From Pyruvatibacter sp. HU-CL02332 (lineage in GTDB: Bacteria > Pseudomonadota > Alphaproteobacteria > CGMCC-115125), in contig NZ_BAABWK010000001.1 of the NCBI RefSeq assembly GCF_040362765.1, positions 1,465,501 through 1,529,500 of the forward strand: a stretch of 64,000 bases of DNA, in the 5' to 3' direction. The notes beneath the pieces were generated by a model that worked only from the letters and a program-made list of their open reading frames with translations, had not been told where the DNA came from and searched no databases. Positions 1 to 64,000 of the stretch are shown piece by piece. The first letter of the stretch is position 1; every line of letters starts with the position of its first letter. A program made the position numbers and the translations under genes.

Positions 1-224
1 TGAACAGAGCCGGAAGTACCCACCGCCGCGGCGGCCTTCAGCGACGTATCGCCGGTGCCGCAGCCAATATCGAGAACCCGCTCGCCTTTCGCAGGCACGG
101 CATGTGCCATCAACTGCTCCGTAAACGGAGCAAGGAAGCGATCCATCTCTTCCTGGCCGGAAACCCAGCTGGAGCCACCATTGCCGTTCCAGAATTCCTT
201 CTGGTCCTGATTGATTGCGGTCAT
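1..224 (-). CDS. Class I SAM-dependent methyltransferase (N-terminal part, runs off left edge)
   Basis: The first 74 codons are present and the rest lies beyond the left edge. The SAM-binding motif I, VLDIGCGTG, is at residues 50-58 after a tryptophan-containing N-terminal helix (FWNGNGGSSW near residue 11), a layout typical of class I methyltransferases of the UbiE/arsenite-MT type. The start ATG at 224 directly follows the TAG stop of the upstream SDR gene (the bases read TAGATG), so the two are very likely translationally coupled. The substrate cannot be told from this part. Confidence 0.85.
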   Translation of the reverse strand, partial: MTAINQDQKEFWNGNGGSSWVSGQEEMDRFLAPFTEQLMAHAVPAKGERVLDIGCGTGDTSLKAAAAVGTSGSV

Positions 225-1004
225 CTATCGGCCACCCTGTCCGTCATCTACGGTAATCACCGTCCCGGTGACGCATTCAGACGAAGGCGACAGCAGGAAC
301 AGCAATGTTGAATCCATCTGCTCAGCTGTGCAGATGCGCTTGCGCGGGAAGTGCTTTGAAAAGTCACCCATCCGCTCAAGCATGCCTTCGAGCATTTCCG
401 TCATGAAAGCGCCCGGGGCGATCCCGTTTACATTGATGTTGTAGCGCGCCCATTCAACCGCCAAGGCTTCCGACATGCGCGCAATGGCGCGCTTGGTGAT
501 GGAGTAAAGCGCAGCCCCATTGCCGTCATACCGGTAGGCGGCAACGGACGCGATGTTGACGATGCGGCCGGGCTTCTCAGCGGCGATCAACCGTTTGGCG
601 ACTTCGGCTGCAAGAATGTATGGCCCGCGCAGATTGGTATCGATGACCCGGTCAATCAGATCGACTTCCATCTTGTGCGCACGCTGCGCGTCAGGAATGC
701 CGGCATTATTGATGAGGATGTCGACCGTCCCAAACGCTGCTTCCGCATCGGCCACAACTTTCTTGATGTTGTCGGCATCGGTCATGTCCAGCGGCAGCGC
801 GAGCGCTGTACCGCCCAGGCTTTCGATCTGGGCTTTGACTTCCTCAAGACGCTCGACCCGTCGCCCGGTCAGCACAACTTTGGCACCACTTTGCGCCAGC
901 ACATGGGCAAACCGCTTACCCAGTCCCGAGGTCGTTCCCGTCACCAGCGCCACGCGGCCAGATAGGTCCGACGAAAATCGCGGGGCTTCAATTGCTTCAG
1001 CCAT
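225..1004 (-). CDS. SDR family NAD(P)-dependent oxidoreductase
   Basis: Classical short-chain dehydrogenase of 259 residues. The cofactor motif TGTTSGLG is at 22-29, NNAG near residue 100, an active-site serine in NIAS, and the catalytic YSITK near residue 168. The C-terminal TGTVITVDDGQGG matches the end of FabG-type SDRs. It would reduce or oxidise a carbonyl/alcohol with NAD(P)H in the cytoplasm; the substrate is unknown. It is the first gene of a two-gene unit with the methyltransferase, whose ATG abuts this stop. The region upstream is shared with the divergent desaturase gene. Confidence 0.9.
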   Translation of the reverse strand: MAEAIEAPRFSSDLSGRVALVTGTTSGLGKRFAHVLAQSGAKVVLTGRRVERLEEVKAQIESLGGTALALPLDMTDADNIKKVVADAEAAFGTVDILINNAGIPDAQRAHKMEVDLIDRVIDTNLRGPYILAAEVAKRLIAAEKPGRIVNIASVAAYRYDGNGAALYSITKRAIARMSEALAVEWARYNINVNGIAPGAFMTEMLEGMLERMGDFSKHFPRKRICTAEQMDSTLLFLLSPSSECVTGTVITVDDGQGGR

Positions 1005-1183
1005 TCAAACATCTCCCTGTCGTGTTTTCGGTAATTTTTGTCGCCCCATCCTTACCGGTCCCCAGGATCAGCGGCAAATTTCCAGGACAAATTGGCGTGC
1101 ATGACAGCCATCCATTTGCGGAGTATAACTACGCACAAATGCCCGCACGGCTCCAGCCGTTGCAGCGCAACATATATGCCCCA

Positions 1184-1197
1184 ATATGAACTCATAT
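1184..1197. promoter_or_regulatory. Dyad in the divergent SDR/desaturase promoter region
   Basis: ATATGA-AC-TCATAT is an inverted repeat with perfect 6-bp arms. It lies 44 bp before the desaturase ATG and 180 bp before the SDR start, in the only AT-rich part of this intergenic region. The position suits an operator; no regulator gene is adjacent. Confidence 0.3.
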
Positions 1198-1240
1198 CGG
1201 CGTATATCACCGTCGTGTTTCATGCCCGGAGATGTCCTGA

Positions 1241-2104
1241 ATGCTGCCTGAGCTCAAACCCCACAGCGACGCCATGGCCACCACCGCCCACGCCATGATC
1301 GGCGGTGTCGTCTGGCAAACCGTTGCCCTGTCACTGGGGGCAGCAGCAGTCATCATCACCATCATGACCCTTGGCGCTTTGGAACTTGTACCGCTCTGGG
1401 CTGTAGCCATCGTGATCTATGTCAGCGTGTATCTGAGCTACACAGCGCTGCATGAGTCAGTGCACCAGAACATCACCGGCGGCCGCCAGGATCTAGCCTG
1501 GATCAACCGGGCCATCGGTACATTGTCCGCATTCTTTCTGTCTCACTCCTGTGAGATGCATCGCACGATCCATCTCACGCACCACCGCAATACCAATGAC
1601 CCCGAGCATGATCCCGACCATTGGGTGAAGGGATCAAACTGGCTGATGACGCTGCTCCGCAGCATGACGATCTTTAACGGGTACTTTTTGTTTTGCCGCC
1701 GCCACTGGGACGACAAACGCATGCGCCGTGCCTATTGGATCGGCCTGCGCGACACGATGATTGCCACCGTTGCATTGGTGGCGATAGCGGTGTTTGTGGA
1801 TTGGAAGCTGGCGCTGTTTGGTTATGCGATACCCGCCATGCTGGCCGCCATGACGCTGGGCCTGTTGTTCGACTACTTCGTGCACACACCGCACAAGGCC
1901 CGCGCAAGGTTCGAGAACACCCGCGTGTTTGTGTTTCCTGGCTGGCTCGACACGCTGGTCACCTGGGCCTATGTGCAGCAGAACTATCACGGCGTGCACC
2001 ACGCCTTTCCCCGCATACCCTTCACCAAGTACCGGGCGTTCTATCGCAAAACGCAAGACGACATCACCGACGCCGGCATGCCGGTCGCAAAGCCACTTGG
2101 CTAG
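1241..2104 (+). CDS. Membrane fatty acid desaturase / beta-carotene hydroxylase-type protein
   Basis: Integral membrane di-iron desaturase of 287 residues. Three histidine boxes are visible: HESVH at 71-75, HLTHH at 111-115 (preceded by HRTIH) and HGVHH near 250-254. Hydrophobic segments lie at about 25-70 and 165-205. The family introduces a double bond or hydroxyl into acyl chains or carotenoids using O2. The last four bases overlap the end of the convergent patatin gene. An upstream dyad and AT-rich stretch suggest its own promoter. The acyl substrate and position cannot be inferred. Confidence 0.88.
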   Translation: MLPELKPHSDAMATTAHAMIGGVVWQTVALSLGAAAVIITIMTLGALELVPLWAVAIVIYVSVYLSYTALHESVHQNITGGRQDLAWINRAIGTLSAFFLSHSCEMHRTIHLTHHRNTNDPEHDPDHWVKGSNWLMTLLRSMTIFNGYFLFCRRHWDDKRMRRAYWIGLRDTMIATVALVAIAVFVDWKLALFGYAIPAMLAAMTLGLLFDYFVHTPHKARARFENTRVFVFPGWLDTLVTWAYVQQNYHGVHHAFPRIPFTKYRAFYRKTQDDITDAGMPVAKPLG

Positions 2105-3702
2105 GCAGCGTTGGATGCACCCGTACGTCGTGTCTTGGTCTTCGTTTTAGTTCGGGCCTTTGCCGCAGCCCGCTTGGGTTTGCTGCCTGCAGTCCGCCCG
2201 CGGGTGCTGGACAGTGCGCTGCGCTCGGCATTCACCCGCGACACAGTTTCAGAGGTCAGGTCAATCTCGAGCGCGTCGTAGTCAACAAGAATACGATCCA
2301 GCGTTCGGCTGATCTTTGTGCACACACGGATCATTTCCAGCTTCGGCCACGTTGCCCGCTCCCCCTCTTCCACAAAGGACAGAACTTCTTCCTGGGTTGG
2401 GTGTGACAGGAGCTTGCGTGGATCAAACAGGCGTGCTGCCGGAATGATGTTGATGTCGCCTGTATAGGTCTGTGTCGCAATCGATGAGAACATCGACAGG
2501 ATGAAATTCAGCCTTGGCATATCGCGCGTGAACACCTGCGTGATCGACACACCGCTTCTGATAATCTCTTTCGTCCAGCGCTCGACCTGTTGCGAAATCA
2601 TCGCCGAGAACCCGCGCTCCGTCTTGGGATCGCGGATCCAGGGGATCACCAGCGGGTTCACCATCGACACAACGAAATGGTTCACGCCGTAAAGGCGGGT
2701 CAGTCGCTTGGCAGGCAGGTCATCATGGACCGAACCGTCCACCCATTTACGGGTCGGCAGATAGGGCTGGCGCTCGCCGCCCACGCTCTTGGCTTCAAGC
2801 ATCACGGGCGGAAACACACCCGGTACGGCGCTGGATGCCAGAATGGCCTTGCGCACATACACATTCGGCGACGTGATGGCGTTCAACAGCCGCGAAGTCT
2901 GATGCATCTCAGCAGGTGCAACCGACACGTTGATGTGGCGGCCGGTTTTCTCAAACGCTTCCTGGAAGGTGAGGTCAGGCACCAACCGCGCAATCATTTC
3001 TTCCACTTCGTGGATATCAAGCTGCGGGTGGCGACCCCACAGGGCGCGGTCAAACCAGCTCGCCTCACGGCGTGCTTCAAGTGCAAGAGCAGGTTCAGCA
3101 ATCAGCCGCGCCAGTTGTGCATCGCTGTTGGTGCCGATGACAGCAGCAACGATGGAACCCGCACTTGAGCCCGATACAACGGTCGGCAGAAGATCGTTCT
3201 CAATCAGCGCCTTCACGACACCCATGTGATAGTTGCCGAGAATGCCTCCACCCGAAAGCATGAGCGCCGTCCGCCCATAGCAGTGGCTGGCCCGGCGAAA
3301 GAAATCGATCTTTTCTTCGAAGGAGATTTCGTCCGTCTCAAGCGCTGCAAGATGCTCGAGCGCAGAAACGATCTCGCCCACATAATCTTCAATGAGCTTC
3401 TTCGTGCCGAACTTGGCGCGGTTGTAGAGGATGGGCTTGCCCATGCCGCCCATATTGCCGTGGATGCCTTCATTGAGCGCAAACAGCAGCCCAACATCAT
3501 CATGACGGGCCCGCAGTTCCCGCAGGCGATCCAGCCGCGAGCGAATTTCAACGTGGTCGTAGAGACGCGTCTGATCCATACGCTTCCACCGGTCCAGACC
3601 GGTTTTGGCGTCATGTTCCTTTGCAGCGTCCGCCCACTCTTCATGGGTTTCCGCAGCCGACATCGCCTCTTCAATCTTGCTCAGACCATTGAACATGCAC
3701 AC
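2101..3702 (-). CDS. DUF3336 / patatin-like phospholipase
   Basis: Protein of 533 residues. An N-terminal helical region of about 130 residues with AHDDVGLLFALNEGIHGN matches DUF3336, the domain preceding patatin in eukaryotic TGL3/4/5 and SDP1 triacylglycerol lipases. The patatin core follows: GGGILGNYHMGV (oxyanion loop), GSSAGS (GxSxG nucleophile, about residue 180) and DGS, which supplies the catalytic Asp of the Ser-Asp dyad. The C-terminus is a Lys/Arg/Thr-rich, disordered tail of about 35 residues. Expected to hydrolyse acyl ester bonds of membrane or storage lipid. Convergent with the desaturase. Confidence 0.9.
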   Translation of the reverse strand: MCMFNGLSKIEEAMSAAETHEEWADAAKEHDAKTGLDRWKRMDQTRLYDHVEIRSRLDRLRELRARHDDVGLLFALNEGIHGNMGGMGKPILYNRAKFGTKKLIEDYVGEIVSALEHLAALETDEISFEEKIDFFRRASHCYGRTALMLSGGGILGNYHMGVVKALIENDLLPTVVSGSSAGSIVAAVIGTNSDAQLARLIAEPALALEARREASWFDRALWGRHPQLDIHEVEEMIARLVPDLTFQEAFEKTGRHINVSVAPAEMHQTSRLLNAITSPNVYVRKAILASSAVPGVFPPVMLEAKSVGGERQPYLPTRKWVDGSVHDDLPAKRLTRLYGVNHFVVSMVNPLVIPWIRDPKTERGFSAMISQQVERWTKEIIRSGVSITQVFTRDMPRLNFILSMFSSIATQTYTGDINIIPAARLFDPRKLLSHPTQEEVLSFVEEGERATWPKLEMIRVCTKISRTLDRILVDYDALEIDLTSETVSRVNAERSALSSTRGRTAGSKPKRAAAKARTKTKTKTRRTGASNAA

Positions 3703-3916
3703 TGACCTCTCGTTTCTTGGCGCCAGTACACACCCGCGACATGCTGCGGTGCAACAACTCTTTCGTCGCAGGGCTTAATGTTAACATAATCAATGGCTTA
3801 AGAGCCTTCAAGAAGCCTTCCAGCCCGGCTGACTCATTGTCGATCAGCCGAACATGGATCTGACTCGCCCGGATCCAAAACCATGGTGACCAGGTCCCAG
3901 GCAGAGGCGATTCCTC

Positions 3917-4702
3917 CTATCCGGCGAGAAAGCGCTCCTCAAGCCACGCGTTGATGGTACTGGCGCTTTCCTCCCACGCCGGATCAAGCATGAGATTATG
4001 TGCTCCGGTCACGACTCTAAGTGATGCCTGGAAAACTGTGGAAAGCCACTCCTGGTCCGCCATGGGAATGGACCAGTCATCGCGACCGGCGACCACAAGC
4101 ACCGGCCTGGTATCAAGGTCCGGGGTCTCAGGCGGCGGGCGTTTGAAGAGCTCATGCATGGCACGCGGAGATTCGCCGCAGAGCTGGCTGATATATGTGG
4201 CTTTCAGGTCTTCATCCAGATTGTCGCCATAAAAGAAAGAGATGAACGCCGGCAGCCCGCCCTCAAAGTCACCCTTTACCTGTGCCTTGTAGAGCGCGAT
4301 GGGATGCTGACGCAGCATCCGCCACGCGACACCCATGGAAGGCCTCATGGGTGAAGAGGCCAGCAGGACGGTACCAACAGCAGCAGTATTCCGGACACGG
4401 ACCATCTGCGAAAGGACGCCGCCAAGCGAATGACCAATGAGAACCACATTACTGCCCAAACGCGCAATCATTTCGTTCACGTCATTAACAAAGTCATCCA
4501 TGCCCGGCTGGTCTACGGCAAGGTTGCCGGGGCTCTGTCCATGACCGCGCGTGCTCATGGCGTGTGCAGCCCAGCCCCGCTCTGCAAACCACGGGAGGAA
4601 GTGATGGTCCCAGCACCGGGCATCGTGAAATCCACCATGGAGAAACAGTAGCTGCGGACGGCCCGGCACAGCTGTGCCGCGGGAAATCAGTTCGAGTGTC
4701 AT
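3917..4702 (-). CDS. Alpha/beta hydrolase
   Basis: Hydrolase-fold protein of 261 residues. HGGFHDARCW (oxyanion turn) is near residue 20, the nucleophile elbow GHSLGG near 90, an acid in VVAGRDDW near 208, and the final His in GAHNLM near 235. The ATG at 4702 is chosen because GAGGA stands seven bases upstream; a longer frame reaching 4753 lacks this signal. Substrate unknown; esterase, lipase or C-C hydrolase activity are all possible for the fold. It has no close partner on its strand; the LysR gene upstream starts its own unit. Confidence 0.88.
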   Translation of the reverse strand: MTLELISRGTAVPGRPQLLFLHGGFHDARCWDHHFLPWFAERGWAAHAMSTRGHGQSPGNLAVDQPGMDDFVNDVNEMIARLGSNVVLIGHSLGGVLSQMVRVRNTAAVGTVLLASSPMRPSMGVAWRMLRQHPIALYKAQVKGDFEGGLPAFISFFYGDNLDEDLKATYISQLCGESPRAMHELFKRPPPETPDLDTRPVLVVAGRDDWSIPMADQEWLSTVFQASLRVVTGAHNLMLDPAWEESASTINAWLEERFLAG

Positions 4703-4775
4703 GGCGTCCTCTTGATGTGGCGTCCAGCATGGACGCTTGCGCTCGGCGCACAATTACCTGGCAGAGAAGTACGCA

Positions 4776-5663
4776 TTACGTGCTGCGGCAATGGTCAATC
4801 AGATGATCAACAAACACCCGCACCTTGCCCGACAGGTGCCGACTGTGCGGGTAAGCTGCGTAGATACTGCGGTCATAATAGTCATAGTCCTTGAGCACCT
4901 GTACAAGCCGACCTGCCTTCAGATCATCGCGCACCGTGGACCAAAGACAAAGCCCGACGCCCATCCCGGCACGCACCAGAGTTGCAACGCCCCGCGCCGT
5001 GTTGACCCTCATCCGCGCTGGAACCTGGACCCGGCTCACATCACCGTCGATGTTGAAATGCCACTGTCCGGTTGGATTGACCGGCGACAGGACAATACAG
5101 GCGTGGTTCGCCAGATCACTCGGGTGCTGAAGCGGGCCGCGGGCCGCCAGGTAGGCGGGCGATGCACAGACCAGATATGGAAAATCCATAACCTTCCGGA
5201 TGATCAGGCTGGAGTCCGGCATGTCGTCCACCCGCACAGCCACGTCATACCCTTCACCGATGATATCGACCCGCCGCTCATCAAGGGTGAGGTCCACTGA
5301 AATGTCCGGATAGGCCTCCATGAACGAAGGCAGTGTCGGAACCAGCACATCTTCACCAAAGGCCCGCGGTGCCGCGACCTTCAGGGAGCCGCGCGGTGCC
5401 CCATGCCGACTGCGCACCATGTCATGGGCCTCGTCCACCTCGGCCACCAGAGCCGCGCACCGTTCGCGATAGGCTGCTCCGGTTTCTGTCAGACCCACAT
5501 GCCGGGTGGTCCTGTTGAGAAGCCGCACGCCCAGATGCTCTTCAAGCTGGGCAACCTTCTTGCTCGTCAGCGCTTTCGACAGGCCCAATTGCCGTGCAGC
5601 CGCAGAAAAGCTGCCCTTTTCGGCAACCACGGCAAATATCCGCATGGCCTCCAGCGTATCCAT
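4776..5663 (-). CDS. LysR family transcriptional regulator
   Basis: LysR-type regulator of 295 residues with the N-terminal winged HTH (FAVVAEKGSFSAAARQLGLSKALTSKKVAQLEEHLG, about 9-43) followed by NRTTR and a periplasmic-binding-like effector domain. The branch resembles the large CrgA/DmlR-like group that senses small organics. It is divergent from a GST gene 139 bp away, the classical layout for a LysR regulating its neighbour. A dyad containing T-N11-A spacing lies 13 bp before its start codon and is a good autoregulatory site. Confidence 0.92.
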   Translation of the reverse strand: MDTLEAMRIFAVVAEKGSFSAAARQLGLSKALTSKKVAQLEEHLGVRLLNRTTRHVGLTETGAAYRERCAALVAEVDEAHDMVRSRHGAPRGSLKVAAPRAFGEDVLVPTLPSFMEAYPDISVDLTLDERRVDIIGEGYDVAVRVDDMPDSSLIIRKVMDFPYLVCASPAYLAARGPLQHPSDLANHACIVLSPVNPTGQWHFNIDGDVSRVQVPARMRVNTARGVATLVRAGMGVGLCLWSTVRDDLKAGRLVQVLKDYDYYDRSIYAAYPHSRHLSGKVRVFVDHLIDHCRST

Positions 5664-5675
5664 TCGCCAAATCCC

Positions 5676-5698
5676 ACTGTCATCATTTTGTTGACAGT
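5676..5698. promoter_or_regulatory. Candidate LysR binding site
   Basis: ACTGTCA and TGACAGT form a perfect 7-bp inverted repeat separated by 9 bp, between the divergent LysR (start 5663) and GST (start 5802) genes. Spaced dyads next to the regulator's own start are typical LysR recognition sites. Confidence 0.5.
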
Positions 5699-5801
5699 AT
5701 TTCGGATTAGAGCGGGATTATCAATACTTTGAAGAAGCCTCATCTTCCCCGTGTTGTTTCAAGCCGCCATCACTCAGGCGCTCACAGGGAAGACTGACAC
5801 C

Positions 5802-6416
5802 ATGATCAAACTTTACCGCCACGAACTCTCCGGCCACGCCCACCGCGTGGAACTGTTCCTGTCCCTCCTCGGCCTTGATCACGAGCTTGTGGATGTGGAC
5901 CTGATGTCCGGCGCCCACAAGACAGAGGCATTTCGTGCCCTCAACAGCTTTGCCCAGTTGCCAGTCATCGATGATGACGGCGTCATCGTTTCAGATTCAA
6001 ATGCCATCCTCGTCTACCTCGCCAAGAAGTATGGCAACGCGACCTGGCTCCCCGAAGACGCTGCACAGGCAGCAGAGGTTCAGCGCTGGCTATCGGTCGC
6101 TGCGGGACCCATCGCATTCGGGCCGGCAGCCGCACGTCTGGTAACCCTCTTCAAGGCACCGCTGGATCACGAACGCACCAAGAGCATCGCCTATACGCTG
6201 TTTGACGTGATGGAGCAGGAACTCGCCACCCGTGACTGGCTCGCAGGCACCGACGCAACAATCGCCGACGTCGCAGGGTACAGCTACATCGCCCACGCAC
6301 CCGAGGGTGACGTCTCGCTTGAGCCCTATCCCCATATCCGTGCGTGGCTGAAGCGCATCGAAAGTCTGCCGGGCTTTGTCGCCATGAAGGCAACACCCAT
6401 TGCATTGGCTGCGTAG
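5802..6416 (+). CDS. Glutathione S-transferase
   Basis: Soluble GST of 204 residues: thioredoxin-like N-domain with NSFAQLPVIDDDGVIVSDSNAILVYLAKKYG, containing the cis-proline (LPV) and the SNAI glutathione-gamma-glutamyl motif, then an all-helical C-domain with the conserved N-capping Asp (DATIADVAGYSYI). The start at 5802 gives a standard GST N-terminus (IKLYRHELSGHAHRVELFL); the upstream in-frame ATG would add a non-conserved stretch. Divergently placed from LysR and followed 80 bp later by a flavin/PNPOx-family gene, so the pair is probably LysR-controlled detoxification. Confidence 0.9.
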   Translation: MIKLYRHELSGHAHRVELFLSLLGLDHELVDVDLMSGAHKTEAFRALNSFAQLPVIDDDGVIVSDSNAILVYLAKKYGNATWLPEDAAQAAEVQRWLSVAAGPIAFGPAAARLVTLFKAPLDHERTKSIAYTLFDVMEQELATRDWLAGTDATIADVAGYSYIAHAPEGDVSLEPYPHIRAWLKRIESLPGFVAMKATPIALAA

Positions 6417-6496
6417 TCGAAAATGCGCGGGGTAGTTGGTGTCGTGCTGACCACCCCGCGCGCCCATCGACCAAGCGACTCCGAAAGGAACCACCC

Positions 6497-7474
6497 ATGA
6501 CCGATCTCGATCAGCCACAAGCCGCGTCCCCGTTTCACGCGGGAGAAATTGCAGTTCAGAAAAGGCTCGGCGTTGATGAACGCATGGCTGTGATCGGTGC
6601 GAAGTTCGTTCGCGATCACATGCCCGACGAACATCGCGACTTCTATGAACAACTGCCATTTGTCGTGCTGGGCACACAGGATGCTTCAGGCCAGCCATGG
6701 GCGACGATACTCGCAGGCTCAAAAGGTTTTATCCAAAGCCCCACGGAACGTGCGCTCAAAATCGCAACGCACCTGCCTGCGGCAGATCCAGCCCTCGCCG
6801 TCCTGTCCAACGGGGCGCCGGTCGGGGGCCTTGGCATAGAGCTGGACACCCGACGCCGAAATCGCTTCACAGCGCATGTTGAGGCACACGCAAAGGAGTA
6901 TGTGCATCTGGCCATTGATCAGAGCTTTGGGAATTGCCCGCAATACATTCAGACCCGGGCCCTGATCGAAACCCGCGATCCTGATACGCCTCACGTGGAA
7001 TCGCCTGTCCGCGTCACATCCCTGGACGGAGACATACGCACATTGGTAGAGCGGGCAGACACGTTCTTTGTCGCCTCATCAACAAGATCTCACACACCAC
7101 ATGCGGCAAACAGCGGCGTAGATGTCTCGCATCGCGGCGGCGCGGCAGGATTCGTCAAGGTCGAAAACAGCCGCACACTGATCATTCCCGATTATGCCGG
7201 CAACAACTTCTTCAACACACTGGGGAACCTTCTGGAGAACCCGAAGGCCGGGTTGCTGTTTCCTGATTTCGAGACCGGCGCCCTGGTCCATCTGGCAGGC
7301 TCCGTCGGGATAATCTGGAGCGGCCCGGACGTGGACCAGTTCCCGGGCGCCGGGCGCGCATGGCGCTTTACCCTCGACCATGGGCTGGTACGGCCTGAAG
7401 CACTGCCCATGCGTTTTGAGTTTGGTGAGTTCTCCCCAAAATCCATCAAGCACGGAACGTGGCAACACAGCTGA
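6497..7474 (+). CDS. Pyridoxamine 5'-phosphate oxidase-family (FMN-binding split barrel) protein
   Basis: Protein of 325 residues with the split-barrel flavin fold: PFVVLGTQDASGQPWATILAG near 57 and a second unit LIIPDYAGNNFFNTLGNLLENPKAGLLFPDFETG near 233, the family signature for FMN binding. It is about twice the length of simple PNPOx proteins, with a linker region between the two parts. ATG 6497 follows GAAAGGAACC. Downstream of the GST on the same strand, so likely the same unit; a pyridine-nucleotide-linked oxidoreductase role is inferred only from the family. Confidence 0.82.
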   Translation: MTDLDQPQAASPFHAGEIAVQKRLGVDERMAVIGAKFVRDHMPDEHRDFYEQLPFVVLGTQDASGQPWATILAGSKGFIQSPTERALKIATHLPAADPALAVLSNGAPVGGLGIELDTRRRNRFTAHVEAHAKEYVHLAIDQSFGNCPQYIQTRALIETRDPDTPHVESPVRVTSLDGDIRTLVERADTFFVASSTRSHTPHAANSGVDVSHRGGAAGFVKVENSRTLIIPDYAGNNFFNTLGNLLENPKAGLLFPDFETGALVHLAGSVGIIWSGPDVDQFPGAGRAWRFTLDHGLVRPEALPMRFEFGEFSPKSIKHGTWQHS

Positions 7475-7482
7475 GTGGGCCG

Positions 7483-8151
7483 TTAGCCTTTAAGGCTGGC
7501 TTCAATCGTTGCAATCGTCTGTGCACGGATGAGCATCTTGTTGGCAGCGTATGCACCATTGGGCAACTCACCCAGCTGCGCCGCAATGCCGGTTGCCGTG
7601 TCCAGCACCTTGTCCGCATCAACCACCTGATCAAGGTAGCCGACTTTCACAGCCCCTTCCGGGTCATACATCTTGGCCTGAACAATCGCTTCGGTCAGGA
7701 AGCGCGGATCAAGGCGGGCGCGGGGCAATTCAATGCCGAAGATCGGCAGTGTCATGCCGTTGACCGTTTCATTGGCGCCAATTGCAAACTCACCAGCCGC
7801 ACCAATGCGCGTGTCGCAGCCCGCCAGCAAGAACACGCCCATGGCAATGGCATGGCCGGTACATGCAGCGACCACCGGCAACTTGTTGCCATAGAGCCGC
7901 AGGGCAAAGGCGCCACCGCGATTGACCAATGCTGTGACTTCTTCAGCACTTGCGCCGTTCATCAGCTTTAGGTCAAAGCCCGCAGAAAAAAGCCCGGGCT
8001 TACCGGTCAGCACAACCGCCTTGGCGTCCGCCTCGGCTTTGTCCATGGCGGCCTCAAGGCCCTCAAGCAGGGCGGGGTTCACCGCGTTTGCCTTGCCATC
8101 ATTCATGGTGATGACCGCAACGTCGCCATTCATGTCCAGTGTAACGCTCAT
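7483..8151 (-). CDS. Enoyl-CoA hydratase/isomerase (crotonase) family protein
   Basis: Crotonase-fold protein of 222 residues. The oxyanion-hole segments are visible: GLFSAGFDLKLM near residue 53 and CTGHAIAMGVFLLAGCDTRIGA near 92. The usual catalytic glutamates of enoyl-CoA hydratases are not obvious, so isomerase or another CoA-thioester chemistry is as likely. Cytoplasmic. The preceding gene on this strand (YghU-like) is separated by a strong hairpin, so this gene probably has its own promoter between 8152 and 8203. Confidence 0.88.
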   Translation of the reverse strand: MSVTLDMNGDVAVITMNDGKANAVNPALLEGLEAAMDKAEADAKAVVLTGKPGLFSAGFDLKLMNGASAEEVTALVNRGGAFALRLYGNKLPVVAACTGHAIAMGVFLLAGCDTRIGAAGEFAIGANETVNGMTLPIFGIELPRARLDPRFLTEAIVQAKMYDPEGAVKVGYLDQVVDADKVLDTATGIAAQLGELPNGAYAANKMLIRAQTIATIEASLKG

Positions 8152-8203
8152 GAGTTCGCTCCCCGCCTAGATACAGTTTTGTGAGTTCATTTATAAAACC
8201 AAT

Positions 8204-8237
8204 AAGGGGCCACATGACAAAATGCCAGTGGCCCCTT
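8204..8237 (-). terminator. Rho-independent terminator candidate after the YghU-like gene
   Basis: A perfect 10-bp stem (AAGGGGCCAC / GTGGCCCCTT) with a 14-base loop lies 41 bp past the stop of the - strand GST-like gene. Read on that strand it is followed by a T-rich stretch (TATTGGTTTTATAAAT). Confidence 0.6.
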
Positions 8238-8278
8238 AAGGCAAACGATCACTTGTTTTTGCAAATCAGGCTGCAGGA

Positions 8279-9154
8279 CTACTCCGCGGCAGCAACCTTG
8301 TCCTGCGTTTTGGTGTCAAAGTCGCTGGCATCGTGCCGCTCATGGAGCTGCGATTCCGGCGCGCCAAATACGCGGTTGACCATACGGCCGCGCTGAACAG
8401 CAGGACGATCACCCACAAGATCCATCCAGCGTTTCACGTTCTTGTATTCCTGCGTCTGCAGGAATTCCGCAGCGTCATAGGCAGCATTGGCCACCACAGC
8501 GCCATACCAGGGCCAGATTGCCATGTCGGCAATCGTGTACTCCTTGCCGGCCATGTACTCATTGTCCGCAAGGTGGCGATCAAGCACATCAAGCTGACGC
8601 TTCACTTCCATGGCAAAGCGGTCGATCGCGTATTCGATCTTGATCGGCGCATAGGCATAGAAGTGGCCAAAGCCGCCGCCCAGATAAGGCGCGCTGCCCA
8701 TCTGCCAGAACAGCCACGACATGCACTCTGTCCGCGCCACATGGTCCGTAGGCAGGAACTCGCCGAACTTTTCAGCCAGGTACAAAAGGATGGATCCGGA
8801 CTCAAACACCCGCGTTGGCGGCGTGGTGCTGTGGTCCATCAGGGCGGGGATTTTGGAATTGGGGTTGGCGCCCACAAAGCCGCTGCTGAACTGCGCGCCT
8901 TCACCGATGTTGACCAGCCACGCATCGTACTCAGCCCCGCTATGGCCTTTGGCCAGCAGCTCTTCGAGCATCACGGTCACCTTCACACCATTGGGCGTTC
9001 CAAGTGAATAAAGCTGCATCGGGTGTTTGCCGACCTGCAATTCCTTGTCATGGGTCGGACCGGCAATCGGACGGTTGATGTTGGCAAAGCGGCCACCGCT
9101 TTCCTTGTCCCATGTCCAGATTTTCGGGGGTACGTATTCGTTGGTATCGCTCAT
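8279..9154 (-). CDS. yghU: YghU-type glutathione S-transferase / disulfide-bond oxidoreductase
   Basis: Protein of 291 residues, the same length as E. coli YghU (Nu-class GST). Diagnostic segments: WTWDKESGGRFANINRPIAGPTHDKEL at about 12-38 and QLYSLGTPNGVKVTVMLEEL near 48, then PNSKIPAL and FESGSILLYLAEKF for glutathione binding, and a helical C-domain with YTIADMAIWPWYG. The family binds two glutathione molecules and reduces disulfides and organic hydroperoxides. The start at 9154 follows GAGGAAG; a longer frame to 9241 has no such signal. Monocistronic, ending in a hairpin. Confidence 0.88.
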   Translation of the reverse strand: MSDTNEYVPPKIWTWDKESGGRFANINRPIAGPTHDKELQVGKHPMQLYSLGTPNGVKVTVMLEELLAKGHSGAEYDAWLVNIGEGAQFSSGFVGANPNSKIPALMDHSTTPPTRVFESGSILLYLAEKFGEFLPTDHVARTECMSWLFWQMGSAPYLGGGFGHFYAYAPIKIEYAIDRFAMEVKRQLDVLDRHLADNEYMAGKEYTIADMAIWPWYGAVVANAAYDAAEFLQTQEYKNVKRWMDLVGDRPAVQRGRMVNRVFGAPESQLHERHDASDFDTKTQDKVAAAE

Positions 9155-9422
9155 GGCGCGCTTCCTCAGGTTTGATAAGGCGTATGCAAATTGTTGTTGT
9201 TGCCCACATGTGACCACGCCTTGGCGCAGTCGTCGAGCCAACTTTCAGCTCCAAGGTGAGGTCGGGCCACCAGGCTTTCAACTGCTCGCCATGAGAAAAG
9301 GGGGCGTTTGACGCCTTCTCCACCGTGCGCGACACGACCGACGAAAGCCCAACCACAGGCATGTAGCCAATCTCACCAAGGCCCCATAAGCTGCGCCAAC
9401 AAAAACAACCTAGGGGGAAATT

Positions 9423-9803
9423 ATGATCTGGATTGCTCGTATTGCCGTCGGCCTCGTCTTTGCGTTTTCACTTCTTATGGGTCTGCAGACCTTTTTCACA
9501 CCTGAAGCCTCAGCTGTAACGCTTGGCCTTGGCACCGCCCTGCCGGACCTGGGCATGAACACCTTCCGCGCTGATATCGGTGCATTCTTTCTGGCAGCTG
9601 CCACGTTTGCGGGCCTTGGCCTTTTTGCCGGCCGCACCGGCGCAATCTACGGCGCAGCGCTGCTTTATGGCCTTGCCCTGATCGGTCGCATCCTTGGTGT
9701 TGTCATGGATGGCGCACCAGCTGGTGTAGAAACGCCAATCATCATTGAAGCCGTGCTTGTGGTGTTGCTTGTTTTCGGCGCCAGAACACTCGCCCGACGC
9801 TAA
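9423..9803 (+). CDS. DUF4345-like small integral membrane protein
   Basis: Protein of 126 residues with four predicted hydrophobic helices and the polar FRADIGAFFLAAATFAGLGLF centre seen in DUF4345 proteins. The start is preceded by AGGGGGAAATT. Function unknown; family members are inner-membrane proteins. It stands alone, with a GC-rich hairpin just after its stop codon. Confidence 0.7.
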   Translation: MIWIARIAVGLVFAFSLLMGLQTFFTPEASAVTLGLGTALPDLGMNTFRADIGAFFLAAATFAGLGLFAGRTGAIYGAALLYGLALIGRILGVVMDGAPAGVETPIIIEAVLVVLLVFGARTLARR

Positions 9804-9811
9804 CGAAACTG

Positions 9812-9841
9812 GCGCGTGCTGCCCCAATGGGCGGCACGCGC
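9812..9841. terminator. GC-rich hairpin after the DUF4345 gene
   Basis: GCGCGTGCTGCCC / GGGCGGCACGCGC pairs at 12 of 13 positions around a 4-base loop (CAAT), nine bases past the stop codon. There is no T-run on the + strand, so it may act as a transcript-stabilising 3' structure instead of an intrinsic terminator. Confidence 0.45.
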
Positions 9842-9884
9842 TGATTGCACCACCTGCCTATGATTCCGTTGGACGTGCGCCCCA

Positions 9885-9922
9885 TATAATGACAGTATAA
9901 ATGCCATTAACGCATGTCATTA
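9885..9922 (+). promoter_or_regulatory. TATAAT -10 element overlapped by a spaced dyad, before the sulfatase
   Basis: A perfect TATAAT (9885-9890) overlaps the left arm of the inverted repeat TAATGACA (9887-9894) / TGTCATTA (9915-9922), perfect 8-bp arms with a 20-bp spacer. This looks like a repressor-controlled promoter for the sulfatase gene. No good -35 hexamer is seen at 17 bp. Confidence 0.45.
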
Positions 9923-9952
9923 ATTAGAAACGCCACGATGGAGCCTGTTCCC

Positions 9953-11815
9953 ATGCGCCCTGGAACTCAAAAACCACGTTCTAAAACCCGCGCCCTTTTG
10001 GCAGCTGTTTTGAGCGTCGGCCTTGTCTCTTCAGGCCCAGGGGTATCTGCAGCACTTGCTGATACCACCCCAGAAACCAGTGCAGAAACCAGTGTAGAAA
10101 CCAGTGCAGAATCCAGCGCAAAACAGCCCAACATTGTCGTTGTTCTCGTAGACGACGCCGCGCTGATGGACTTCGGCGCCTTCGGCGGTGAAGCCGCCAC
10201 ACCGAACATTGACGCTCTGGCAGAGCGCGGCGCGATGTTTACCCAGTACCGGACATCGCCCCTGTGCGCCCCAACCCGCGCCATGCTTCTCACCGGTATC
10301 GACAATCACAAGACAGGCGTTGCCACCATCCCGGAAGTGATCCCGGACGAGCATCGCGGCCAGCCGGGCTACACCCTGTCTTTGGAGCCCGGTGTCCTGA
10401 CCATCGCAGATCGTCTGCGGTCGGTCGGCTATCGCACCTTGATGAGCGGCAAATGGCATCTGGGTGATGCCGAAGACGAGATGCCCCAGAACCACGGGTT
10501 CGACCGGTCCCTTGCCCTTGCCGCGTCTGGCGCGGACAACTGGGAAGACAAGTCGTTCATGCCCTACTACCACGAGGCACCCTGGTACGAAGACGGCAAG
10601 CCCTACGATCTGCCAGAGGATTTTTATTCTTCTAAGTATCTTGTCGACAAAATGATCGACTATCTGGATATGACGGATCCCGACAAACCGTTCTTTGCCT
10701 ATCTGCCGTTCCAGGCCATCCACATTCCAGTGCAGGCGCCCGCTGAATTCACAGCCAACTACAAAGGCAAGTTCGATGAGGGCTGGCATGTCATGCGCGA
10801 AGCCCGTTACCAGCGCGCCCAGGAGCTTGGGCTGATCCGCGAAGGGGCGCCCATTGCCCCCATGCCCGCGAACAGCCGCGACTGGAACAGCATGAGCGAT
10901 GAGGACCGCACCCTTTATGCGGCTCTTATGGAGGTCAACGCCGGGATGTTGGAGGCCATGGACTTCCACATCGGTCGTTTCATGGATCACCTCAAAGACG
11001 CGGGCACCTTCGACAACACGATTTTTCTCGTGACGTCCGACAATGGCCCGGAACAAAACCGCGGTGACAACAGCGCTACCCTCGCAATCTGGATGCACTT
11101 CAACGGCTATCACATCGATCTGGAAGGTGTCGGCGAAGTCGGCAGCTGGGGCTTCATCGGACCTGAGTGGGCCAACGCGGCTGCATCACCCGGCGACCTT
11201 TTCAAGTTCTACACAACAGAGGGCGGCATCCGGGTTCCGTTGATTATCGCCGGGCCAGGCGTTGAACCAATGCGCGTTGACTCACCCGCGATGGTGACCG
11301 ACCTGACACCGACATTGCTGGATCTTGTGGGCGCACCCAAAACGGCCCTGGCCGACGACACGGTGTCTATCACCGGACGCAGCCTGCTACCGGTTCTCAC
11401 CGGTGCCACCGACAGCGTGTACGGCAAAGATGACATTCGTGCGCTGGAAGTGTCCGGTAACTCTGCCCTCTACAAGGGCGACTACAAGATCACCCGCAAC
11501 AACCCACCCGCCGGCGACAGCCGCTGGCGTCTTTTCAACATGACAGATGATCCCGGCGAGACCACAGACCTGAGTGAAGCACAACCGGAAGTCATGAAGG
11601 ATATGCTTGCGTCCTTTGACGCCTACTCGAAGCAGATGGGTGTTCTGGAGATGCCCGCGGGCTACGACACGGTTCAGCAGATCACCAGAAACACGGCCGC
11701 AAAAGTCCTGGACCGCTATGGCTGGATTATCGCGTTGGTAGCTCTGGTACTGGTCGGCCTGATTGCAGGGGCGATTTTCGGCACGTGGCGCATACTGCGC
11801 AGCCGCACAGCCTAG
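9953..11815 (+). CDS. Sulfatase, exported and C-terminally membrane-anchored
   Basis: Formylglycine-dependent sulfatase. The modification motif CAPTRAMLLTG begins at Cys105, preceded by the metal-binding VVLVDDAALMDFGAFGG and followed by MSGKWHLG and TSDNGPEQN. The N-terminus is a signal peptide (basic RSKTR, hydrophobic core, ALA). A Ser/Thr/Glu-rich linker with repeats of (T/S)(S/V)(A/V)E follows. One C-terminal helix (WIIALVALVLVGLIAGAIF) and a short basic tail would anchor it, with the active site outside the cytoplasm. Earlier in-frame ATGs at 9914 and 9938 exist, but 9914 falls in the operator dyad; 9953 has GGAG ten bases upstream. Confidence 0.9.
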   Translation: MRPGTQKPRSKTRALLAAVLSVGLVSSGPGVSAALADTTPETSAETSVETSAESSAKQPNIVVVLVDDAALMDFGAFGGEAATPNIDALAERGAMFTQYRTSPLCAPTRAMLLTGIDNHKTGVATIPEVIPDEHRGQPGYTLSLEPGVLTIADRLRSVGYRTLMSGKWHLGDAEDEMPQNHGFDRSLALAASGADNWEDKSFMPYYHEAPWYEDGKPYDLPEDFYSSKYLVDKMIDYLDMTDPDKPFFAYLPFQAIHIPVQAPAEFTANYKGKFDEGWHVMREARYQRAQELGLIREGAPIAPMPANSRDWNSMSDEDRTLYAALMEVNAGMLEAMDFHIGRFMDHLKDAGTFDNTIFLVTSDNGPEQNRGDNSATLAIWMHFNGYHIDLEGVGEVGSWGFIGPEWANAAASPGDLFKFYTTEGGIRVPLIIAGPGVEPMRVDSPAMVTDLTPTLLDLVGAPKTALADDTVSITGRSLLPVLTGATDSVYGKDDIRALEVSGNSALYKGDYKITRNNPPAGDSRWRLFNMTDDPGETTDLSEAQPEVMKDMLASFDAYSKQMGVLEMPAGYDTVQQITRNTAAKVLDRYGWIIALVALVLVGLIAGAIFGTWRILRSRTA

Positions 11816-11834
11816 GTATCAGCAGGAGCCACCC

Positions 11835-12920
11835 ATGCATGTCTATGGCTGCAAGATTTCGTACTACACCGGCAAGGTAGAGACCTATCTGCGCTACCGG
11901 TCCATTCCCTACGACTACTCACCGACCGTGGGAAACGAGCGAAAGCTGATCGAGGGCGCAGGCGTCGTGCAGATGCCGGTTGTGCAGCATACGGACGGAC
12001 GGTGGATGACAGATTCCACACCGATCCTTGCAGCCCTCGAAGCCGAGCAGGACCAACCGACAATTTACCCTGACGACCCGGCTCTGCGGTTTGCAGCCCT
12101 GCTCATTGACGACTACGCCGACGAGTGGCTGTGGCGTCCCGCCATGCATTACCGCTGGAGCTACGCGGCCGACCGTCGATACGCGGCCCAGTCCCTGTAT
12201 GAAGATCTCATCAAGGGCACACGACGCTTGCCAGCCATTCTCGCGCGCCGATTTTTGACGCGCCGCCAGCTGGGCAACTTCGTGCTGGGAGATGGGGTGA
12301 CGGACAAGACCTGGGACCATGTAGAGGGCGCCTATTTCAATGCGCTTGATCTGCTGCAGGCCATCTTTGAAAAGCGTCCCTTCATCCTAGGCGACACACC
12401 AACAATTGCCGACTTCGGCATGATGGCGCCCATGCTGCGGCACTTCAGCCAGGACCCGACACCCGCCGAGATCATGCGCAATCGCGCCCCGGCTGTGTAT
12501 GAGTGGGTGGCGCGCATGTGGAACACCAAGGCGCAGCCCGGTGACACCGGCATCATCAAGGAAATTGATGAGCCTCTTGCAGCCCTGTTGGTGGAGGCAA
12601 GCGAAACCCACCTGGCCCAGCTCCGCCAGAATGCCGATGCCGTAACGCAGGGGCTGGTGCGCTATGACCAGACCATTCAGGGCTGCGAGTACACCCAGGT
12701 CCCGTCATCCCGCTATCGGGTGTGGTGTCTTGAGGAGTTGCGCCGCGAATGGGCGGACCTCCCTGCGGACGCACAGGAAAACCTGAAACAAATCCTGCCA
12801 ACAGATGCAGCCATCCTATGGGAGGCGGCTTCATTCGCGCCGTCCAACTACGACACAGACCGACAGGCGCCCTTCAACAAGGCGATCAACGTGTTCGGCA
12901 AGGGCCTTCCACCGAGTTAG
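11835..12920 (+). CDS. Glutathione S-transferase family protein (long form)
   Basis: Protein of 361 residues, longer than a typical GST (about 210). The thioredoxin-like N-domain (HVYGCKISYYTGKVETYLRYRSIPYDY) carries VQMPVVQHTDGRWMTDSTPILAALE, with cis-Pro and DST in the glutathione-binding positions. A helical domain follows with DTPTIADFGMMAPM, then about 120 extra C-terminal residues. AGGAG precedes ATG 11835. It starts 19 bp after the sulfatase stop, so it is probably co-transcribed. Its last four bases overlap the convergent HD-domain gene. Confidence 0.85.
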   Translation: MHVYGCKISYYTGKVETYLRYRSIPYDYSPTVGNERKLIEGAGVVQMPVVQHTDGRWMTDSTPILAALEAEQDQPTIYPDDPALRFAALLIDDYADEWLWRPAMHYRWSYAADRRYAAQSLYEDLIKGTRRLPAILARRFLTRRQLGNFVLGDGVTDKTWDHVEGAYFNALDLLQAIFEKRPFILGDTPTIADFGMMAPMLRHFSQDPTPAEIMRNRAPAVYEWVARMWNTKAQPGDTGIIKEIDEPLAALLVEASETHLAQLRQNADAVTQGLVRYDQTIQGCEYTQVPSSRYRVWCLEELRREWADLPADAQENLKQILPTDAAILWEAASFAPSNYDTDRQAPFNKAINVFGKGLPPS

Positions 12921-13639
12921 GCGTTGCCGAGCGTTTCCTGAATCATGTCCGACAGGCCAAGCGCCATGGGTCCGGCAATGCTGCTCTTGGGTTTGCTATC
13001 CGCCTGATGCTGAAGGCACGGCGCGAAGCAGGACTTGAAGTCGTCCCGTGAATGCTTTTCCAGAATGGCCGCAAGTGCATCAGCCGGGATTTCCTCAAGA
13101 CGCATCCCGAACAAATCAAGCCCCGCACCAAAATGCACCATCGCAATCTCGGGCTGGCATTTATTGGCGATACCCGCCGACGTGTGCAGGGCGATGGCGT
13201 CATGCACCAGCGCGGCCCTTTCTTCTGCCTGCCCGTTTTGCAGACAGAAATCATGGGCCAGGCCTGCACCCACCCACTCAAATGAGCCAGGATCATTGGC
13301 ATGTTTTTCTGACAGACCAAGGTCATGAAGAATGGCTGCCAGAAAGAAGATTTCACGGTCAAGCTTCAGGCCGTCCCGCGCCGCCAGCAGGGCACCAAAG
13401 CAATAGGTTCGGTAGGAGTGGCGGATGATGAAATCCGGACACACCGCTTCAGCAGCAGCAATGGCCCGAACCGCGATGTCACTGTCGGGAACCTTCCAGT
13501 CATCCGGTACAGCATCGCTGAGCTTCTTGAGGCCCAGCCGCAGCGCAAGGGAACGCGCATTCCCCCGCAAACCGGACCGGATGAAACGCGAAATGAGGAC
13601 AGGTTTGGCTGTCCGCCCGGGGTCTTGCACAAGGGTCAT
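12917..13639 (-). CDS. HD-domain metal-dependent phosphohydrolase-like protein
   Basis: Protein of 240 residues with HD-domain landmarks: HSYRTYCFG (first His, about 84), the LHDLGL HD dyad near 111, and HDAIALH near 150 for the remaining ligands. The arrangement resembles the cyanamide-hydratase/HDIG-like small HD proteins, not multi-domain c-di-GMP enzymes. Substrate unknown. Its ATG overlaps by four bases with the stop of the upstream membrane-protein gene (ATGA), indicating a two-gene operon divergent from a TetR gene. Confidence 0.82.
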   Translation of the reverse strand: MTLVQDPGRTAKPVLISRFIRSGLRGNARSLALRLGLKKLSDAVPDDWKVPDSDIAVRAIAAAEAVCPDFIIRHSYRTYCFGALLAARDGLKLDREIFFLAAILHDLGLSEKHANDPGSFEWVGAGLAHDFCLQNGQAEERAALVHDAIALHTSAGIANKCQPEIAMVHFGAGLDLFGMRLEEIPADALAAILEKHSRDDFKSCFAPCLQHQADSKPKSSIAGPMALGLSDMIQETLGNA

Positions 13640-14052
13640 GCATCCGCTCCTTCAAAGGCGTTGTTGCGGGTGAAGAGGATGAGAATGATGTTCCATGCAT
13701 CGAGAACCAGACTGATCGCCATGGTGACAACCACATAGGCGAGCCAGATGCCAAAAGCGCCCACGGCACCTTCCGTCATCAAAACGTCCACCAACACCGG
13801 AAAGAGCGGCAGCCACACCACATGCACGAGGCTGGTGAGGCGGCTGAACGGGCGTCTCTTGTGAATCTGGGCCGCCACGACCACCGAAAAAACGCAGGTC
13901 GCGAGCACCAGCGCCGCCTCGATTCGGCCGATGAAGAAAAGGCCACCAACCACATGGGGAATATTGAGCGCTGGACCCCATACGCGCAGGAACGGCGATA
14001 CGCGATTGAGGTCGGTGATCATGTCACGGGCGTCTTTCACAAAACCAATCAT
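13636..14052 (-). CDS. Small four-helix integral membrane protein
   Basis: Protein of 138 residues with four hydrophobic helices and the motif VHVVWLPLFP before the third helix, ending in WLAYVVVTMAISLVLDAWNIILILF. Not a family with known function. It resembles the protein encoded at 30063-30470 (same length, VH-VxW-P and AISLxxDxWxxIxLIL near the end), so the two are probably paralogues. First gene of an operon with the HD-domain protein and divergent from the TetR gene 91 bp away. Confidence 0.75.
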   Translation of the reverse strand: MIGFVKDARDMITDLNRVSPFLRVWGPALNIPHVVGGLFFIGRIEAALVLATCVFSVVVAAQIHKRRPFSRLTSLVHVVWLPLFPVLVDVLMTEGAVGAFGIWLAYVVVTMAISLVLDAWNIILILFTRNNAFEGADA

Positions 14053-14143
14053 CGCGATGTTCCGCTTGTTATTTATATACCAGTCCGCATAATAATGACC
14101 AACAAAGTGCCCACGTCAAGAAATATATGCGAGTTAGTACATA

Positions 14144-14773
14144 ATGGCTGCACGTCCGACCCGAGGTCGTCCCCGCAAGTTCGACAAGGAGGAAGTCCTT
14201 CAGAAGATCCTGAAGGAGTTTTGGATCAAGGGATTTGCTGCGACATCGCTGGATGATCTGTCCGCCGCAACCGGCCTGACACGGCCCAGCCTCTACGCCG
14301 CCTATGGCAACAAGACGCAGATGTATCTTGCCGCCCTTCAGAGTTTCGTGGGCCAGATGTCAGACAACGCACTGCCCGCATTGTCCGCTGCGGACGACCT
14401 GCAGGCCGCGCTTGAAGGCTTCTATCAAGGCGCCCTTAACGTCTATTTTGGAACCAGAAAGCAGGCACTGGGCTGCCTCGTCTTCACCACTGCCATTGCC
14501 GATGTTGCCTCTGACACACAGATCAAAAAAGCCGTAAGCGGATTTGTTGGGGGTCTCGACGGCGCCCTGGCTCAGTGCATCCATTCCTATGCCCCGCACC
14601 TTGAAGCTGCGCACGCACAATCTCTGGCCCGGCTCGCAAGTGGCATGTTGATGAACCTGGCCACCCGTGCCCGCGCCGGTGAAAAGCGCGAAACGCTCAA
14701 CGAGCTTGCGGCAACATCCGCTGCGTTCATCGCACAGGCCGTGGGTGCGTCCAGCAGCCAGAAGAAGGCCTGA
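14144..14773 (+). CDS. TetR/AcrR family transcriptional regulator
   Basis: Regulator of 209 residues: TRGRPRKFDKEEVLQKILKEFWIKGFAATSLDDLSAATGLTRPSLYAAYGNKTQMYLAAL is a complete TetR HTH domain (about 5-63), followed by a ligand-binding domain of the type found in the DhaS/NemR-like branch. It is divergent from the membrane protein/HD operon, its most likely target. The 90-bp gap is AT-rich and contains ATACCAGTCCGCAT at about 14079-14092, which resembles operators of this TetR branch but is not a clean palindrome. Confidence 0.9.
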   Translation: MAARPTRGRPRKFDKEEVLQKILKEFWIKGFAATSLDDLSAATGLTRPSLYAAYGNKTQMYLAALQSFVGQMSDNALPALSAADDLQAALEGFYQGALNVYFGTRKQALGCLVFTTAIADVASDTQIKKAVSGFVGGLDGALAQCIHSYAPHLEAAHAQSLARLASGMLMNLATRARAGEKRETLNELAATSAAFIAQAVGASSSQKKA

Positions 14774-14845
14774 AAACACCACTGCGTTTTGGCATTGCGG
14801 CCGTGAAACATGGTAGGCTGACACTGGTTTTCACACGTGGTGCCC

Positions 14846-15784
14846 ATGTCCAGCTATACTCATTCAGAAGATGTTTTCAGCTTTCTAACGCAGGCAGAAA
14901 AAGCCGGTCGAAAGACGGCCCTGATTGCCGTGACCGAGACTGTTGGCGGCGGCCTTCGTGCGCCGGGCGCCTTGATGGGTGTCGATGAAGACGGGGGCCA
15001 TGCAGGCTACGTATCCAATGGGTGCGTGGACGCAGATGTGATCCTCAATGCGCAGCAAGCGATAGCCGATCGCAAGGCACGCCTCCTGACCTATGGGGCA
15101 GGCTCTCCTTTTTTGGACATAAGGCTGCCATGCGGCGGCAAGCTCAGCATGATCGTGGTCCCGTCACCGGACCCCGACACACTTCGCGCTTCACTCTCGA
15201 ATCTGGAGGGGCGCAAAGCTGTAAGCCTGACCGTGTCGGACGCCGGGGTCTCCATGAGCAAGGACATGCCAGAGGAAACCCATTGGGCGGGCGACACGCT
15301 TCACCTGCGCATCGTGCCCAAACTCAGGCTGCGCATTGCCGGACGCGGAGAGGAACTGATTGCGCTTGGCAAGCTGGCCGCAGCGGCAGATTTCAGCGTC
15401 GTCATTCAGTCTCCGGACGATATGACCCTCGACAGAGCGGCCCAGTCCAGCCTCACTTTTGATCGATTGACCACCGCCCAGTCCTTGCCTGCCCTGGCCG
15501 ATGATGAGTGGACTGCCTTCGCGCTGATGTTCCATGATCAGGACTGGGAAATCCCCCTCGTACAGCAAACCCTTGAGGGGCCTGCCTTCTGGCTCGGTGC
15601 CGTCGGCAGCCATCGTACCCACCAGGTACGGTGCGAGGCCTTGCGTGATGCCGGTGTCTCAAAGGAAGGGGTACGTCGGCTCAAAGGCCCCATCGGTCTG
15701 ATCCCGCGCACACGCGATGCCTCCATGCTGGCTGTGTCCACGCTGGCGGAGATTGCGGGTTGCTACAAGGACCTCGAAGCGTGA
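14846..15784 (+). CDS. XdhC family molybdenum-hydroxylase maturation protein
   Basis: Protein of 312 residues of the XdhC/CoxI family, which binds molybdenum cofactor and delivers its sulfurated form to xanthine-oxidase-family apoenzymes. An N-terminal XdhC-CoxI domain (TALIAVTETVGGGLRAPGALMGV; GCVDADV) is followed by a Rossmann-like C-domain ending in GAVGSHRTHQVRCEAL and KGPIGL. Start candidates are GTG 14837, GTG 14840 and ATG 14846; none has a strong ribosome-binding site. It overlaps the MocA-like gene by four bases and faces the molybdenum hydroxylase operon it presumably serves. Confidence 0.88.
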   Translation: MSSYTHSEDVFSFLTQAEKAGRKTALIAVTETVGGGLRAPGALMGVDEDGGHAGYVSNGCVDADVILNAQQAIADRKARLLTYGAGSPFLDIRLPCGGKLSMIVVPSPDPDTLRASLSNLEGRKAVSLTVSDAGVSMSKDMPEETHWAGDTLHLRIVPKLRLRIAGRGEELIALGKLAAAADFSVVIQSPDDMTLDRAAQSSLTFDRLTTAQSLPALADDEWTAFALMFHDQDWEIPLVQQTLEGPAFWLGAVGSHRTHQVRCEALRDAGVSKEGVRRLKGPIGLIPRTRDASMLAVSTLAEIAGCYKDLEA

Positions 15785-16374
15785 ACCTGAACCGCGTCGC
15801 CGCGGTCATTCTTGCCAGCGGCTTCTCTCAGCGATTTGGCGACGATGACAAACTGCTCTCCCACCTGAACGGTCAGCCACTGGCGACACACAGCGCCGCC
15901 CTGGTTTCAGCACTGCCGTTTCAAAGCGCCACCGCCATTGTTCCTGTGGGCAACGCCAGGCTCATACAGCTGTACAAAGAGGCCAGGATTGAGCCGGTCG
16001 AAAATCACAATGCGGATCAGGGGCAGGGTGCATCCCTGGCGCTGGCCGTCACCCACATTAAAAATTCATCGGTCGATGCAGCCCTGATCCTGCTCGCAGA
16101 CATGCCATTTGCGACGGCAGAGCACATCAAGAAACTGGCCGACCGCATGGACGACCACGACGCCGTGGCAAGCAGACACGATGACGTACCGCAGCCTCCG
16201 CTTCTATTCGCCAGATCAACCTTCGAGGCATTGGCCGCGCTCAGCGGCGACAAAAGCGGCAAGGCCTTTCTGGCAACGCTCGACAGCAAAGCATTTGTCG
16301 ACATGCCACAGCGCGAGGCAACAGACATCGATACGCCCGAAGCGCTGGCTCAAGCACAAGCTTCTGTGAAGTAG
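15781..16374 (+). CDS. MocA-like molybdenum cofactor nucleotidyltransferase
   Basis: NTP-transferase of 197 residues with the signature VILASGFSQRFGDDDKLL near the N-terminus (the family pattern LAxGxSxRxGxxKxL), NADQGQGASLALAV and LLADMPF for metal and nucleotide binding. Homologues attach CMP (MocA) or GMP (MobA) to molybdopterin; proximity to XdhC and a xanthine-oxidase-type enzyme favours CMP. GTG 15781 overlaps the XdhC stop in the sequence GTGA. It ends immediately next to the end of the convergent cytochrome gene (16375). Confidence 0.85.
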   Translation: MNLNRVAAVILASGFSQRFGDDDKLLSHLNGQPLATHSAALVSALPFQSATAIVPVGNARLIQLYKEARIEPVENHNADQGQGASLALAVTHIKNSSVDAALILLADMPFATAEHIKKLADRMDDHDAVASRHDDVPQPPLLFARSTFEALAALSGDKSGKAFLATLDSKAFVDMPQREATDIDTPEALAQAQASVK

Positions 16375-16980
16375 CTACTCGGCAGCCGCTGATGATGGAC
16401 ACGGCGCCCCGGCACTCTGCCACTCAAGCAGAAAGGCCACGGTTTCGTTGGCGCTATGCGGCGCAGGCTCGCGGCCCGGTCCCGGTGACCAGCCCCAGGC
16501 AACAAGCTCATCATTGCCCACATGGTCGGCAACTTCTTCAACCGTCCGGCCGCCATTACGCTCGGGATCTTTGATCTGCTCGCAGATTTCAGCAGAGCTC
16601 TTCTCCCACCAGACCATCTCAACCGGAGCAAGTGCCCAGTGCGGTGCGCCAGGAGCGCCACCGGGGAACGGCAAGTTCTGTTTGGTGTGGCATGCACTGC
16701 ATGGCAAACCGGCAGCCCGCTTGCGGGTATCATCAGCAACAATGCTCATGCCGTGATACGGGCCTTTGGTGCCGTAACTCGGCCCGGACCAGCGCGGCTT
16801 GTTGTCATCCGGCACGTGGCAGTTGACACAGCGTGGATGCGAAAACACTTCATATGCCTTGTCCCAGGCCACAAGCCCCTCCGCTTCAGAGGCCTGCGTC
16901 TGTGCGCCTGACATTGTGGCGGTGAGCAGGGCGAAAGCGCCGGCGGACAACACCGTCACAAATGTCAGGACACGGAGCAT
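16375..16980 (-). CDS. Periplasmic dihaem c-type cytochrome of the molybdenum hydroxylase operon
   Basis: Protein of 201 residues with a signal peptide (LRVLTFVTVLSAGAFALLTATMSGAQ) and two haem c attachment motifs, CVNCH near 50 and CSACH near 95. Last gene of the operon, 11 bp after the molybdopterin subunit. In isoquinoline-oxidoreductase-type enzymes a cytochrome passes electrons from the 2Fe-2S centres to the respiratory chain, and this one is well placed for that role; the role is inferred from the operon. Confidence 0.85.
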   Translation of the reverse strand: MLRVLTFVTVLSAGAFALLTATMSGAQTQASEAEGLVAWDKAYEVFSHPRCVNCHVPDDNKPRWSGPSYGTKGPYHGMSIVADDTRKRAAGLPCSACHTKQNLPFPGGAPGAPHWALAPVEMVWWEKSSAEICEQIKDPERNGGRTVEEVADHVGNDELVAWGWSPGPGREPAPHSANETVAFLLEWQSAGAPCPSSAAAE

Positions 16981-16991
16981 ATTGGCGTCTC

Positions 16992-19208
16992 CTATACCGA
17001 GTAGGACTGCCCGGCAAGCGGCAGCTTGCGCGGACGGATACCGGTTGCGTTGAACACAGCGTTGGCAACAGCCGGCCCAATCGGCGGCGTACCAGGTTCA
17101 CCACCGCCACCGATGTCATCGGGATTGCCGTTGATGATCTCAACAACGATCTCCGGTGACTCATACATCCGCAGCATCTGGTAATCGTGGAAGTTGCTTT
17201 GTTCCACAGCACCATCGCGGATGGTGATGTCACCATAGAGAGCCGCAGTAAGACCGTAGATGATTCCGCCTTCCATCTGCGCCGCAAACCCATCCGGGTT
17301 CATGGCGTAGCCGGGATCAGCACAGCAATAGACTTTCTTCACCAACGGAGAGCCGCTGCTCATGTCTACGTCAGCGACCATGGCAACAATCGTGTTGAAC
17401 GAGCGCACAAGGGCGACACCGCGACCATGATTGGCAGCCGTCGCGCTACCCCAGCCTGACATCTCTGCCGCCTTCTTGAGAACAGCTGCAAAGCGCGGCG
17501 ACTTGCCGAGCATCGACATGCGGAATTCAAGAGGGTCCTTGCCGGCGGCGTGCGCCATTTCATCCACAAAGGACTCAACAAAGAAACCATGCTGGCTGTG
17601 ATCGACGGACCGCCATGCCCAGAAGGGAAGCGGCAGTTCAACATCATTCACCGCACGAATGCGCTGCGATGAAATATCGTAATAAGGCACGTACGCCGCG
17701 TCAGCCGGGTCATTGTGGAACAGGAAGATGTTGTCCCAGCTCAGCGGCTTGCCGGTCTCATCGAGACCTGCCTTGAAACGGCTGGTCGTCGCGTTGCGAT
17801 AGGCAGACTTCTGGGTGTCTTCTTCACGTGACCAGATCATCTTGATCGGTGCATCAACTTCCTTGGCGATACGCGCGGCCATGGTCACCATGTTGGCATC
17901 GGACCGACGGCCAAAGCCACCGCCCATATGAGCCAGGTGAACCGTCACATCATCGGTGCTGACGTCAAAGACTTCAGCCGCAGCCGAACGGCAGCGCAGA
18001 GGACTTTGTGTGCCGATCCACACTTCAGCTTCCCCATCATGGAACCAGACAGTGCAGTTGATGGGCTCCATCGCCGCATGGGCCAGGAACGGAACCTGAT
18101 ACTCGGCTTCAACTTTGGTGGCAGCAGACGCAAATGCATCCAGCGCGTCGCCCTCATCGACAAGACCGTCGCCACCTTCGTCACCTGCGTCGTTCAACGC
18201 TGCATCAAAGATTTTGAACATGCCCGCCTGATCGAGATTATCAGTCGGTGTTTCTGTGTATGTCGCAGTGACCGTGTTGATCGCCTGCTGTGCGTGCCAG
18301 TAGCTGTCAGCAACAACAGCAACAAACTCGCCCAGATTAAGCACATGGGTCACACCACGCATGGAGCGCGCTTCCGCATCATCCAGTGTTGCAACCTTGG
18401 CGCCGGGAACAGGGGCTGCCAGCACGGCTGCATAGCTCAACTTCTGACCGGGGATCTTGGCATCGATGCCGAACATCGCAGTGCCATCAACCTTGGATGG
18501 AATATCAAGCCGCGGTGCCGGTGTGCCCATCAGTTTGAATTCATCAACTGATTTCAAAGTAGGCTGTGCAGGCACGCTCTGCTCTGAAGCAGCGACAGCA
18601 AACTCAGCATAGGTCGCCGACTTGCCGCTGGCTTTGTGGAACAGCTGGCTCTTTTCAGTGGTGATCTCGGACGCGGGAACGCCCCAGCTGTCGGCCGCGG
18701 CACCAATGAGCATTTCGCGGGCCGCCGCGCCGGCAACGCGCATACCCTTCTGGCCGGTAGACCGGATAGAGAAGCTACCGCCTGTCAGATACAGATTCAT
18801 GGAGCCCGCTAGCAGCTGAAACGCGCCGTCAATTGTCGGCTCGAGAAGCTCACCCAGATCAAGACCCGGTGCCACAAAGTGACGGGCCATTTCACTGGAG
18901 ACGTAATCGCCATTGGCGGGCGCGGACATGACATTCATCTTGTCCCAGTCTGCGTCCATCTCGTCGGCCAGCATCTGCGCCATGGTGGACAGGGCACCCT
19001 GGCCCATGTCGGTGTGCGGCGTGATCGCGGTGACCACATTGTCTTCACCGATCTTCACCCACGCATTGACCAGCTGTTCGCCGTCAAAAGCTGCGTCTTT
19101 CGCAAGATCGCCAACCGGGTTGCCCGGACGGATGGCAACGCCAACCACCAGAGCCGTACCACCTGCGAGACCTGCGCCAATAAATCCACGTCGGGACCAT
19201 TTGTTCAT
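16992..19208 (-). CDS. Xanthine dehydrogenase family molybdopterin-binding subunit (IorB-like)
   Basis: Large subunit of 738 residues with a twin-arginine signal (SRRGFIGAGLAGG at 5-17), so the complex is exported folded. The aldehyde-oxidase/xanthine-dehydrogenase Mo-binding regions follow: VTAITPHTDMGQGALSTMAQMLADE, HMGGGFGRRSD and a C-terminal GGGGEPGTPPIGPAVANAVF loop, whose glutamate matches the catalytic base position of the family. The fused single-chain layout with a separate small 2Fe-2S subunit matches isoquinoline 1-oxidoreductase and related aldehyde dehydrogenases. Substrate unknown: N-heterocycle or aldehyde hydroxylation. Confidence 0.9.
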   Translation of the reverse strand: MNKWSRRGFIGAGLAGGTALVVGVAIRPGNPVGDLAKDAAFDGEQLVNAWVKIGEDNVVTAITPHTDMGQGALSTMAQMLADEMDADWDKMNVMSAPANGDYVSSEMARHFVAPGLDLGELLEPTIDGAFQLLAGSMNLYLTGGSFSIRSTGQKGMRVAGAAAREMLIGAAADSWGVPASEITTEKSQLFHKASGKSATYAEFAVAASEQSVPAQPTLKSVDEFKLMGTPAPRLDIPSKVDGTAMFGIDAKIPGQKLSYAAVLAAPVPGAKVATLDDAEARSMRGVTHVLNLGEFVAVVADSYWHAQQAINTVTATYTETPTDNLDQAGMFKIFDAALNDAGDEGGDGLVDEGDALDAFASAATKVEAEYQVPFLAHAAMEPINCTVWFHDGEAEVWIGTQSPLRCRSAAAEVFDVSTDDVTVHLAHMGGGFGRRSDANMVTMAARIAKEVDAPIKMIWSREEDTQKSAYRNATTSRFKAGLDETGKPLSWDNIFLFHNDPADAAYVPYYDISSQRIRAVNDVELPLPFWAWRSVDHSQHGFFVESFVDEMAHAAGKDPLEFRMSMLGKSPRFAAVLKKAAEMSGWGSATAANHGRGVALVRSFNTIVAMVADVDMSSGSPLVKKVYCCADPGYAMNPDGFAAQMEGGIIYGLTAALYGDITIRDGAVEQSNFHDYQMLRMYESPEIVVEIINGNPDDIGGGGEPGTPPIGPAVANAVFNATGIRPRKLPLAGQSYSV

Positions 19209-19222
19209 GATGTTCGCTCCCC

Positions 19223-19678
19223 TTACGCGCGCGCTGCGGCTTTGATGGCCGCGCGAATGCGTGGATAGGTACCGCAGCGGCAGATATTGCCGGACATTGC
19301 AGCGTCGATGTCTTCGTCGCTCGGATCAGGATTGTCGCGCAGCAGGGCTGCAGCAGACATCAGCTGACCGGACTGGCAGTAACCGCACTGCGGCACCTGC
19401 GCATCGATCCAGGCCTGCTGGACCTTGGCAAGTTTGCCGTCATTGTCCGGCAGGCCTTCGATGGTCGTGATTTCCAGACCCTCAGCAGCTGAGATCGGTG
19501 TCGAGCATGAACGGACGGGGACACCATCAAGATGCACCGTGCACGCACCGCAGAACGCAATGCCACACCCAAACTTGGTCCCGGTCATCTCCAGATCTTC
19601 ACGGACCACCCACAAAATGGGCATGTCCGGATCAACATCCAGAACCTCAGGTTTGCCGTTAATCGTCACGTTGATCAT
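19223..19678 (-). CDS. (2Fe-2S)-binding small subunit of molybdenum hydroxylase (IorA-like)
   Basis: Protein of 151 residues with both iron-sulfur cluster motifs of the family: a plant-ferredoxin type [11 protein letters not shown]...C set at about 38-62 and a helical CGYCQSGQ...CRCGTY set at about 99-137. It transfers electrons from the molybdenum site. GGGAGGA precedes the ATG. First gene of the operon, 14 bp before the large subunit. It has no Tat signal, so it is probably co-exported with its RR-bearing partner. Confidence 0.92.
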
Positions 19679-19763
19679 GGGTCAGAATCCTCCCGACACC
19701 CAGCACGGGCGGCACGCGCACCACACGCACGCCTAAGCCCGCCTACCAAAACAGATTTTAAAT

Positions 19764-19778
19764 ATGACCTTAAGTCAT
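19764..19778. promoter_or_regulatory. Dyad before the molybdenum hydroxylase operon
   Basis: ATGACCTTAAGTCAT is a 15-bp inverted repeat with six of seven pairs matched, 86 bp before the small-subunit ATG (19678, - strand). On that strand the AT-rich TATTTAAAAT follows it, so it would overlap or precede the promoter. Confidence 0.4.
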
Positions 19779-19806
19779 CTACGCCGCCACGCAACACTAA
19801 TTTGGC

Positions 19807-19824
19807 TGAATTGATCACAATTCA
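19807..19824. promoter_or_regulatory. Second dyad between DUF3604 gene and molybdenum hydroxylase operon
   Basis: TGAATTG-ATCA-CAATTCA has perfect 7-bp arms and a palindromic-like centre. It lies 79 bp past the stop of the DUF3604 gene and about 130 bp before the next gene on the - strand. It has no T-run, so an operator is more likely than a terminator. Confidence 0.4.
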
Positions 19825-19902
19825 AGGGCTGCACGCCTTTCAATAATGAGAGGCGTTTTCAACAGGCGTTTTGCGCCAGTTGGCGGGTCGGATGCGATCT
19901 GC

Positions 19903-21837
19903 CTAGTTGACCCAGATGGGGGACGACCAGGCCAGCTCGGTTGTCGTCGGCGGAACACCCTCAGGTGGCGTCAAACCCAGCCGCAGGCTGTCATAGGTCG
20001 ACCACCGGCATGTCGGGTTCTGGACAACGCGCACATAGTAGAAAGCTTTTTGGCCTTCCACATAGGTGTCGTCCGTCCACAAGGTGCTCAACTGAGCCGC
20101 GCCGCCATCCATATCGAATGCACAGTTTGCAAGGTCCACATTCGCAGACGTGTCAGCACATCTTTTGGTCTCAGCGTCAGGCTGCCGACCACCGCTGCAC
20201 GCGACATCCATCACCAGTTCGCGGGTCTCCCCATCCTCAACCCAGCCTTTGATGATCTGAATCTTGTCCAAAGGCGCATCAATCGGGTCCTTGAGGGCCT
20301 GCACGAGGAATGACGGTTTCTGGCCCGCCGCACCTTCGATGGCACCGCCCATCGGCACGCCTGACTGATAGGCAGCCGCTATGGAGGCAGACTGCGGATC
20401 CACACCATCGCCAAAGGCAAAGCTGGCAAAGAACCGAAGGCCAATGCGCGTCCCGCTGGTGGCATAGACCTCCTTGCGCTTCATGGCGTCAAACAACGCA
20501 TCCCGCGTGTTTTCCTCTGCCCAGACGGCCGCAATGCCACCTGGATTGCGCTTGAGCGCGCTGCGGCCAGGCCGCCCCGGAGCCAGGCGGGTTTTGGCCG
20601 ACCCCACAAACACGGCAGCCGCGCCGCGAAAATCCCATTCTTCTGCATCGCCCGGATTGGAGTTGTGCGTATCCGTGCTGCCGATCAGGCCAACCGCCAG
20701 TGGATTGAACCCAAGTTCTTCATCCAGCATCAGGCCCTTTTTCAAACCGTCGCGGACCATTGAGGTCGGTCGGATGCACTCAATCTCGTCATCCGTCTCA
20801 CAGCGCGGCAGGAACTGCTCGATTGCACATTCCTCATCCGTCGTGCCCATGCCAAGGGCGCATTCCGAGTTGCCCTTGATCTGGAACATCTCCACCAGTG
20901 GCTCCAGACGCTCCCGCGTGGCCCAGTTCTCAGCCGTATAAACATCGCCATCAATGGTCTGGCCGGCAAAAGCCAGTCCCCACGACTTGTTGGGGTTGTG
21001 CGGAATGGTCAAGAACTCGCACGGGCGGTCACAGCCAGCTTCAAGCTGTTCCCAAAGGTCAAACTCTGACAGGGCATCAAATGCAGAGACCGCGTGTGAC
21101 GGCACATCGCCATTCCGGAAGATGACATTGCGGTGCATCTTTCCCGTGCCTTCAAGCGGCGGGGAGTACTCATAGGCGGCGAACGCAGTGAAGCGGCCTG
21201 GTTCATTATGCTGATCGGCCATGTCCACCACATGCGCCCATGTCGCCTCCATAAAGCGCCGCTCTTTTTCAGGATTCTCGACTACGAGCGCGAAGGCAGA
21301 AACCGGCGGGCGTTGGGCACCCTGCTGCCGCAGCTCCAAAAAGAGTTCGGCGCTGGGCTGCTCTATCGTCTCGCACAATTCCTGCGTTGCTTCATTCCGG
21401 TCGACGTCTTCGCATGCCTCCGCCAGACCAAATCCTTCTGCGTGGTCGGTGATGGCCGCAAAATCCAGGGGACGGGTCAGCTGCATCAGCTCTCCGGTCG
21501 GGCCTTCCATCGCTTCGCCTTTGGCAAACCGGTAGGACTCATCAACCGACAGCCGGTTGCCAAAGAGGTAGGCATCGAATGACAGGTTGGAGTGTGTGTG
21601 CAGCTCGCCAAAATAGACGTTGCGCTGCTCGCTGCGCTCTGAATAGGCCGCAGGCATCACCTCGGGCTGGTGAAAGGCATCTTCATTCTGCGCAGCAACA
21701 TCCTCGCGCATCTGAGCAATATCTTCTTCGGAGAAAAGTGGGGCCTGCAAATAGGCCTGAACCCCCAGGTAGCCGGCACCTGCAATAACCGTCAAAACAG
21801 CTGCACCAATGGCAATTTTTTGCATGCGTCCCATCAT
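19903..21837 (-). CDS. DUF3604 domain-containing membrane/periplasmic protein
   Basis: Protein of 644 residues. An N-terminal hydrophobic segment (IAIGAAVLTVIAGAGYLGVQAYL) acts as signal anchor. The body matches DUF3604, a PHP-like metal-dependent fold: YFGELHTHSNLSFD near 76, ITDHAEGFG near 128, and GSTDTHNSNPG near 390, with histidine and aspartate clusters expected to bind metals. The biochemical role of the family is not established; members are common in marine and environmental bacteria. Divergent from a GST gene 232 bp away. Confidence 0.85.
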   Translation of the reverse strand: MMGRMQKIAIGAAVLTVIAGAGYLGVQAYLQAPLFSEEDIAQMREDVAAQNEDAFHQPEVMPAAYSERSEQRNVYFGELHTHSNLSFDAYLFGNRLSVDESYRFAKGEAMEGPTGELMQLTRPLDFAAITDHAEGFGLAEACEDVDRNEATQELCETIEQPSAELFLELRQQGAQRPPVSAFALVVENPEKERRFMEATWAHVVDMADQHNEPGRFTAFAAYEYSPPLEGTGKMHRNVIFRNGDVPSHAVSAFDALSEFDLWEQLEAGCDRPCEFLTIPHNPNKSWGLAFAGQTIDGDVYTAENWATRERLEPLVEMFQIKGNSECALGMGTTDEECAIEQFLPRCETDDEIECIRPTSMVRDGLKKGLMLDEELGFNPLAVGLIGSTDTHNSNPGDAEEWDFRGAAAVFVGSAKTRLAPGRPGRSALKRNPGGIAAVWAEENTRDALFDAMKRKEVYATSGTRIGLRFFASFAFGDGVDPQSASIAAAYQSGVPMGGAIEGAAGQKPSFLVQALKDPIDAPLDKIQIIKGWVEDGETRELVMDVACSGGRQPDAETKRCADTSANVDLANCAFDMDGGAAQLSTLWTDDTYVEGQKAFYYVRVVQNPTCRWSTYDSLRLGLTPPEGVPPTTTELAWSSPIWVN

Positions 21838-22069
21838 GTCCCCCGGGGATTTTTTTGCAGCCCGGCTGACGACTATCCAGTCGCAAAGGTGGGCTACATT
21901 TGTTCAGCACCATTCTAGGAGCCAGTTAGGACAATTGCACCCCATCTCGCGTCCACCCAAAAACCAACCGATTCCGATTCCCAATTTGCAGCCAGCCTGT
22001 CATAGGATGGAGCCGACACAACAAACGAGCGCCCAAACAAACGGGCATCAGGAACAGGAACGATTGACC

Positions 22070-22732
22070 ATGTTGAAGCTACTCGGATTCCCGGCATCGA
22101 ATTACTACAACATGGTCAAGATGGCTTTGATGGAGAAGGGCGCCGAATACGAAGACGTCCGCGTCTATTCCGGCAGCGGTGAAGAGTACCTGTCCAAGAG
22201 CGCCATGGGCAAAGTCCCTGCTCTCGACACGCCGCACGGCTCCCTGAGTGAAACAAGCGTTATCCTTGACTACATCGAGGACGCCGTTGACGGACCGTCG
22301 TTCTACCCGGCCGACCCTTATGAGCGCGCGCGCACCAAGGAACTGTTGAAGTTCTCCGAACTGTATCTTGAGCTGCCTGCACGCCGGTGTTTTGGCGAAG
22401 CGTTTTTCGGCACCGGCCCTGTGTCTCAGGAAGTCAAAGACAGCGTGCGCCCGGTCATTGAAAAAGGCTGTGCGGCAATCAAGCGACGCGGACGTTTCTC
22501 ACCCTATCTGGCCGGCGATGAGATCACCTATGCCGACATGGTTTTCCTGCACTCATTCCCCATGGCACTGGGTGTGGCCAAGATCGTGTTCGACTGGGAC
22601 CTGTTCGAAGACCTGCCCGAAGCAGCAGCTCTCCTCGAGCGTCTCAACGAGCGTGACACCGTGAAGAAGATCGTTGCAGACACGGCAGAGGGCATGAAAG
22701 AGTTCCGCAAGAACTACGGCATGAAAGACTAG
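22070..22732 (+). CDS. Glutathione S-transferase
   Basis: GST of 220 residues: LKLLGFPASNYYNMVKMALMEKGAEYEDV, then SAMGKVPALDTPHGSLSETSVILDYIED with cis-Pro and the ETS glutathione-binding pair, then a helical C-domain with DEITYADMVFLHSF. The start at 22070 gives a normal GST N-terminus; an upstream frame to 21809 adds about 87 low-complexity residues and is not credible. Its last four bases overlap the convergent DAPG-hydrolase-like gene. Confidence 0.9.
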   Translation: MLKLLGFPASNYYNMVKMALMEKGAEYEDVRVYSGSGEEYLSKSAMGKVPALDTPHGSLSETSVILDYIEDAVDGPSFYPADPYERARTKELLKFSELYLELPARRCFGEAFFGTGPVSQEVKDSVRPVIEKGCAAIKRRGRFSPYLAGDEITYADMVFLHSFPMALGVAKIVFDWDLFEDLPEAAALLERLNERDTVKKIVADTAEGMKEFRKNYGMKD

Positions 22733-23502
22733 TTCAGACCGGACGGTTCGACTGGTTGAACAGGTGCAGGGGACACTCCGGTCTCCTGCGCATAAAGGTC
22801 GGGCAGAAAATCCGCCAGCGTTCCCATCTCTTCGATGGCGTGAATCATCACAGCCCGCGCGTCTGCTTCGCCGATAGCAAAAGCGCGCACAAGATAGGTG
22901 TTTCCCAGAACGCCCTCAATCGACGCCACCGTGTCGTTCCCGTCGCGTCGGCTGATATGCCCCATCCAGAAGCGGCTGCGCATCTCCGCACCAAATTCTG
23001 TGTTGCGGATGATGTGGCACATTCTGGTGACGTTGATCGGGGTTTCCAGAAGACCCACGCGTGCACACACCGCAACCTCATCCGGTTTGAGTTGTGCGTC
23101 CGTGAGGATTTCTTCCGGCGGCACAAACTGGATGCGTAGTTTCACCAGTTCCGTGCCGATGTACTCGTGCACAAGATGGCTGGCACCTACATATTCGCCG
23201 GGAACTTTGTTCTCCCAATCCATCCATACATGCGCGGTTGGATGCCAGCGTTTGTAGTGCTCTGTCGTCTGCATGTAGTCAGCAAACCACCAGCGAACCA
23301 TGTCCGCCTTGACGCCGGGCATGCGCGTGAGCGCGGAGATTTCATAAACACCATTTGGATGCCGCTTTACCCCGGTCTCAGTGGACATATAGCTGTCAGC
23401 CAGCAACCCCTTGCCGCTTGGCCCACCGGTATAAGGCGGCCAGCCAAAGATCGCTACAGTCAAGGCGACAAAGCCGGCGGTGCCAAAGATCCACTTCTTC
23501 AT
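22729..23502 (-). CDS. DAPG hydrolase (PhlG)-like protein
   Basis: Protein of 257 residues with an N-terminal hydrophobic anchor (WIFGTAGFVALTVAIFGWPP). The body matches the 2,4-diacetylphloroglucinol hydrolase family: ALTRMPGVKADMVRWWFADYM, YKRWHPTAHVWMDWE, ASHLVHEYIG and a late HAIEEMGTLADFLP, which offer His/Glu residues for the family's zinc site. PhlG cleaves a C-C bond releasing an acyl group. Whether this protein acts on acyl-phenols is unknown, and other StAR-like fold roles are possible. Follows the YdjM-like gene by 47 bp, same strand. Confidence 0.65.
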   Translation of the reverse strand: MKKWIFGTAGFVALTVAIFGWPPYTGGPSGKGLLADSYMSTETGVKRHPNGVYEISALTRMPGVKADMVRWWFADYMQTTEHYKRWHPTAHVWMDWENKVPGEYVGASHLVHEYIGTELVKLRIQFVPPEEILTDAQLKPDEVAVCARVGLLETPINVTRMCHIIRNTEFGAEMRSRFWMGHISRRDGNDTVASIEGVLGNTYLVRAFAIGEADARAVMIHAIEEMGTLADFLPDLYAQETGVSPAPVQPVEPSGLN

Positions 23503-23549
23503 ATCTCGTCCTCACATCGACGATATCCTGAACCAGCAAGCCTTAGAGG

Positions 23550-24614
23550 TCAGCAAACAGCAATGCGCTCGCCACAACCTGAAAGAGCATCAAACTCCGC
23601 TTCCCGGATCACGGCACGACCAAGAAAGCGGTCGGACAGCCAGTCCAGATCCTGACCGATGGTGCCCGTCCGATTGCTCAGGGGGTCCGGCGGGATGGCA
23701 ATCACCGTATCGCCGCGTTGCTCCGCAATAGCAAACCTGAACACATAGCTCGGCGTCAAACCCATGCGCAGGTCTGAGACGACAATCCGTTGTCCCTCCA
23801 GCTCGGCGCGATAATAGCCACGGCTGAACCACTCAAGCTTCTGGAAGGCATCCACGTCTCCAAGTTCCGCCACCAGTTCCGGATGCCGCGGGTGGGTGTA
23901 GATTCTCGGGGCCGACGTGCCATCAAACAGGGACAGATAGATGTTGTGATAGCGGTCGTCTTCAAGCCCGATGACCTTCCACACAACCGTGTTGAGCGGG
24001 CCGGCAATTGCAAAGACACGATCCGCCTCAATACCGGCATCGGCAAAGATGACCTTCGCCCGGCTTTCCACATAAGCCTGCAGAACAACGCTGAGCGCCA
24101 TGTAGCCGGTGGTGAATACAAGCGCCGTTGCAAGACCCCGCGCCAGAACCGGCGTCCAATGCCTGCGTGACAAGGCCCAGATGACCACACCGACCAGCGG
24201 CAGGGTGTAGAGCGGGTCGATGATAAAGACCGACCCCACGCCGACCGGGTCTTGAAAAAACGGCCAAAACAATCGGGTGCCATAGACTGTCATGGCATCA
24301 ATCATCGCGTGGGTCGTCAGACAAAGCAGGACCGTGAGCCAGACCAGCGCGCGATGCTCTTTCAGTGCCTTGATGGTGCGCACCAATAGCTCACCGATGA
24401 CGGGCGCCGCCACAACATGGACGAACAGTGAGTGCGTCCAGCCGCGATGCAGCACAAACGCATCCACCGGATTATCAAAGGGCAGAAACACATCAAGATC
24501 GGGCAGTGTGCCCAACGCGCCACCCAGAAGCGCCGCCTTGCGCGGGCCGAGTGTCTTGCCCAGACACAGCGTTGAAACCGCGGCGCCCAGCGCGAATTGT
24601 GTCAGCGAGTCCAT
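23550..24614 (-). CDS. YdjM/YbcI-type membrane metal-dependent hydrolase
   Basis: Protein of 354 residues. The N-terminal half is an integral-membrane domain with the family's histidine/aspartate motifs: DSLTQFALGAA, LGTLPDLDVF, HRGWTHSLFVH and THAMIDAMTVYGT, followed by IDPLYTLPL. The C-terminal half (about 190-354) is soluble and contains a duplicated-looking beta-rich region. Homologues are annotated inner-membrane metal-dependent hydrolases with unproven substrates. Probably first gene of a two-gene unit with the DAPG-hydrolase-like protein. Confidence 0.85.
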   Translation of the reverse strand: MDSLTQFALGAAVSTLCLGKTLGPRKAALLGGALGTLPDLDVFLPFDNPVDAFVLHRGWTHSLFVHVVAAPVIGELLVRTIKALKEHRALVWLTVLLCLTTHAMIDAMTVYGTRLFWPFFQDPVGVGSVFIIDPLYTLPLVGVVIWALSRRHWTPVLARGLATALVFTTGYMALSVVLQAYVESRAKVIFADAGIEADRVFAIAGPLNTVVWKVIGLEDDRYHNIYLSLFDGTSAPRIYTHPRHPELVAELGDVDAFQKLEWFSRGYYRAELEGQRIVVSDLRMGLTPSYVFRFAIAEQRGDTVIAIPPDPLSNRTGTIGQDLDWLSDRFLGRAVIREAEFDALSGCGERIAVC

Positions 24615-24963
24615 ATGATCGATCTATTCCCGGGAGTGGCAGTCTTGGAGGTGGAATGGCTGAACTCTTGGGCAAGCCCGCACCACACAGCATGTGATGC
24701 CGAGGGCCGCGAGAGTCAAGAAATCCGAAGTACGCGGAGAAATACACCCACCGGCGTTCCTGTCCAGTCGGATCAGCGCCCACACTGCTCCCTGGATACA
24801 ACCCTTGCCCATAAGGGAGACGTCAGCGCAGTATGCGGCATCCCGAAATTGGCGCTCCGCGATCCATTGCGGAGACACGCTGAAGCATGTTGGAAACATC
24901 CGCAAAACATGTCTCGGCACTGTCATCAATATCGAAAAATGAAACTCTCTGGAGGAAACCCGC
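24615..24963. other. Intergenic stretch with no recognised gene
   Basis: The 349 bp between divergent genes hold no reading frame with family resemblance or codon bias. The last 20 bp carry the acyl-CoA dehydrogenase ribosome-binding site (GGAGG at 24951). Promoters for both flanking genes must lie here, but I could not pick convincing boxes. Confidence 0.6.
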
Positions 24964-26211
24964 GTGCAATCTCAAAACCCTGACCTTTTCAACCTCGCCA
25001 TGTCTGAAAAGGCCCGTCCGCTGATGGACGCCGTTCAGGCCCATATCGAGCAGAACGTCATCCCCATCTCCGAGGAATTCAATGCCCTTGATGCCGAGAA
25101 GGAAGACCGCTGGACCTGGCATCCCCGTCAGCTTGAGCTGCTTGACGGTGCAAAGGCCAAAGCCAAGGAATCCGGCCTGTGGAACTTCTTCCTGCCGGAT
25201 TCAGAGTTTGGCGACGGGCTCTCCAATCTTGACTATGCCTATATCGCTGCCGAACTGGGCAAATACCCGCTTGCCTCCGAGACGCTGAATTGCAGCGCAC
25301 CGGACACCGGCAACATGGAAGTGCTTGAGCGCGTGGGAACAGCAGCCCAACAAGAGAAGTGGCTGAAGCCGCTGCTCAATGGCGAAATCCGGTCTGCATA
25401 TGCCATGACCGAGCCGGGACTTCCCTCATCGGACGCCAAGAACATCTCCACCAGCGCCGTTCTTGAAAACGGTGAGTGGGTGATCAACGGCGAGAAGTTC
25501 TACATCTCAGGCGCTGGCGATCCGCGCTGCAAGATCATGATCGTCATGGTGAAGACCAGCCCGGACGCAGCACCGCACAAGCAGCAGTCCCAGATCCTTG
25601 TACCCAAGGACACACCGGGCGTTGAAATCCTCGAAGGCATGGAAGTCTTCGGCGAGGACCACGCACCACGCGGCCACATGCACATCAAGTTCAACAATGT
25701 GCGCGTGCCCGAAGAAAACATTCTGCTGGGCGAGGGCCGTGGCTTCGAGATTTCTCAGCTGCGCCTGGGACCGGGCCGCATTCACCACTGCATGCGCACC
25801 ATCGGCAAGGCCGAAAAGGCGCTTGAGCTCATGGTGAAGCGTGGCGGCTCACGCAATGCCTTTGGCAAGCAGCTGATCAAGCTGGGCGGCAATCTGGAAA
25901 AGGTGTCGCGTGCCCGCATCGAGATCAACGCCATGCGTCTTTCCGTGTTGCAGGCTGCCAAGGCCATGGACGTACTGGGCAACAAGGAAGCCCGCGTCTA
26001 CATCAGCGCGGTGAAGGCCATGGTGCCGGAAAAGGCATGTCAGATCATCGACGACGCCATCCAGATCCATGGCGCCACCGGCGTGTCCCAGTGGACACCG
26101 CTGGCATCGCTTTATGCGGACATCCGCCACCTGCGGTTCGCCGACGGGCCGGACGAAGTGCACCACATGGTGGTCGGCCGTAACGAGGTACAGGCGCACG
26201 GTCTCTGGTAG
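24964..26211 (+). CDS. Acyl-CoA dehydrogenase family protein
   Basis: FAD enzyme of 415 residues, the usual length. Landmarks: YAMTEPGLPSSDAKNI (FAD/substrate binding), VINGEKFYISGAGDP, the RLGPGRIHHCMRTIGKAE helix and the C-terminal IHGATGVSQWTPLASLYADIR. The sequence is closest in style to the ACAD10/11-type branch, which acts on long or 4-hydroxy acyl-CoA. GTG 24964 is chosen because GGAGG stands eight bases upstream. Monocistronic, followed by a hairpin terminator. Confidence 0.92.
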   Translation: MQSQNPDLFNLAMSEKARPLMDAVQAHIEQNVIPISEEFNALDAEKEDRWTWHPRQLELLDGAKAKAKESGLWNFFLPDSEFGDGLSNLDYAYIAAELGKYPLASETLNCSAPDTGNMEVLERVGTAAQQEKWLKPLLNGEIRSAYAMTEPGLPSSDAKNISTSAVLENGEWVINGEKFYISGAGDPRCKIMIVMVKTSPDAAPHKQQSQILVPKDTPGVEILEGMEVFGEDHAPRGHMHIKFNNVRVPEENILLGEGRGFEISQLRLGPGRIHHCMRTIGKAEKALELMVKRGGSRNAFGKQLIKLGGNLEKVSRARIEINAMRLSVLQAAKAMDVLGNKEARVYISAVKAMVPEKACQIIDDAIQIHGATGVSQWTPLASLYADIRHLRFADGPDEVHHMVVGRNEVQAHGLW

Positions 26212-26245
26212 GCCTGAAGAACCAACCTCAACGAATACCTGACAG

Positions 26246-26285
26246 AGGGGGAAGGCGCAGGCATCACGCAGGCACTTCCCCCTTT
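26246..26285 (+). terminator. Terminator-like hairpin after acyl-CoA dehydrogenase
   Basis: AGGGGGAAG (26246-26254) pairs perfectly with CTTCCCCCT (26275-26283), followed by TTTC. The loop of 20 bases can fold further. Located 35 bp past the stop codon. Confidence 0.6.
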
Positions 26286-26328
26286 CGCATTTCAGCAATC
26301 AGACTTTTCATCCTTGGCGGACCAATAC

Positions 26329-27837
26329 ATGCCCGGAAAACTTCTCGTCCTCGCTTTCGCATTTCTGGCACTGACCAAAGCAGCGCTGGGTCAGGAGTTG
26401 GTGGTCGAACAACCACAGGCCCACCAGCCACCCAATGTGGTTTTCATCTTCACCGACGATCTGGGCTATGGCGATATCGGGGCGTTTGGCGCGACTGATA
26501 TTGCCACCCCCAACATTGATCGGGTTGCAGAACGCGGCGTGCTTTTTCCCGAATTCTATTCCGCCTCCCCAGTCTGTACGCCGTCGCGTGCCGCCCTGCT
26601 GACCGGCCGCTATCCGATCCGCATGGGGATCCATCATGTCTTTATGGAGAGCAGCTATCGCGGCATGCCGCAAAGCGAGATCACGATCGCTGAGACGCTG
26701 AGGGAAGCCGGATACGCCACTGCCATTGTCGGCAAATGGCATCTGGGGCATCAGCCGCAATACCTACCGACCAACCAGGGCTTTGATGAGTTTTTCGGGA
26801 TCCCCTACAGCAACGACATGTCGCCCCTGCCTTTGATGCAGAACGAGCAGTACATCGAACACGCAATCGATCAGACAGAACTGACAGGCCGCCTGACAAC
26901 TTATGCGGCGGACTTCATCGATCGCCATGCGGGTGAACCATTCTTCCTCTACATGCCGCACCCGATGCCCCATGTGCCGCTGTACCGCTCAACCCAGTTT
27001 GAAGGCGTCAGCGACCGTGGTCTCTACGGCGATGTCATCGAAGAAGTCGACGCGAGTGTCGGCGAGATCATGGCCGCACTCGAACGCAACGATATTTCTC
27101 AGAACACGTTGCTGGTGTTCACCAGCGACAACGGCCCCTGGATTGTGATGCAGGACGAAGGCGGGTCTGCCGGTCCCCTGCGCAATGGCAAGGGAACAAC
27201 CTTTGAAGGCGGCATGCGCGTGCCAACCGTTGCCATGTTGCCGAACCTGATTCCCGCAGGAAGCGAGTACACAGCACCGGCCTCCATGCTCGACTGGCTG
27301 CCGACCATCTCGGCGTTTGCAAAGGTCGCGCTGCCGCAGGACCGTGTGATTGATGGTGTGGACCTCTCGCAAAGTCTGACCGCTGGCAACACGCCACAGG
27401 AGTCTGACCGTCCCTTCGCCTACTACTCGCATGGCAGGCTCGAAGCCCTGCGCGTAGGCGACTGGAAACTCAAACGCCCCTATCTGGCAGAAGGCAATCC
27501 GATACCCGCCATCATGCGGCCGTTTCTGGACGGCGAAGTGGCCCTCGCACCGCACGAGACATTGCTCTTCAATCTGAAAGACGATCCGGCCGAACAATAT
27601 GACCTGGCCGCCAGACATCCGGACAAGGTGGCGGAACTTGAGGCCATGATGGTGGCGTTTGAAACGCGTATCGGCGACACGCCGGAAAACATCACGCCCA
27701 TTGATCTGACAATGAGCCCCGCTGTCGGGGTCGTCATTTCCGCAGCAGCCAAGCTGGGGCTGATCCTCGTCGCAGTTCTCACCCTCGCCACCGCCTTGCT
27801 GGCATTCTGGGCAGGAAGAAAGTGGAGCCGGCGCTGA
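26329..27837 (+). CDS. Sulfatase, exported and C-terminally membrane-anchored
   Basis: Arylsulfatase-type protein of 502 residues. Formylglycine motif CTPSRAALLTGRYPIRMG starts at Cys83; NVVFIFTDDLGYGDIGAFG and TSDNGPW supply metal ligands, and IVGKWHLG the catalytic Lys/His region. The signal peptide is PGKLLVLAFAFLALTKAALGQ. A C-terminal helix (VVISAAAKLGLILVAVLTLATALL) plus GRKWSRR would anchor it with the catalytic domain outside, the same topology as the sulfatase at 9953. ATG 26329 (with GGCGGA upstream) is preferred over TTG 26314. Confidence 0.9.
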   Translation: MPGKLLVLAFAFLALTKAALGQELVVEQPQAHQPPNVVFIFTDDLGYGDIGAFGATDIATPNIDRVAERGVLFPEFYSASPVCTPSRAALLTGRYPIRMGIHHVFMESSYRGMPQSEITIAETLREAGYATAIVGKWHLGHQPQYLPTNQGFDEFFGIPYSNDMSPLPLMQNEQYIEHAIDQTELTGRLTTYAADFIDRHAGEPFFLYMPHPMPHVPLYRSTQFEGVSDRGLYGDVIEEVDASVGEIMAALERNDISQNTLLVFTSDNGPWIVMQDEGGSAGPLRNGKGTTFEGGMRVPTVAMLPNLIPAGSEYTAPASMLDWLPTISAFAKVALPQDRVIDGVDLSQSLTAGNTPQESDRPFAYYSHGRLEALRVGDWKLKRPYLAEGNPIPAIMRPFLDGEVALAPHETLLFNLKDDPAEQYDLAARHPDKVAELEAMMVAFETRIGDTPENITPIDLTMSPAVGVVISAAAKLGLILVAVLTLATALLAFWAGRKWSRR

Positions 27838-27860
27838 GCCTTGGCTGCCCGGAGAATAAA

Positions 27861-27890
27861 TTGACATTGTTAATGCCATTTTTTTAGGAT
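27861..27890 (+). promoter_or_regulatory. Sigma-70-like promoter before the dehalogenase-like gene
   Basis: TTGACA (27861-27866) and TAGGAT (27885-27890) are separated by 18 bp, inside an AT-rich island 139 bp before the GTG start at 28029. The spacer holds AATGCCATT, also present just after the TATAAT before the sulfatase at 9953. Confidence 0.45.
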
Positions 27891-28028
27891 TGGGCCCGGA
27901 TAGCCGTCAGAGATGTGATTCAGGCAGACCCGCAACCTTGGTTCCGATCATGGAGTGCCGGTTGCTGCAACCCTTGGAGACACACGCCTCCCGGCACATG
28001 GAAACGACGCGTTTGAAAGGTTGGGCAC

Positions 28029-29057
28029 GTGAAAAAACTGATCCTGATTTCTCTGACGGTGGTTGTCATCGCCGCTGCCATCATCGCAAGCATCATGACC
28101 AGAGACGGTCAGCTCATGGTCCCAGATGGGCAGGGCACTGTCTCAATTGATGGTCAGGCATTCGAAGCTTTTCCGCTCCCGGACTATGCAGCGCAGAAAG
28201 TATCCAGCGACTACAAGAGCTACTTCATAGAAGTCGAGCCAGGCATCAAGGTTCATATGCTGGAGGTCGGCTCGGGCTATCCCGTGTTCCTGATGCATGG
28301 CAACCCGACATCCGGCTTTCTCTACCGCAAGATCGTGGCTGAACTGCCGAAAGACCGCCTCCGGCTGATCATGCCGACACTTGTGGGGCTCGGGTTCTCC
28401 AGCAAAATACCGGCAAGTCAGCACACGCTGGACAATCACATTCGCTGGATCAATACAGCTCTTGCGCAGCTTGACCTGAACGGAGTCGTTTATGTGGGGC
28501 AGGATTGGGGCGGACCCGTCGGACTCGGTGCCCTCAGCCGTTCCCCCGGCCTGATCGAAGGTGCAGTGGTGCTCAATACCGGCTTCAACGCACCAAAAGA
28601 GGCAAGCAGCCTTTCCAGAGCCCATGACATCGCAAAGACACCACTGGTCGGTGAGCTGATGTTTGAGCGCTTGGTTTCGATCTTTGAGCGGCTGCACGAC
28701 GCACAAGGCGACCCTGAGTCGATTCCTGAGGATGTTGCTGACCTGTACGGCCGACCAGTACTCGAGAGCGGAAATGCCAAAGCACCATTGGCCATGATGC
28801 GGATGGTCCCCAACAGCCCCGATGAACCAAGCTCAGAGCAAATGAGAGAGATCGAACGCTATGTGCAGGGCCTGAATATTCCCGTCGAGATCGTCTGGGG
28901 CATGAACGATCCGATCCTTGCCAAAGGACTTCCTGTGATGAAGGAGAATTTCCCTGACGCAGCCGTCACCGAAACTCAGGGAGGACATTTCCTGCAGGAA
29001 GAAGTGCCAACGGAAATAGCAGCCGCAGTGTTGCGCATTGTTGATGAAGTTGAGTAG
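28029..29057 (+). CDS. Haloalkane dehalogenase-like alpha/beta hydrolase with N-terminal membrane anchor
   Basis: Protein of 342 residues. After an uncleaved-looking hydrophobic N-terminus (KKLILISLTVVVIAAAIIASI) the body follows the haloalkane dehalogenase plan: HGNPTSGFLYRKI with Asn92 and the nucleophile elbow GQDWGGP with Asp159-Trp160, the Asn/Trp pair that binds halide in the family, and His320 in GGHFLQEE. Cytosolic dehalogenases lack the anchor. GTG 28029 has AAAGG nine bases upstream. Activity on halogenated compounds is inferred from these residues; related fluoroacetate or epoxide hydrolases use a similar elbow. Heads an operon with SDR and two membrane proteins. Confidence 0.82.
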   Translation: MKKLILISLTVVVIAAAIIASIMTRDGQLMVPDGQGTVSIDGQAFEAFPLPDYAAQKVSSDYKSYFIEVEPGIKVHMLEVGSGYPVFLMHGNPTSGFLYRKIVAELPKDRLRLIMPTLVGLGFSSKIPASQHTLDNHIRWINTALAQLDLNGVVYVGQDWGGPVGLGALSRSPGLIEGAVVLNTGFNAPKEASSLSRAHDIAKTPLVGELMFERLVSIFERLHDAQGDPESIPEDVADLYGRPVLESGNAKAPLAMMRMVPNSPDEPSSEQMREIERYVQGLNIPVEIVWGMNDPILAKGLPVMKENFPDAAVTETQGGHFLQEEVPTEIAAAVLRIVDEVE

Positions 29058-29080
29058 CAGGAACCAGCGGGAGGAATGTC

Positions 29081-29947
29081 ATGGGACAGGACACAAGAAC
29101 AGCCGTCGTGACAGGCGTCTCGTCCGGGATCGGGCGGGCGATCTGTGCACAGCTGATCAAGGACGGCTGGCACGTTTTCGGCAGCGTGCGAAAGGACAGT
29201 GACGCGGACGCGGCCCGCGACGCTTTGGGCGATGCGTTCACGCCGCTCGTTTTCGATGTCACAGACGAACCGGCCATTGCGGCTGCCTGCGACCAGGTAA
29301 GCGAGGCCCTGGCCGGAAGGACACTCAACGGCCTTGTGAACAATGCCGGCATCGCCGTTGCAGGGCCCGCCCGCTATGTATCCATTCACGATCTGAAGAC
29401 GCAGTTCGATGTCAATGTGTATGGCGTGGTGCGTACGAGCCAGGCGTTCCTGCCCCTGCTGGGAGCCGATCATGAGCGCGAAGGAAAACCCGGCAAGATC
29501 ATCAACATAAGCTCCTTGTCCGGACGGTTCTCCGTACCGTTTATGTCGCCTTACTCTATGTCGAAATACGCAGTTGAGGCCCTGTCTGACGCGATGCGCG
29601 CGGAGCTTCTACTTCATGGCGTAGACGTGGTGATTGTCGAGCCCGGCCCGGTCAAGACACCGATCTTTGCCAAAACGGAAGAGCTCGATTTCAGTCCGTA
29701 CAGGGAGACCGAGTATGCCGATGCGCTGGAGAAAGTGATCGGGTCAACGCAGAAACTGGGCAAGGACGGGCTTGAACCGGAGGAGGTCGGAAATCTCATT
29801 GTCGAGATCTTCAACAACGCATCACCGAAGACGCGCTACCCGATCCTGAAAAGCAAGTTCAGCCGATGGACACTGCCCCGACTGCTGCCGGACCGTTTGG
29901 TTGACCGCGCCCTAGCCCGACGCGTGGGCATTCGCAAGCGACGGTAA
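29081..29947 (+). CDS. SDR family oxidoreductase
   Basis: Protein of 288 residues with TGVSSGIG near residue 9, NNAGIAV near 87, NISSLSG (serine) and YSMSK near 157. The longer C-terminus and VIVEPGPVKTPIF put it with the retinol/17-beta-hydroxysteroid dehydrogenase-like SDRs. Starts 23 bp after the dehalogenase-like gene with GGAGGAATGTC, so it is co-transcribed and may oxidise the alcohol released by that hydrolase (inference from order). Confidence 0.9.
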   Translation: MGQDTRTAVVTGVSSGIGRAICAQLIKDGWHVFGSVRKDSDADAARDALGDAFTPLVFDVTDEPAIAAACDQVSEALAGRTLNGLVNNAGIAVAGPARYVSIHDLKTQFDVNVYGVVRTSQAFLPLLGADHEREGKPGKIINISSLSGRFSVPFMSPYSMSKYAVEALSDAMRAELLLHGVDVVIVEPGPVKTPIFAKTEELDFSPYRETEYADALEKVIGSTQKLGKDGLEPEEVGNLIVEIFNNASPKTRYPILKSKFSRWTLPRLLPDRLVDRALARRVGIRKRR

Positions 29948-30062
29948 CAGGAGGGCTTCAGGCCCGACCGACTTGGCTGGTGAGGAAGCCAGATGAGTGC
30001 ACATGCGGGTTCAGCGCAGGTGGGAACCGCGCAGGACCGGAATCGAATGGGAGGAGATATCC

Positions 30063-30470
30063 ATGGAATTCATATTTGAGTTCTTCGGCGAGTTCAGAGA
30101 ACAAGCGCAGGACCTGCCCGATTGGGTCAACATGTGGATGAACTTCATGTTCTTCGTATATGCGACCGGGCTGCTGTTCATCTTCCACAAATGGGGCGCC
30201 CGGCTTGCCGTCGGGATGATGATTTTTCTCAACGTGCCCGCATCCGCGTATGTCACTGACCTTACCGGGAACATTGACTGGATCGCAGCTGTGCACCTCG
30301 TTTTGTGGCCGCCGGTGCTCTACTACCTGCTGACGCGCGATGTTTTTGGGCCAGATGCAAAGCCACGCAGCTTCTATGGTGCTTGGGCGATTGTGATGTC
30401 AGCTACGATCGCGATTTCACTTGCCTTCGATAGCTGGGACACGATCCGGCTCATCCTTGGCACCAAGTAG
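30063..30470 (+). CDS. Small four-helix integral membrane protein
   Basis: Protein of 135 residues, four hydrophobic helices. The start at 30063 has the strong site GGGAGGAG seven bases upstream. Family unknown; the pattern VHLVLWPP and AISLAFDSWDTIRLIL matches the protein at 13636-14052, suggesting paralogues. It lies in an operon with an SDR and a CPBP-like protease gene. Confidence 0.8.
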   Translation: MEFIFEFFGEFREQAQDLPDWVNMWMNFMFFVYATGLLFIFHKWGARLAVGMMIFLNVPASAYVTDLTGNIDWIAAVHLVLWPPVLYYLLTRDVFGPDAKPRSFYGAWAIVMSATIAISLAFDSWDTIRLILGTK

Positions 30471-30497
30471 CACCACAGGACTGATCGGCAGACACTC

Positions 30498-31100
30498 TTG
30501 AGTAACGCAACCGGTTCCAGCAACCAGCGGCTTCAACGCGCCAGGGATTTTACCGGCGACCGGCTCACCATGTTCCGCGAGGTGTTTCTGCGGCACGGCT
30601 TGCCGGGCGCCATCCTGGCTCTGATCTGCCTGGGCATCCCCGGCTTGCAGATCGTCTTTGCCGAGGGTCTCGAGAAAGGCTTCGCACGCCCACAGCTATA
30701 TCTGGTGTCGTTGGTTCTGCTGTTCCTTGCCTTGAACGCGCACGCCTGGCTGATTGACCGGCGCTGGGACCTGCCAAAGCTGGGATGGATCGTCTATCTC
30801 GGCGCACTGTCCTTCTGGGAAGAGTGGGTGTTCCGTCTGGCAGTTCCAACTCTGCTGGAAGGCTTTGGCGCTTCGGTGTGGGTGGCGGCCACCCTAAGCG
30901 CCCTGGCGTTTGGAGCGGCGCATTACTTTACCTTGCGATGGAAGTGGCAGTGGTGCGTGGCAGCATTTGTCGGCAGCCTTGCGTTAAGTCGGCAGATGGA
31001 GCTGCATGAGGATCTGCTGCTCATAACCGCAATCCATTGGGTCGCCACCTATCTCAATACACCGCGCCCGCCTGGACACCCGGGAAAAGGAGTGACCTAA
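30498..31100 (+). CDS. CPBP-family intramembrane metalloprotease (CAAX/Abi type)
   Basis: Polytopic protein of 200 residues. The family motifs are visible: EEWVFR (EExxxR) near 110, FGAAHYF (FxxxH) near 139, and HWVATYLN near 179 at the third-motif position. These residues form the metalloglutamyl active site in Rce1-type proteases. The predicted start is TTG 30498; ATG 30570 would shorten it by 24 residues and still keep all motifs. Last gene of the 28.0-31.1 kb operon; convergent with the FMN reductase. Confidence 0.8.
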   Translation: MSNATGSSNQRLQRARDFTGDRLTMFREVFLRHGLPGAILALICLGIPGLQIVFAEGLEKGFARPQLYLVSLVLLFLALNAHAWLIDRRWDLPKLGWIVYLGALSFWEEWVFRLAVPTLLEGFGASVWVAATLSALAFGAAHYFTLRWKWQWCVAAFVGSLALSRQMELHEDLLLITAIHWVATYLNTPRPPGHPGKGVT

Positions 31101-31108
31101 CCCACCTG

Positions 31109-31663
31109 CTACCCGCGCAATGCCCACGCAAGTGCCACGATTTGTTCAGCCAAGGTCTCAAGCTGTAATTCTGTTTTGGAGGTCCGCTCTCTGGACTTGT
31201 CTGTGCTGTTGAAGACGACGCCATATGGCGTTGGTGTTCCACGCAAGGCGTGTGTCACATCGCGCAGCATGCCCAGTGTCGTCACCGCTGCTTGCATCCC
31301 AGCCCCGGCGGCAATGAGACCAACCGCGCGCCCGTCGAGGTAAGGACGCGGGTCCCGGCTCAGATCTTCCGCATAGTCCAAGGCGTTCTTGATCAGGCCG
31401 GAAACAGACCCGTGATATCCTGGCGACCCGATCACCACGCCGTCGGCCTGCCGCAGAGCGTCGACCAAAGCAGTCGCGCGCTGGGACCGGTCAGGTGTTT
31501 CCGGCGCGTAGAACGGAAGCTCCAGCTCCGGGCCTGCAAACATGCGCGTAGTAGCCCCAAGCCGTCCGGCATAGTCCAGCGCGCGTTCCACGGCAAACTG
31601 TGTCGACGACCCGTGCCGCAACGTGCCGCCAAGTCCGACAATCAGGGGAGCGCAGTCAGCCAT
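31109..31663 (-). CDS. NADPH-dependent FMN reductase
   Basis: Flavodoxin-fold reductase of 184 residues: GLGGTLRHGSST (phosphate-binding loop), ADGVVIGSPGYHGSVSGLIKNALDY (flavin-ring loop, the family's GSPxYxxxxxGxLKNxxDw) and a GLIAAGAGMQ strand. It may supply FMNH2 to the luciferase-like monooxygenase of the same region or serve the P450 system; both are inference. Fourth gene of a - strand operon, beginning six bases after the SDR stop. GTG 31666 is an alternative start. Confidence 0.9.
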   Translation of the reverse strand: MADCAPLIVGLGGTLRHGSSTQFAVERALDYAGRLGATTRMFAGPELELPFYAPETPDRSQRATALVDALRQADGVVIGSPGYHGSVSGLIKNALDYAEDLSRDPRPYLDGRAVGLIAAGAGMQAAVTTLGMLRDVTHALRGTPTPYGVVFNSTDKSRERTSKTELQLETLAEQIVALAWALRG

Positions 31664-31669
31664 CACGCG

Positions 31670-32425
31670 TCAAACAGCGACATAGGCGCCATCCAATGGC
31701 AGGGCGGCACCATTCATGTAGGCGGCCGTGTCGCTGCACAGCCACGCACACAACTCACCGACTTCGCTGGGCTCCGCCATGCGCCTGGCCGGGATATTGT
31801 CGATGAGCGGCGCCAGGACTTCCGGCGTTGTATCAAGGACATTTTGAACCAGGGGCGTTTTAACCGCGCCAGGACACACCGCATTGATGCGAATGCCCTG
31901 CGCGGCATATTCCGCCGCTGCACTCTTGGTCATGCCGACAACGCCATGTTTGGCAGCAGCGTACTGCACGATCTGCGGGCTGCCGATGAGGCCCATGATG
32001 GATGCAATATTGACGATGACACCGCTGCCGGACGTTTCCATATGCGCAAGCTGATGCTTCATGCACAGAAAGACGCCGCGCAGATTGACGGAGATCACTT
32101 CGTCAAAATCTTCGGTCTTCGTCTGCGAAAAGGAACAAAGCGCACCTTCGATGCCCGCATTGTTGATGGCAAAATCCACCTGGCCAAAACGCCCGACTGC
32201 ATCATCAAACGCCTGAGCGACACTTGCTTCGCTGCGAACGTCACCTTGAGTGCACTCCGCGTTGTGGCCGGCGTCCAGCAGCTCCGCCGCAACTCTTTGT
32301 GCGGACTCGCCGTTGAGATCAAAGCCTGTGACGTTCGCCCCATACCCGGCAAAAACGCGCGCCGTGGCTTCACCTATTCCAGAGCCGATGCCGGTGATGA
32401 AGACTGTTTTTCTACTGAGGTCCAT
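31670..32425 (-). CDS. SDR family oxidoreductase
   Basis: FabG-like SDR of 251 residues: TGIGSGIG near 10, NNAGIEG near 88, NIASIMG and YAAAK near 155, C-terminal YMNGAALPLDGAYVAV. The start at 32425 follows GGAAGGAAC. Third gene of the DUF3237-P450-SDR-FMN reductase operon, 53 bp after the P450. It could oxidise the P450's alcohol product. Confidence 0.9.
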   Translation of the reverse strand: MDLSRKTVFITGIGSGIGEATARVFAGYGANVTGFDLNGESAQRVAAELLDAGHNAECTQGDVRSEASVAQAFDDAVGRFGQVDFAINNAGIEGALCSFSQTKTEDFDEVISVNLRGVFLCMKHQLAHMETSGSGVIVNIASIMGLIGSPQIVQYAAAKHGVVGMTKSAAAEYAAQGIRINAVCPGAVKTPLVQNVLDTTPEVLAPLIDNIPARRMAEPSEVGELCAWLCSDTAAYMNGAALPLDGAYVAV

Positions 32426-32478
32426 GGTCCGTTCCTTCCAATGTCCGCGCCTTACCGACGTCTCGCTGGTGTGCATTG

Positions 32479-33699
32479 CTAGTGGAATTCAATCGGCATC
32501 TTGCCAAGCACGCGGAAGAAGGACTCCGACCAAGCGCAGTCATCGTACTGGATTTCTGCTTTCGGCAAACGGGACACAAAGGCATAAAACGCCCGGCTGG
32601 CCTCCATGCGCGCGAGCTGGTTGCCAAGGCAGGTGTGGGCGCCACCGCCAAACGAGGCGTGGTTGATGACCTTCCGGGTGATGTCCATGGTGTCGGGATC
32701 ATCATGAACGCGCGGGTCGTGATTGGCCGCCCCGAGCATCATCCAGAGAACCGCATTTTCCGGCAGCATCTTGCCGCCAACTTCATAGGGTTCAGTCAGA
32801 ACACGCCAGTTGAACAGCACCGGCGTGTCATACCGCAGACATTCCTCTACCGTATTCTTGGCCAGGTCCGGGTTCTTTTTCAGCAGCTCCGCTTGGTCCG
32901 GATTTTCAATGAGCGCCTTGGTGCCGTTGCCGATGAGACCGATGGTCGTTTCAAAGCCGGCAATCAGCAGCCCGATGGCCTGTATGGCCAGCTCCACGTC
33001 GCCCAACCGGTCGCCCTTTTCTTCGGATTGAATGAGGTTCGTCAGAAGGTCCTCACGCGGGTTGGCGCGGCGCAGTTTGATCTGCTCCTCGAAATAGTCC
33101 GCCATCTGCTCGCCCGCCTGCCGTGTGTGCTCGACCACATCTTCCGGCAGGAAGCGGGCAAAGAACGCGTTGGTGCGCGCCGCCGTCCACACGGTGAACT
33201 GATCAATGTCTTCTTCCGGCAGCCCCATGATCCGGCAGATCATGCGAGAGGGAATGCGCAGGGCAAAATCTTCAACCACTTCCATGCCGCCCTGCTTGAG
33301 GGCCTTGTGCATGGCCTCGTCTACCACCCGATCGATCTCACCTTCGATGTGCTTGAGAGCCTTTGGCGTGAAAGCCCCCAGAACCAGACGGCGCAGGCGC
33401 GCATGTTCCGGGCCATCCATGTTGAGCATGAAATCACGGAAGCTGCCGCGGCGGTCCTGGTCATCCATGTTGGGGGATGATCCGTCAGCCAGGGTCTGGC
33501 TGGTGGGGGCATTGCGGAACACGTCCACCACATCGGCGTGGCGCGAGATGCGCCAGGGGCCGACGGGAGTTTCATTGACGGGGTCGTTTTCCCGCAGCTG
33601 GTTCATGGCCGGATACGGATCATCCCGGAAGCTTGGTGCAAAGGGGTTTGCACCAGCCCAGCCATCATCCTCGACCTCAGGTGTTGGGGCGCCGGTCAT
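32479..33699 (-). CDS. Cytochrome P450
   Basis: Soluble bacterial P450 of 406 residues. The I-helix AGFETT (oxygen activation), K-helix EECLR (ExxR) and haem-binding FGGGAHTCLG with the ligand Cys near residue 354 are all present. Substrate-free reading gives no target; the branch looks like those acting on terpenoids, steroids or alkyl chains. GGAGGTG precedes the ATG. Overlaps the DUF3237 gene by four bases (ATGA). No ferredoxin gene is adjacent. Confidence 0.93.
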   Translation of the reverse strand: MTGAPTPEVEDDGWAGANPFAPSFRDDPYPAMNQLRENDPVNETPVGPWRISRHADVVDVFRNAPTSQTLADGSSPNMDDQDRRGSFRDFMLNMDGPEHARLRRLVLGAFTPKALKHIEGEIDRVVDEAMHKALKQGGMEVVEDFALRIPSRMICRIMGLPEEDIDQFTVWTAARTNAFFARFLPEDVVEHTRQAGEQMADYFEEQIKLRRANPREDLLTNLIQSEEKGDRLGDVELAIQAIGLLIAGFETTIGLIGNGTKALIENPDQAELLKKNPDLAKNTVEECLRYDTPVLFNWRVLTEPYEVGGKMLPENAVLWMMLGAANHDPRVHDDPDTMDITRKVINHASFGGGAHTCLGNQLARMEASRAFYAFVSRLPKAEIQYDDCAWSESFFRVLGKMPIEFH

Positions 33700-34175
33700 T
33701 TTGCACCTCCAGCCACTTTGAAGACGTCATAGATGACTTTGCCGGAACCAAACTCGCGCATGCAGCCAAGAAACACATGCCGGCCAAGCCACGCATGCTT
33801 TTCAGAGTCGGTCTGAAAATAGGGGGTGGAATAGAAATACATGTCATCGCCGGGAATCGTCCCGCCGCTTTGTATTGTCTCGATCTGATCCGGGGTCATG
33901 TCGCCGATGCCGTTGTAGTGGCAATACGCATGCGACCCGTCATCCAGCAGCACGGAGAAACGAACATCCAGATACCAGACACCGTTCGGCATGATGGTGA
34001 TCCAGTCACCCGCCGGTGAAACACTGGACCCCTTGATTTCTGGTCCGTGCATGTCGATGCTGGTCACATTCCAGACCATCTGGGTGCCGACATTGTGCAC
34101 AGGCGTCGCAACTGCATCCCATGTGAATGCATATTCGAGTTTCGGTGCAGTCGCACCAGCCGGTGTCGATCCCAT
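33696..34175 (-). CDS. DUF3237-like hypothetical protein, first gene of the P450 operon
   Basis: Protein of 159 residues with the beta-rich pattern of DUF3237-type proteins (LEYAFTWDAVATPVHNVG; GDWITIMPNGVWYLDVRFSVLLDDGSHAYCHYNGIG). Function unknown. ATG 34175 follows GGGGAG; a longer frame to 34241 lacks support. It starts the four-gene operon and has a candidate LuxR-type site 70-85 bp upstream, overlapping the end of the regulator gene. Confidence 0.75.
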   Translation of the reverse strand: MGSTPAGATAPKLEYAFTWDAVATPVHNVGTQMVWNVTSIDMHGPEIKGSSVSPAGDWITIMPNGVWYLDVRFSVLLDDGSHAYCHYNGIGDMTPDQIETIQSGGTIPGDDMYFYSTPYFQTDSEKHAWLGRHVFLGCMREFGSGKVIYDVFKVAGGAK

Positions 34176-34237
34176 AGCTGCTCCCCTTAAGCATTGAGCG
34201 TTCTTGTTGGGGGCAGTGTGGTGGACTGTTGCCGTCA

Positions 34238-34260
34238 CCAACCTACCAATTTGGGTGGGC
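34238..34260 (-). promoter_or_regulatory. Candidate LuxR/MalT-type activator site before the P450 operon
   Basis: On the - strand, reading toward the operon, the sequence is CCCACC-CAAA-TTGGT-AGG-TT. The same arrangement CCCACC-N4-TTGGT-N3-TT occurs at 37054-37073 before the divergent monooxygenase. Centre to start codon is about 76 bp here and about 90 bp there. Confidence 0.5.
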
Positions 34261-34261
34261 T

Positions 34262-37000
34262 TTAGGGGGAGAGGTCAAAAAACTGCGCCGCTTTGGCCGC
34301 AGCCGTGCGGTTTTTGACGTTCAGCTTGGCAAAGAGATTTTTCAGGTGCCAGGCAACCGTGTTGGGCGTGATCCCGTTTTCAGCGGCAATTTGTTTGTTG
34401 GTCTTGCCGGCTGCAATCGCGAGCAGAAGGGTACGTTCCCGCCGCGTCAGGTCCTCAATCGGCTCCACCACCGCCTCCGCGGGAGCAAAATCGAGTGTGA
34501 CTGAAAAGAGCGATCCGAGCTCGGCCAGATAGGCATCATCAATGGGAGGCAGGTTGCCCGCCCGCCCCTGTGCAATGCGCCGCAAAGTATCGCGCACCAG
34601 CGTTTCGCATCCCCATAGCTGATCGATGAAGACCCTCAGATACCGCCCCGGCGCAGCGCGGGATATGGCCTTGGCAAGTTGGCGGGTCGCGCGGTCATCC
34701 TTGCCGGCCTGATGCAGCGCACGAACATCCAGCAGCAGAAACTTGATCAGCGCGCCTGTGCGCCCTGAGGCCTCCGCCTCGACCAGATACGGCGTCAGCA
34801 GACTGCGGGCCTGCTCGATGTCACCTTCCAGGGTGAGCAGCAATGCCTTGGCGCGCACAAAGTGGCTGCGGGACCGCGGCCAGATGCGATGTGAGATAGG
34901 CGTGTCGTTTGCTGTAATGCGGTCCAGATCCTCAACAGCATCCGCCGCCTGAACGAGCCGACCCATGGAGGCGAGGCAATTCACCCGCTCTGCCAGCGCA
35001 TGAACCAGCAACCGCCGATGACCTTCCTGATGGCCAACAGCTTCAGCCTGCGCCAGAACACCCAGCGCTGTCGCCGCACCATCGCGGGCACGGGCATATC
35101 GAGCCTTGGTAAGATAGTAGGCGATAACAGCATCAATTACTGACGAGCCGGTTTCAGACCCTTCCGCCTGCGCGAGGCTGTTTTCGGCTTTCTGGAGCTG
35201 ATTCCGCTCATACTCAATCTCGGCGATGAATGCATGCGGCATCGGAAAATCCGATTTGAAGTGCATGGCCGCCAGAAGTGAGATCGACGTGAATGTTTCA
35301 AGGGCGGCATCCAGGTCGCCGGAGATGTTTTCACCCACACCCTTGAGGACTTCAGCGTAGATGGCGCCAAGATAGTTTTGCGATTGCGTCTGAAGTTCCG
35401 CGGCGAACTCCGCAAGGCGCGACGCACGATCAAGACTGCCGGAAAAAATCTGTGCGTATATCACCACATCCAGAAGGATGCCCTGATGAAACGGCGACAG
35501 GTGTTCAAGACCCGATAGATCAACATCGCTGAGATAGGCAATCGCTTCGGCATCGTCGGCCACATAAAGAATGGCGCATTCCAGCAAGAAGGCTTCCAAC
35601 TCGAAAGGGTCCTTGGGGAGCACAAGAGGCGTGCTTGAGCGGATGTCCGGCACGTCAATCGTGGCCAGCACTTCATTGGCCTTTCCAACCTGCCGGCGCA
35701 AAAGCAATGTCCAGCCAAGCGCAATGCGCAGTTCGGCGCGCTGATCCAGCGTCGCAGGAGGCAATGCGTTTATCCACGACCCAAGTTGGCCAAGACGATA
35801 AAAGCTGAGGAAGGATCGCCAGATATCTTCAAGCGCATCTGCAGTCTCTTCCCACAACTCAGCCTGAATACCGTGGCGCACCGCATGCTCGTTAAGACCG
35901 TGTGCAAGAAACCACCTGTGCGCACGCTCGTGGCGGCTCTTTGCAGTAGCCGGGTCCGTTTCAAAATGCTGCTTCAGGAAATCACTGAATAGATGATGGT
36001 AACGGTACCAGCCTGCCTCTTCATCAACAGGCTGCAAGAACAGGTTAAGCCGCACGAGTTCTTCGAGCTTAGCTTTGCTGCCGGTGCTCTCGGTTACCTG
36101 GTCGCAGAGCTCCGGCACCAGAAGGTCCAGATCAGCAGTGTCGCGCAAAAAGTCCTTGGCACTTTGAGACAGCTCGCCAATCACATCATGAGCCAGAAAC
36201 TCCATGACGTCCGTATTGCCGGATTTGAAATTCTCGATGAACTGATCAGCTGAGCCCGACTTGGTGGAAACGATAGCAGCCACCTGCAGACCGATCGCCC
36301 ACCCATCAGTATACCGATGAATGGCATTGAGCTGCTCCTCACTCAGTGTGAGGCCATATCCCGCTCTAAGGAAATCTCGTGCTTCCTCAATGCTGAATCG
36401 CAGATCACCCGTGCGCACTTCAATGACCTGATCCCGCACTTTCAGGGAGGCAATATTGAGGTTGGGCACCGTGCGGCTGGCAACAACAAGACAAAAGTTC
36501 GGTGGCGCGCCATGCAGCAACTGTTCAAGTATCTGGTTGGTTTCGGATGTCTCCGCGCGGTGAAAGTCATCGAGAAAAAGCGTTATGTCTGTGCCGGTCT
36601 GACGAATGTCGTGCAACAGCCCACTCACCATCATGTCCGCAGACGCGCTGGCCGGTTGGGTGAGGCTTTCAGGCGTCAGACTGTCCGGCCCGGCCTGGGC
36701 GGCAGCAACACCAGCAGCAAGCGAACTGAGAAAGACCTGCGCTGTCTGGTCGTTTTCCTCAAGCGATACCCAGGCAACCGTTTCCCCTTGAGCCGCCAGA
36801 TCACGGCATCGCCGGGCCAGCACATTGGTCTTGCCATAGCCCGCAGGTGCAAGCGTGAGGGTCAAGAGATGCCGCTGACGGCCTTCAATCGCTTTGGTGA
36901 GATCAGGGCGCGGCACATCGTAGCCACGCGGGAGTGGCGGTTGAAAACGCGCAGAATTCAAGAACAAAGACACCCAAGGCCCCCCAGCGACCCCGATCAC
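34262..37000 (-). CDS. LuxR family, MalT/AlkS-type ATP-dependent transcriptional regulator
   Basis: Regulator of 912 residues. An N-terminal STAND ATPase domain has a Walker A (APAGYGKTN, about 53) and Walker B-like ITLFLDDFHRAE near 140; a long helical TPR-like sensor follows (about 350-830); the C-terminal LuxR HTH is LTRRERTLLLAIAAGKTNKQIAAENGI. This is the architecture of MalT, AlkS and AcoK activators, which bind a ligand and ATP and then oligomerise on repeated sites. It lies between the P450 operon and a luciferase-like monooxygenase, both with a shared element. Start is GTG; no clear ribosome-binding site. Confidence 0.92.
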   Translation of the reverse strand: MIGVAGGPWVSLFLNSARFQPPLPRGYDVPRPDLTKAIEGRQRHLLTLTLAPAGYGKTNVLARRCRDLAAQGETVAWVSLEENDQTAQVFLSSLAAGVAAAQAGPDSLTPESLTQPASASADMMVSGLLHDIRQTGTDITLFLDDFHRAETSETNQILEQLLHGAPPNFCLVVASRTVPNLNIASLKVRDQVIEVRTGDLRFSIEEARDFLRAGYGLTLSEEQLNAIHRYTDGWAIGLQVAAIVSTKSGSADQFIENFKSGNTDVMEFLAHDVIGELSQSAKDFLRDTADLDLLVPELCDQVTESTGSKAKLEELVRLNLFLQPVDEEAGWYRYHHLFSDFLKQHFETDPATAKSRHERAHRWFLAHGLNEHAVRHGIQAELWEETADALEDIWRSFLSFYRLGQLGSWINALPPATLDQRAELRIALGWTLLLRRQVGKANEVLATIDVPDIRSSTPLVLPKDPFELEAFLLECAILYVADDAEAIAYLSDVDLSGLEHLSPFHQGILLDVVIYAQIFSGSLDRASRLAEFAAELQTQSQNYLGAIYAEVLKGVGENISGDLDAALETFTSISLLAAMHFKSDFPMPHAFIAEIEYERNQLQKAENSLAQAEGSETGSSVIDAVIAYYLTKARYARARDGAATALGVLAQAEAVGHQEGHRRLLVHALAERVNCLASMGRLVQAADAVEDLDRITANDTPISHRIWPRSRSHFVRAKALLLTLEGDIEQARSLLTPYLVEAEASGRTGALIKFLLLDVRALHQAGKDDRATRQLAKAISRAAPGRYLRVFIDQLWGCETLVRDTLRRIAQGRAGNLPPIDDAYLAELGSLFSVTLDFAPAEAVVEPIEDLTRRERTLLLAIAAGKTNKQIAAENGITPNTVAWHLKNLFAKLNVKNRTAAAKAAQFFDLSP

Positions 37001-37002
37001 GG

Positions 37003-37020
37003 CCCCCCATTCAGGTGGGG
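37003..37020 (-). promoter_or_regulatory. Weaker third copy of the element, before the regulator's own gene
   Basis: On the - strand CCCACC-TGAA-TGGGG stands just before the regulator's GTG, in the orientation of that gene. It matches the first half of the element but only three of five bases of the second half, so autoregulation is possible but poorly supported. Confidence 0.3.
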
Positions 37021-37052
37021 TTTTCCAAGCCTAGCGGCACAGTTTGTATCTA

Positions 37053-37074
37053 CCCCACCAGTTTTGGTGGCTTA
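37053..37074 (+). promoter_or_regulatory. Candidate LuxR/MalT-type activator site before the LLM monooxygenase
   Basis: CCCACC-AGTT-TTGGT-GGC-TT on the + strand. It also contains the hairpin CCACCA-GTTT-TGGTGG. It is oriented toward the monooxygenase gene starting at 37154. Confidence 0.5.
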
Positions 37075-37153
37075 GGGCCAGAGCAGATCAGCCACCTTAT
37101 GCCCAGAACAGCCGATATCCGGCTGCAAAAACAGACAAGGCAGGGAGATTCCG

Positions 37154-38239
37154 ATGCGTGTTGGGCTTCAGATGGTTTTTCAGAACTACGAAAAGCGCGT
37201 CCCGGACGCGCAGGTATTCCGTGAAGAGGCGGCCAACGCCATTTTGGCAGACGAGTTGGGCTTCGACGAGATCTGGCCCGTTGAGCACCACTTTGCGGAT
37301 TACGCATTCTGCCCGGACAACATGCAGTTCCTGAGCTTCATCGCGCCGCAGACAAAAAACATCAAGCTGGGCACCGGCGCCGTCATCCTTCCATGGAATG
37401 ACCCATACCGGGTCGTTGAAAAAATGATCATGCTCGACATCATGTCCGATGGCCGGGCCATGTTTGGCATGGGGCGCGGGCTGTCCAAAGACGAATACGA
37501 ACCCATGGGCATTTCCATGGACGAAGCGCGCGGCCGCTTCGACGAGGCCGCCGAGATCATTCTGGAAGGTCTTGAGACCGGTAAACTGTCTGCTGATGGA
37601 GAATTCTGGAAGCGCGGCGAGACGATGGTGCGCCCGGGACCCATCGGGTCTTTCAAAGGCCGCTCCATGTCCGTTGCCATGTCACCGGACTCAGCCCTGC
37701 AGGCCGCCAAGCTGGGCGTGGGCGTGATGATGTTCACCCAAAAACCTGCCGAAGCCCTGCTACCGGACCTTGATCGCTACCGCGATGCCTTCAAGGAGCA
37801 CCATGGCAAAGCATCACCAGCACCGCGCTTTGCAGACTTTGTGTATTGCTCAAGCGATGCTGCAGAAGCGGAGGAAAAAGGCTTCTCCAACATTGCGGCC
37901 TACTACTCGCAGGTGATGCAGCACTACGACCTGATGGGCGAGCACTTCTCCAAAATGAAAGGCTATGAGTCCTACGGCGAAGCAGCCGAAATGCTCAAAG
38001 ACATTGGCCTTGAAGATCAGGTCCGCGGCTATGTAGATCAGCAGGCCTATGGCACGCCGGATCAGATCCTCGCCAAGCTCGAAAACCGCCGCAAAATCTT
38101 GGGGCCGTTCTCTCTCAATGCGTGTTTCCGCTATTCCAACCTGACCAATGAAGATGCTCAGGCCAGCATGAAACTGTTCGCGAAGGAAGTTCTTCCCGTC
38201 GTGCGCGAGTGGGACAAGGAACACGATCAGGCTGCGTAA
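37154..38239 (+). CDS. LLM class flavin-dependent monooxygenase (luciferase-like)
   Basis: TIM-barrel FMNH2-dependent monooxygenase of 361 residues. Family features include EVWPVEHHFADYAF-like segment EIWPVEHHFADYAF near 39, LGTGAVILPWNDPYRVVEKMIMLDIMSDGRAMFGMGRG near 75-112 and VAMSPDSALQAAKLGVG near 175. Needs reduced flavin, which the FMN reductase at 31.1 kb could provide. AGGGAG precedes the ATG. Divergent from the MalT-type regulator and followed by an intrinsic terminator. Confidence 0.9.
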   Translation: MRVGLQMVFQNYEKRVPDAQVFREEAANAILADELGFDEIWPVEHHFADYAFCPDNMQFLSFIAPQTKNIKLGTGAVILPWNDPYRVVEKMIMLDIMSDGRAMFGMGRGLSKDEYEPMGISMDEARGRFDEAAEIILEGLETGKLSADGEFWKRGETMVRPGPIGSFKGRSMSVAMSPDSALQAAKLGVGVMMFTQKPAEALLPDLDRYRDAFKEHHGKASPAPRFADFVYCSSDAAEAEEKGFSNIAAYYSQVMQHYDLMGEHFSKMKGYESYGEAAEMLKDIGLEDQVRGYVDQQAYGTPDQILAKLENRRKILGPFSLNACFRYSNLTNEDAQASMKLFAKEVLPVVREWDKEHDQAA

Positions 38240-38283
38240 GAGGCACCTTGATTTTCAGTGACAACACGGAACACTCAGGCAAA

Positions 38284-38315
38284 AGCCCCCGGACCTTTCG
38301 GCTCGGGGGCTTTTT
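38284..38315 (+). terminator. Rho-independent terminator
   Basis: AGCCCCCG pairs perfectly with CGGGGGCT around a 12-base loop, followed by TTTTT and preceded by AAAA, 45 bp past the monooxygenase stop. The A-run on the other side lets it also end the convergent NmrA-gene transcript. Confidence 0.85.
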
Positions 38316-38354
38316 CTATGTACCTTCAAATGGAAACGACGGTGACGAACGAGT

Positions 38355-39248
38355 TCAGCCAATCGATTGTGCAAAGAGGCTTTGCACGTGGTCTTCCAAA
38401 GAAGTCATTTCAAAGTTCCCGTCGTAAGGGACCGGGTCAGGCGACAGATATCCGTGGCTGTCGAAGTGTACAAGCAGGGGGATAACTGAAGACATGCGGT
38501 CCTTCCGTAAACGGAAGAACGGAAGGAGCGCACGGAAGATGTGAAATGTCGGGAATCTAGGTGGTGCCTTGATCTTGAAACCGGCAGTCTCGGCCAGCAG
38601 CTGTTCGATCTCCGGAATCAACCAGGTTCCCGGCGCCACCAGATCGATAGCCCTTCCCAGCGCTTGACCCTTGGCGATCAATTCGCGGACGGCGAAGCGC
38701 GGGATATCACGCTGGCTCGTGAAGGTGAACCGCCGGCGCCTATGCAAGGGGAAGAGAAATTTACCCTTCTTGAGCAACTCCAGCCGTGGATCAAACAAAT
38801 CTTCCATGTAGGTTCCGCAACGCAGGATCGAGAATGGGATACCGCTATCACGAATGAGTCTCTCGATTTCATGTTTCGCGTCGAGGATCCCAACGCCCTG
38901 GGTACGGTCGACTCCAAGACACGAGGTATAGACGAGGTGAGGCAGCCCGGCAGCGCTCATGCCAGCAAGCGCGCGCCGCGCCGCCTCAATTTCAGTAGAC
39001 GGATCGTTGTTCATCCCCATCGGTGTCACAAGAAATCCAGCATCGGCGCCCGCGACCACACCGGCGACATCGTCTGGATTCATCATACTGCCCTGGACGA
39101 CTTGCGCATCAGGATAGCGAAGATTGATAGCGGCTGGGTTGCGTGCCAGCATCTTGAGGGCGACCCCTTCAGTCGCAAACCCCTCGACGAAGTGATGGGC
39201 AACTGGGCCCGAGCACCCGATTGCTGCCAGTGTAATGCCTGTGCTCAT
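38355..39248 (-). CDS. NmrA-like NAD(P)-binding protein
   Basis: Atypical SDR of 297 residues: Rossmann start ITLAAIGCSGPVAHHFVEGFATEG (a degenerate glycine motif), GADAGFLVTPMGMN, LVYTSCLGVD and FSILRCGTYMEDLF. NmrA-type proteins either bind NAD(P) as sensors or act as isomerase/reductases. The ATG at 39248 overlaps the monooxygenase stop in ATGA, so both proteins are made from one mRNA controlled by the TetR at 40998. Confidence 0.85.
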   Translation of the reverse strand: MSTGITLAAIGCSGPVAHHFVEGFATEGVALKMLARNPAAINLRYPDAQVVQGSMMNPDDVAGVVAGADAGFLVTPMGMNNDPSTEIEAARRALAGMSAAGLPHLVYTSCLGVDRTQGVGILDAKHEIERLIRDSGIPFSILRCGTYMEDLFDPRLELLKKGKFLFPLHRRRRFTFTSQRDIPRFAVRELIAKGQALGRAIDLVAPGTWLIPEIEQLLAETAGFKIKAPPRFPTFHIFRALLPFFRLRKDRMSSVIPLLVHFDSHGYLSPDPVPYDGNFEMTSLEDHVQSLFAQSIG

Positions 39249-40909
39249 TGCGCACGCTGGCACTGCAGGAGTGCAGCGAGAACATCAGTCAGCGAGGAGT
39301 CGGCCTTTGCAAGTGAACTGGCGCGCCATGCGATATGGGCATCCGGACGGATCAGCACCGCACCATCCGCCGCAATGTCATAGGCCTGGATGAAGGCACC
39401 ATCATCCTGCAGGCCGGCACTGCCGATGCGATAACAGGCAATGGGAATATTCAGAACCTTGCGGGCATCGGCAGCCTGCCGTTCCCAATCCAGCCCATCG
39501 GGGCCAGCAAAAAGCGTGAATGCGGGACCACACATGTCGATTGTCGATAGACGTGACACCTCATTGCCCAACCACACATGCGGCGCCCGACATCCAGGTG
39601 TCGCGGCTGGAATATAGTCCGAATAGGGATCTTCAGCTCTAGCAGGCGTCGTTCCATCTGACAGCACAGCCGGCGACTGGTACCAACTTCCAAACTCGAC
39701 CCCCAGATGGTTGCCGTAGCGACGCGATTCCTCAAGAATCTGCTCTGTGGTCAGGCCACTATCTGTGTCACTTGCAGCGGCTTCACCTATCCGCTGGACG
39801 TTCGCCGCATTGATGAAAGACTGCATCACGATCTCAAGCGACACCGGACGGCGTTCATCATGGTAAGTTTTGACGAGGTTCCAGTCGGCCTTCCCTTGTG
39901 CGTAAAGTGCAAGTTTCCACATCGCATTGTGCATACCTTGCAGGCCCGTATTCACGCCTAGCCCACCCGTGGGCGGAAACTGGTGCGCAGCATCACCACA
40001 AACGACTGTCCGTCCTTTTGTAAAATGGTCTACAGCAGTTGCGTTGAGTTCCCACAGGCCTAAGGATTTGACCTCTACGTCCAGATCAGGCACGCCGGCC
40101 GCATCGCGGACCCATTGCGCAGCGCGCTCCTTGGTAAAATAGCCCAGAGAAAACTGGTGCGGTTCGACATTGATCTGTGACAGCCAGAGGCCTTTGGCAT
40201 TGAGTGGCTGCAGAACGCCAGACGCGTTCTCGTTGTTGACGAACAGCAGCACGCCCTTGCGATCACCAAGGTGGCTCTCGATATCCGCCCGGAAGTAGCA
40301 ATTGACTAACTGCTTGACTGCACGTTGCCCCTCGAGATTGAGACCAAGCGCACTGCGCATCGGACTGGCGGCACCGTCGGCAGCGACCATTGCGCAACCA
40401 GTTAGGATGTCGGTTTCGCCGGTGAGCTTATCGCGAACTTCCAGCCGGACCTCCTTGTCGGTATCCTCGCCTCCGCTCAACAGTTTGACCGCCTCCGTGG
40501 AGAAGCAAAGCTCTACAAGCTCACTGGCGCGCAGTGCCTGGACAAGTATTTCCTCTATCCGGTCCTGCGATGTCATAGTTGGCTCGGCCGGGCTTATGTC
40601 AGGGCCAGGACCTTCAAAGCCTTTGGAGTCTATCTTCCCAAACTCCTTGCCGCAGGCGTCTTCAAGAAAGCGGATGGGTGTCTTCCATCCCGGCGGGCAA
40701 TCGATGCCCCGCAACCGCTGATAGGTCGAAAGACCCCAGCCGCGCGCAATTTCCATGGTCCGCGTATTGAAATTTCGAGTCTTGGGGTGCCGCGACGTGC
40801 TTTCATGCTTCTCGACAAGAATGCTAGGCACCCCAAAGCGGCTGAGTTCCAGCGCCGCACCAAGCCCAACAGGACCGCCTCCGACGATAATGACCTTTCC
40901 AGTAGCCAT
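39245..40909 (-). CDS. FAD-dependent aromatic monooxygenase (MhpA/PheA-like)
   Basis: Flavoprotein hydroxylase of 554 residues. IVGGGPVGLGAALELSRFG (FAD dinucleotide motif, about 7-25), the second-domain VAADGAASPMRSALG (DG motif, near 165), and CGDAAHQFPPTGGLGVNTGLQG (GD motif, near 295) are all present, then a thioredoxin-like C-terminal domain. Close relatives hydroxylate phenols such as 3-(3-hydroxyphenyl)propionate to catechols using NAD(P)H and O2. GGGAGGTAAAG precedes the ATG at 40909. Would supply catechol-type substrates to the ring-cleavage genes downstream; the exact phenol is unknown. Confidence 0.88.
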   Translation of the reverse strand: MATGKVIIVGGGPVGLGAALELSRFGVPSILVEKHESTSRHPKTRNFNTRTMEIARGWGLSTYQRLRGIDCPPGWKTPIRFLEDACGKEFGKIDSKGFEGPGPDISPAEPTMTSQDRIEEILVQALRASELVELCFSTEAVKLLSGGEDTDKEVRLEVRDKLTGETDILTGCAMVAADGAASPMRSALGLNLEGQRAVKQLVNCYFRADIESHLGDRKGVLLFVNNENASGVLQPLNAKGLWLSQINVEPHQFSLGYFTKERAAQWVRDAAGVPDLDVEVKSLGLWELNATAVDHFTKGRTVVCGDAAHQFPPTGGLGVNTGLQGMHNAMWKLALYAQGKADWNLVKTYHDERRPVSLEIVMQSFINAANVQRIGEAAASDTDSGLTTEQILEESRRYGNHLGVEFGSWYQSPAVLSDGTTPARAEDPYSDYIPAATPGCRAPHVWLGNEVSRLSTIDMCGPAFTLFAGPDGLDWERQAADARKVLNIPIACYRIGSAGLQDDGAFIQAYDIAADGAVLIRPDAHIAWRASSLAKADSSLTDVLAALLQCQRAQ

Positions 40910-40965
40910 CTTTACCTCCCGGCTGGACCACCCGTGGCGCTTGCACCAATCGTCCATCGTGTTAT

Positions 40966-40987
40966 TAACGAGACATATGTCTCATTA
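40966..40987. promoter_or_regulatory. TetR operator between divergent monooxygenase and TetR genes
   Basis: The core GAGACATATGTCTC (40970-40983) is a perfect 14-bp palindrome; adding TAA on the left and TTA on the right gives a 22-bp dyad with one mismatched pair. It lies 57 bp before the monooxygenase ATG and immediately before the TetR start, so one dimer site could shut both genes. Confidence 0.75.
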
Positions 40988-40997
40988 GGAAATGACG

Positions 40998-41597
40998 ATG
41001 TCAAGTGAGAAGACTCAACAGCCCGTGGACGCTGCCACTCCCAAGCGGCCCGGCGGGCGCACAGCTGAAAACTCCAGACGCATTCACGATGCGACGATCG
41101 AGCTTCTGGTAGAAGGAGGCTTTGAGGCGGTTACTTTTCAGGAGATTGCCCGGCGCGCAGGCGTGGGGCGCGCAACCCTTTATCGGCGCTGGGATTCACC
41201 ATCGATGCTTATCCGGGATGCGGTCCTGGACATCGTGGAGACGGAGATTTTTCCGGTTGATACCGGCACCTTTCACGGCGATCTAGTGCAACTGCTCCGC
41301 CAGATTGGCCGCTTCATATCGGGCACGGTCGGCGTGGCAGCCATGATAACGACCCTGTCCAATCCGGGGGCCCCCAGAGACATGACGGTCAATCCAGGCA
41401 TCTGGATGTCACGGCTTGAAGCGATTGCTCCGATTTTTCAGCGGGCAATCAAGCGTGGCGAACTGGACCCGGATCAGGATGTCGAAGCTCTGTTCGCGAG
41501 CCTGGCGGGGGCACTCTATTTCCGCATCATCGTCATGACAGAACCTGTAGACGATGCGTGGATAGAGCGCGTTTTGAAAGAAGCGTTTCGAAAATAG
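40998..41597 (+). CDS. TetR family transcriptional regulator
   Basis: Regulator of 199 residues: TAENSRRIHDATIELLVEGGFEAVTFQEIARRAGVGRATLYRRWDSPSMLIRDAV is a full TetR HTH, followed by a ligand domain with a TetR_C_16-like tail. ATG 40998 has AGGA at a proper distance; ATG 40992 is also in frame but too close to it. Divergent from the flavin monooxygenase, with the 22-bp dyad between them. Confidence 0.9.
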   Translation: MSSEKTQQPVDAATPKRPGGRTAENSRRIHDATIELLVEGGFEAVTFQEIARRAGVGRATLYRRWDSPSMLIRDAVLDIVETEIFPVDTGTFHGDLVQLLRQIGRFISGTVGVAAMITTLSNPGAPRDMTVNPGIWMSRLEAIAPIFQRAIKRGELDPDQDVEALFASLAGALYFRIIVMTEPVDDAWIERVLKEAFRK

Positions 41598-41722
41598 CCA
41601 CGCCAACTTCCCAGGCGCAGTTGAAATCTCACGTGGCGGCCGTCAATCAAATACGCCCGGCGACCACCAAGCTCCTGCCCCGCAGAATGGCAGCCTGCAA
41701 AACAGCGTGGAATCTACCCCGC

Positions 41723-42961
41723 TTACTGCCCTTCCGGCGTGAAAACCACCGGCAGGCTCAAGATCGCATTGAACCAGATTGAACGCATCCATACTGGATC
41801 ACCGCTTACCCTTATGTCGGGGACTCTTGAGACAATCTGCTTGATTAGTGACCGGAGCTGCATTCGCGCCAGTCTTGCACCGATGCAGATATGAGGCCCT
41901 GTGCCAAATGCTATGTGGCGCCGCGCATTTGCACGGGTGATGTCAAACCGGTGCGGATCCTCGAAGACAGATGGATCGCGGTTTGCCGCTGCATAGGACA
42001 TATAGATTTTGTCGCCCTTGCGAATGCGCTGCCCGGAGACTTCCACATCAACCGTTGCTGTCCTGCAGAAGTTCGTCGTTGTTGACGTGTAGCGCAGCAC
42101 TTCGTCGATCGCGTTATCCAGGTGCTTGTCGACATCACCGAGAAGAAGCTCGTACTGATCCGGATGCTGGTTCATCAGATTTATGAAGTGTGCAGCAGTG
42201 CTGCGTGTTGTTTCGTGGCCCGCCATCGCAAACACGAGCACAAACTGGTTGATGGCCATCTGACTCAGATTCAGCGTCTTGTCGTTGACCATCTCACTAA
42301 TAAGGGAACCATCGGGGTTTGCCCTCTTTTCTGCAGAGAGCTCCTCACTAATGGCGAATAGACCAATTGTTGGATCAAGCGACAATTCGCTCCGCGTTTC
42401 AACATCGGCCAGTTCGTTTCCGTACTCAGCGACCTTTTCGCGATAGTGCTCGGGAATTCCCATCAGTTCGCAGAATGTAAACACCGGCAGCTTTGACGCC
42501 ACATCAAAGACGAATTCGCATTCGCCACGCGAGGCAACCGAGTCGATAATTTCTTCTGCCAGTTTATCCACCCGGGGCGCCAGGTTGTTGAGAGCCTTTG
42601 GCATGAAAGGCGGCATCAAGACGCGGCGTACCGCAGTATGATCTGCTGGCCGCATTCCCATAAAGTTGGACCGTTGACGCTCTAGTTCCTGGGGTCCTGG
42701 ATCCCAGACAACGATACCATTTTCGTAGGAACTGAAAGTTTCCTGATCCATGGAAACCGTACTGACATCTTCATACCGCGTCAGAACCCAAAAGCCCTTC
42801 TCAAGGGTCGATCCCGGCATACCTGAAATGTAGTTCGGGTTTGCCGCATTCCAATGCACCGGATCTTGCTCACGCCACAAGTCAAAGATCCTGTGAGGAG
42901 GGCCCTGCTCATCGAGGAAAATGTCCGGGTCGATGATATTGCTATCAAGTGTGGCTTCCAT
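41723..42961 (-). CDS. Cytochrome P450
   Basis: P450 of 412 residues: I-helix AGHETTRSTAAH, ExxR in IDEVLRY, and haem loop FGTGPHICIGARLARMQ. The long N-terminus (DPDIFLDEQGPPHRIFDLWREQDPVHWN) is common in steroid- and alkyl-hydroxylating CYPs. Last gene of the aldehyde dehydrogenase-VOC-FAH-P450 operon, 18 bp after the FAH gene. CAGGAAGA precedes the ATG. No electron-transfer partner is encoded nearby. Confidence 0.92.
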   Translation of the reverse strand: MEATLDSNIIDPDIFLDEQGPPHRIFDLWREQDPVHWNAANPNYISGMPGSTLEKGFWVLTRYEDVSTVSMDQETFSSYENGIVVWDPGPQELERQRSNFMGMRPADHTAVRRVLMPPFMPKALNNLAPRVDKLAEEIIDSVASRGECEFVFDVASKLPVFTFCELMGIPEHYREKVAEYGNELADVETRSELSLDPTIGLFAISEELSAEKRANPDGSLISEMVNDKTLNLSQMAINQFVLVFAMAGHETTRSTAAHFINLMNQHPDQYELLLGDVDKHLDNAIDEVLRYTSTTTNFCRTATVDVEVSGQRIRKGDKIYMSYAAANRDPSVFEDPHRFDITRANARRHIAFGTGPHICIGARLARMQLRSLIKQIVSRVPDIRVSGDPVWMRSIWFNAILSLPVVFTPEGQ

Positions 42962-42979
42962 GGTCGTTTTCTTCCTGAG

Positions 42980-43846
42980 TTACGCCTGTTTTCCAAGCTT
43001 GTCGATTTGGTCCCAGTAATCGCCGGCCAGCGCGACGCGACGCACAGCATCCGAATCCGTCGGTTCATGTCCGACGCTGTTAGCCGGCGCAGGAACCTCT
43101 TGAACCGTGTTGGACAGACGCCCAATGCCAGTGATTTCAACTTCGACCACATCCCCAATTGACATCGGCCGACTGAAAGCCGGTGTACCTGTGAGAACGA
43201 CATCCCCCGGCAGCAGCGTGATATGGCGACAAAGATCCGCAAGGATGTAGTCAATGCCGAAGTTCATCTCGGAGACCGGCCCCTCTTGAACCACTTTGCC
43301 GTTTATGTAGGTGCGAAGGGTCTCCTTTCGGATATCAACGCCCCGCACAATTCCAGGACCGATCGGACAGAACCCGTCCTGGCCTTTCACCCGAAGCATC
43401 GAGCCGGCATCTGTATCCCTGAAGTCCTGAGCGCCCACATCGTTGGCTGGCGCGAAACCCGCGAGATGATCCCACACCTCATCAGGCGCCAGATTCTTCA
43501 TTGGCTTCCCGACAATGGCTGCAATCTCACCCTCATAGTTCAGGTACTGACAGTCTGCTCCACGGTTCACATGGCCCCGATGCACATTCAGTGTACTGAG
43601 GGGTTTTTGAAAGTAGGTGGGGGTGACGAGATCTGGCGCCCGGAATTCTACTCGGCGCGACTCGTAGTTCAGGTGGATACAAATGATCTTGGTAGGATCA
43701 CAGGGCGGCAGATAGACAGCGTCTTTCTCAGCAAGTGAGCGGCCATCAGCAAGCAACAAGCGGTCATCACTCGGGCGCACCCAATGGGGCGTTCCCTCGT
43801 AGAAAATACGTCGCAATTCTTCTCTTGGCCCATCAAGTACGGACAT
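42980..43846 (-). CDS. Fumarylacetoacetate hydrolase family protein (HpaG-like)
   Basis: Protein of 288 residues of the FAH superfamily: KIICIHLNYESRRVEF, metal ligands in YEGEIAAIVGK (ExE) and the Asp in ANDVGAQDFRDTD, then KGQDGFCPIGPGI and GDVVLTGTPA. The family includes HpaG, the decarboxylase/isomerase of the homoprotocatechuate meta pathway, and C-C hydrolases. Neighbouring HpaI- and HpaH-type genes make an HpaG-like role plausible. Third gene in the - strand operon, 37 bp after the VOC gene. Confidence 0.85.
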   Translation of the reverse strand: MSVLDGPREELRRIFYEGTPHWVRPSDDRLLLADGRSLAEKDAVYLPPCDPTKIICIHLNYESRRVEFRAPDLVTPTYFQKPLSTLNVHRGHVNRGADCQYLNYEGEIAAIVGKPMKNLAPDEVWDHLAGFAPANDVGAQDFRDTDAGSMLRVKGQDGFCPIGPGIVRGVDIRKETLRTYINGKVVQEGPVSEMNFGIDYILADLCRHITLLPGDVVLTGTPAFSRPMSIGDVVEVEITGIGRLSNTVQEVPAPANSVGHEPTDSDAVRRVALAGDYWDQIDKLGKQA

Positions 43847-43883
43847 TTCGATCTTACCCTTTATTTTTGACTGGTAGCCCGCC

Positions 43884-44789
43884 TTAGGCCGGAACCATGA
43901 AGTCCTTCATGTTTTCGAGGACCGGTGCGTGGCCATATGCATCTCGCTGGAAATACTCGGACTGCCCGGTCGGTGCGCGACCGCCCCAGCCGATCTCGTT
44001 CATGAACCCCGACGGGTTCTTGAAGTAGAAGGAGAAGTTATGGTCATTAGCGTGGCTGCCCGGCTCAATGATCACGGGCAGCTGCGCCAGCCGGACGATA
44101 TCGTGGGTGAGGCCCACATCCTCCAACCGCTCAACTTCAAACATGAGATGGTTGACCCGCTTCTCAGCAGGTCCACCAAACGCAAGAGTGTGCTGGCGTG
44201 AGTTGCAGTGCAGGAACATCAGCTCGACAGGTTCGGGCTGGCCGGGCAGCGCAATCTTGTATTCAACTCCCCCGCGCAAACCGAGGATCGTGTAGAACGC
44301 GTGCAGATCTTCAAAGCTGGCACGCCGGTTGAGCATCATGTGGCCAAAGCCGCCGCCTGCCGTCTTGAAGCCGCCATGCATGCCCCGGCCCGGATGAAAG
44401 GGCTGGTCATACTGGACGAGCGGGCCGTGGAAAATCTCAAGAGGAAAGCCGTTGGGATCCTCTAGGAACATGACCTCCAGAACATGCCGCTCAGTCGCCT
44501 CTGCATCCGTGCCCACGCGGACATCACACCCGGCACCCTCAAGCCGTGCTGCCATCTCGCGAAATTCAAGAACGCCGGCAACCCGAAGGCCGATCGCCAT
44601 CACGTCATCTGACGGATCTTCAACAAGCTTGATGCGATGGTGCCAGTAATCCATCCGCAGGTAGCGCGTACTTGCATTTTCGCCCGGCCGCACATCGAGG
44701 GCCAAAACTTGCGATGCGAACGACTCCCATGCCGCAAGATCGCTTACCCCAATTGTGATGTAGCCCAGTTCAGTAATTTCTGTGGCCAT
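43884..44789 (-). CDS. VOC family type I extradiol dioxygenase (BphC/HpaD-like)
   Basis: Two-domain protein of 301 residues. Iron ligands expected for the family are seen: His in GGGFGHMMLN (about 148), His in RVNHLMFEVE (about 213), Glu in FMNEIGWGG (about 264); the Tyr in SFYFKNPSG lies nearby. These enzymes open catechol rings next to the diol using O2. GGGAGGATACC precedes the ATG. Second gene of the operon. The HpaD/BphC distinction cannot be settled by eye. Confidence 0.88.
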   Translation of the reverse strand: MATEITELGYITIGVSDLAAWESFASQVLALDVRPGENASTRYLRMDYWHHRIKLVEDPSDDVMAIGLRVAGVLEFREMAARLEGAGCDVRVGTDAEATERHVLEVMFLEDPNGFPLEIFHGPLVQYDQPFHPGRGMHGGFKTAGGGFGHMMLNRRASFEDLHAFYTILGLRGGVEYKIALPGQPEPVELMFLHCNSRQHTLAFGGPAEKRVNHLMFEVERLEDVGLTHDIVRLAQLPVIIEPGSHANDHNFSFYFKNPSGFMNEIGWGGRAPTGQSEYFQRDAYGHAPVLENMKDFMVPA

Positions 44790-44800
44790 TGGTATCCTCC

Positions 44801-46264
44801 CTAAGACGTGAATGCGTCTTTGCGCACGGCGATATTTTTGATGTCGGTATAGAAGTCGAAACTCCAGTTGCCGCCTTCCCGGCCAAGACCCGAGGTTCGG
44901 CTGCCGCCAAAAGGTGCCGACAGGTCACGGACAAAGAAGCAGTTCACCCAGATCGTTCCAGCAACCACCGCCGAAGCGATCCGCATGGCCCTGGCTTCAT
45001 TGCCACAGAACAACGTGCCCGCGAGGCCGTATTCAGTGTTGTTGGCGATGGCGATCACCTCGTCATCTGACTGGAAGGTCTGCCATGTAAGAACCGGGCC
45101 GAAGACCTCTCGCTGCGAAATCTCGGCGTCCGCTGCTGCGCCGCCAAACATGGTCGGTTGGAAGTAGAGATCACCCTCCGAAGACTGACTTCCGCCCCAC
45201 AAAACCTCGGCCCCATCTGCCTTGGCACGCTCGACGAAACCGGAAACGCGGGAAAAGTGCTCGGGGTGGATAAGCGGGCCGACACGGGTGCCAGGATCAC
45301 GCGGATCGCCAACGACCATATGGCCGGCGGCAGCACGTACTTTTTCAAGGAATTCTTCCTCGATCGATTTCTCGACGAGAACCCGGGTGCCCGCGAGACA
45401 CACCTGCCCTGCATTCATGTACTGCCCGGCAACGGTCTGCGCTGCAGCATCCAGATCTGCATCTGCACACACAATGAGGGGGGACTTACCACCCAGTTCG
45501 GCACTCAGAGGTGTAATGGACCGTGCAGCCGCCCCGCCAATGATCCGCGCCGTGTCGGTCGAACCAGTAAAGCTTATGCGCGCCACGTCCGGGTGATTGA
45601 CCAAGGCATCTCCGGCCTCCTCACCAATACCCTGCACAACGTTCAGGACGCCGGGAGGCAACCCCGCTTCATCCGCGATATCGGCCATCAATGAGCACGT
45701 CATGGGTGCCCACTCCGGTGGCTTCACAACAATAGTGTTGCCGGCTGCGAGCGCCGGCCCAACCTTCCAAGTCGTCAGCATCAAAGGAGCGTTCCAAGGC
45801 GTGATCAACGCCGCGACACCAGCTGGGTCATATTGGACATGTCCCACGACTTCATCGGAATTGATTGTGTGACCCTGCATCTTGAGGGCCCATTCGGCGA
45901 AGAAGGAGATATTGAGCGCTGAACGCGGCACCAGCCGATGCTTGTTGCCCATCAGCAGCGACCCGTTATCCGCAGTTTCAACTGCAGCCAGGTCATCTGC
46001 ACGAGCCAGCATCCGCTCCGCGAATTTTTTCAGAATGGGCAACCGCCCTTCCGGTCCAAGTGCTGCCCACGCGGGAAATGCCTTACGAGCCGCCGCCACG
46101 GCCGCATCGACATCTTCCTTACTGCCGGCAGAAACATCGGCAAGGAAGGCCCCGTCCACCGGAGAATTGTTCGTGAAATGCTGTTTTGACGCGACCCTGC
46201 GTCCCGCAATCCAATGATCAACGGAAACATCAACGCCTGCGATTGTCGCGGTTCTTGCCGCCAT
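44801..46264 (-). CDS. Aldehyde dehydrogenase (hydroxymuconic semialdehyde type)
   Basis: NAD(P)-dependent ALDH of 487 residues. The cofactor-site TPWNAPLML, FTGSTDTARIIG, catalytic Glu in SAELGGKSPLIVC and Cys in NAGQVCLAGTRV, and the C-terminal SGLGREGGNWSFDFYTDIKN are all present. In the homoprotocatechuate pathway HpaE oxidises the ring-cleavage semialdehyde; this gene's place beside an extradiol dioxygenase fits that. GGGAGG supports ATG 46264 over GTG 46270. First gene of the operon, divergent from TetR. Confidence 0.9.
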   Translation of the reverse strand: MAARTATIAGVDVSVDHWIAGRRVASKQHFTNNSPVDGAFLADVSAGSKEDVDAAVAAARKAFPAWAALGPEGRLPILKKFAERMLARADDLAAVETADNGSLLMGNKHRLVPRSALNISFFAEWALKMQGHTINSDEVVGHVQYDPAGVAALITPWNAPLMLTTWKVGPALAAGNTIVVKPPEWAPMTCSLMADIADEAGLPPGVLNVVQGIGEEAGDALVNHPDVARISFTGSTDTARIIGGAAARSITPLSAELGGKSPLIVCADADLDAAAQTVAGQYMNAGQVCLAGTRVLVEKSIEEEFLEKVRAAAGHMVVGDPRDPGTRVGPLIHPEHFSRVSGFVERAKADGAEVLWGGSQSSEGDLYFQPTMFGGAAADAEISQREVFGPVLTWQTFQSDDEVIAIANNTEYGLAGTLFCGNEARAMRIASAVVAGTIWVNCFFVRDLSAPFGGSRTSGLGREGGNWSFDFYTDIKNIAVRKDAFTS

Positions 46265-46317
46265 TGCCACCTCCCGGGAGCCCGGTCACAGATACAGAAT
46301 GATCTGGATCAAAGCTT

Positions 46318-46360
46318 AATTATGACTATTATCGTTTATGATTACAGTCAGAATATGACA
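46318..46360. promoter_or_regulatory. TetR operator region, divergent aldehyde dehydrogenase/TetR genes
   Basis: AATTATGACTATTATCG (46318-46334) recurs with two changes at 47121-47137. It also forms an imperfect inverted repeat TGACTATTATC (46323-46333) / GATTACAGTCA (46340-46350), nine of eleven pairs, followed by TGACA at 46356-46360. The site lies about 55-90 bp before the TetR ATG at 46452 plus surroundings, well inside the divergent promoter region. Confidence 0.6.
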
Positions 46361-46451
46361 AGCTCAATTTTTGTCAAGCAGCCGTTTTCACCCTCGTGTA
46401 TGAGGTGTACGGAGACATGTGTGATATTGGCCGCGTAAGAGAGGACCGCAG

Positions 46452-47105
46452 ATGCCACGGCAATTTTCCCCTGCTAACAAGGCCGAGACACCGGACGAAC
46501 CATCGCGAATGGGGCGGCGGGAAAGATCTAAGGTGGAGAAGCGTGCGCGCATCATTGGGGCGGCACGTGCCTTGTTTGCCCAGCAGGGTTTTGCCGAAAC
46601 CACCACGCAGCAGGTTGCCGCAGCAGCTGATATCGGCACCGGGACATTGTTCCTTTATGTCAAGTCCAAGGAAGATCTGCTGGCGCTGGTCTTCAAGGAC
46701 GAGATGCAGGCAACAGCCATTGATTCCTTCAAGAAACTGCCGCCAGACACAGCTCTTGTTGACCAGATCCTCACCGTGTTTGACCGGATGATCGAGTACC
46801 ACGAAAAGGATCTCGACCTGGCAAGAGTGTTGATCAAGGAGATCGCAATACCTGCATCAGCAGAACGCGCGGCAGACCTGAACGATCTTGTCGAGACCAT
46901 CATGATGGGCTTTGCCGACCTCGTCCGCACCGCCCAGAGCAACGGCAGTTTGCCCCGGGCGCTTGAGCCCATGCTCACCGCCCGCACGATCTTCGCTATC
47001 TACTATTTCGACCTTGTCGGTTGGCTCGGAAACGTCCATTCACGCGACGACTTCCTGAAGGGCCTGCGCTCCCAGCTTGAGTTGCTGCTTGACCGTCCCG
47101 CTTAA
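46452..47105 (+). CDS. TetR family transcriptional regulator
   Basis: Regulator of 217 residues: KVEKRARIIGAARALFAQQGFAETTTQQVAAAADIGTGTLFLYVKSKEDLLALVF forms the HTH, followed by a ligand domain. AGAGAGGA stands before the ATG. It sits between the - strand ALDH-VOC-FAH-P450 operon and the + strand aldolase-hydratase-dioxygenase genes. The shared AATTATGACTANNATCG elements suggest it controls both. Confidence 0.9.
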   Translation: MPRQFSPANKAETPDEPSRMGRRERSKVEKRARIIGAARALFAQQGFAETTTQQVAAAADIGTGTLFLYVKSKEDLLALVFKDEMQATAIDSFKKLPPDTALVDQILTVFDRMIEYHEKDLDLARVLIKEIAIPASAERAADLNDLVETIMMGFADLVRTAQSNGSLPRALEPMLTARTIFAIYYFDLVGWLGNVHSRDDFLKGLRSQLELLLDRPA

Positions 47106-47116
47106 GTTCTGGTCTA

Positions 47117-47137
47117 AGTCAATTATGACTACAATCG
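47117..47137 (+). promoter_or_regulatory. Second copy of the TetR element, before the aldolase gene
   Basis: AATTATGACTACAATCG (47121-47137) matches 46318-46334 at 15 of 17 positions. With the bases before it, AGTCA-ATTA-TGACT (47117-47130) is a perfect 5-bp inverted repeat. It is 41-61 bp before the aldolase ATG. Confidence 0.6.
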
Positions 47138-47177
47138 GTTTTGGCTGATTGGGAAATAGCAGGCGGAGGCAAGACAC

Positions 47178-47957
47178 ATGTCCGGGAACCTCAAGGACAG
47201 GATGAAAAAGGGCGACGTGCTGCTGGGGGCCTGGTGCATGATCCCCGGTGCACTGACAGCAGAGATACTGGCCAGCAGTGGCTTTGATTGGGTGCTTGTG
47301 GATATGCAGCATGGCTGCATGGACTATGAGACTGCCCTGGAGATGATACGCGCGATCGATCTGGGCGGCGCAACGCCAATCGTCCGGGTTCCCTGGAATG
47401 AACCTGGAATTATCGGGCGCATGCTTGATGCCGGAGCCATGGGTATTGTGGCGCCGATGATCCAGACGCCTGATGACGCCGCCAGACTTGTAGAGGCATG
47501 CCTTTATCCGCCTGTTGGCCGGCGCAGCCTGGGCCCAATCCGTGTTGGCGTGCGTGACGGCGCAGGATATTTCGCCGGTGCAAACGACCGGGTGATGGTT
47601 ATTCCAATGATTGAGACAGTAGAAGCACTCGAATCTGTTGAAGAGATCGCTGCCGTACCGGGCATTGATGCACTGCTTGTTGGCCCCTTCGACCTATCCA
47701 TCGCACTGGGCCTGCCGCCCGGCGACAATGATGGGAAGCCGGCATTTGATGCAGCAGTCGCCCGGATAAACCGGGCCGCAAAAGACGCTGGACGCGCAAC
47801 AGCCGTACTCTCAACGGGAGCTCTGGCCCCAGTGAGGGCAGGCCAAGGCTTCCAGCTCATCTCGACACTGACGGATGCGCCCGCATTCACCCGCACAGCA
47901 CATATGGAACTTGAGAAAGCCCGCGCCGGACTCACAGAGGAAAAGACAGATGCTTGA
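47178..47957 (+). CDS. HpcH/HpaI family aldolase
   Basis: Class II (metal-dependent) 2-oxo-acid aldolase of 259 residues: [38 protein letters not shown], and the metal ligands in MIETVEA (Glu) and LLVGPFDLS (Asp). HpaI cleaves 4-hydroxy-2-oxoheptanedioate to pyruvate and succinic semialdehyde, the last step of the homoprotocatechuate meta route. GGAGG precedes the ATG. Overlaps the hydratase gene by eight bases, so the two are made together. Confidence 0.9.
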
Positions 47958-48741
47958 TCAGGAAACCCGCAGCGGGATAGCCCGAGATATTCTTGCCGTT
48001 TTCGAAACCCGCAAGCCACTTGGACTGCTGACAAAAACGCATCCCGGCATCACCGTCGAAGACTCTTACCGCATTCAGGAGATGTGCATCGCACAGAGGC
48101 TCTCCGAAGGCAGGTCCATACGCGGATACAAGGTGGGCCTGACATCGAAGGCCATGCAGGAATTGACGGGATCAACCGAGCCGGATTTCAGCGCGATGAC
48201 CGATGACCTGTATCTGCCTGAAGACACGCCGCTGCAGATGTCAGACTTCATCCTGCCGATGATCGAGATCGAAATTGCGTTCGTCATGAAAGACGCCCTG
48301 AAGGGTCCGGGCATCCTGCCAGTGGATGTGATCCGCGCGACTGACTTCGTGCTGCCTGCCATCGAGATCGTGGATTTCCGCGTCGGCCCGGGTCCGGGAA
48401 TGACAGTCGCGGACACGATAGCGGACTTTGCAGCGTGCGGCGCTGCCGTGCTGGGCGCCAACCCTCGCCGGCTCGACCAGATTGACATCCGGCGCATACA
48501 CGGCGAGCTGATTCAGAACGGCGAGGTAAAGGAGGCGGGGGTCTCATCAGCCGTTCTCGGCAACCCCGTGACGTCAGTTGCCTGGTTGGCAAACAAGCTT
48601 GGCGAATTCGGAGTCGCCTTCGAGCCGGGACAAGTCATCCTGACCGGGTCATTCGTCCGAACTGTTCCTGTGCAGCCTGGAGATGAGATCATTGCCCGCT
48701 TCGACAATGGCTTGGGCGACGTCATCGCGTCGTTTGTCTAG
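47950..48741 (+). CDS. 2-oxo-hepta-3-ene-1,7-dioate hydratase (HpaH-like) / 2-keto-4-pentenoate hydratase family
   Basis: Protein of 263 residues. [49 protein letters not shown] and [26 protein letters not shown] closely follow E. coli HpaH, which adds water to the dienoate before HpaI cleaves it. The Glu ligands of the metal are in EIEIAF. Overlap with the aldolase gene supports the pairing of the two steps. Confidence 0.9.
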
Positions 48742-48801
48742 GATGCCCGTCGGTCAGTCTCCCACAAAGCAGGCTCGGAGCAGTTTTGGAGCGGACCAAA
48801 G

Positions 48802-49602
48802 ATGACCAGATTGCCTGCCATGTTCTTGTCACACGGGGGCGGCCCATGGCCCTACCTGACGGGCCCGCTTCGCGATGAGTTCAATCTTCTCGAAGCGTCC
48901 TTGAAAGCCCTTCTGCCCAATCTTCCTGTCCAGCCAAAAGCAATTCTGGTGGTCACAGCACACTGGGAAACACACAGCTTCATGCTCTCGTCGAGCAGAA
49001 AACCCCCGATGATTTACGACTATGGGGGATTTCCAGAGCACACCTACCACGTCACCTACAATGCTCCAGGCAGCCCGGAGCTTGCAGAACGCGCTTGCAA
49101 GCTCATCACAACAGCCGGCATGGATTGTGGGCTGGATAGGGAACGCGGTTTTGATCACGGCACCTTCAGCTTGATGGAGATAGTGCGACCGCAGGCGGAT
49201 ATTCCCGTTGTCCAACTCTCCATCCGACAAGACTTTGATCCACAGGCACATATCGCGGCAGGACGCGCCCTTGCTCCGCTGAGAGACGAGGGCATTCTCA
49301 TCGTTGGTAGCGGCCTCAGCTACCACAATTTACAGAAGTTCGGTCCAGACGGTGCAGATGCCTCGCGGGATTTCGACCTTTGGCTGAAACAGACCCTGAT
49401 GACGATGTCAGGCGCACAACGCAACAAGCAAATATGCCAATGGGAAGCCGCGCCAGCTGCACGGCTGGCTCACCCGAGCGAGGACCACCTGCTTCCATTG
49501 TTTGTCGCCCTGGGATCCGCCGAAGCTGACCCTTGCGCAATAAACTACAGCCAGTCGGACTTCATGGGACACCTGACTGTCTCAAGCTTCCGCTTCGGAT
49601 AA
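48802..49602 (+). CDS. DODA/LigB-type extradiol ring-opening dioxygenase
   Basis: Class III extradiol enzyme of 266 residues: MFLSHGGGPW (metal His), VTAHWETH (metal His), GFDHGTF (active-site His) and GSGLSYHNL. E. coli YgiD-type and plant DOPA 4,5-dioxygenases share this plan. It is unrelated in fold to the VOC dioxygenase of the opposite arm, so the cluster holds two types of ring-opening enzyme. Starts 60 bp after the hydratase and ends just before the displaced tRNA fragment at 49664. Confidence 0.88.
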   Translation: MTRLPAMFLSHGGGPWPYLTGPLRDEFNLLEASLKALLPNLPVQPKAILVVTAHWETHSFMLSSSRKPPMIYDYGGFPEHTYHVTYNAPGSPELAERACKLITTAGMDCGLDRERGFDHGTFSLMEIVRPQADIPVVQLSIRQDFDPQAHIAAGRALAPLRDEGILIVGSGLSYHNLQKFGPDGADASRDFDLWLKQTLMTMSGAQRNKQICQWEAAPAARLAHPSEDHLLPLFVALGSAEADPCAINYSQSDFMGHLTVSSFRFG

Positions 49603-49663
49603 GCACCCGGGGCAGTGCGGCATCTGTTTCGCAAGAAACACATCAATGCCTGTCACAATGTAT

Positions 49664-49736
49664 GGAAAATTGGAGCGGGCGATGAGATTCGAACTCACGC
49701 CCCCAACCTTGGCAAGGTTTGCATGGCGGTGTTCGG
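49664..49736 (-). repeat. Displaced tRNA-Gly 3' fragment, distal attachment-site remnant
   Basis: The 52-bp core 49668-49719 matches the 3' part of tRNA-Gly(GCC) at 57997-58048 with one change: anticodon stem-loop, T-arm, acceptor 3' strand and CCA. The 73-bp unit 49664-49736 matches 54114-54186 at 71 positions, so the match continues about 17 bp past the tRNA-derived part. That extra part is expected from an element's P arm. It cannot fold as a tRNA because the D-arm and 5' acceptor strand are missing. Confidence 0.85.
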
Positions 49737-49841
49737 GAATTCGAGTAGATTTGACGTGGGCTCCGGAGACTTCACCAAATCTGAGCGCTAACGACAGAGA
49801 GCACGGTTCGACAAATGCTCGGAACACCAGGATTTGGACGG

Positions 49842-49858
49842 GTAACCTTGGTGTAACC
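49842..49858. promoter_or_regulatory. Candidate integrase arm-type sites (distal element)
   Basis: GTAACC-TTGGT-GTAACC, two direct repeats with an 11-bp period, starting 123 bp from the end of the att core. The same pair stands at the same distance from the second core at 54292. Confidence 0.55.
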
Positions 49859-49899
49859 CGATTACAGACGGCTCTCGGCAGAGGGCCGCATTGGACGCA

Positions 49900-49985
49900 C
49901 CCGTCACAATACGGCACCCAGCGTCATCCAGCGCCTCCTTCAGCACATCGAAATCCACTTCAGCGGTGAAACGCGGAATCTTCAT
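49900..49985 (-). pseudogene. Truncated 5' end of a phytanoyl-CoA dioxygenase-like gene
   Basis: ATG at 49985 with GGGAGAAG upstream opens KIPRFTAEVDFDVLKEAL and then DDAGCRIV, which resembles the N-terminus of PhyH-family Fe(II)/2-oxoglutarate dioxygenases (helix plus D-x-G-x-x-I/V). The frame then runs into non-homologous sequence beside the arm-type sites and stops at 49788; the family length is about 250-300. The truncation point is approximate and the family call rests on about 28 residues. Confidence 0.4.
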
Positions 49986-50346
49986 TTGTGATTCTTCTCC
50001 CAAGCGCCTGAAGCACGATCAATACGGAACTCCAGAGATTTTGATTGTCGTGACAAGTGTCATGTTTTAGTGTCGAACGATGTTGCGCTGTGGCAGACAC
50101 ACGGCGAGACCCCGAGAGGGGCACGCGCGAGTCCTCGATTTGCGGACACGGGGAGAAAAGGAATGACCATGGAGGCCATCGTTCAAACAGACGGCACCTA
50201 TGCCGGTCAGCAGAAGTTCCCACCCACGATCAGTGTGGACGGAAACGCTACCGCGCAAGTGTGGACCACAGCAGCGTGTGAAGCCGTCAAAGACCTTAAG
50301 ACGGGGATTTGGTCTGGCGAAACGCTGGCGTGGATCACGGGTCGCC
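49986..50346. other. Leader region of the TetR/amine oxidase operon
   Basis: No convincing gene in these 361 bp. The reading frame at 50163-50360 starts with a fair site (AAAGGA) but has no family resemblance and overlaps the TetR start. GTGTGGAC occurs twice, 16 bp apart within the 50235-50270 stretch, and could be part of an operator. The operon promoter must lie here. Confidence 0.4.
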
Positions 50347-50979
50347 ATGCAAGACTTTAAAGAAATTGAACGCACACCAAACACCAAGGGAGCGCGCAGC
50401 CGCGAGCATGTGCTCGAGGCCGCTCTGCGCGTAATTGGTACGTCAGGCACGGAAGCTGTCACCTATAGGTGCGTTGCAGATGAAGCGGGACTGACGCGCG
50501 GTGCCGTCGCCCATCACTTTCCCTCGCGGGAGCAGATCATCCTGCAGGCGTTTCGCCACTACATCGAGACCGTAGACGCCAGTCTTTCCGAGATTTCTGC
50601 GCGGCTGGACGATGACAGCATCGACGGCGTCATCGAGCTTTTGGTGCGGTACCACCAGCGCGAGTTTCGCGATCCCGCGCGCGTACTCGCAGAGTACGAA
50701 CTCATCCTGTTTGCCGCACGGAACGAAGCGGTCGGCCGCGAAGTCCGAAGCTGGGAGCACGCCCTGATCGACCGGCTCGAGTCCCGGCTCAACCGCGCCG
50801 GTACAGATCAACCGCACCAGTCTGCGCAGCTATTGCTTGCGGTGTTTCGTGCATTCGAACTCGACAGTCTGACAGGCCGTGACAACAACCCCGAAGAGCT
50901 GCGGGCCCGCTTGCAGGCGCTGTTTCCGGCAAAGGTACGCAAACCCAGAACGACGACATCCAATGGAGCAAAGATATGA
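50347..50979 (+). CDS. TetR family transcriptional regulator
   Basis: Regulator of 210 residues: ARSREHVLEAALRVIGTSGTEAVTYRCVADEAGLTRGAVAHHFPSREQIILQAF is the HTH, followed by an all-helical ligand domain. The start at 50347 leaves a normal 14-residue lead before the HTH. The stop overlaps the amine oxidase ATG by four bases (ATGA), so regulator and enzyme share an mRNA, which implies autoregulation with its own target. Confidence 0.9.
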   Translation: MQDFKEIERTPNTKGARSREHVLEAALRVIGTSGTEAVTYRCVADEAGLTRGAVAHHFPSREQIILQAFRHYIETVDASLSEISARLDDDSIDGVIELLVRYHQREFRDPARVLAEYELILFAARNEAVGREVRSWEHALIDRLESRLNRAGTDQPHQSAQLLLAVFRAFELDSLTGRDNNPEELRARLQALFPAKVRKPRTTTSNGAKI

Positions 50980-52883
50980 CCGTGACGACTGCGGCAGAGC
51001 GCCACCCACTTGACCCCTGCACGGCCGACGAATTGTCAAAGGCCGTATCAATTCTGCGCAAAGAGGTCGAGCTCAGCCAGCGAAGCTTCTTCTCCTGCGG
51101 CATGCTGGTCGAACCCGAGAAGCAGACAGTCCTTGGGTTTTCTCCCGGCTCATCGATCGACCGGCGGGTCCGACTCATAGGTCATGACCGCGAAAAGGGT
51201 CAGAGTTTCGAAGCAATCGTCGCGCCCGAAGAAGACAAGCTCGTGGAGTGCCATTGGATCGAAAACGGTCAGGCCCCCTTGAATATGGAAGACGTCCTGG
51301 CCGTATACGCTGCCCTTGCGGAGCATCCCGACTGGCTGGCCGCGCTGGAGAAACGCGGGATCACCGACACATCACTGGTACACATTGAGCCGTGGCTATC
51401 CGGGATCCGCCCGCCGGAAATGCCGGAAGGCCGCGTACTGCGCGCACTGGCGTTCCTGCACACGCACCCCGACGACAATTACTACGCACGGCCGGTAGGT
51501 GGACTCATCGCGCTGATTGACACCGACAGCGGTAACGTCATCGTGCAGGACCACGGTGTGACCCCCATTCCCGAGTCACCTGCGGATTACGCAGCCAGCT
51601 TTGTTGAGACGCAGCGAGAGGACATAAAACCTCTCGAGATCACTCAGCCCGACGGCCCGAGCTTTGAAGTACAGGGCCAGGTCATTAAGTGGCAGAAATG
51701 GCAGATGCGCATCTCAGTGCACCCGATCGAGGGACTGATCCTCCACGATGTACGCTACGACGATGACGGCAAGGACAGGTCCATACTGTACCGGGCTTCG
51801 CTGTCCGAAATGGTCGTGCCGTATGGAGACTCGGACCCGATCCAGTATTGGAAGCATGCCTTTGACGCCGGCGAAACAGCACTCGGTCAACAGGGCAACT
51901 CACTGAAGCTTGGATGTGATTGCCTCGGGGAGATTCATTATTTCGATGCGGTTATGCTGGGCACGGATGGTAGTCCGTATACGGTCGAAAATGCCGTGTG
52001 CCTGCACGAAGAAGACTATGGGATCCTGTGGAAGCACACGAACCTGTTCCGCCCCGATCTGCCACCAGAAGTCCGCCGGTCGCGCCGGCTGGTGATTTCC
52101 ATGATCCACACGATCGGCAACTATGAGTATGGCTTCTTCTGGTACTTCTACCAGGACGGCACCATCCAGTTGGAAGTCAAGCTGACCGGGATCATCGGCG
52201 TGTCAGTGGCGGAGAATGGTGAAGGGACGTCTACGTCGCCCCTCGTGGCGCCTGGCATCACATCACCCATTCATCAGCACCTGTTCTGTTTCCGTCTGGA
52301 CTTCAACCTGGACGGCCTCGACAATACTGTGGTCGAAGCAAACGTCGTACCTATGGCCAACGATCCGCACCCCTATGGCGCCGGTTTCGAAGCAACACGG
52401 CAGGTGCTGACCCACGAGGCCGACGCCAAGCGGCGCATTGATCCCGCAGCCAGCCGCAACTGGCGGATCGAGAATCCGAATGTGACAAACCAGCTCGGCA
52501 AACCCGTCGCCTACAAGCTGTTGCCGCAGGCGTCGCCGACTTTCTTTGCAGGAGATGACACAGTGGCAGGCAAGCGCGGTGGGTTTGCGCGCCATAATCT
52601 CTGGGTCACACCTTACGACGAGGCTGAACACTACGCGGGCGCAGGCCCGTTCACGAACCTCCACACCGGCGGTGTGGGGCTTCCGGACTATACAAAGGAC
52701 AACCGTGCGATCGAGAACACCGATGTCGTGGTCTGGCATACCTTCGGCGTGACCCACGTGCCACGGCCGGAGGACTGGCCGATCATGCCGGTGGAATACG
52801 CTGGCTTCATGCTGGTGCCGTCGGGCTTTTTCGACCGCAATCCCGCACTTGACGTACCGCCATCAAAAAAGTGCTCAGGCTAG
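50976..52883 (+). CDS. Primary-amine oxidase (copper/TPQ)
   Basis: Copper amine oxidase of 635 residues, the length of Arthrobacter AGAO. All catalytic residues are present: base Asp297 (FDAGE), topaquinone precursor Tyr383 in GNYEYGF, copper ligands His433 and His435 (HQH) and His594 (VTHVPRPED). The enzyme oxidises RCH2NH2 to aldehyde, NH3 and H2O2. No signal peptide, so it is cytoplasmic as in AGAO. Between TetR (4-bp overlap) and a serine hydrolase (15 bp gap). Confidence 0.95.
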   Translation: MTVTTAAERHPLDPCTADELSKAVSILRKEVELSQRSFFSCGMLVEPEKQTVLGFSPGSSIDRRVRLIGHDREKGQSFEAIVAPEEDKLVECHWIENGQAPLNMEDVLAVYAALAEHPDWLAALEKRGITDTSLVHIEPWLSGIRPPEMPEGRVLRALAFLHTHPDDNYYARPVGGLIALIDTDSGNVIVQDHGVTPIPESPADYAASFVETQREDIKPLEITQPDGPSFEVQGQVIKWQKWQMRISVHPIEGLILHDVRYDDDGKDRSILYRASLSEMVVPYGDSDPIQYWKHAFDAGETALGQQGNSLKLGCDCLGEIHYFDAVMLGTDGSPYTVENAVCLHEEDYGILWKHTNLFRPDLPPEVRRSRRLVISMIHTIGNYEYGFFWYFYQDGTIQLEVKLTGIIGVSVAENGEGTSTSPLVAPGITSPIHQHLFCFRLDFNLDGLDNTVVEANVVPMANDPHPYGAGFEATRQVLTHEADAKRRIDPAASRNWRIENPNVTNQLGKPVAYKLLPQASPTFFAGDDTVAGKRGGFARHNLWVTPYDEAEHYAGAGPFTNLHTGGVGLPDYTKDNRAIENTDVVVWHTFGVTHVPRPEDWPIMPVEYAGFMLVPSGFFDRNPALDVPPSKKCSG

Positions 52884-52897
52884 GGGGCAGCTTTCGG

Positions 52898-54058
52898 ATG
52901 CGATCGTTTTCACGCGACAACTGGCTCACGCCGCAACATAACCGGACAAGCTTTCAGCACCTGCAATCGCTCTTTCCAACGGCGCGATTGAAACGAGGAA
53001 CTGAACCCCCATCGCCCCTGCCGTCAGACCACGTGGAAGTTGGACACTTCCGGTTCGGGTGGCCCAACGGCGATGAGCACACGATTAGTCAGTTCCTCGA
53101 GGACACGTACACGGATGCGTTCCTGATACTGAGGGACGGTGTCCTGATCCACGAACACTATGAAAATGGGATGCAGCCTGACAGCCTGCACCTGCTCAAC
53201 TCGATATCGAAGACGTTCCTCGGGATGCTTGCAGGCGTGTTTGTGGCCGATGACACAATTGCCTTGGACGAGCGCGTCGCGACCTATGTTCCACAGCTCA
53301 CAGGAACAGCCCTCGACCAGGCGACGCTGCGTCAGGCACTCGACATGACAGCGGGCGTCACCTTCGGTGAAGACTATGCAGTCGCAACCGATGACTTCTG
53401 GGTCGAAACGGCTGTTATCGGCTGGCGCCCGGACCTGGCAGACCGCGCGGCCACAACTTCCCTGAAAGACTACGCAAGCGATAAAAAATCAGCCGGGCAC
53501 GCCGATGGAGAAGCGTTCCACTATCGCACCCTTCTCACAAACATCGTTGCCATGGCTATCGAAGGTGCAACGCACACGCCCGTTCAGGACCTCATGGCGC
53601 AGCACCTTTGGCAGCGGCTGAAACCGGAATACGACGCAAATGTCGTTGTTGATGGAGCAGGGTTCCCCTACTTCGGTGCCGGGATGAGCGCCAGCGCCCG
53701 TGACCTGGTGCGTTTCGGGCAGATGCTCCTGAATAACGGGCAGGTTGATGGCGAACAGGTGATTCCCGAAAGCTGGGTTCGATCAACGCGGGCCGGCAGC
53801 GACGAACGGCGGGCGCATTTCGCAGTGACCGATTACGCGCCTGTCCTGCCGAACTGGCATTACCAGAACCAGACCTGGGCATGTCAGGCCGACGACGCCC
53901 TTTTGTGTATCGGCATTTTCGGACAGACAGTCTATGTGCACCAGCCTTCAGGGATCGTCATCGTAAAACTGTCCACGCACCCCGAACCTGCAAATGACCG
54001 CCTTTATGCCCACACCTTCATGGCAATGCGGGCATTGGCAGAAGGGCTTGCAACCTGA
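52898..54058 (+). CDS. Serine hydrolase, beta-lactamase/NylB-like family
   Basis: Protein of 386 residues with the SxxK active-site motif at Ser102-Lys105 (NSISKTFLGML) and LDMTAGVTFGEDYA nearby, whose Tyr could complete the Ser-Lys-Tyr set. The general layout (VGHFRFGWPNGDEHTISQ, late WACQADDALLCIGIFGQTVYVH) resembles 6-aminohexanoate-dimer hydrolase and related esterases/amidases. ATG 52898 with AGGGGG upstream is preferred over GTG 52871. Linked to an amine oxidase, so release of an amine from an amide is a testable role. Confidence 0.85.
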   Translation: MRSFSRDNWLTPQHNRTSFQHLQSLFPTARLKRGTEPPSPLPSDHVEVGHFRFGWPNGDEHTISQFLEDTYTDAFLILRDGVLIHEHYENGMQPDSLHLLNSISKTFLGMLAGVFVADDTIALDERVATYVPQLTGTALDQATLRQALDMTAGVTFGEDYAVATDDFWVETAVIGWRPDLADRAATTSLKDYASDKKSAGHADGEAFHYRTLLTNIVAMAIEGATHTPVQDLMAQHLWQRLKPEYDANVVVDGAGFPYFGAGMSASARDLVRFGQMLLNNGQVDGEQVIPESWVRSTRAGSDERRAHFAVTDYAPVLPNWHYQNQTWACQADDALLCIGIFGQTVYVHQPSGIVIVKLSTHPEPANDRLYAHTFMAMRALAEGLAT

Positions 54059-54113
54059 TTTGGCGCAACGCCTCCAAGGCCCATCCAATGAAGACGGCGT
54101 TCACAGCTGACAA

Positions 54114-54186
54114 GGAAAATTGGAGCGGGCGATGAGATTCGAACTCACGCCTCCAACCTTGGCAAGGTTTGCATTGCGGTGTTCGG
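54114..54186 (-). repeat. Displaced tRNA-Gly 3' fragment, internal attachment-site remnant
   Basis: Core 54118-54169 equals the tRNA 3' part at 57997-58048 except for two adjacent changes. The unit matches 49664-49736 at 71 of 73 positions. Same orientation as the real tRNA. It marks the boundary between two tandem integrated segments. Confidence 0.85.
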
Positions 54187-54591
54187 TCATTGCAACGAGT
54201 TGAAGCAGGCTTTTGAGGAGTGCCGGACTAGCGTCCCATTGGATACGACGCTTCACCTCTAGGTTGCCCGGGACTCTGCAGTGCACACCATGTAACCGCC
54301 CGGTAACCAACGCCCTATTTCACACAAGAGCAACGCCGGCTCAAAAGGTCGAACGGAACAGTGTCCCAACAGGCAGTTGAGTTGGCCCTATCGGCTTTCC
54401 TTGCGACGAACTCAAGTCGTCACTCAACAGATGGGCGCTTGGGCCGGGATAATCAGTGTTTGACGTAATCGCAAATGGATTTGCTCACGTAGGGTGCCTA
54501 TCACCGGGCTCTTCGGCCAAAACTCCGCTGAAAATCCGCTTCCTGAGTTTACGCGGCGATCCGAGAAACATCGAAACCGCACACAGCATCA
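54187..54591. other. Degenerate element arm, no gene recognised
   Basis: Between the att core and the SDR gene there is no frame with family resemblance. The first part holds the arm-type pair at 54292. Further on, GCAAAT-GG-ATTTGC (54471-54484) is a small inverted repeat. This is where the integrase gene of the proximal element would be expected; none is visible. Confidence 0.5.
54292..54308. promoter_or_regulatory. Candidate integrase arm-type sites (proximal element)
   Basis: GTAACC-GCCCG-GTAACC, starting 123 bp from the end of the att core at 54169, exactly as at 49842. The bases between core and repeats do not otherwise align between the two copies. Confidence 0.55.
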
Positions 54592-55440
54592 CTATTCTTC
54601 TAAGCCTAGAGATTGAATGACTTGCTCGTTGAATCGAGACGACCCTGTCAGATTTTGTCCACCATCAACTCGAATGCTGGTGCCGGTGATGAAATCTGCC
54701 AGTGGCGTAGCCAAAAATGCCGAGAGATTTGCGATCTCGCTGGCCTGCCCTAAGCGCCTCATGGGTACGGTCGAAACCCAAAAGTCTTCCGCTTCGCCGC
54801 CGCTCAACACTTCCATGCCGCGCGTGTTTGAAATCGGACCGGGCACGATACAGTTCACGCCTATTGAGTTCTCCCCCCATTCCAATGCGAGCGTCTGCAT
54901 CAGCATTTCAATTCCAGCTTTTGCTGCTCCGACATGTGACTGGCCATAGTAGGGAGCAAACGCCTGCCCGGCGGAAATGAACAAGGCGCTCCCTTTCGTG
55001 GCCTTGAGTTGCTCAAAGGCACCCTTCGCCGCATGAAAAGTTCCTAGCAAGTCGATTTCAACAACCGTTTTGAACGCGTTTGAACTCATGGACTCAGCGG
55101 ATGCAACGAAGTTTCCTGCAGCGGCACAAACCAGATAATTGACCGGGCCGTTAACCCGTCCACACGTTTCAAGCGCCTCGCAAACAGCGTCTGCGTCGCG
55201 AATATCGACAGCAAAAGTCGCGATCTTCCCCCCGTATACCAATAACGCGTCTTCGGCGTGCTTAAGTTTGTCGGCCCTCCGACCGCATATGCCCACATTG
55301 GCACCCAACGCCGCTAAGGTGTGAGCTATGCTCAATCCGATGCCACTCCCTCCACCGGTAATGAAGGCGCTGGAGCCATTCAGGCAACCTGGTGTCATGT
55401 ACTCATACAGCGATGGATCGATAGAAGAATTCTGAGTCAT
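54592..55440 (-). CDS. SDR family protein of the 2,4-dienoyl-CoA reductase type
   Basis: Protein of 282 residues: FITGGGSGIGLSIAHTLAALGANVGICGRR near 25, CAAAGNFVASAESMSSNAFKTVVEIDLLGTF near 107, and SHVGAAKAGIEMLMQTLALEWG. The usual YxxxK is replaced by SHVGAAK, and CAAAGNF replaces NNAG, both as in DECR-type dienoyl-CoA reductases. Start alternatives are ATG 55440 and 55488; neither has a good ribosome-binding site. Downstream of the carotenoid oxygenase gene by 142 bp on the same strand, inside the proximal element. Confidence 0.82.
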   Translation of the reverse strand: MTQNSSIDPSLYEYMTPGCLNGSSAFITGGGSGIGLSIAHTLAALGANVGICGRRADKLKHAEDALLVYGGKIATFAVDIRDADAVCEALETCGRVNGPVNYLVCAAAGNFVASAESMSSNAFKTVVEIDLLGTFHAAKGAFEQLKATKGSALFISAGQAFAPYYGQSHVGAAKAGIEMLMQTLALEWGENSIGVNCIVPGPISNTRGMEVLSGGEAEDFWVSTVPMRRLGQASEIANLSAFLATPLADFITGTSIRVDGGQNLTGSSRFNEQVIQSLGLEE

Positions 55441-55582
55441 ATGATTGGTTTCGTTGGGTTGGGAGGATTGGCCGAGTGGATGCTTCATCAGGTCCGCGGG
55501 TCTCTTGATCGCTGGCGATGTGCTGAGTCGTCAGTTCAGGCCTGCGCGCTGCAATTTGGACGCTGGGCCGAAGTCCGTATCC

Positions 55583-56929
55583 CTACAGCGTTGCTTCGGG
55601 AATCCAGCTTCCATGAAACGTGACAGGAACGCGCTGCGGGAGGATGATCTCTCCAACCGGACCGTCACTAACTTTTGTTGCATCAAACACGGAGGCCTTT
55701 GATGCGCCTGTTTGCGCGTGGACCCCAAATGTCAAAATCCAACCGTCGCCTTCGTCGGCCGTTTCGCTCGCTGGCACGAACACGCCTTCACTTGCGACGA
55801 CGCGTTCTTCAAAGCCATAAGAGGAAGCATTTCCGCGTCCATCATGGACAATGAGTCCAGAACCGCCATCGGAATTGAATAGTTCAGTTGTCACAGCGAA
55901 GCTTGATGGTTTTCCCCAGTACCGGTCATCAATGCGAGGATATTCTTGAATGCGCTGGTCAATCAGTTGATCTGTCATTTTTCCGGTCTTCATATTGAAG
56001 ACCCAACGGTGCAGCTGAGGCGGCGCGGTATCGCCGGGACCGGTGCGGTCTTCGTCAAACATTTTCGCAAATTGCACGACATCGCAGATGATCTCGGAAA
56101 GACCGCCTGCCTCGTCATAGACCTCCCACGCATTGACGGCGTGAAACACAAAGCACGGCTCTAGATCGAACCAACGAACATCAGGCGTTTTGGCGTTCAG
56201 CGGGCGGATACCGACGCGAGTTGGGTAGTCCGGGTCCCACTTGTACGGAGCTTGTTCTCCGGCATCTTGAAGTTCTTGGCGATGCTGAAGCGGCATGTCC
56301 CAGATGATCGCGAAGTTTTCCGTCATTGCAAAATCATGGATCCAACTTGATCCCCCGAGCGGGATATCTGTTTTCCAGCCCAGCGATCCATCTGGCTCAA
56401 TCACAAAATGCGTCGCGATCTTCTCAGCGTTTACATCGAATCCAATTGCATGAAGGCGCCCCGTTGCGGGGTCAGTATGTGGATGAGCTGTAAATCCCTG
56501 AGCGATGTCACCGTCAAACGTGTCACGCATGATCGTCTTAAGGCTTGAATCCAGCTGATAAGGAATACAAGCCTCCGTCATGGCGTACAGTTTGCCGGCA
56601 AACGGAACAATATGTGTGTTGGACGTGTCCTGGCGATCAACGGGATCGGCGACGGGCGTTTCACCAAGCTTGCGGCTCACGTCTTCTGTGCGAACCCAAC
56701 GGTTCTTGTATGACGTGGCTTTGCCGTTAGACAGGGTCATGGCGTGAACCATCCCGTCACCAGCGAATAGATTGTGATCTTCCGCATGCGGCGGAATCGG
56801 GTTGGGTCCAATGCGCGTTAGCATCCCATTTAGCTCAGGGGGAATTGATCCGATCACTTCGAGATCGAACACCTCGACTTCTTGATCAACTGGCGCGTAA
56901 GGGCCGCGCACCCATTTTCCGGTTGTCAT
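55583..56929 (-). CDS. Carotenoid oxygenase family protein (RPE65/lignostilbene dioxygenase superfamily)
   Basis: Protein of 448 residues, a seven-bladed propeller by family. The four iron-binding histidines fit FTAHPHTD, SSWIHDFAMTE, FVFHAVNAWE and the final VTFHGSWIPE; GDGMVHA and NGMLTRIGPNP also match. Members cleave C=C bonds in carotenoids, apocarotenals or stilbenes with O2. Which one is not decidable here; a lignostilbene role would suit the aromatic catabolic surroundings. A dyad operator lies 21-35 bp before its ATG. Confidence 0.9.
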   Translation of the reverse strand: MTTGKWVRGPYAPVDQEVEVFDLEVIGSIPPELNGMLTRIGPNPIPPHAEDHNLFAGDGMVHAMTLSNGKATSYKNRWVRTEDVSRKLGETPVADPVDRQDTSNTHIVPFAGKLYAMTEACIPYQLDSSLKTIMRDTFDGDIAQGFTAHPHTDPATGRLHAIGFDVNAEKIATHFVIEPDGSLGWKTDIPLGGSSWIHDFAMTENFAIIWDMPLQHRQELQDAGEQAPYKWDPDYPTRVGIRPLNAKTPDVRWFDLEPCFVFHAVNAWEVYDEAGGLSEIICDVVQFAKMFDEDRTGPGDTAPPQLHRWVFNMKTGKMTDQLIDQRIQEYPRIDDRYWGKPSSFAVTTELFNSDGGSGLIVHDGRGNASSYGFEERVVASEGVFVPASETADEGDGWILTFGVHAQTGASKASVFDATKVSDGPVGEIILPQRVPVTFHGSWIPEATL

Positions 56930-56949
56930 TACTGGTCGCCTCCTCAGAA

Positions 56950-56964
56950 GATAACTAAGTTATC
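56950..56964. promoter_or_regulatory. Operator dyad before the carotenoid oxygenase gene
   Basis: GATAAC-TAA-GTTATC has perfect 6-bp arms, 21 bp before the oxygenase ATG, in the divergent region with the TetR gene at 57226. A TetR dimer bound here would block the - strand promoter. Confidence 0.55.
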
Positions 56965-57225
56965 ACACCAAGTATGCCAGTTTTGTGGGACTGTCAAGGG
57001 ACCCGGTTTTCGGTGGCTGTTACCGCCATAAGCCTAAGACACGACCAGAATCAGCCACACCAATTGCTCGTCCTGTCTGCGCGTTAGCGAACAGCAACAA
57101 CGAAAGAGCAATCAATTGCTTGCATTTCCACCATTCGGCGCGCGACGTCGCCCGGTTATTGAGCCGCCATTTGCGTGATACGAAGAGCGGACAAATACGC
57201 TGTCAGAGTCGAGGAAAACGTCACC

Positions 57226-57801
57226 ATGGCAATTGAAACACGCGCAAAAATCTTGAAAGCCGCGAGTGATTTGCTGGTTGAAGAAGGCATAAACGCACTC
57301 AATGTGCGGGCGATTTCGAGCAAAGCCGGCATGTCTACGATTGGCATATACCGCAGATTTGGCGATCGTCAGGGCGTGCTAGATGCTCTTTGCCAAGAGG
57401 GTTGGGTGCGGCTTCGCGACACCATGAATGCGTGCGATAGCGACGGGTCGCCAAAAGAAGTGATCATGCGTCGCATCGAAGTCTATGTCGACATCGCGAA
57501 TGACTATCCCGCGCATTATCAGCTGATGTTCGAAGCATCGACACGCGGTTACAAGCCATCTGCCGATACGCGGGCCCTGGCCCGGGAAACATTTCAAGAA
57601 GTCTTGGACGGCGTTGCGACGCTTCCAGATCTAACTGTCGACTCAGACCTCCTCGCAATCGAACTACTAGGACTAACACACGGGTTGCTGACCGTAGGCG
57701 TGCATCCAAACAAAGGCATCCTGCGCGTAAAAGACTGGAGAAGCGCTATTCTGTCTGCTTGTTCGGCACATATAGAGGCGCGCACAGGACCTGTATCCTA
57801 G
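57226..57801 (+). CDS. TetR family transcriptional regulator
   Basis: Regulator of 191 residues: TRAKILKAASDLLVEEGINALNVRAISSKAGMSTIGIYRRFGDRQGVLDAL is the HTH. The start at 57226 has GAGG about 11 bases upstream; a GTG at 57175 would add 17 residues. Codon use looks less GC-rich than in the flanking chromosomal genes, consistent with transfer. Divergent from the carotenoid oxygenase and nearest gene to the tRNA attachment site. Confidence 0.9.
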   Translation: MAIETRAKILKAASDLLVEEGINALNVRAISSKAGMSTIGIYRRFGDRQGVLDALCQEGWVRLRDTMNACDSDGSPKEVIMRRIEVYVDIANDYPAHYQLMFEASTRGYKPSADTRALARETFQEVLDGVATLPDLTVDSDLLAIELLGLTHGLLTVGVHPNKGILRVKDWRSAILSACSAHIEARTGPVS

Positions 57802-57996
57802 AATGGCGACTATGGACTTGATCTGAGACCCAACGCTCATCCCGTTGGAGGCGGTTTCCTTTGATCATTGGAATGCGGCAAGTCGGATTGCAGCCAGCCA
57901 AGTGCGGCCAAGGCGGCCAAATTAGGTCTCAGCGCAGTGTACGTAGCCGTACAGCGCGACAAGGCCCCGAAAAGCGCGGTATCTAAGATGTCGGAG

Positions 57997-58048
57997 AATT
58001 GGAGCGGGCGATGAGATTCGAACTCACGACCCCAACCTTGGCAAGGTT
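57997..58048 (-). repeat. Attachment core within intact tRNA-Gly
   Basis: This 52-bp segment is the tRNA part repeated at 49668-49719 and 54118-54169. Identity starts at the 5' side of the anticodon stem (AACCTTGCCAAGGTT), a common crossover site for tyrosine integrases, and runs past the CCA. Confidence 0.8.
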
Positions 58049-58074
58049 GTGCTCTACCCCTGAGCTACGCCCGC
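58000..58074 (-). tRNA. tRNA-Gly (anticodon GCC)
   Basis: 75 nt including encoded CCA. The acceptor stem GCGGGCG / CGCCCGC pairs fully, the anticodon loop is TTGCCAA in a CAACC/GGTTG-type stem, and the T-arm contains GTTCGAATC. It is the only complete tRNA seen in the window and is transcribed toward the two tandem elements. Confidence 0.96.
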
Positions 58075-58455
58075 TCTGACGTGGACCGTGCACAAAGCTG
58101 CAAATCGGTCCTGATGGATTGAAAATCCACCCCAAGGGAGCGGTGTTATTGCGCAAGAAGTCCGTGATTGCAAGGGGCTTGTGATCCTTTGGAAAAGCCA
58201 AAGGAACCGCCGATTCCCGGCACATCCCCCTGGCCTCCACTTCACTACCTTGCCGTCGGGTCCCCTATCCCGGTAAACCATGGCCCGGACCTGCCCTCAG
58301 GCGGGCCTCGCAGGCCGCTTCAGCGCGGCTCACACCATCATGTTAAGGTGGGCAAAAGCCCGGCGTACCCCATATTCAGGGGCAACCGCTACAATCGGGG
58401 GCGCAGCATTGGGCCCAAACCGCCGCAGCACCCATTGCCCGGCAGGAGTTTTAAG
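58075..58455. other. Divergent promoter region between tRNA-Gly and the thioredoxin gene
   Basis: No gene in 381 bp. It must contain the tRNA promoter (- strand) and the ybbN promoter (+). GGCCCG at about 58281 and CGGGCC near 58304 can pair in a GC-rich hairpin. AGGAG at 58444 is the ribosome-binding site of the next gene. I could not assign promoter boxes with confidence. Confidence 0.5.
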
Positions 58456-59394
58456 ATGAGTGATATTCACAGCACCCCTGAGGGCGCAGCACCCCTGGGC
58501 GCACAAGGCCCGGCAGGCGACCTGATCAAGGACGCCACCACCCAGAGTTTTGCTGTCGACGTGATGGACGCAAGCCAGCAGACCCCCGTCATTGTGGATT
58601 TCTGGGCCCCTTGGTGCGGCCCCTGCAAGCAGCTAACGCCGATTCTGGAAAAAGTTGTGCAGCAGGCCCAGGGCGCTGTTCGGCTGGTTAAGATGAATAT
58701 CGACGAGCACCCCGAGATCGCACAGCAACTCCGCGTGCAGTCGATCCCGGCGGTCTTTGCCTTCAAGAACGGCCAGCCCGTGGACGGCTTTATGGGCGCT
58801 CTGCCCGAAAGCCAGATCAAACGCTTTGTTGAGACACTTCTCGGCGGCGAGCTGGCCCCGACACAGGCTGAACAGATGCTGGAAGCAGGCGCCGCCGCCA
58901 TGGACGCAGGCGACATTGGCGCCGCTGCCCAGGCCTTTGCCGCTGTGCTGCAGGAAGACCGTGAAAACCCCAAGGCCATTGCTGGCTTGGCGCGCTGCTA
59001 CATTGCCAGCAACGACCTTGACCGCGCGACCGAAGTCCTCGGACTTGCTGAAGGCAAGCTTGCCAACGACCCGGACATCAAGGGCGCTGTTGCAGCCCTT
59101 GAGATTGCCCGCTCCGGCCCTGCTGAACCGGAAAACGATCTGTCGCCCCTCCTTGCCAAGCTGGAGGCAGACCCCAAGGACCACGAGACACGCATTGAAG
59201 TCGCCATCGCCCTCAATGCCGCCAACGACCGTGACGGTGCAACCGACCATCTGATCGAGAGCATCCGCCTCGACCGGGCCTGGAACGAAGAGGCCGCCCG
59301 CACGCAATTGCTGCAGTTCTTTGAGGCATGGGGCCCCATGGACGAGGCAACGCAGGCGGGCCGGCGCAAGCTGTCTTCCGTCCTGTTTTCATAA
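58456..59394 (+). CDS. ybbN: YbbN-type thioredoxin-TPR co-chaperone
   Basis: Protein of 312 residues: thioredoxin domain with active site WCGPC (Cys54, Cys57) and the cis-Pro loop RVQSIPAVFAFKNGQPVDGFMG, then a C-terminal tetratricopeptide region (about 140-312) rich in Ala/Leu helices. This is the CnoX/YbbN layout; in alphaproteobacteria both cysteines are commonly kept. It links redox protection with chaperones. First gene of the conserved block with LON-domain, Trm112 and DUF971 genes. Confidence 0.93.
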   Translation: MSDIHSTPEGAAPLGAQGPAGDLIKDATTQSFAVDVMDASQQTPVIVDFWAPWCGPCKQLTPILEKVVQQAQGAVRLVKMNIDEHPEIAQQLRVQSIPAVFAFKNGQPVDGFMGALPESQIKRFVETLLGGELAPTQAEQMLEAGAAAMDAGDIGAAAQAFAAVLQEDRENPKAIAGLARCYIASNDLDRATEVLGLAEGKLANDPDIKGAVAALEIARSGPAEPENDLSPLLAKLEADPKDHETRIEVAIALNAANDRDGATDHLIESIRLDRAWNEEAARTQLLQFFEAWGPMDEATQAGRRKLSSVLFS

Positions 59395-59434
59395 TCGTAA
59401 CCAGACTATCCGCATACGGACCAAGAAAGGTCGC

Positions 59435-60106
59435 ATGACCGAACGCTACTCCTCTATAAATGATCTGCCGGGCACTCTGCCCATCTTCCCGCTTGCAGGC
59501 GCCATGTTGCTGCCCCGCGGCGTGCTGCCGCTCAACATCTTTGAGCCGCGCTATGTGTCCATGGTGGATTCGGCCCTGCGCTCAGGCGACAGGCTCATCG
59601 GCATGATCCAGCCACAGACCGTTGGCCCTGCGGATGCGGGCACCAGTCCGGCTATTCACGATGTTGGCTGCGCAGGGCGCATCACAGGCTTCAATGAAAC
59701 CGATGATGGGCGCATCCTGATGACGCTGACTGGCATCTGCCGGTTCAAGGTCAGCCAGGAGCTGGACGCCATGACAGCGTTTCGGCAGGTGAAGGCGGAC
59801 TATGCGCCCTTTGCAAATGATCTTGAGGCGGGCAGCGGTGAGCTTGATGTCAGCCGCACGGCGCTGCTGGATGTTGTGCGCCGCTACCTGGACGCCAACA
59901 ATCTGCAGGCTGACTGGGATGCGATCGAGCAATCCTCAAACGAAGCTCTGGTCAATTCACTGTCGATGATTTCTCCGTTTGGCCCGCAGGAAAAACAGGC
60001 CATGCTGGAGGCTGACAGCCTTGAGCAGCGCAACCAGATTTTGATTGCCCTGGCCGAGATGGCACTGGCACAAACACAGACCGACGACGACACAACGCTC
60101 CAATAG
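59435..60106 (+). CDS. LON peptidase substrate-binding (LAN) domain protein
   Basis: Protein of 223 residues, the N-terminal substrate-binding domain of Lon without ATPase or protease parts: [34 protein letters not shown] is diagnostic. The start at 59435 follows AAGAAAGG. It lies 40 bp after ybbN, and this adjacency is conserved in many alphaproteobacteria. Proposed to handle misfolded proteins, but the function is not established. Confidence 0.92.
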
Positions 60107-60144
60107 GAGCTGCCTTTACAGGTACACACCTCGCAGGAACCAAC

Positions 60145-60405
60145 ATGACAGACGACACCACCTCTGCTTCTGACAGCACCCCCGCTTCTGACAGCACACT
60201 GCACGCAGCTGCCGGTGAAGTTGACCCCAAGCTGCTGGAAATTCTGGTGTGCCCGGTCACCCGTGAAACCCTGTCTTACGACAAGTCGAAGCAGGAACTG
60301 GTGAGCAAGGCTGCCCGCCTCGCCTACCCGATCCGCGATGGCATCCCCATCATGCTGCCCGAAGAAGCCCGCGAGCTGAATGATGCCGAAGCCGGCAGCG
60401 CTTAG
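60145..60405 (+). CDS. Trm112 family protein
   Basis: Protein of 86 residues. After a Ser/Thr-rich lead that repeats SDST, the body [53 protein letters not shown] is the Trm112p-like zinc-ribbon-related fold. Only one cysteine is seen, so the metal site of eukaryotic Trm112 is not kept. In eukaryotes and some archaea it activates methyltransferases; the bacterial role is less clear. Confidence 0.92.
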
Positions 60406-60415
60406 GACATACGCC

Positions 60416-60796
60416 ATGAGCGCGCAGACGCAGACCACACAGAACCGACCCTGGCCGACAGAAATCCGCCTCAAGAAGAGCGAGCGGGTTCTCGAAGTCG
60501 ATTTTGACGACGGCACCAGCTTTGCAGTCCCCGCAGAACTCCTGCGTGTTGAAAGCCCCTCCGCAGAAGTACAGGGCCATGGCGCTGGGCAGAAAAAGAC
60601 CGTGCCCGGCAAGCGCATGATTGCCATCAACCAGGTGGAGCCGGTTGGTTCCTACGCGGTGCGTCTCATCTTTGCAGACGGCCATGATTCGGGCCTGTTC
60701 ACCTGGGACTACCTCTATGAGCTTGGCCGCGATGCCGACGCCAGAATGAGCGCCTATATCAGCGCCCTTGAGGAAAAGGGCTTGAGCCGCGACTAG
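60416..60796 (+). CDS. DUF971 (gamma-butyrobetaine hydroxylase-like N-terminal) protein
   Basis: Protein of 126 residues: WPTEIRLKKSERVLEVDFDDGTSFAVPAELLRVESPSAEVQGHG, then VGSYAVRLIFADGHDSGLFTWDYLYELGRD, the DUF971 pattern also found in Fe-S cluster-related proteins. Starts 11 bp after the Trm112 stop. Role uncertain; association with Fe-S or Mrp-type proteins is known for the family. Confidence 0.9.
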   Translation: MSAQTQTTQNRPWPTEIRLKKSERVLEVDFDDGTSFAVPAELLRVESPSAEVQGHGAGQKKTVPGKRMIAINQVEPVGSYAVRLIFADGHDSGLFTWDYLYELGRDADARMSAYISALEEKGLSRD

Positions 60797-60837
60797 CTGC
60801 GCTCAACACTCGTGTCCAACCAAAATCGGGGGACACC

Positions 60838-61287
60838 ATGCTGGCTCGCTTCAAAATTCCACTCATTGCACTTGCTGCCTTCATCATCGGCACGCTTGAC
60901 CCTGTCAGTATGGTTTTCTGGAAGGTCGCCGAGTGGCACCTGCCCACCCTCAAGGCTGAGAGCCTTGCCGAGGACAGTCCCTTTCAGGGCATCAGCGAAG
61001 ACAGATGGGTCGCGCAGACTGACAACGCGTTTGTTGTGAACGACATCAACCCGCAGGGGCCCGTACATCTGCTGGTGATCCCGAAACAACGCTACACGTC
61101 AATTCTTGAGGTTCCCCCGGAGATCAGAGCCGAGATGCTGGACCTTGCCGTCCGCATGGCGCGGGAACACGGCGTGGACGAAAGCGGGTTCCGGCTGGTC
61201 ATCAATACCAACCCCCATGGTGGGCAGACGGTCTACCACACCCACATTCACGTGATTGGCGGACGCCAGATGGGATGGCTGGGCTAG
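60838..61287 (+). CDS. HIT family protein with N-terminal membrane anchor
   Basis: Protein of 149 residues. The catalytic histidine triad is H134-T-H136-I-H138, followed by VIGGRQMGWLG as in HINT/PKCI-type hydrolases. A hydrophobic stretch at 5-28 (FKIPLIALAAFIIGTLDPVSMVF) is absent from ordinary HINT proteins and would place it at the inner membrane. Acts on nucleoside phosphoramidates or dinucleotides by family. Confidence 0.88.
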   Translation: MLARFKIPLIALAAFIIGTLDPVSMVFWKVAEWHLPTLKAESLAEDSPFQGISEDRWVAQTDNAFVVNDINPQGPVHLLVIPKQRYTSILEVPPEIRAEMLDLAVRMAREHGVDESGFRLVINTNPHGGQTVYHTHIHVIGGRQMGWLG

Positions 61288-61362
61288 CCTATCCACATTG
61301 CCTCGTTGCGCATGCCTGCGGGCATACCCATATGCGGTGACAAGCAAGGGGGCGAACACACA

Positions 61363-61734
61363 ATGGCTTTCATCACGGATAACATCTTCTGGATACTGCT
61401 TGTGTCCGGTGTCATCACATCGAGCATGCTGGCGGCCGCCGTCGCGCCCCGTCTGGTGTTTCGGCAATTTTTTGGAACAATCCTCGACGGCCCGCTGGGC
61501 AACGCCATCATGCGCAACTGGGGCCTTGTCATCGGCATGTCCGGCCTGCTGCTGATCTATGCCGCCTACGACGAAACAGTCCGTACACCAATCATGCTGT
61601 TTTCCATTGTCGGAAAGCTGTTCTTTTCCGTGCAGGTCTTCGCCGCCGGATCAACGCTGAAAGCGGCACGTGGCGGCGCCATCATCGACCTTGTGATCGG
61701 CCTCGTGTTCTGCGCCTATTTGATCGGAAACTAG
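61363..61734 (+). CDS. Small integral membrane protein
   Basis: Protein of 123 residues with four hydrophobic helices (NIFWILLVSGVITSSMLAA, WGLVIGMSGLLLIYAAY, IMLFSIVGKLFFSVQVFAAG and IIDLVIGLVFCAYLIG). Family not recognised. Overlaps by four bases the end of the convergent hydroxylase gene. Confidence 0.75.
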   Translation: MAFITDNIFWILLVSGVITSSMLAAAVAPRLVFRQFFGTILDGPLGNAIMRNWGLVIGMSGLLLIYAAYDETVRTPIMLFSIVGKLFFSVQVFAAGSTLKAARGGAIIDLVIGLVFCAYLIGN

Positions 61735-62987
61735 CCGCGCATCAAAGTTGGAAGGTCACCAACGGCACCGGCTGCCTGCCGCATGAACAGTCGGCGCGCC
61801 GGGCCAAACTGATTGACCAGCCCAAGACCAAGATCACGCACGACGCGCAACGGTCCGATGTCGTTTGAGAACAGGCGGTTCAGGCCGTCCGTCATCACAG
61901 CCAGGGCCGTGCTATCGAAACGCCTCCAGCGCTGATAGCGGTCAAGCACCGTGAGCGCGCCGATGTCGAGGCCGACCTTGCGGGACTCCACCAGCACATC
62001 CACCAGCGCCGCCACATCGCGCACACCCAGATTGTATCCCTGACCGGCAAGTGGATGAATGCCATGGGCCGCGTCCCCAACAAGGGCGAGGCGCGGTTTC
62101 ACATAGTCACGCGCCAGCTGCAAAGAGAGTGGGTAGGACCAGCGCGGCCCCTCTGGCCGACAGTCACCCAGATACGTGCCGAACCTGTCGCGTGCTTCAG
62201 CCGCAAAAGCCTCGTCATCCAGCGCCATAAGATCAGCGGCAACGGTTTTGGTTTCCGTCCAGACAAGCGATGAGCGATTGCCCGTCATCGGCAGAACCGC
62301 GAAGGGGCCGCCGGGCAAAAAGTACTCCTGCGCCACACCTTCATGGGGCTTGTCGTGCACCATGGTGGTGACGATGCCCGCCTGCTCGTAGCCCCAGCCG
62401 ATGGTCTTGATACCGGCTTTCTCCCGAACCGGGCTGCCGCGGCCGTCTGCGGCGATACACAGATCAGCCTTGATCGTGCGACCATCCTCCAGCGTCATCA
62501 AAGCGTAGCCGGGCTCATAGGCCACGTCCGCCACCTTGGCCGGTGCAATCAACTCAATGCCGTCACACTGGGCCACCGCTTCAAGCAGGGCCGCGCGCAG
62601 ATGCCGGTTCTCAACAAAATGCCCAAGCGGCGCGTCGCCGGTTTCGTCCGCGATTTCAGCGGCGGCAAAATGCAGGAACATTGGCGACGCGCCTTCGCGC
62701 ACCTTGCCATCTGTCACCAGAATGTCGTTGATCGGCTGCTCCCGGCCCTGCAGACGGTCTGCGACGCCCAGCGCCTCAAACAGCCGCCATGACGAATAGG
62801 CAATGGAGGAGTTGCGCCCGTCATAGGCCGCATCCACCACGGACTTGGGGTCCAGCGCATCCACCACCACCACGCGGAAAGGCGCACCCGCCGCGCCACT
62901 GGCCAGCGCCAATGCCGCCGTGAGGCCAACAAGGCCACCACCGGCAATGACGATGTCTGTTTCGTGAGGTGTCTGGTTCTCGCTCAT
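61731..62987 (-). CDS. UbiH/UbiF/COQ6-family FAD-dependent hydroxylase
   Basis: Protein of 418 residues: IVIAGGGLVGLTAALALASG (FAD), the ENRHLRAALLEAV segment near 110, CIAADGRGSPVREKAG (DG motif) and VGDAAHGIHPLAGQGYNLGVRDVAALVD (GD/UbiH signature). The family hydroxylates the aromatic ring during ubiquinone synthesis (C5, C6 or C1 depending on the member). The start at 62987 gives a normal N-terminus; in-frame codons up to 63068 lack support. Divergent from an amidase gene. Confidence 0.9.
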   Translation of the reverse strand: MSENQTPHETDIVIAGGGLVGLTAALALASGAAGAPFRVVVVDALDPKSVVDAAYDGRNSSIAYSSWRLFEALGVADRLQGREQPINDILVTDGKVREGASPMFLHFAAAEIADETGDAPLGHFVENRHLRAALLEAVAQCDGIELIAPAKVADVAYEPGYALMTLEDGRTIKADLCIAADGRGSPVREKAGIKTIGWGYEQAGIVTTMVHDKPHEGVAQEYFLPGGPFAVLPMTGNRSSLVWTETKTVAADLMALDDEAFAAEARDRFGTYLGDCRPEGPRWSYPLSLQLARDYVKPRLALVGDAAHGIHPLAGQGYNLGVRDVAALVDVLVESRKVGLDIGALTVLDRYQRWRRFDSTALAVMTDGLNRLFSNDIGPLRVVRDLGLGLVNQFGPARRLFMRQAAGAVGDLPTLMRG

Positions 62988-63096
62988 AGCAGAAAGGTGG
63001 CTGACCGGCCTTCGTTCAGCAAGCCCCGGATCCACACAGACGCTAAAACGTGTCGAAATGTCCCGCATCCCATGGGGATTGAGCTAGATTTACACC

Positions 63097-64000
63097 ATGA
63101 CCAGCGAAATACCCCCCTCCGCTCTCGCCCTGGGCCGCGCCATTGCCGACGGCACAAAGGACCCACGCGATCTGGTGGAAGACTACGCAGACCGGATTTC
63201 ACAAGCAGACCCCGACGCCCGCATCTTCTACCGGCGCACCTTTGATCGCGCGCGCAGCGAAGCCGCCGCATCCTATGAACGCGCCAGAGCAGGCCTGCGC
63301 CGCTCACCAGTGGATGGCGTCCCCCTGTCGTGGAAGGACCTCTATGACAGTGCCGGTGACGAGACCCCTGCCGGATCAATGATGCTCGCAGGACGCACGC
63401 CTCGACATGACGCGACAGCCCTGGCCCGACTGACGGCCGCCGGCACGGTCTGTCTTGGAAAAACCGCCATGACCGAGCTGGCCTTTTCCGGGCTGGGCAT
63501 CAACCCAGTGATGGGCACGCCGGCCAATGCCCATGACAGCGACGTTGCGCGTGTGCCCGGTGGGTCCTCCTCCGGCGCAGGTGTCAGTCTGGCGCACGAT
63601 CTGTGTGCCGCCTCTATTGGCACGGACACCGGCGGTTCTGTGCGCATACCCGCCGCATGGAACGGTGTTGTCGGGTTCAAGCCACGCCACGGCATTATTC
63701 CGTCTGACGGTGTGGTGCCCCTGTGTCCGACGCTGGACACCATCGGGCCCCTGACGCGGGACGTGGCCGATGCGGCCTGCCTCTATTCGCTGCTCTCCGG
63801 CAGCGCGCCCATCTCGCTGGACGACGAGACCCTGAAGGGACGCACACTTCTTGTCCCCAAGGAAATTGTGTTTGATGACGCTGACCCGGGCGTGGCGCAG
63901 ACCATAGAGGCCGCTCTTGATGTGCTCGCCACAGCGGGAGCCACAATCCGTCATGAGACCATTGAGCCTCTAACGCAGATGAATGCGCTGACATGGGACA
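63097..64000 (+). CDS. Amidase signature family enzyme (runs off right edge)
   Basis: First 301 codons. The Ser-cisSer-Lys set is visible: Lys in GVPLSWKDLYDSAG (about 80), GGSSSGAGVSLA (about 155) and Ser in GTDTGGSVRIPAAW (about 175), the nucleophile segment. GFKPRHG and STxDTIGPL-like LDTIGPLTRD follow as usual. Cleaves amides in a broad family that includes GatA and arylamide hydrolases; the lack of GatB/C neighbours argues against GatA. Confidence 0.9.
   Translation, partial: MTSEIPPSALALGRAIADGTKDPRDLVEDYADRISQADPDARIFYRRTFDRARSEAAASYERARAGLRRSPVDGVPLSWKDLYDSAGDETPAGSMMLAGRTPRHDATALARLTAAGTVCLGKTAMTELAFSGLGINPVMGTPANAHDSDVARVPGGSSSGAGVSLAHDLCAASIGTDTGGSVRIPAAWNGVVGFKPRHGIIPSDGVVPLCPTLDTIGPLTRDVADAACLYSLLSGSAPISLDDETLKGRTLLVPKEIVFDDADPGVAQTIEAALDVLATAGATIRHETIEPLTQMNALTWD

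Follow-up and report, generated by a model that had tools for sequence, protein, structure and literature searches.

How the 3′ end of one tRNA gene came to stand three times in a row in the same direction, with short modules of regulator and enzyme genes between the copies, is the question raised by this locus. We approached it from the repeats themselves, the genes that they enclose, the corresponding sites in related genomes and the mobile elements described elsewhere that share this layout.

A tRNA end repeated in tandem

A tRNA-Gly(GCC) gene is the sole tRNA gene called by ARAGORN in the window (herein the whole 64-kb stretch of DNA that was analysed), and the stretch that holds it (57997-58074) has 100% identity with three congeneric genomes (G001, G002, and G003). 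Two further copies of the 3′ part of this gene, both in direct orientation, occupy 49668-49719 (98% over 52 bp, E 9e-23) and 54118-54169 (96%, E 2e-20). The two displaced copies match one another at 97% over 73 bp (49664-49736 and 54114-54186), and the final 17 bp of this 73-bp unit are common to both and missing from the tRNA gene. A preliminary description of the locus had claimed one complete tRNA-Gly(GCC) with two same-direction 3′ copies, and about 17 bp that the copies share and the tRNA lacks; the ARAGORN call and the sequence matches bear out both claims. The features concerned are:

58000..58074, minus strand: intact tRNA-Gly(GCC) gene (ARAGORN), its 3′ end the putative integration target
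49664..49736, plus strand: displaced copy 1, about 56 bp of tRNA 3′ end with 3′ flank, followed by 17 bp of P-arm
54114..54186, plus strand: displaced copy 2, about 56 bp of tRNA 3′ end with 3′ flank, followed by 17 bp on the element side (P-arm)
49700..49700, no strand: A/C position, C in the displaced copies and A in tRNA-Gly

With up to 3 mismatches allowed, the window contains two instances of the element-side motif, TTTGCATNGCGGTGTTCGG, as opposed to 0.06 expected in shuffles, and the strong matches to the 73-bp unit across the locus' own genome (3.45 Mb in 3 contigs, with completeness given as 100) are confined to these three places, five others being 17-24 bp long (E up to 10). The att-like sites are well kept (96-98% identity to the tRNA end), and a direct repeat of the tRNA 3′ end lies at the distal boundary, as in tRNA-integrated genomic islands. 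Folding of the att region gave no signal, with 169 of 200 shuffles folding at least as well.

One diagnostic base sets the gene against its copies: both displaced copies carry C (49700 and 54150), whereas tRNA-Gly carries A (58029). Outside the own genome, A stands at this position in all 33 copies recovered with an exact pattern and in all 38 recovered with a looser one (the 38 being copies rather than genomes, with some genomes contributing two, and including 4 of the 29 loci L009-L037 that fall outside the exact pattern). Two of the 38 A-bearing copies are themselves displaced, that of G017, a genome of the same class, and apparently that of G010; because these keep A, the C cannot be put down to displacement as such. 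The copy in G010 (L023) lies on a 3.7-kb contig, where a tRNA-Gly 3′ copy is present and its 5′ side departs after the anticodon stem, and is probably another displaced att copy. At our locus, the common C suggests a single att family and, since it most simply came with the attP of the elements, also suggests a crossover to the left of the A/C position, in the T-arm/acceptor part of the gene. The C may instead stem from separate mutation after displacement or from conversion between the copies.

Cargo genes and the search for a recombinase

The segments between the repeats had been put at about 4.4 and 3.9 kb, each with a regulator-plus-enzyme module, and closer analysis agrees on both counts, Pfam assigning to each one regulator of TetR type and a pair of enzyme genes:

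49720..54113, no strand: segment A, 4.45 kb repeat to repeat, with TetR, copper amine oxidase and PF00144 serine hydrolase
50350..50979, plus strand: TetR-family regulator of segment A (Pfam TetR_N, TetR_C_31)
50976..52883, plus strand: primary-amine (copper) oxidase of segment A, 635 aa (NCBIfam NF008559 above cut-off; Pfam Cu_amine_oxid)
52871..54058, plus strand: serine hydrolase of the PF00144 (Beta-lactamase) family, segment A (Pfam)
54170..57992, no strand: segment B, 3.88 kb repeat to repeat, with SDR, carotenoid-oxygenase-family protein and divergent TetR
54592..55488, minus strand: short-chain dehydrogenase/reductase (SDR) of segment B (Pfam adh_short_C2)
55583..56929, minus strand: protein of the RPE65/carotenoid cleavage dioxygenase family, segment B, 448 aa (Pfam RPE65; best NCBIfam NF052295 below cut-off)
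57175..57801, plus strand: TetR-family regulator of segment B (Pfam TetR_N)

None of the best 25 of 32 NCBIfam models reaches its cut-off for the PF00144 protein, and a resistance gene is hence not suggested in segment A. Segment A has a G+C content of 58.5% and segment B one of 53.8%, compared with 57.4% for the stretch to their left (26212-49663) and 61.2% to the right of tRNA-Gly. Apart from the att unit, the two segments have no repeat of at least 18 bp in common; their ends past the 17 bp share 8- to 11-mers at chance level, and neither promoter-like sites (4 vs. 3.6 expected) nor terminator-like sites (11 vs. 8.8 expected) gave a signal. No gene was recognised in the roughly 630 bp to the right of copy 1 or in the roughly 420 bp to the right of copy 2. 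On the P-arm side of segment A, positions 49880-49990 of the minus strand may hold the N-terminal remnant of a gene, presumably reminiscent of phytanoyl-CoA dioxygenase; Pfam, PDB and plasmid searches with this suspected remnant (~49.88-49.99 kb) returned nothing usable, as did searches with the short frame at 50163-50357, and we claim an identity for neither.

The preliminary description saw no recombinase, relaxase or phage gene here, and the profile searches confirm this view. Between 49.7 and 58.0 kb, Pfam classes all six long, mutually non-overlapping ORFs as regulators or enzymes and none as one of those three kinds of gene, two overlapping ORFs in other frames at the left end of segment A have no Pfam match, and the PF00589 and PF00239 profiles have no match inside the segments. 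Integrase, relaxase and conjugation genes are likewise absent from the six ORFs by Pfam, as in CIMEs, which are described as having lost their integration and transfer genes while keeping their att sites, and as often stacked by accretion (PMC5704250, PMC7563491).

Elsewhere in the own genome, PF00589 (a family matched in 14 of 14 control genomes) finds three proteins. Two have XerC and the Xer/XerD group as their best NCBIfam models, with scores just short of the equivalog cut-offs for XerC and XerD; the third lies beside tRNA-Val(CAC). The PF00239 serine recombinase profile, matched in 10 of the 14 control genomes, has no match, and an integrase for tRNA-Gly was thus not found in the own genome by either search. 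The IntI-type integrase that marks integrons is not among the three PF00589 proteins, which score 119, 131, and 32 bits against a TIGR02249 cut-off of 265. The 343-aa integrase directly after tRNA-Val(CAC) (L082 822-1981) was considered as a putative mover of the segments and set aside, as it adjoins that other tRNA. The frame that follows it resembles, by eye, a DNA cytosine methyltransferase, and the two mark a second tRNA-bound island, possibly a complete one.

With no integrase in the segments, these could be truly non-autonomous miniature cassettes, consisting of attP and cargo, in which an integrase was never present and which were moved in trans by the integrase of a passing element. 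Such an origin would fit their small size, the single compact module in each, the lack of any common repeat of that length besides the att unit and the lack of integrase debris by PF00589; however, a helper integrase was not recognised in the own genome by PF00589 and PF00239, and in the collections searched the P-arm did not turn up beside any other tRNA end. A 20-bp core-plus-P-arm pattern matched one stretch in a species-genome collection, in a locus without a tRNA, and both this and a second P-arm pattern had 0 matches in IMG/VR (scans of the two collections may omit records of the own or a very near genome). At up to 2 mismatches, core-plus-P-arm matches occur in 7 of 385 class genomes, namely the own genome (two sites) and 6 of the 384 others; these 6 exceed a backward control pattern (1 match in the 385 genomes), but none has a tRNA-Gly 3′ end within 75 bases, and a T-arm-like 9-mer lies within 150 bases of one match alone (G267, L098). 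We take the stretch in the species-genome collection and the matches in the 6 class genomes to be chance, there being no tRNA-Gly end beside them. A full-length element with an integrase and the same P-arm, for which the preliminary description had recommended searching, did not emerge from the species-genome collection, IMG/VR or the 385 class genomes. We consider miniature cassettes unlikely, and quite unlikely a cassette-like capture of genes on the tRNA att site, whereby integrases working in trans would bring to tRNA-Gly minimal integrase-free units of an att site, one regulator and its enzymes.

The cargo itself has distant relatives. Segment A matches 66 records of a plasmid collection, all at 60-80% identity and none covering 80% of the segment (the 8 of the 66 that were listed all fall in the amine-oxidase part), and segment B has no match in that collection. 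Of 190 class genomes, 10, among them the own genome, match the amine oxidase at E up to 1e-100; the best other match (65%) is in G094, at a locus where the 16 kb compared contains no tRNA and the amine oxidase is the sole match among 14 window proteins. With E up to 1e-80, the carotenoid oxygenase matches 2 of the 190, the own genome and one more at 36%.

The same site in congeners

All three congeners, of which G003 is the closest (97% in the thioredoxin/TPR protein), retain the tRNA-Gly gene together with its 5′ neighbour, the thioredoxin/TPR gene, whereas the sequence on the 3′ side departs after about 10 bp and leads into different genes in each (2.7 kb compared in G002). A conserved 5′ side with a variable adjacent 3′ side, here in 3/3 congeners, is characteristic of tRNA-integrated islands, and because the congeners differ on the one side while the other is conserved, these alignments mark the 3′ side of this tRNA-Gly(GCC) gene as an integration hotspot in the genus. 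The window is colinear with G003 up to 26211 and again from 57997; between these points lie 31.8 kb in the window versus about 2.5 kb in G003. From 40 to 58 kb, the tRNA is the sole DNA match in G001 (best 40 of 57 candidates), G002 (38 of 38), G003 (best 40 of 59), and G012 (33 of 33).

An empty site, with the DODA gene directly before tRNA-Gly, had been expected among relatives. No such site was seen in the congeners, and tblastn finds no DODA-like protein in the stretches compared beside tRNA-Gly in eight genomes (G001, G002, G003, G012, G017, G025, G029, and G046). The DODA gene belongs instead to the variable stretch of about 32 kb, which from 26211 on is not common to G003 at the same place; as it lies inside the gap in synteny with G003 between 26211 and 57997, DODA is ruled out as a flanking backbone gene. 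Since neither an empty site nor a relative with the same repeats was found in the genomes compared, presence or absence of the exact segments was never seen. The variable stretch thus extends well to the left of copy 1:

26212..49663, no strand: further variable stretch with sulfatase, P450, aromatic-ring and meta-cleavage type genes and DODA, not 3′ of tRNA-Gly in G003

The left end of this stretch showed no tRNA-Gly fragment, and because these 23 kb are variable without such a repeat, other processes also shape the region. Within it, 31.2-38.2 kb has its counterpart at another place in G003 (83%), with pieces on other G002 contigs at 76-83% and none in G001 (26.2-44 kb compared, with the best 40 of 70 candidates in G001, of 48 in G002, and of 80 in G003). 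Rearrangements hence do occur here, making a mosaic of the sequence left of copy 1, and this would suit an explanation of the displaced copies as duplicates of the tRNA end arising from rearrangement rather than as att sites. We hold this to be highly improbable, however, given that two 52-bp fragments that end in the tRNA body, carry a common 17-bp foreign flank and lie only 3′ of the tRNA form the usual footprint of att sites.

Two parts of the variable stretch are of interest for their gene content. The 7 kb at 31189-38239 is a catabolic stretch with an FMN reductase, an SDR, a P450, a MalT/LuxR-type regulator, and a luciferase-like monooxygenase. Positions 38355-49602 hold an FAD hydroxylase, a P450, two FAH-family proteins, an extradiol dioxygenase, an HpcH aldolase, and a LigB/DODA protein, a set of aromatic/meta-cleavage type with no congener DNA match from 40 kb on.

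Proposed accretion at tRNA-Gly and its parallels

We propose, with a probability of about 0.78, that the locus consists of two decayed CIME-like elements accreted in tandem at tRNA-Gly. The 3′ end of tRNA-Gly(GCC) would be the attachment site, most likely of a family of tyrosine-recombinase elements, and two elements of the same attP type would have integrated there one after another; at each insertion the tRNA end would be rebuilt from attP, and the 3′ fragment, joined to the P-arm, would be pushed to the left. Integrase and transfer genes would have disappeared from both elements or never have been part of them, the remainder being two tandem CIME-like segments that keep their regulator-plus-enzyme cargo and could move only if a helper integrase acted on them in trans or through accretion with a newly arriving element. 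Repeats and a P-arm confined to the locus, together with an adjacent 3′ side that differs in every congener, support tandem integration; these, along with an element in G017 described below, also uphold the earlier proposal of two tandem integration footprints with related att sites. As between decay and a miniature non-autonomous origin, decay is our reading of choice as the more economical; loss by decay is an assumption, since PF00589 finds no integrase remnant.

The order of events could also be different, in that a composite element or pre-formed tandem, reaching from copy 1 to the tRNA, arrived whole with copy 2 as an older internal att scar. Copies 1 and 2 do have one substitution and the P-arm in common, and transfer of CIME-ICE tandems is described (PMC5704250). 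The unequal G+C content of the segments and the absence of a common repeat outside the att unit argue against a single import and are not decisive. We regard it as possible, if doubtful; it concerns history alone and overlaps with the accretion of two decayed elements, and the likelihoods given to the explanations are not exclusive and need not sum to one.

If two decayed elements did accrete here, the locus is, by analogy, a known kind of arrangement and behaves like a CIME tandem. Judging by its gene types, we take its host to be an alphaproteobacterium and not a streptococcus. Classical streptococcal CIMEs measure 1.2-13 kb with cargo, and in their tandems, as at this locus, segments that are flanked by att sites and devoid of recombination and transfer genes are stacked at the 3′ end of a single target gene (PMC7563491); a functional element beside the segments was not found here, in contrast to those tandems, and the label CIME-like refers to layout rather than to ICE/IME descent. 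A second parallel is offered by the ssrA islands of Dehalococcoides, which stand in tandem between direct repeats of the target RNA 3′ end. Next to every repeat lies a short motif on the element side, the gene and the repeats disagree at a conserved base, and some of the islands are discussed as lacking genes for integration or transfer (PMC3146451). Tandem layout, motif beside the repeat and conserved disagreement base are thus alike at tRNA-Gly; however, a serine recombinase, a tmRNA target and insertion in the T-loop characterize the Dehalococcoides islands, 16 of which keep the integration module (none was found at the tRNA-Gly locus) and whose cargo includes reductive dehalogenases. The present locus offers a two-step footprint that reads cleanly, along with a diagnostic base by which the crossover would be placed, and, if the segments still move, a small testable model for the addition of regulator-plus-enzyme modules without an integrase of their own.

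A further element at the same tRNA is found in G017, where 10.4 kb separate the tRNA from a displaced tRNA-Gly 3′ copy that adjoins a PF13356/PF00589 tyrosine integrase. At our locus, the places that correspond to this integrase are the stretches of about 630 and 420 bp, noted above, in which no gene was recognised. This was the only element among six loci with a second match near tRNA-Gly that were picked by eye; G046, G029, G025, and G054 were ruled out by having two complete tRNA-Gly genes each, and G006 by having one tRNA and a 21-bp match. The G017 element shares with our locus the tRNA, the direct orientation of the displaced 3′ copy and the side on which it lies, but differs in its 10.4-kb length, the presence of an integrase, a core that ends at the anticodon loop and a different P-arm; because its displaced copy ends at the anticodon loop, a different type of integrase may act there. 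Frames within this element (L103 1544-12100) resemble, by eye, an HTH/metallopeptidase pair and ubiquitin-like, E1-type and E2-type proteins, and the element is possibly a defence island.
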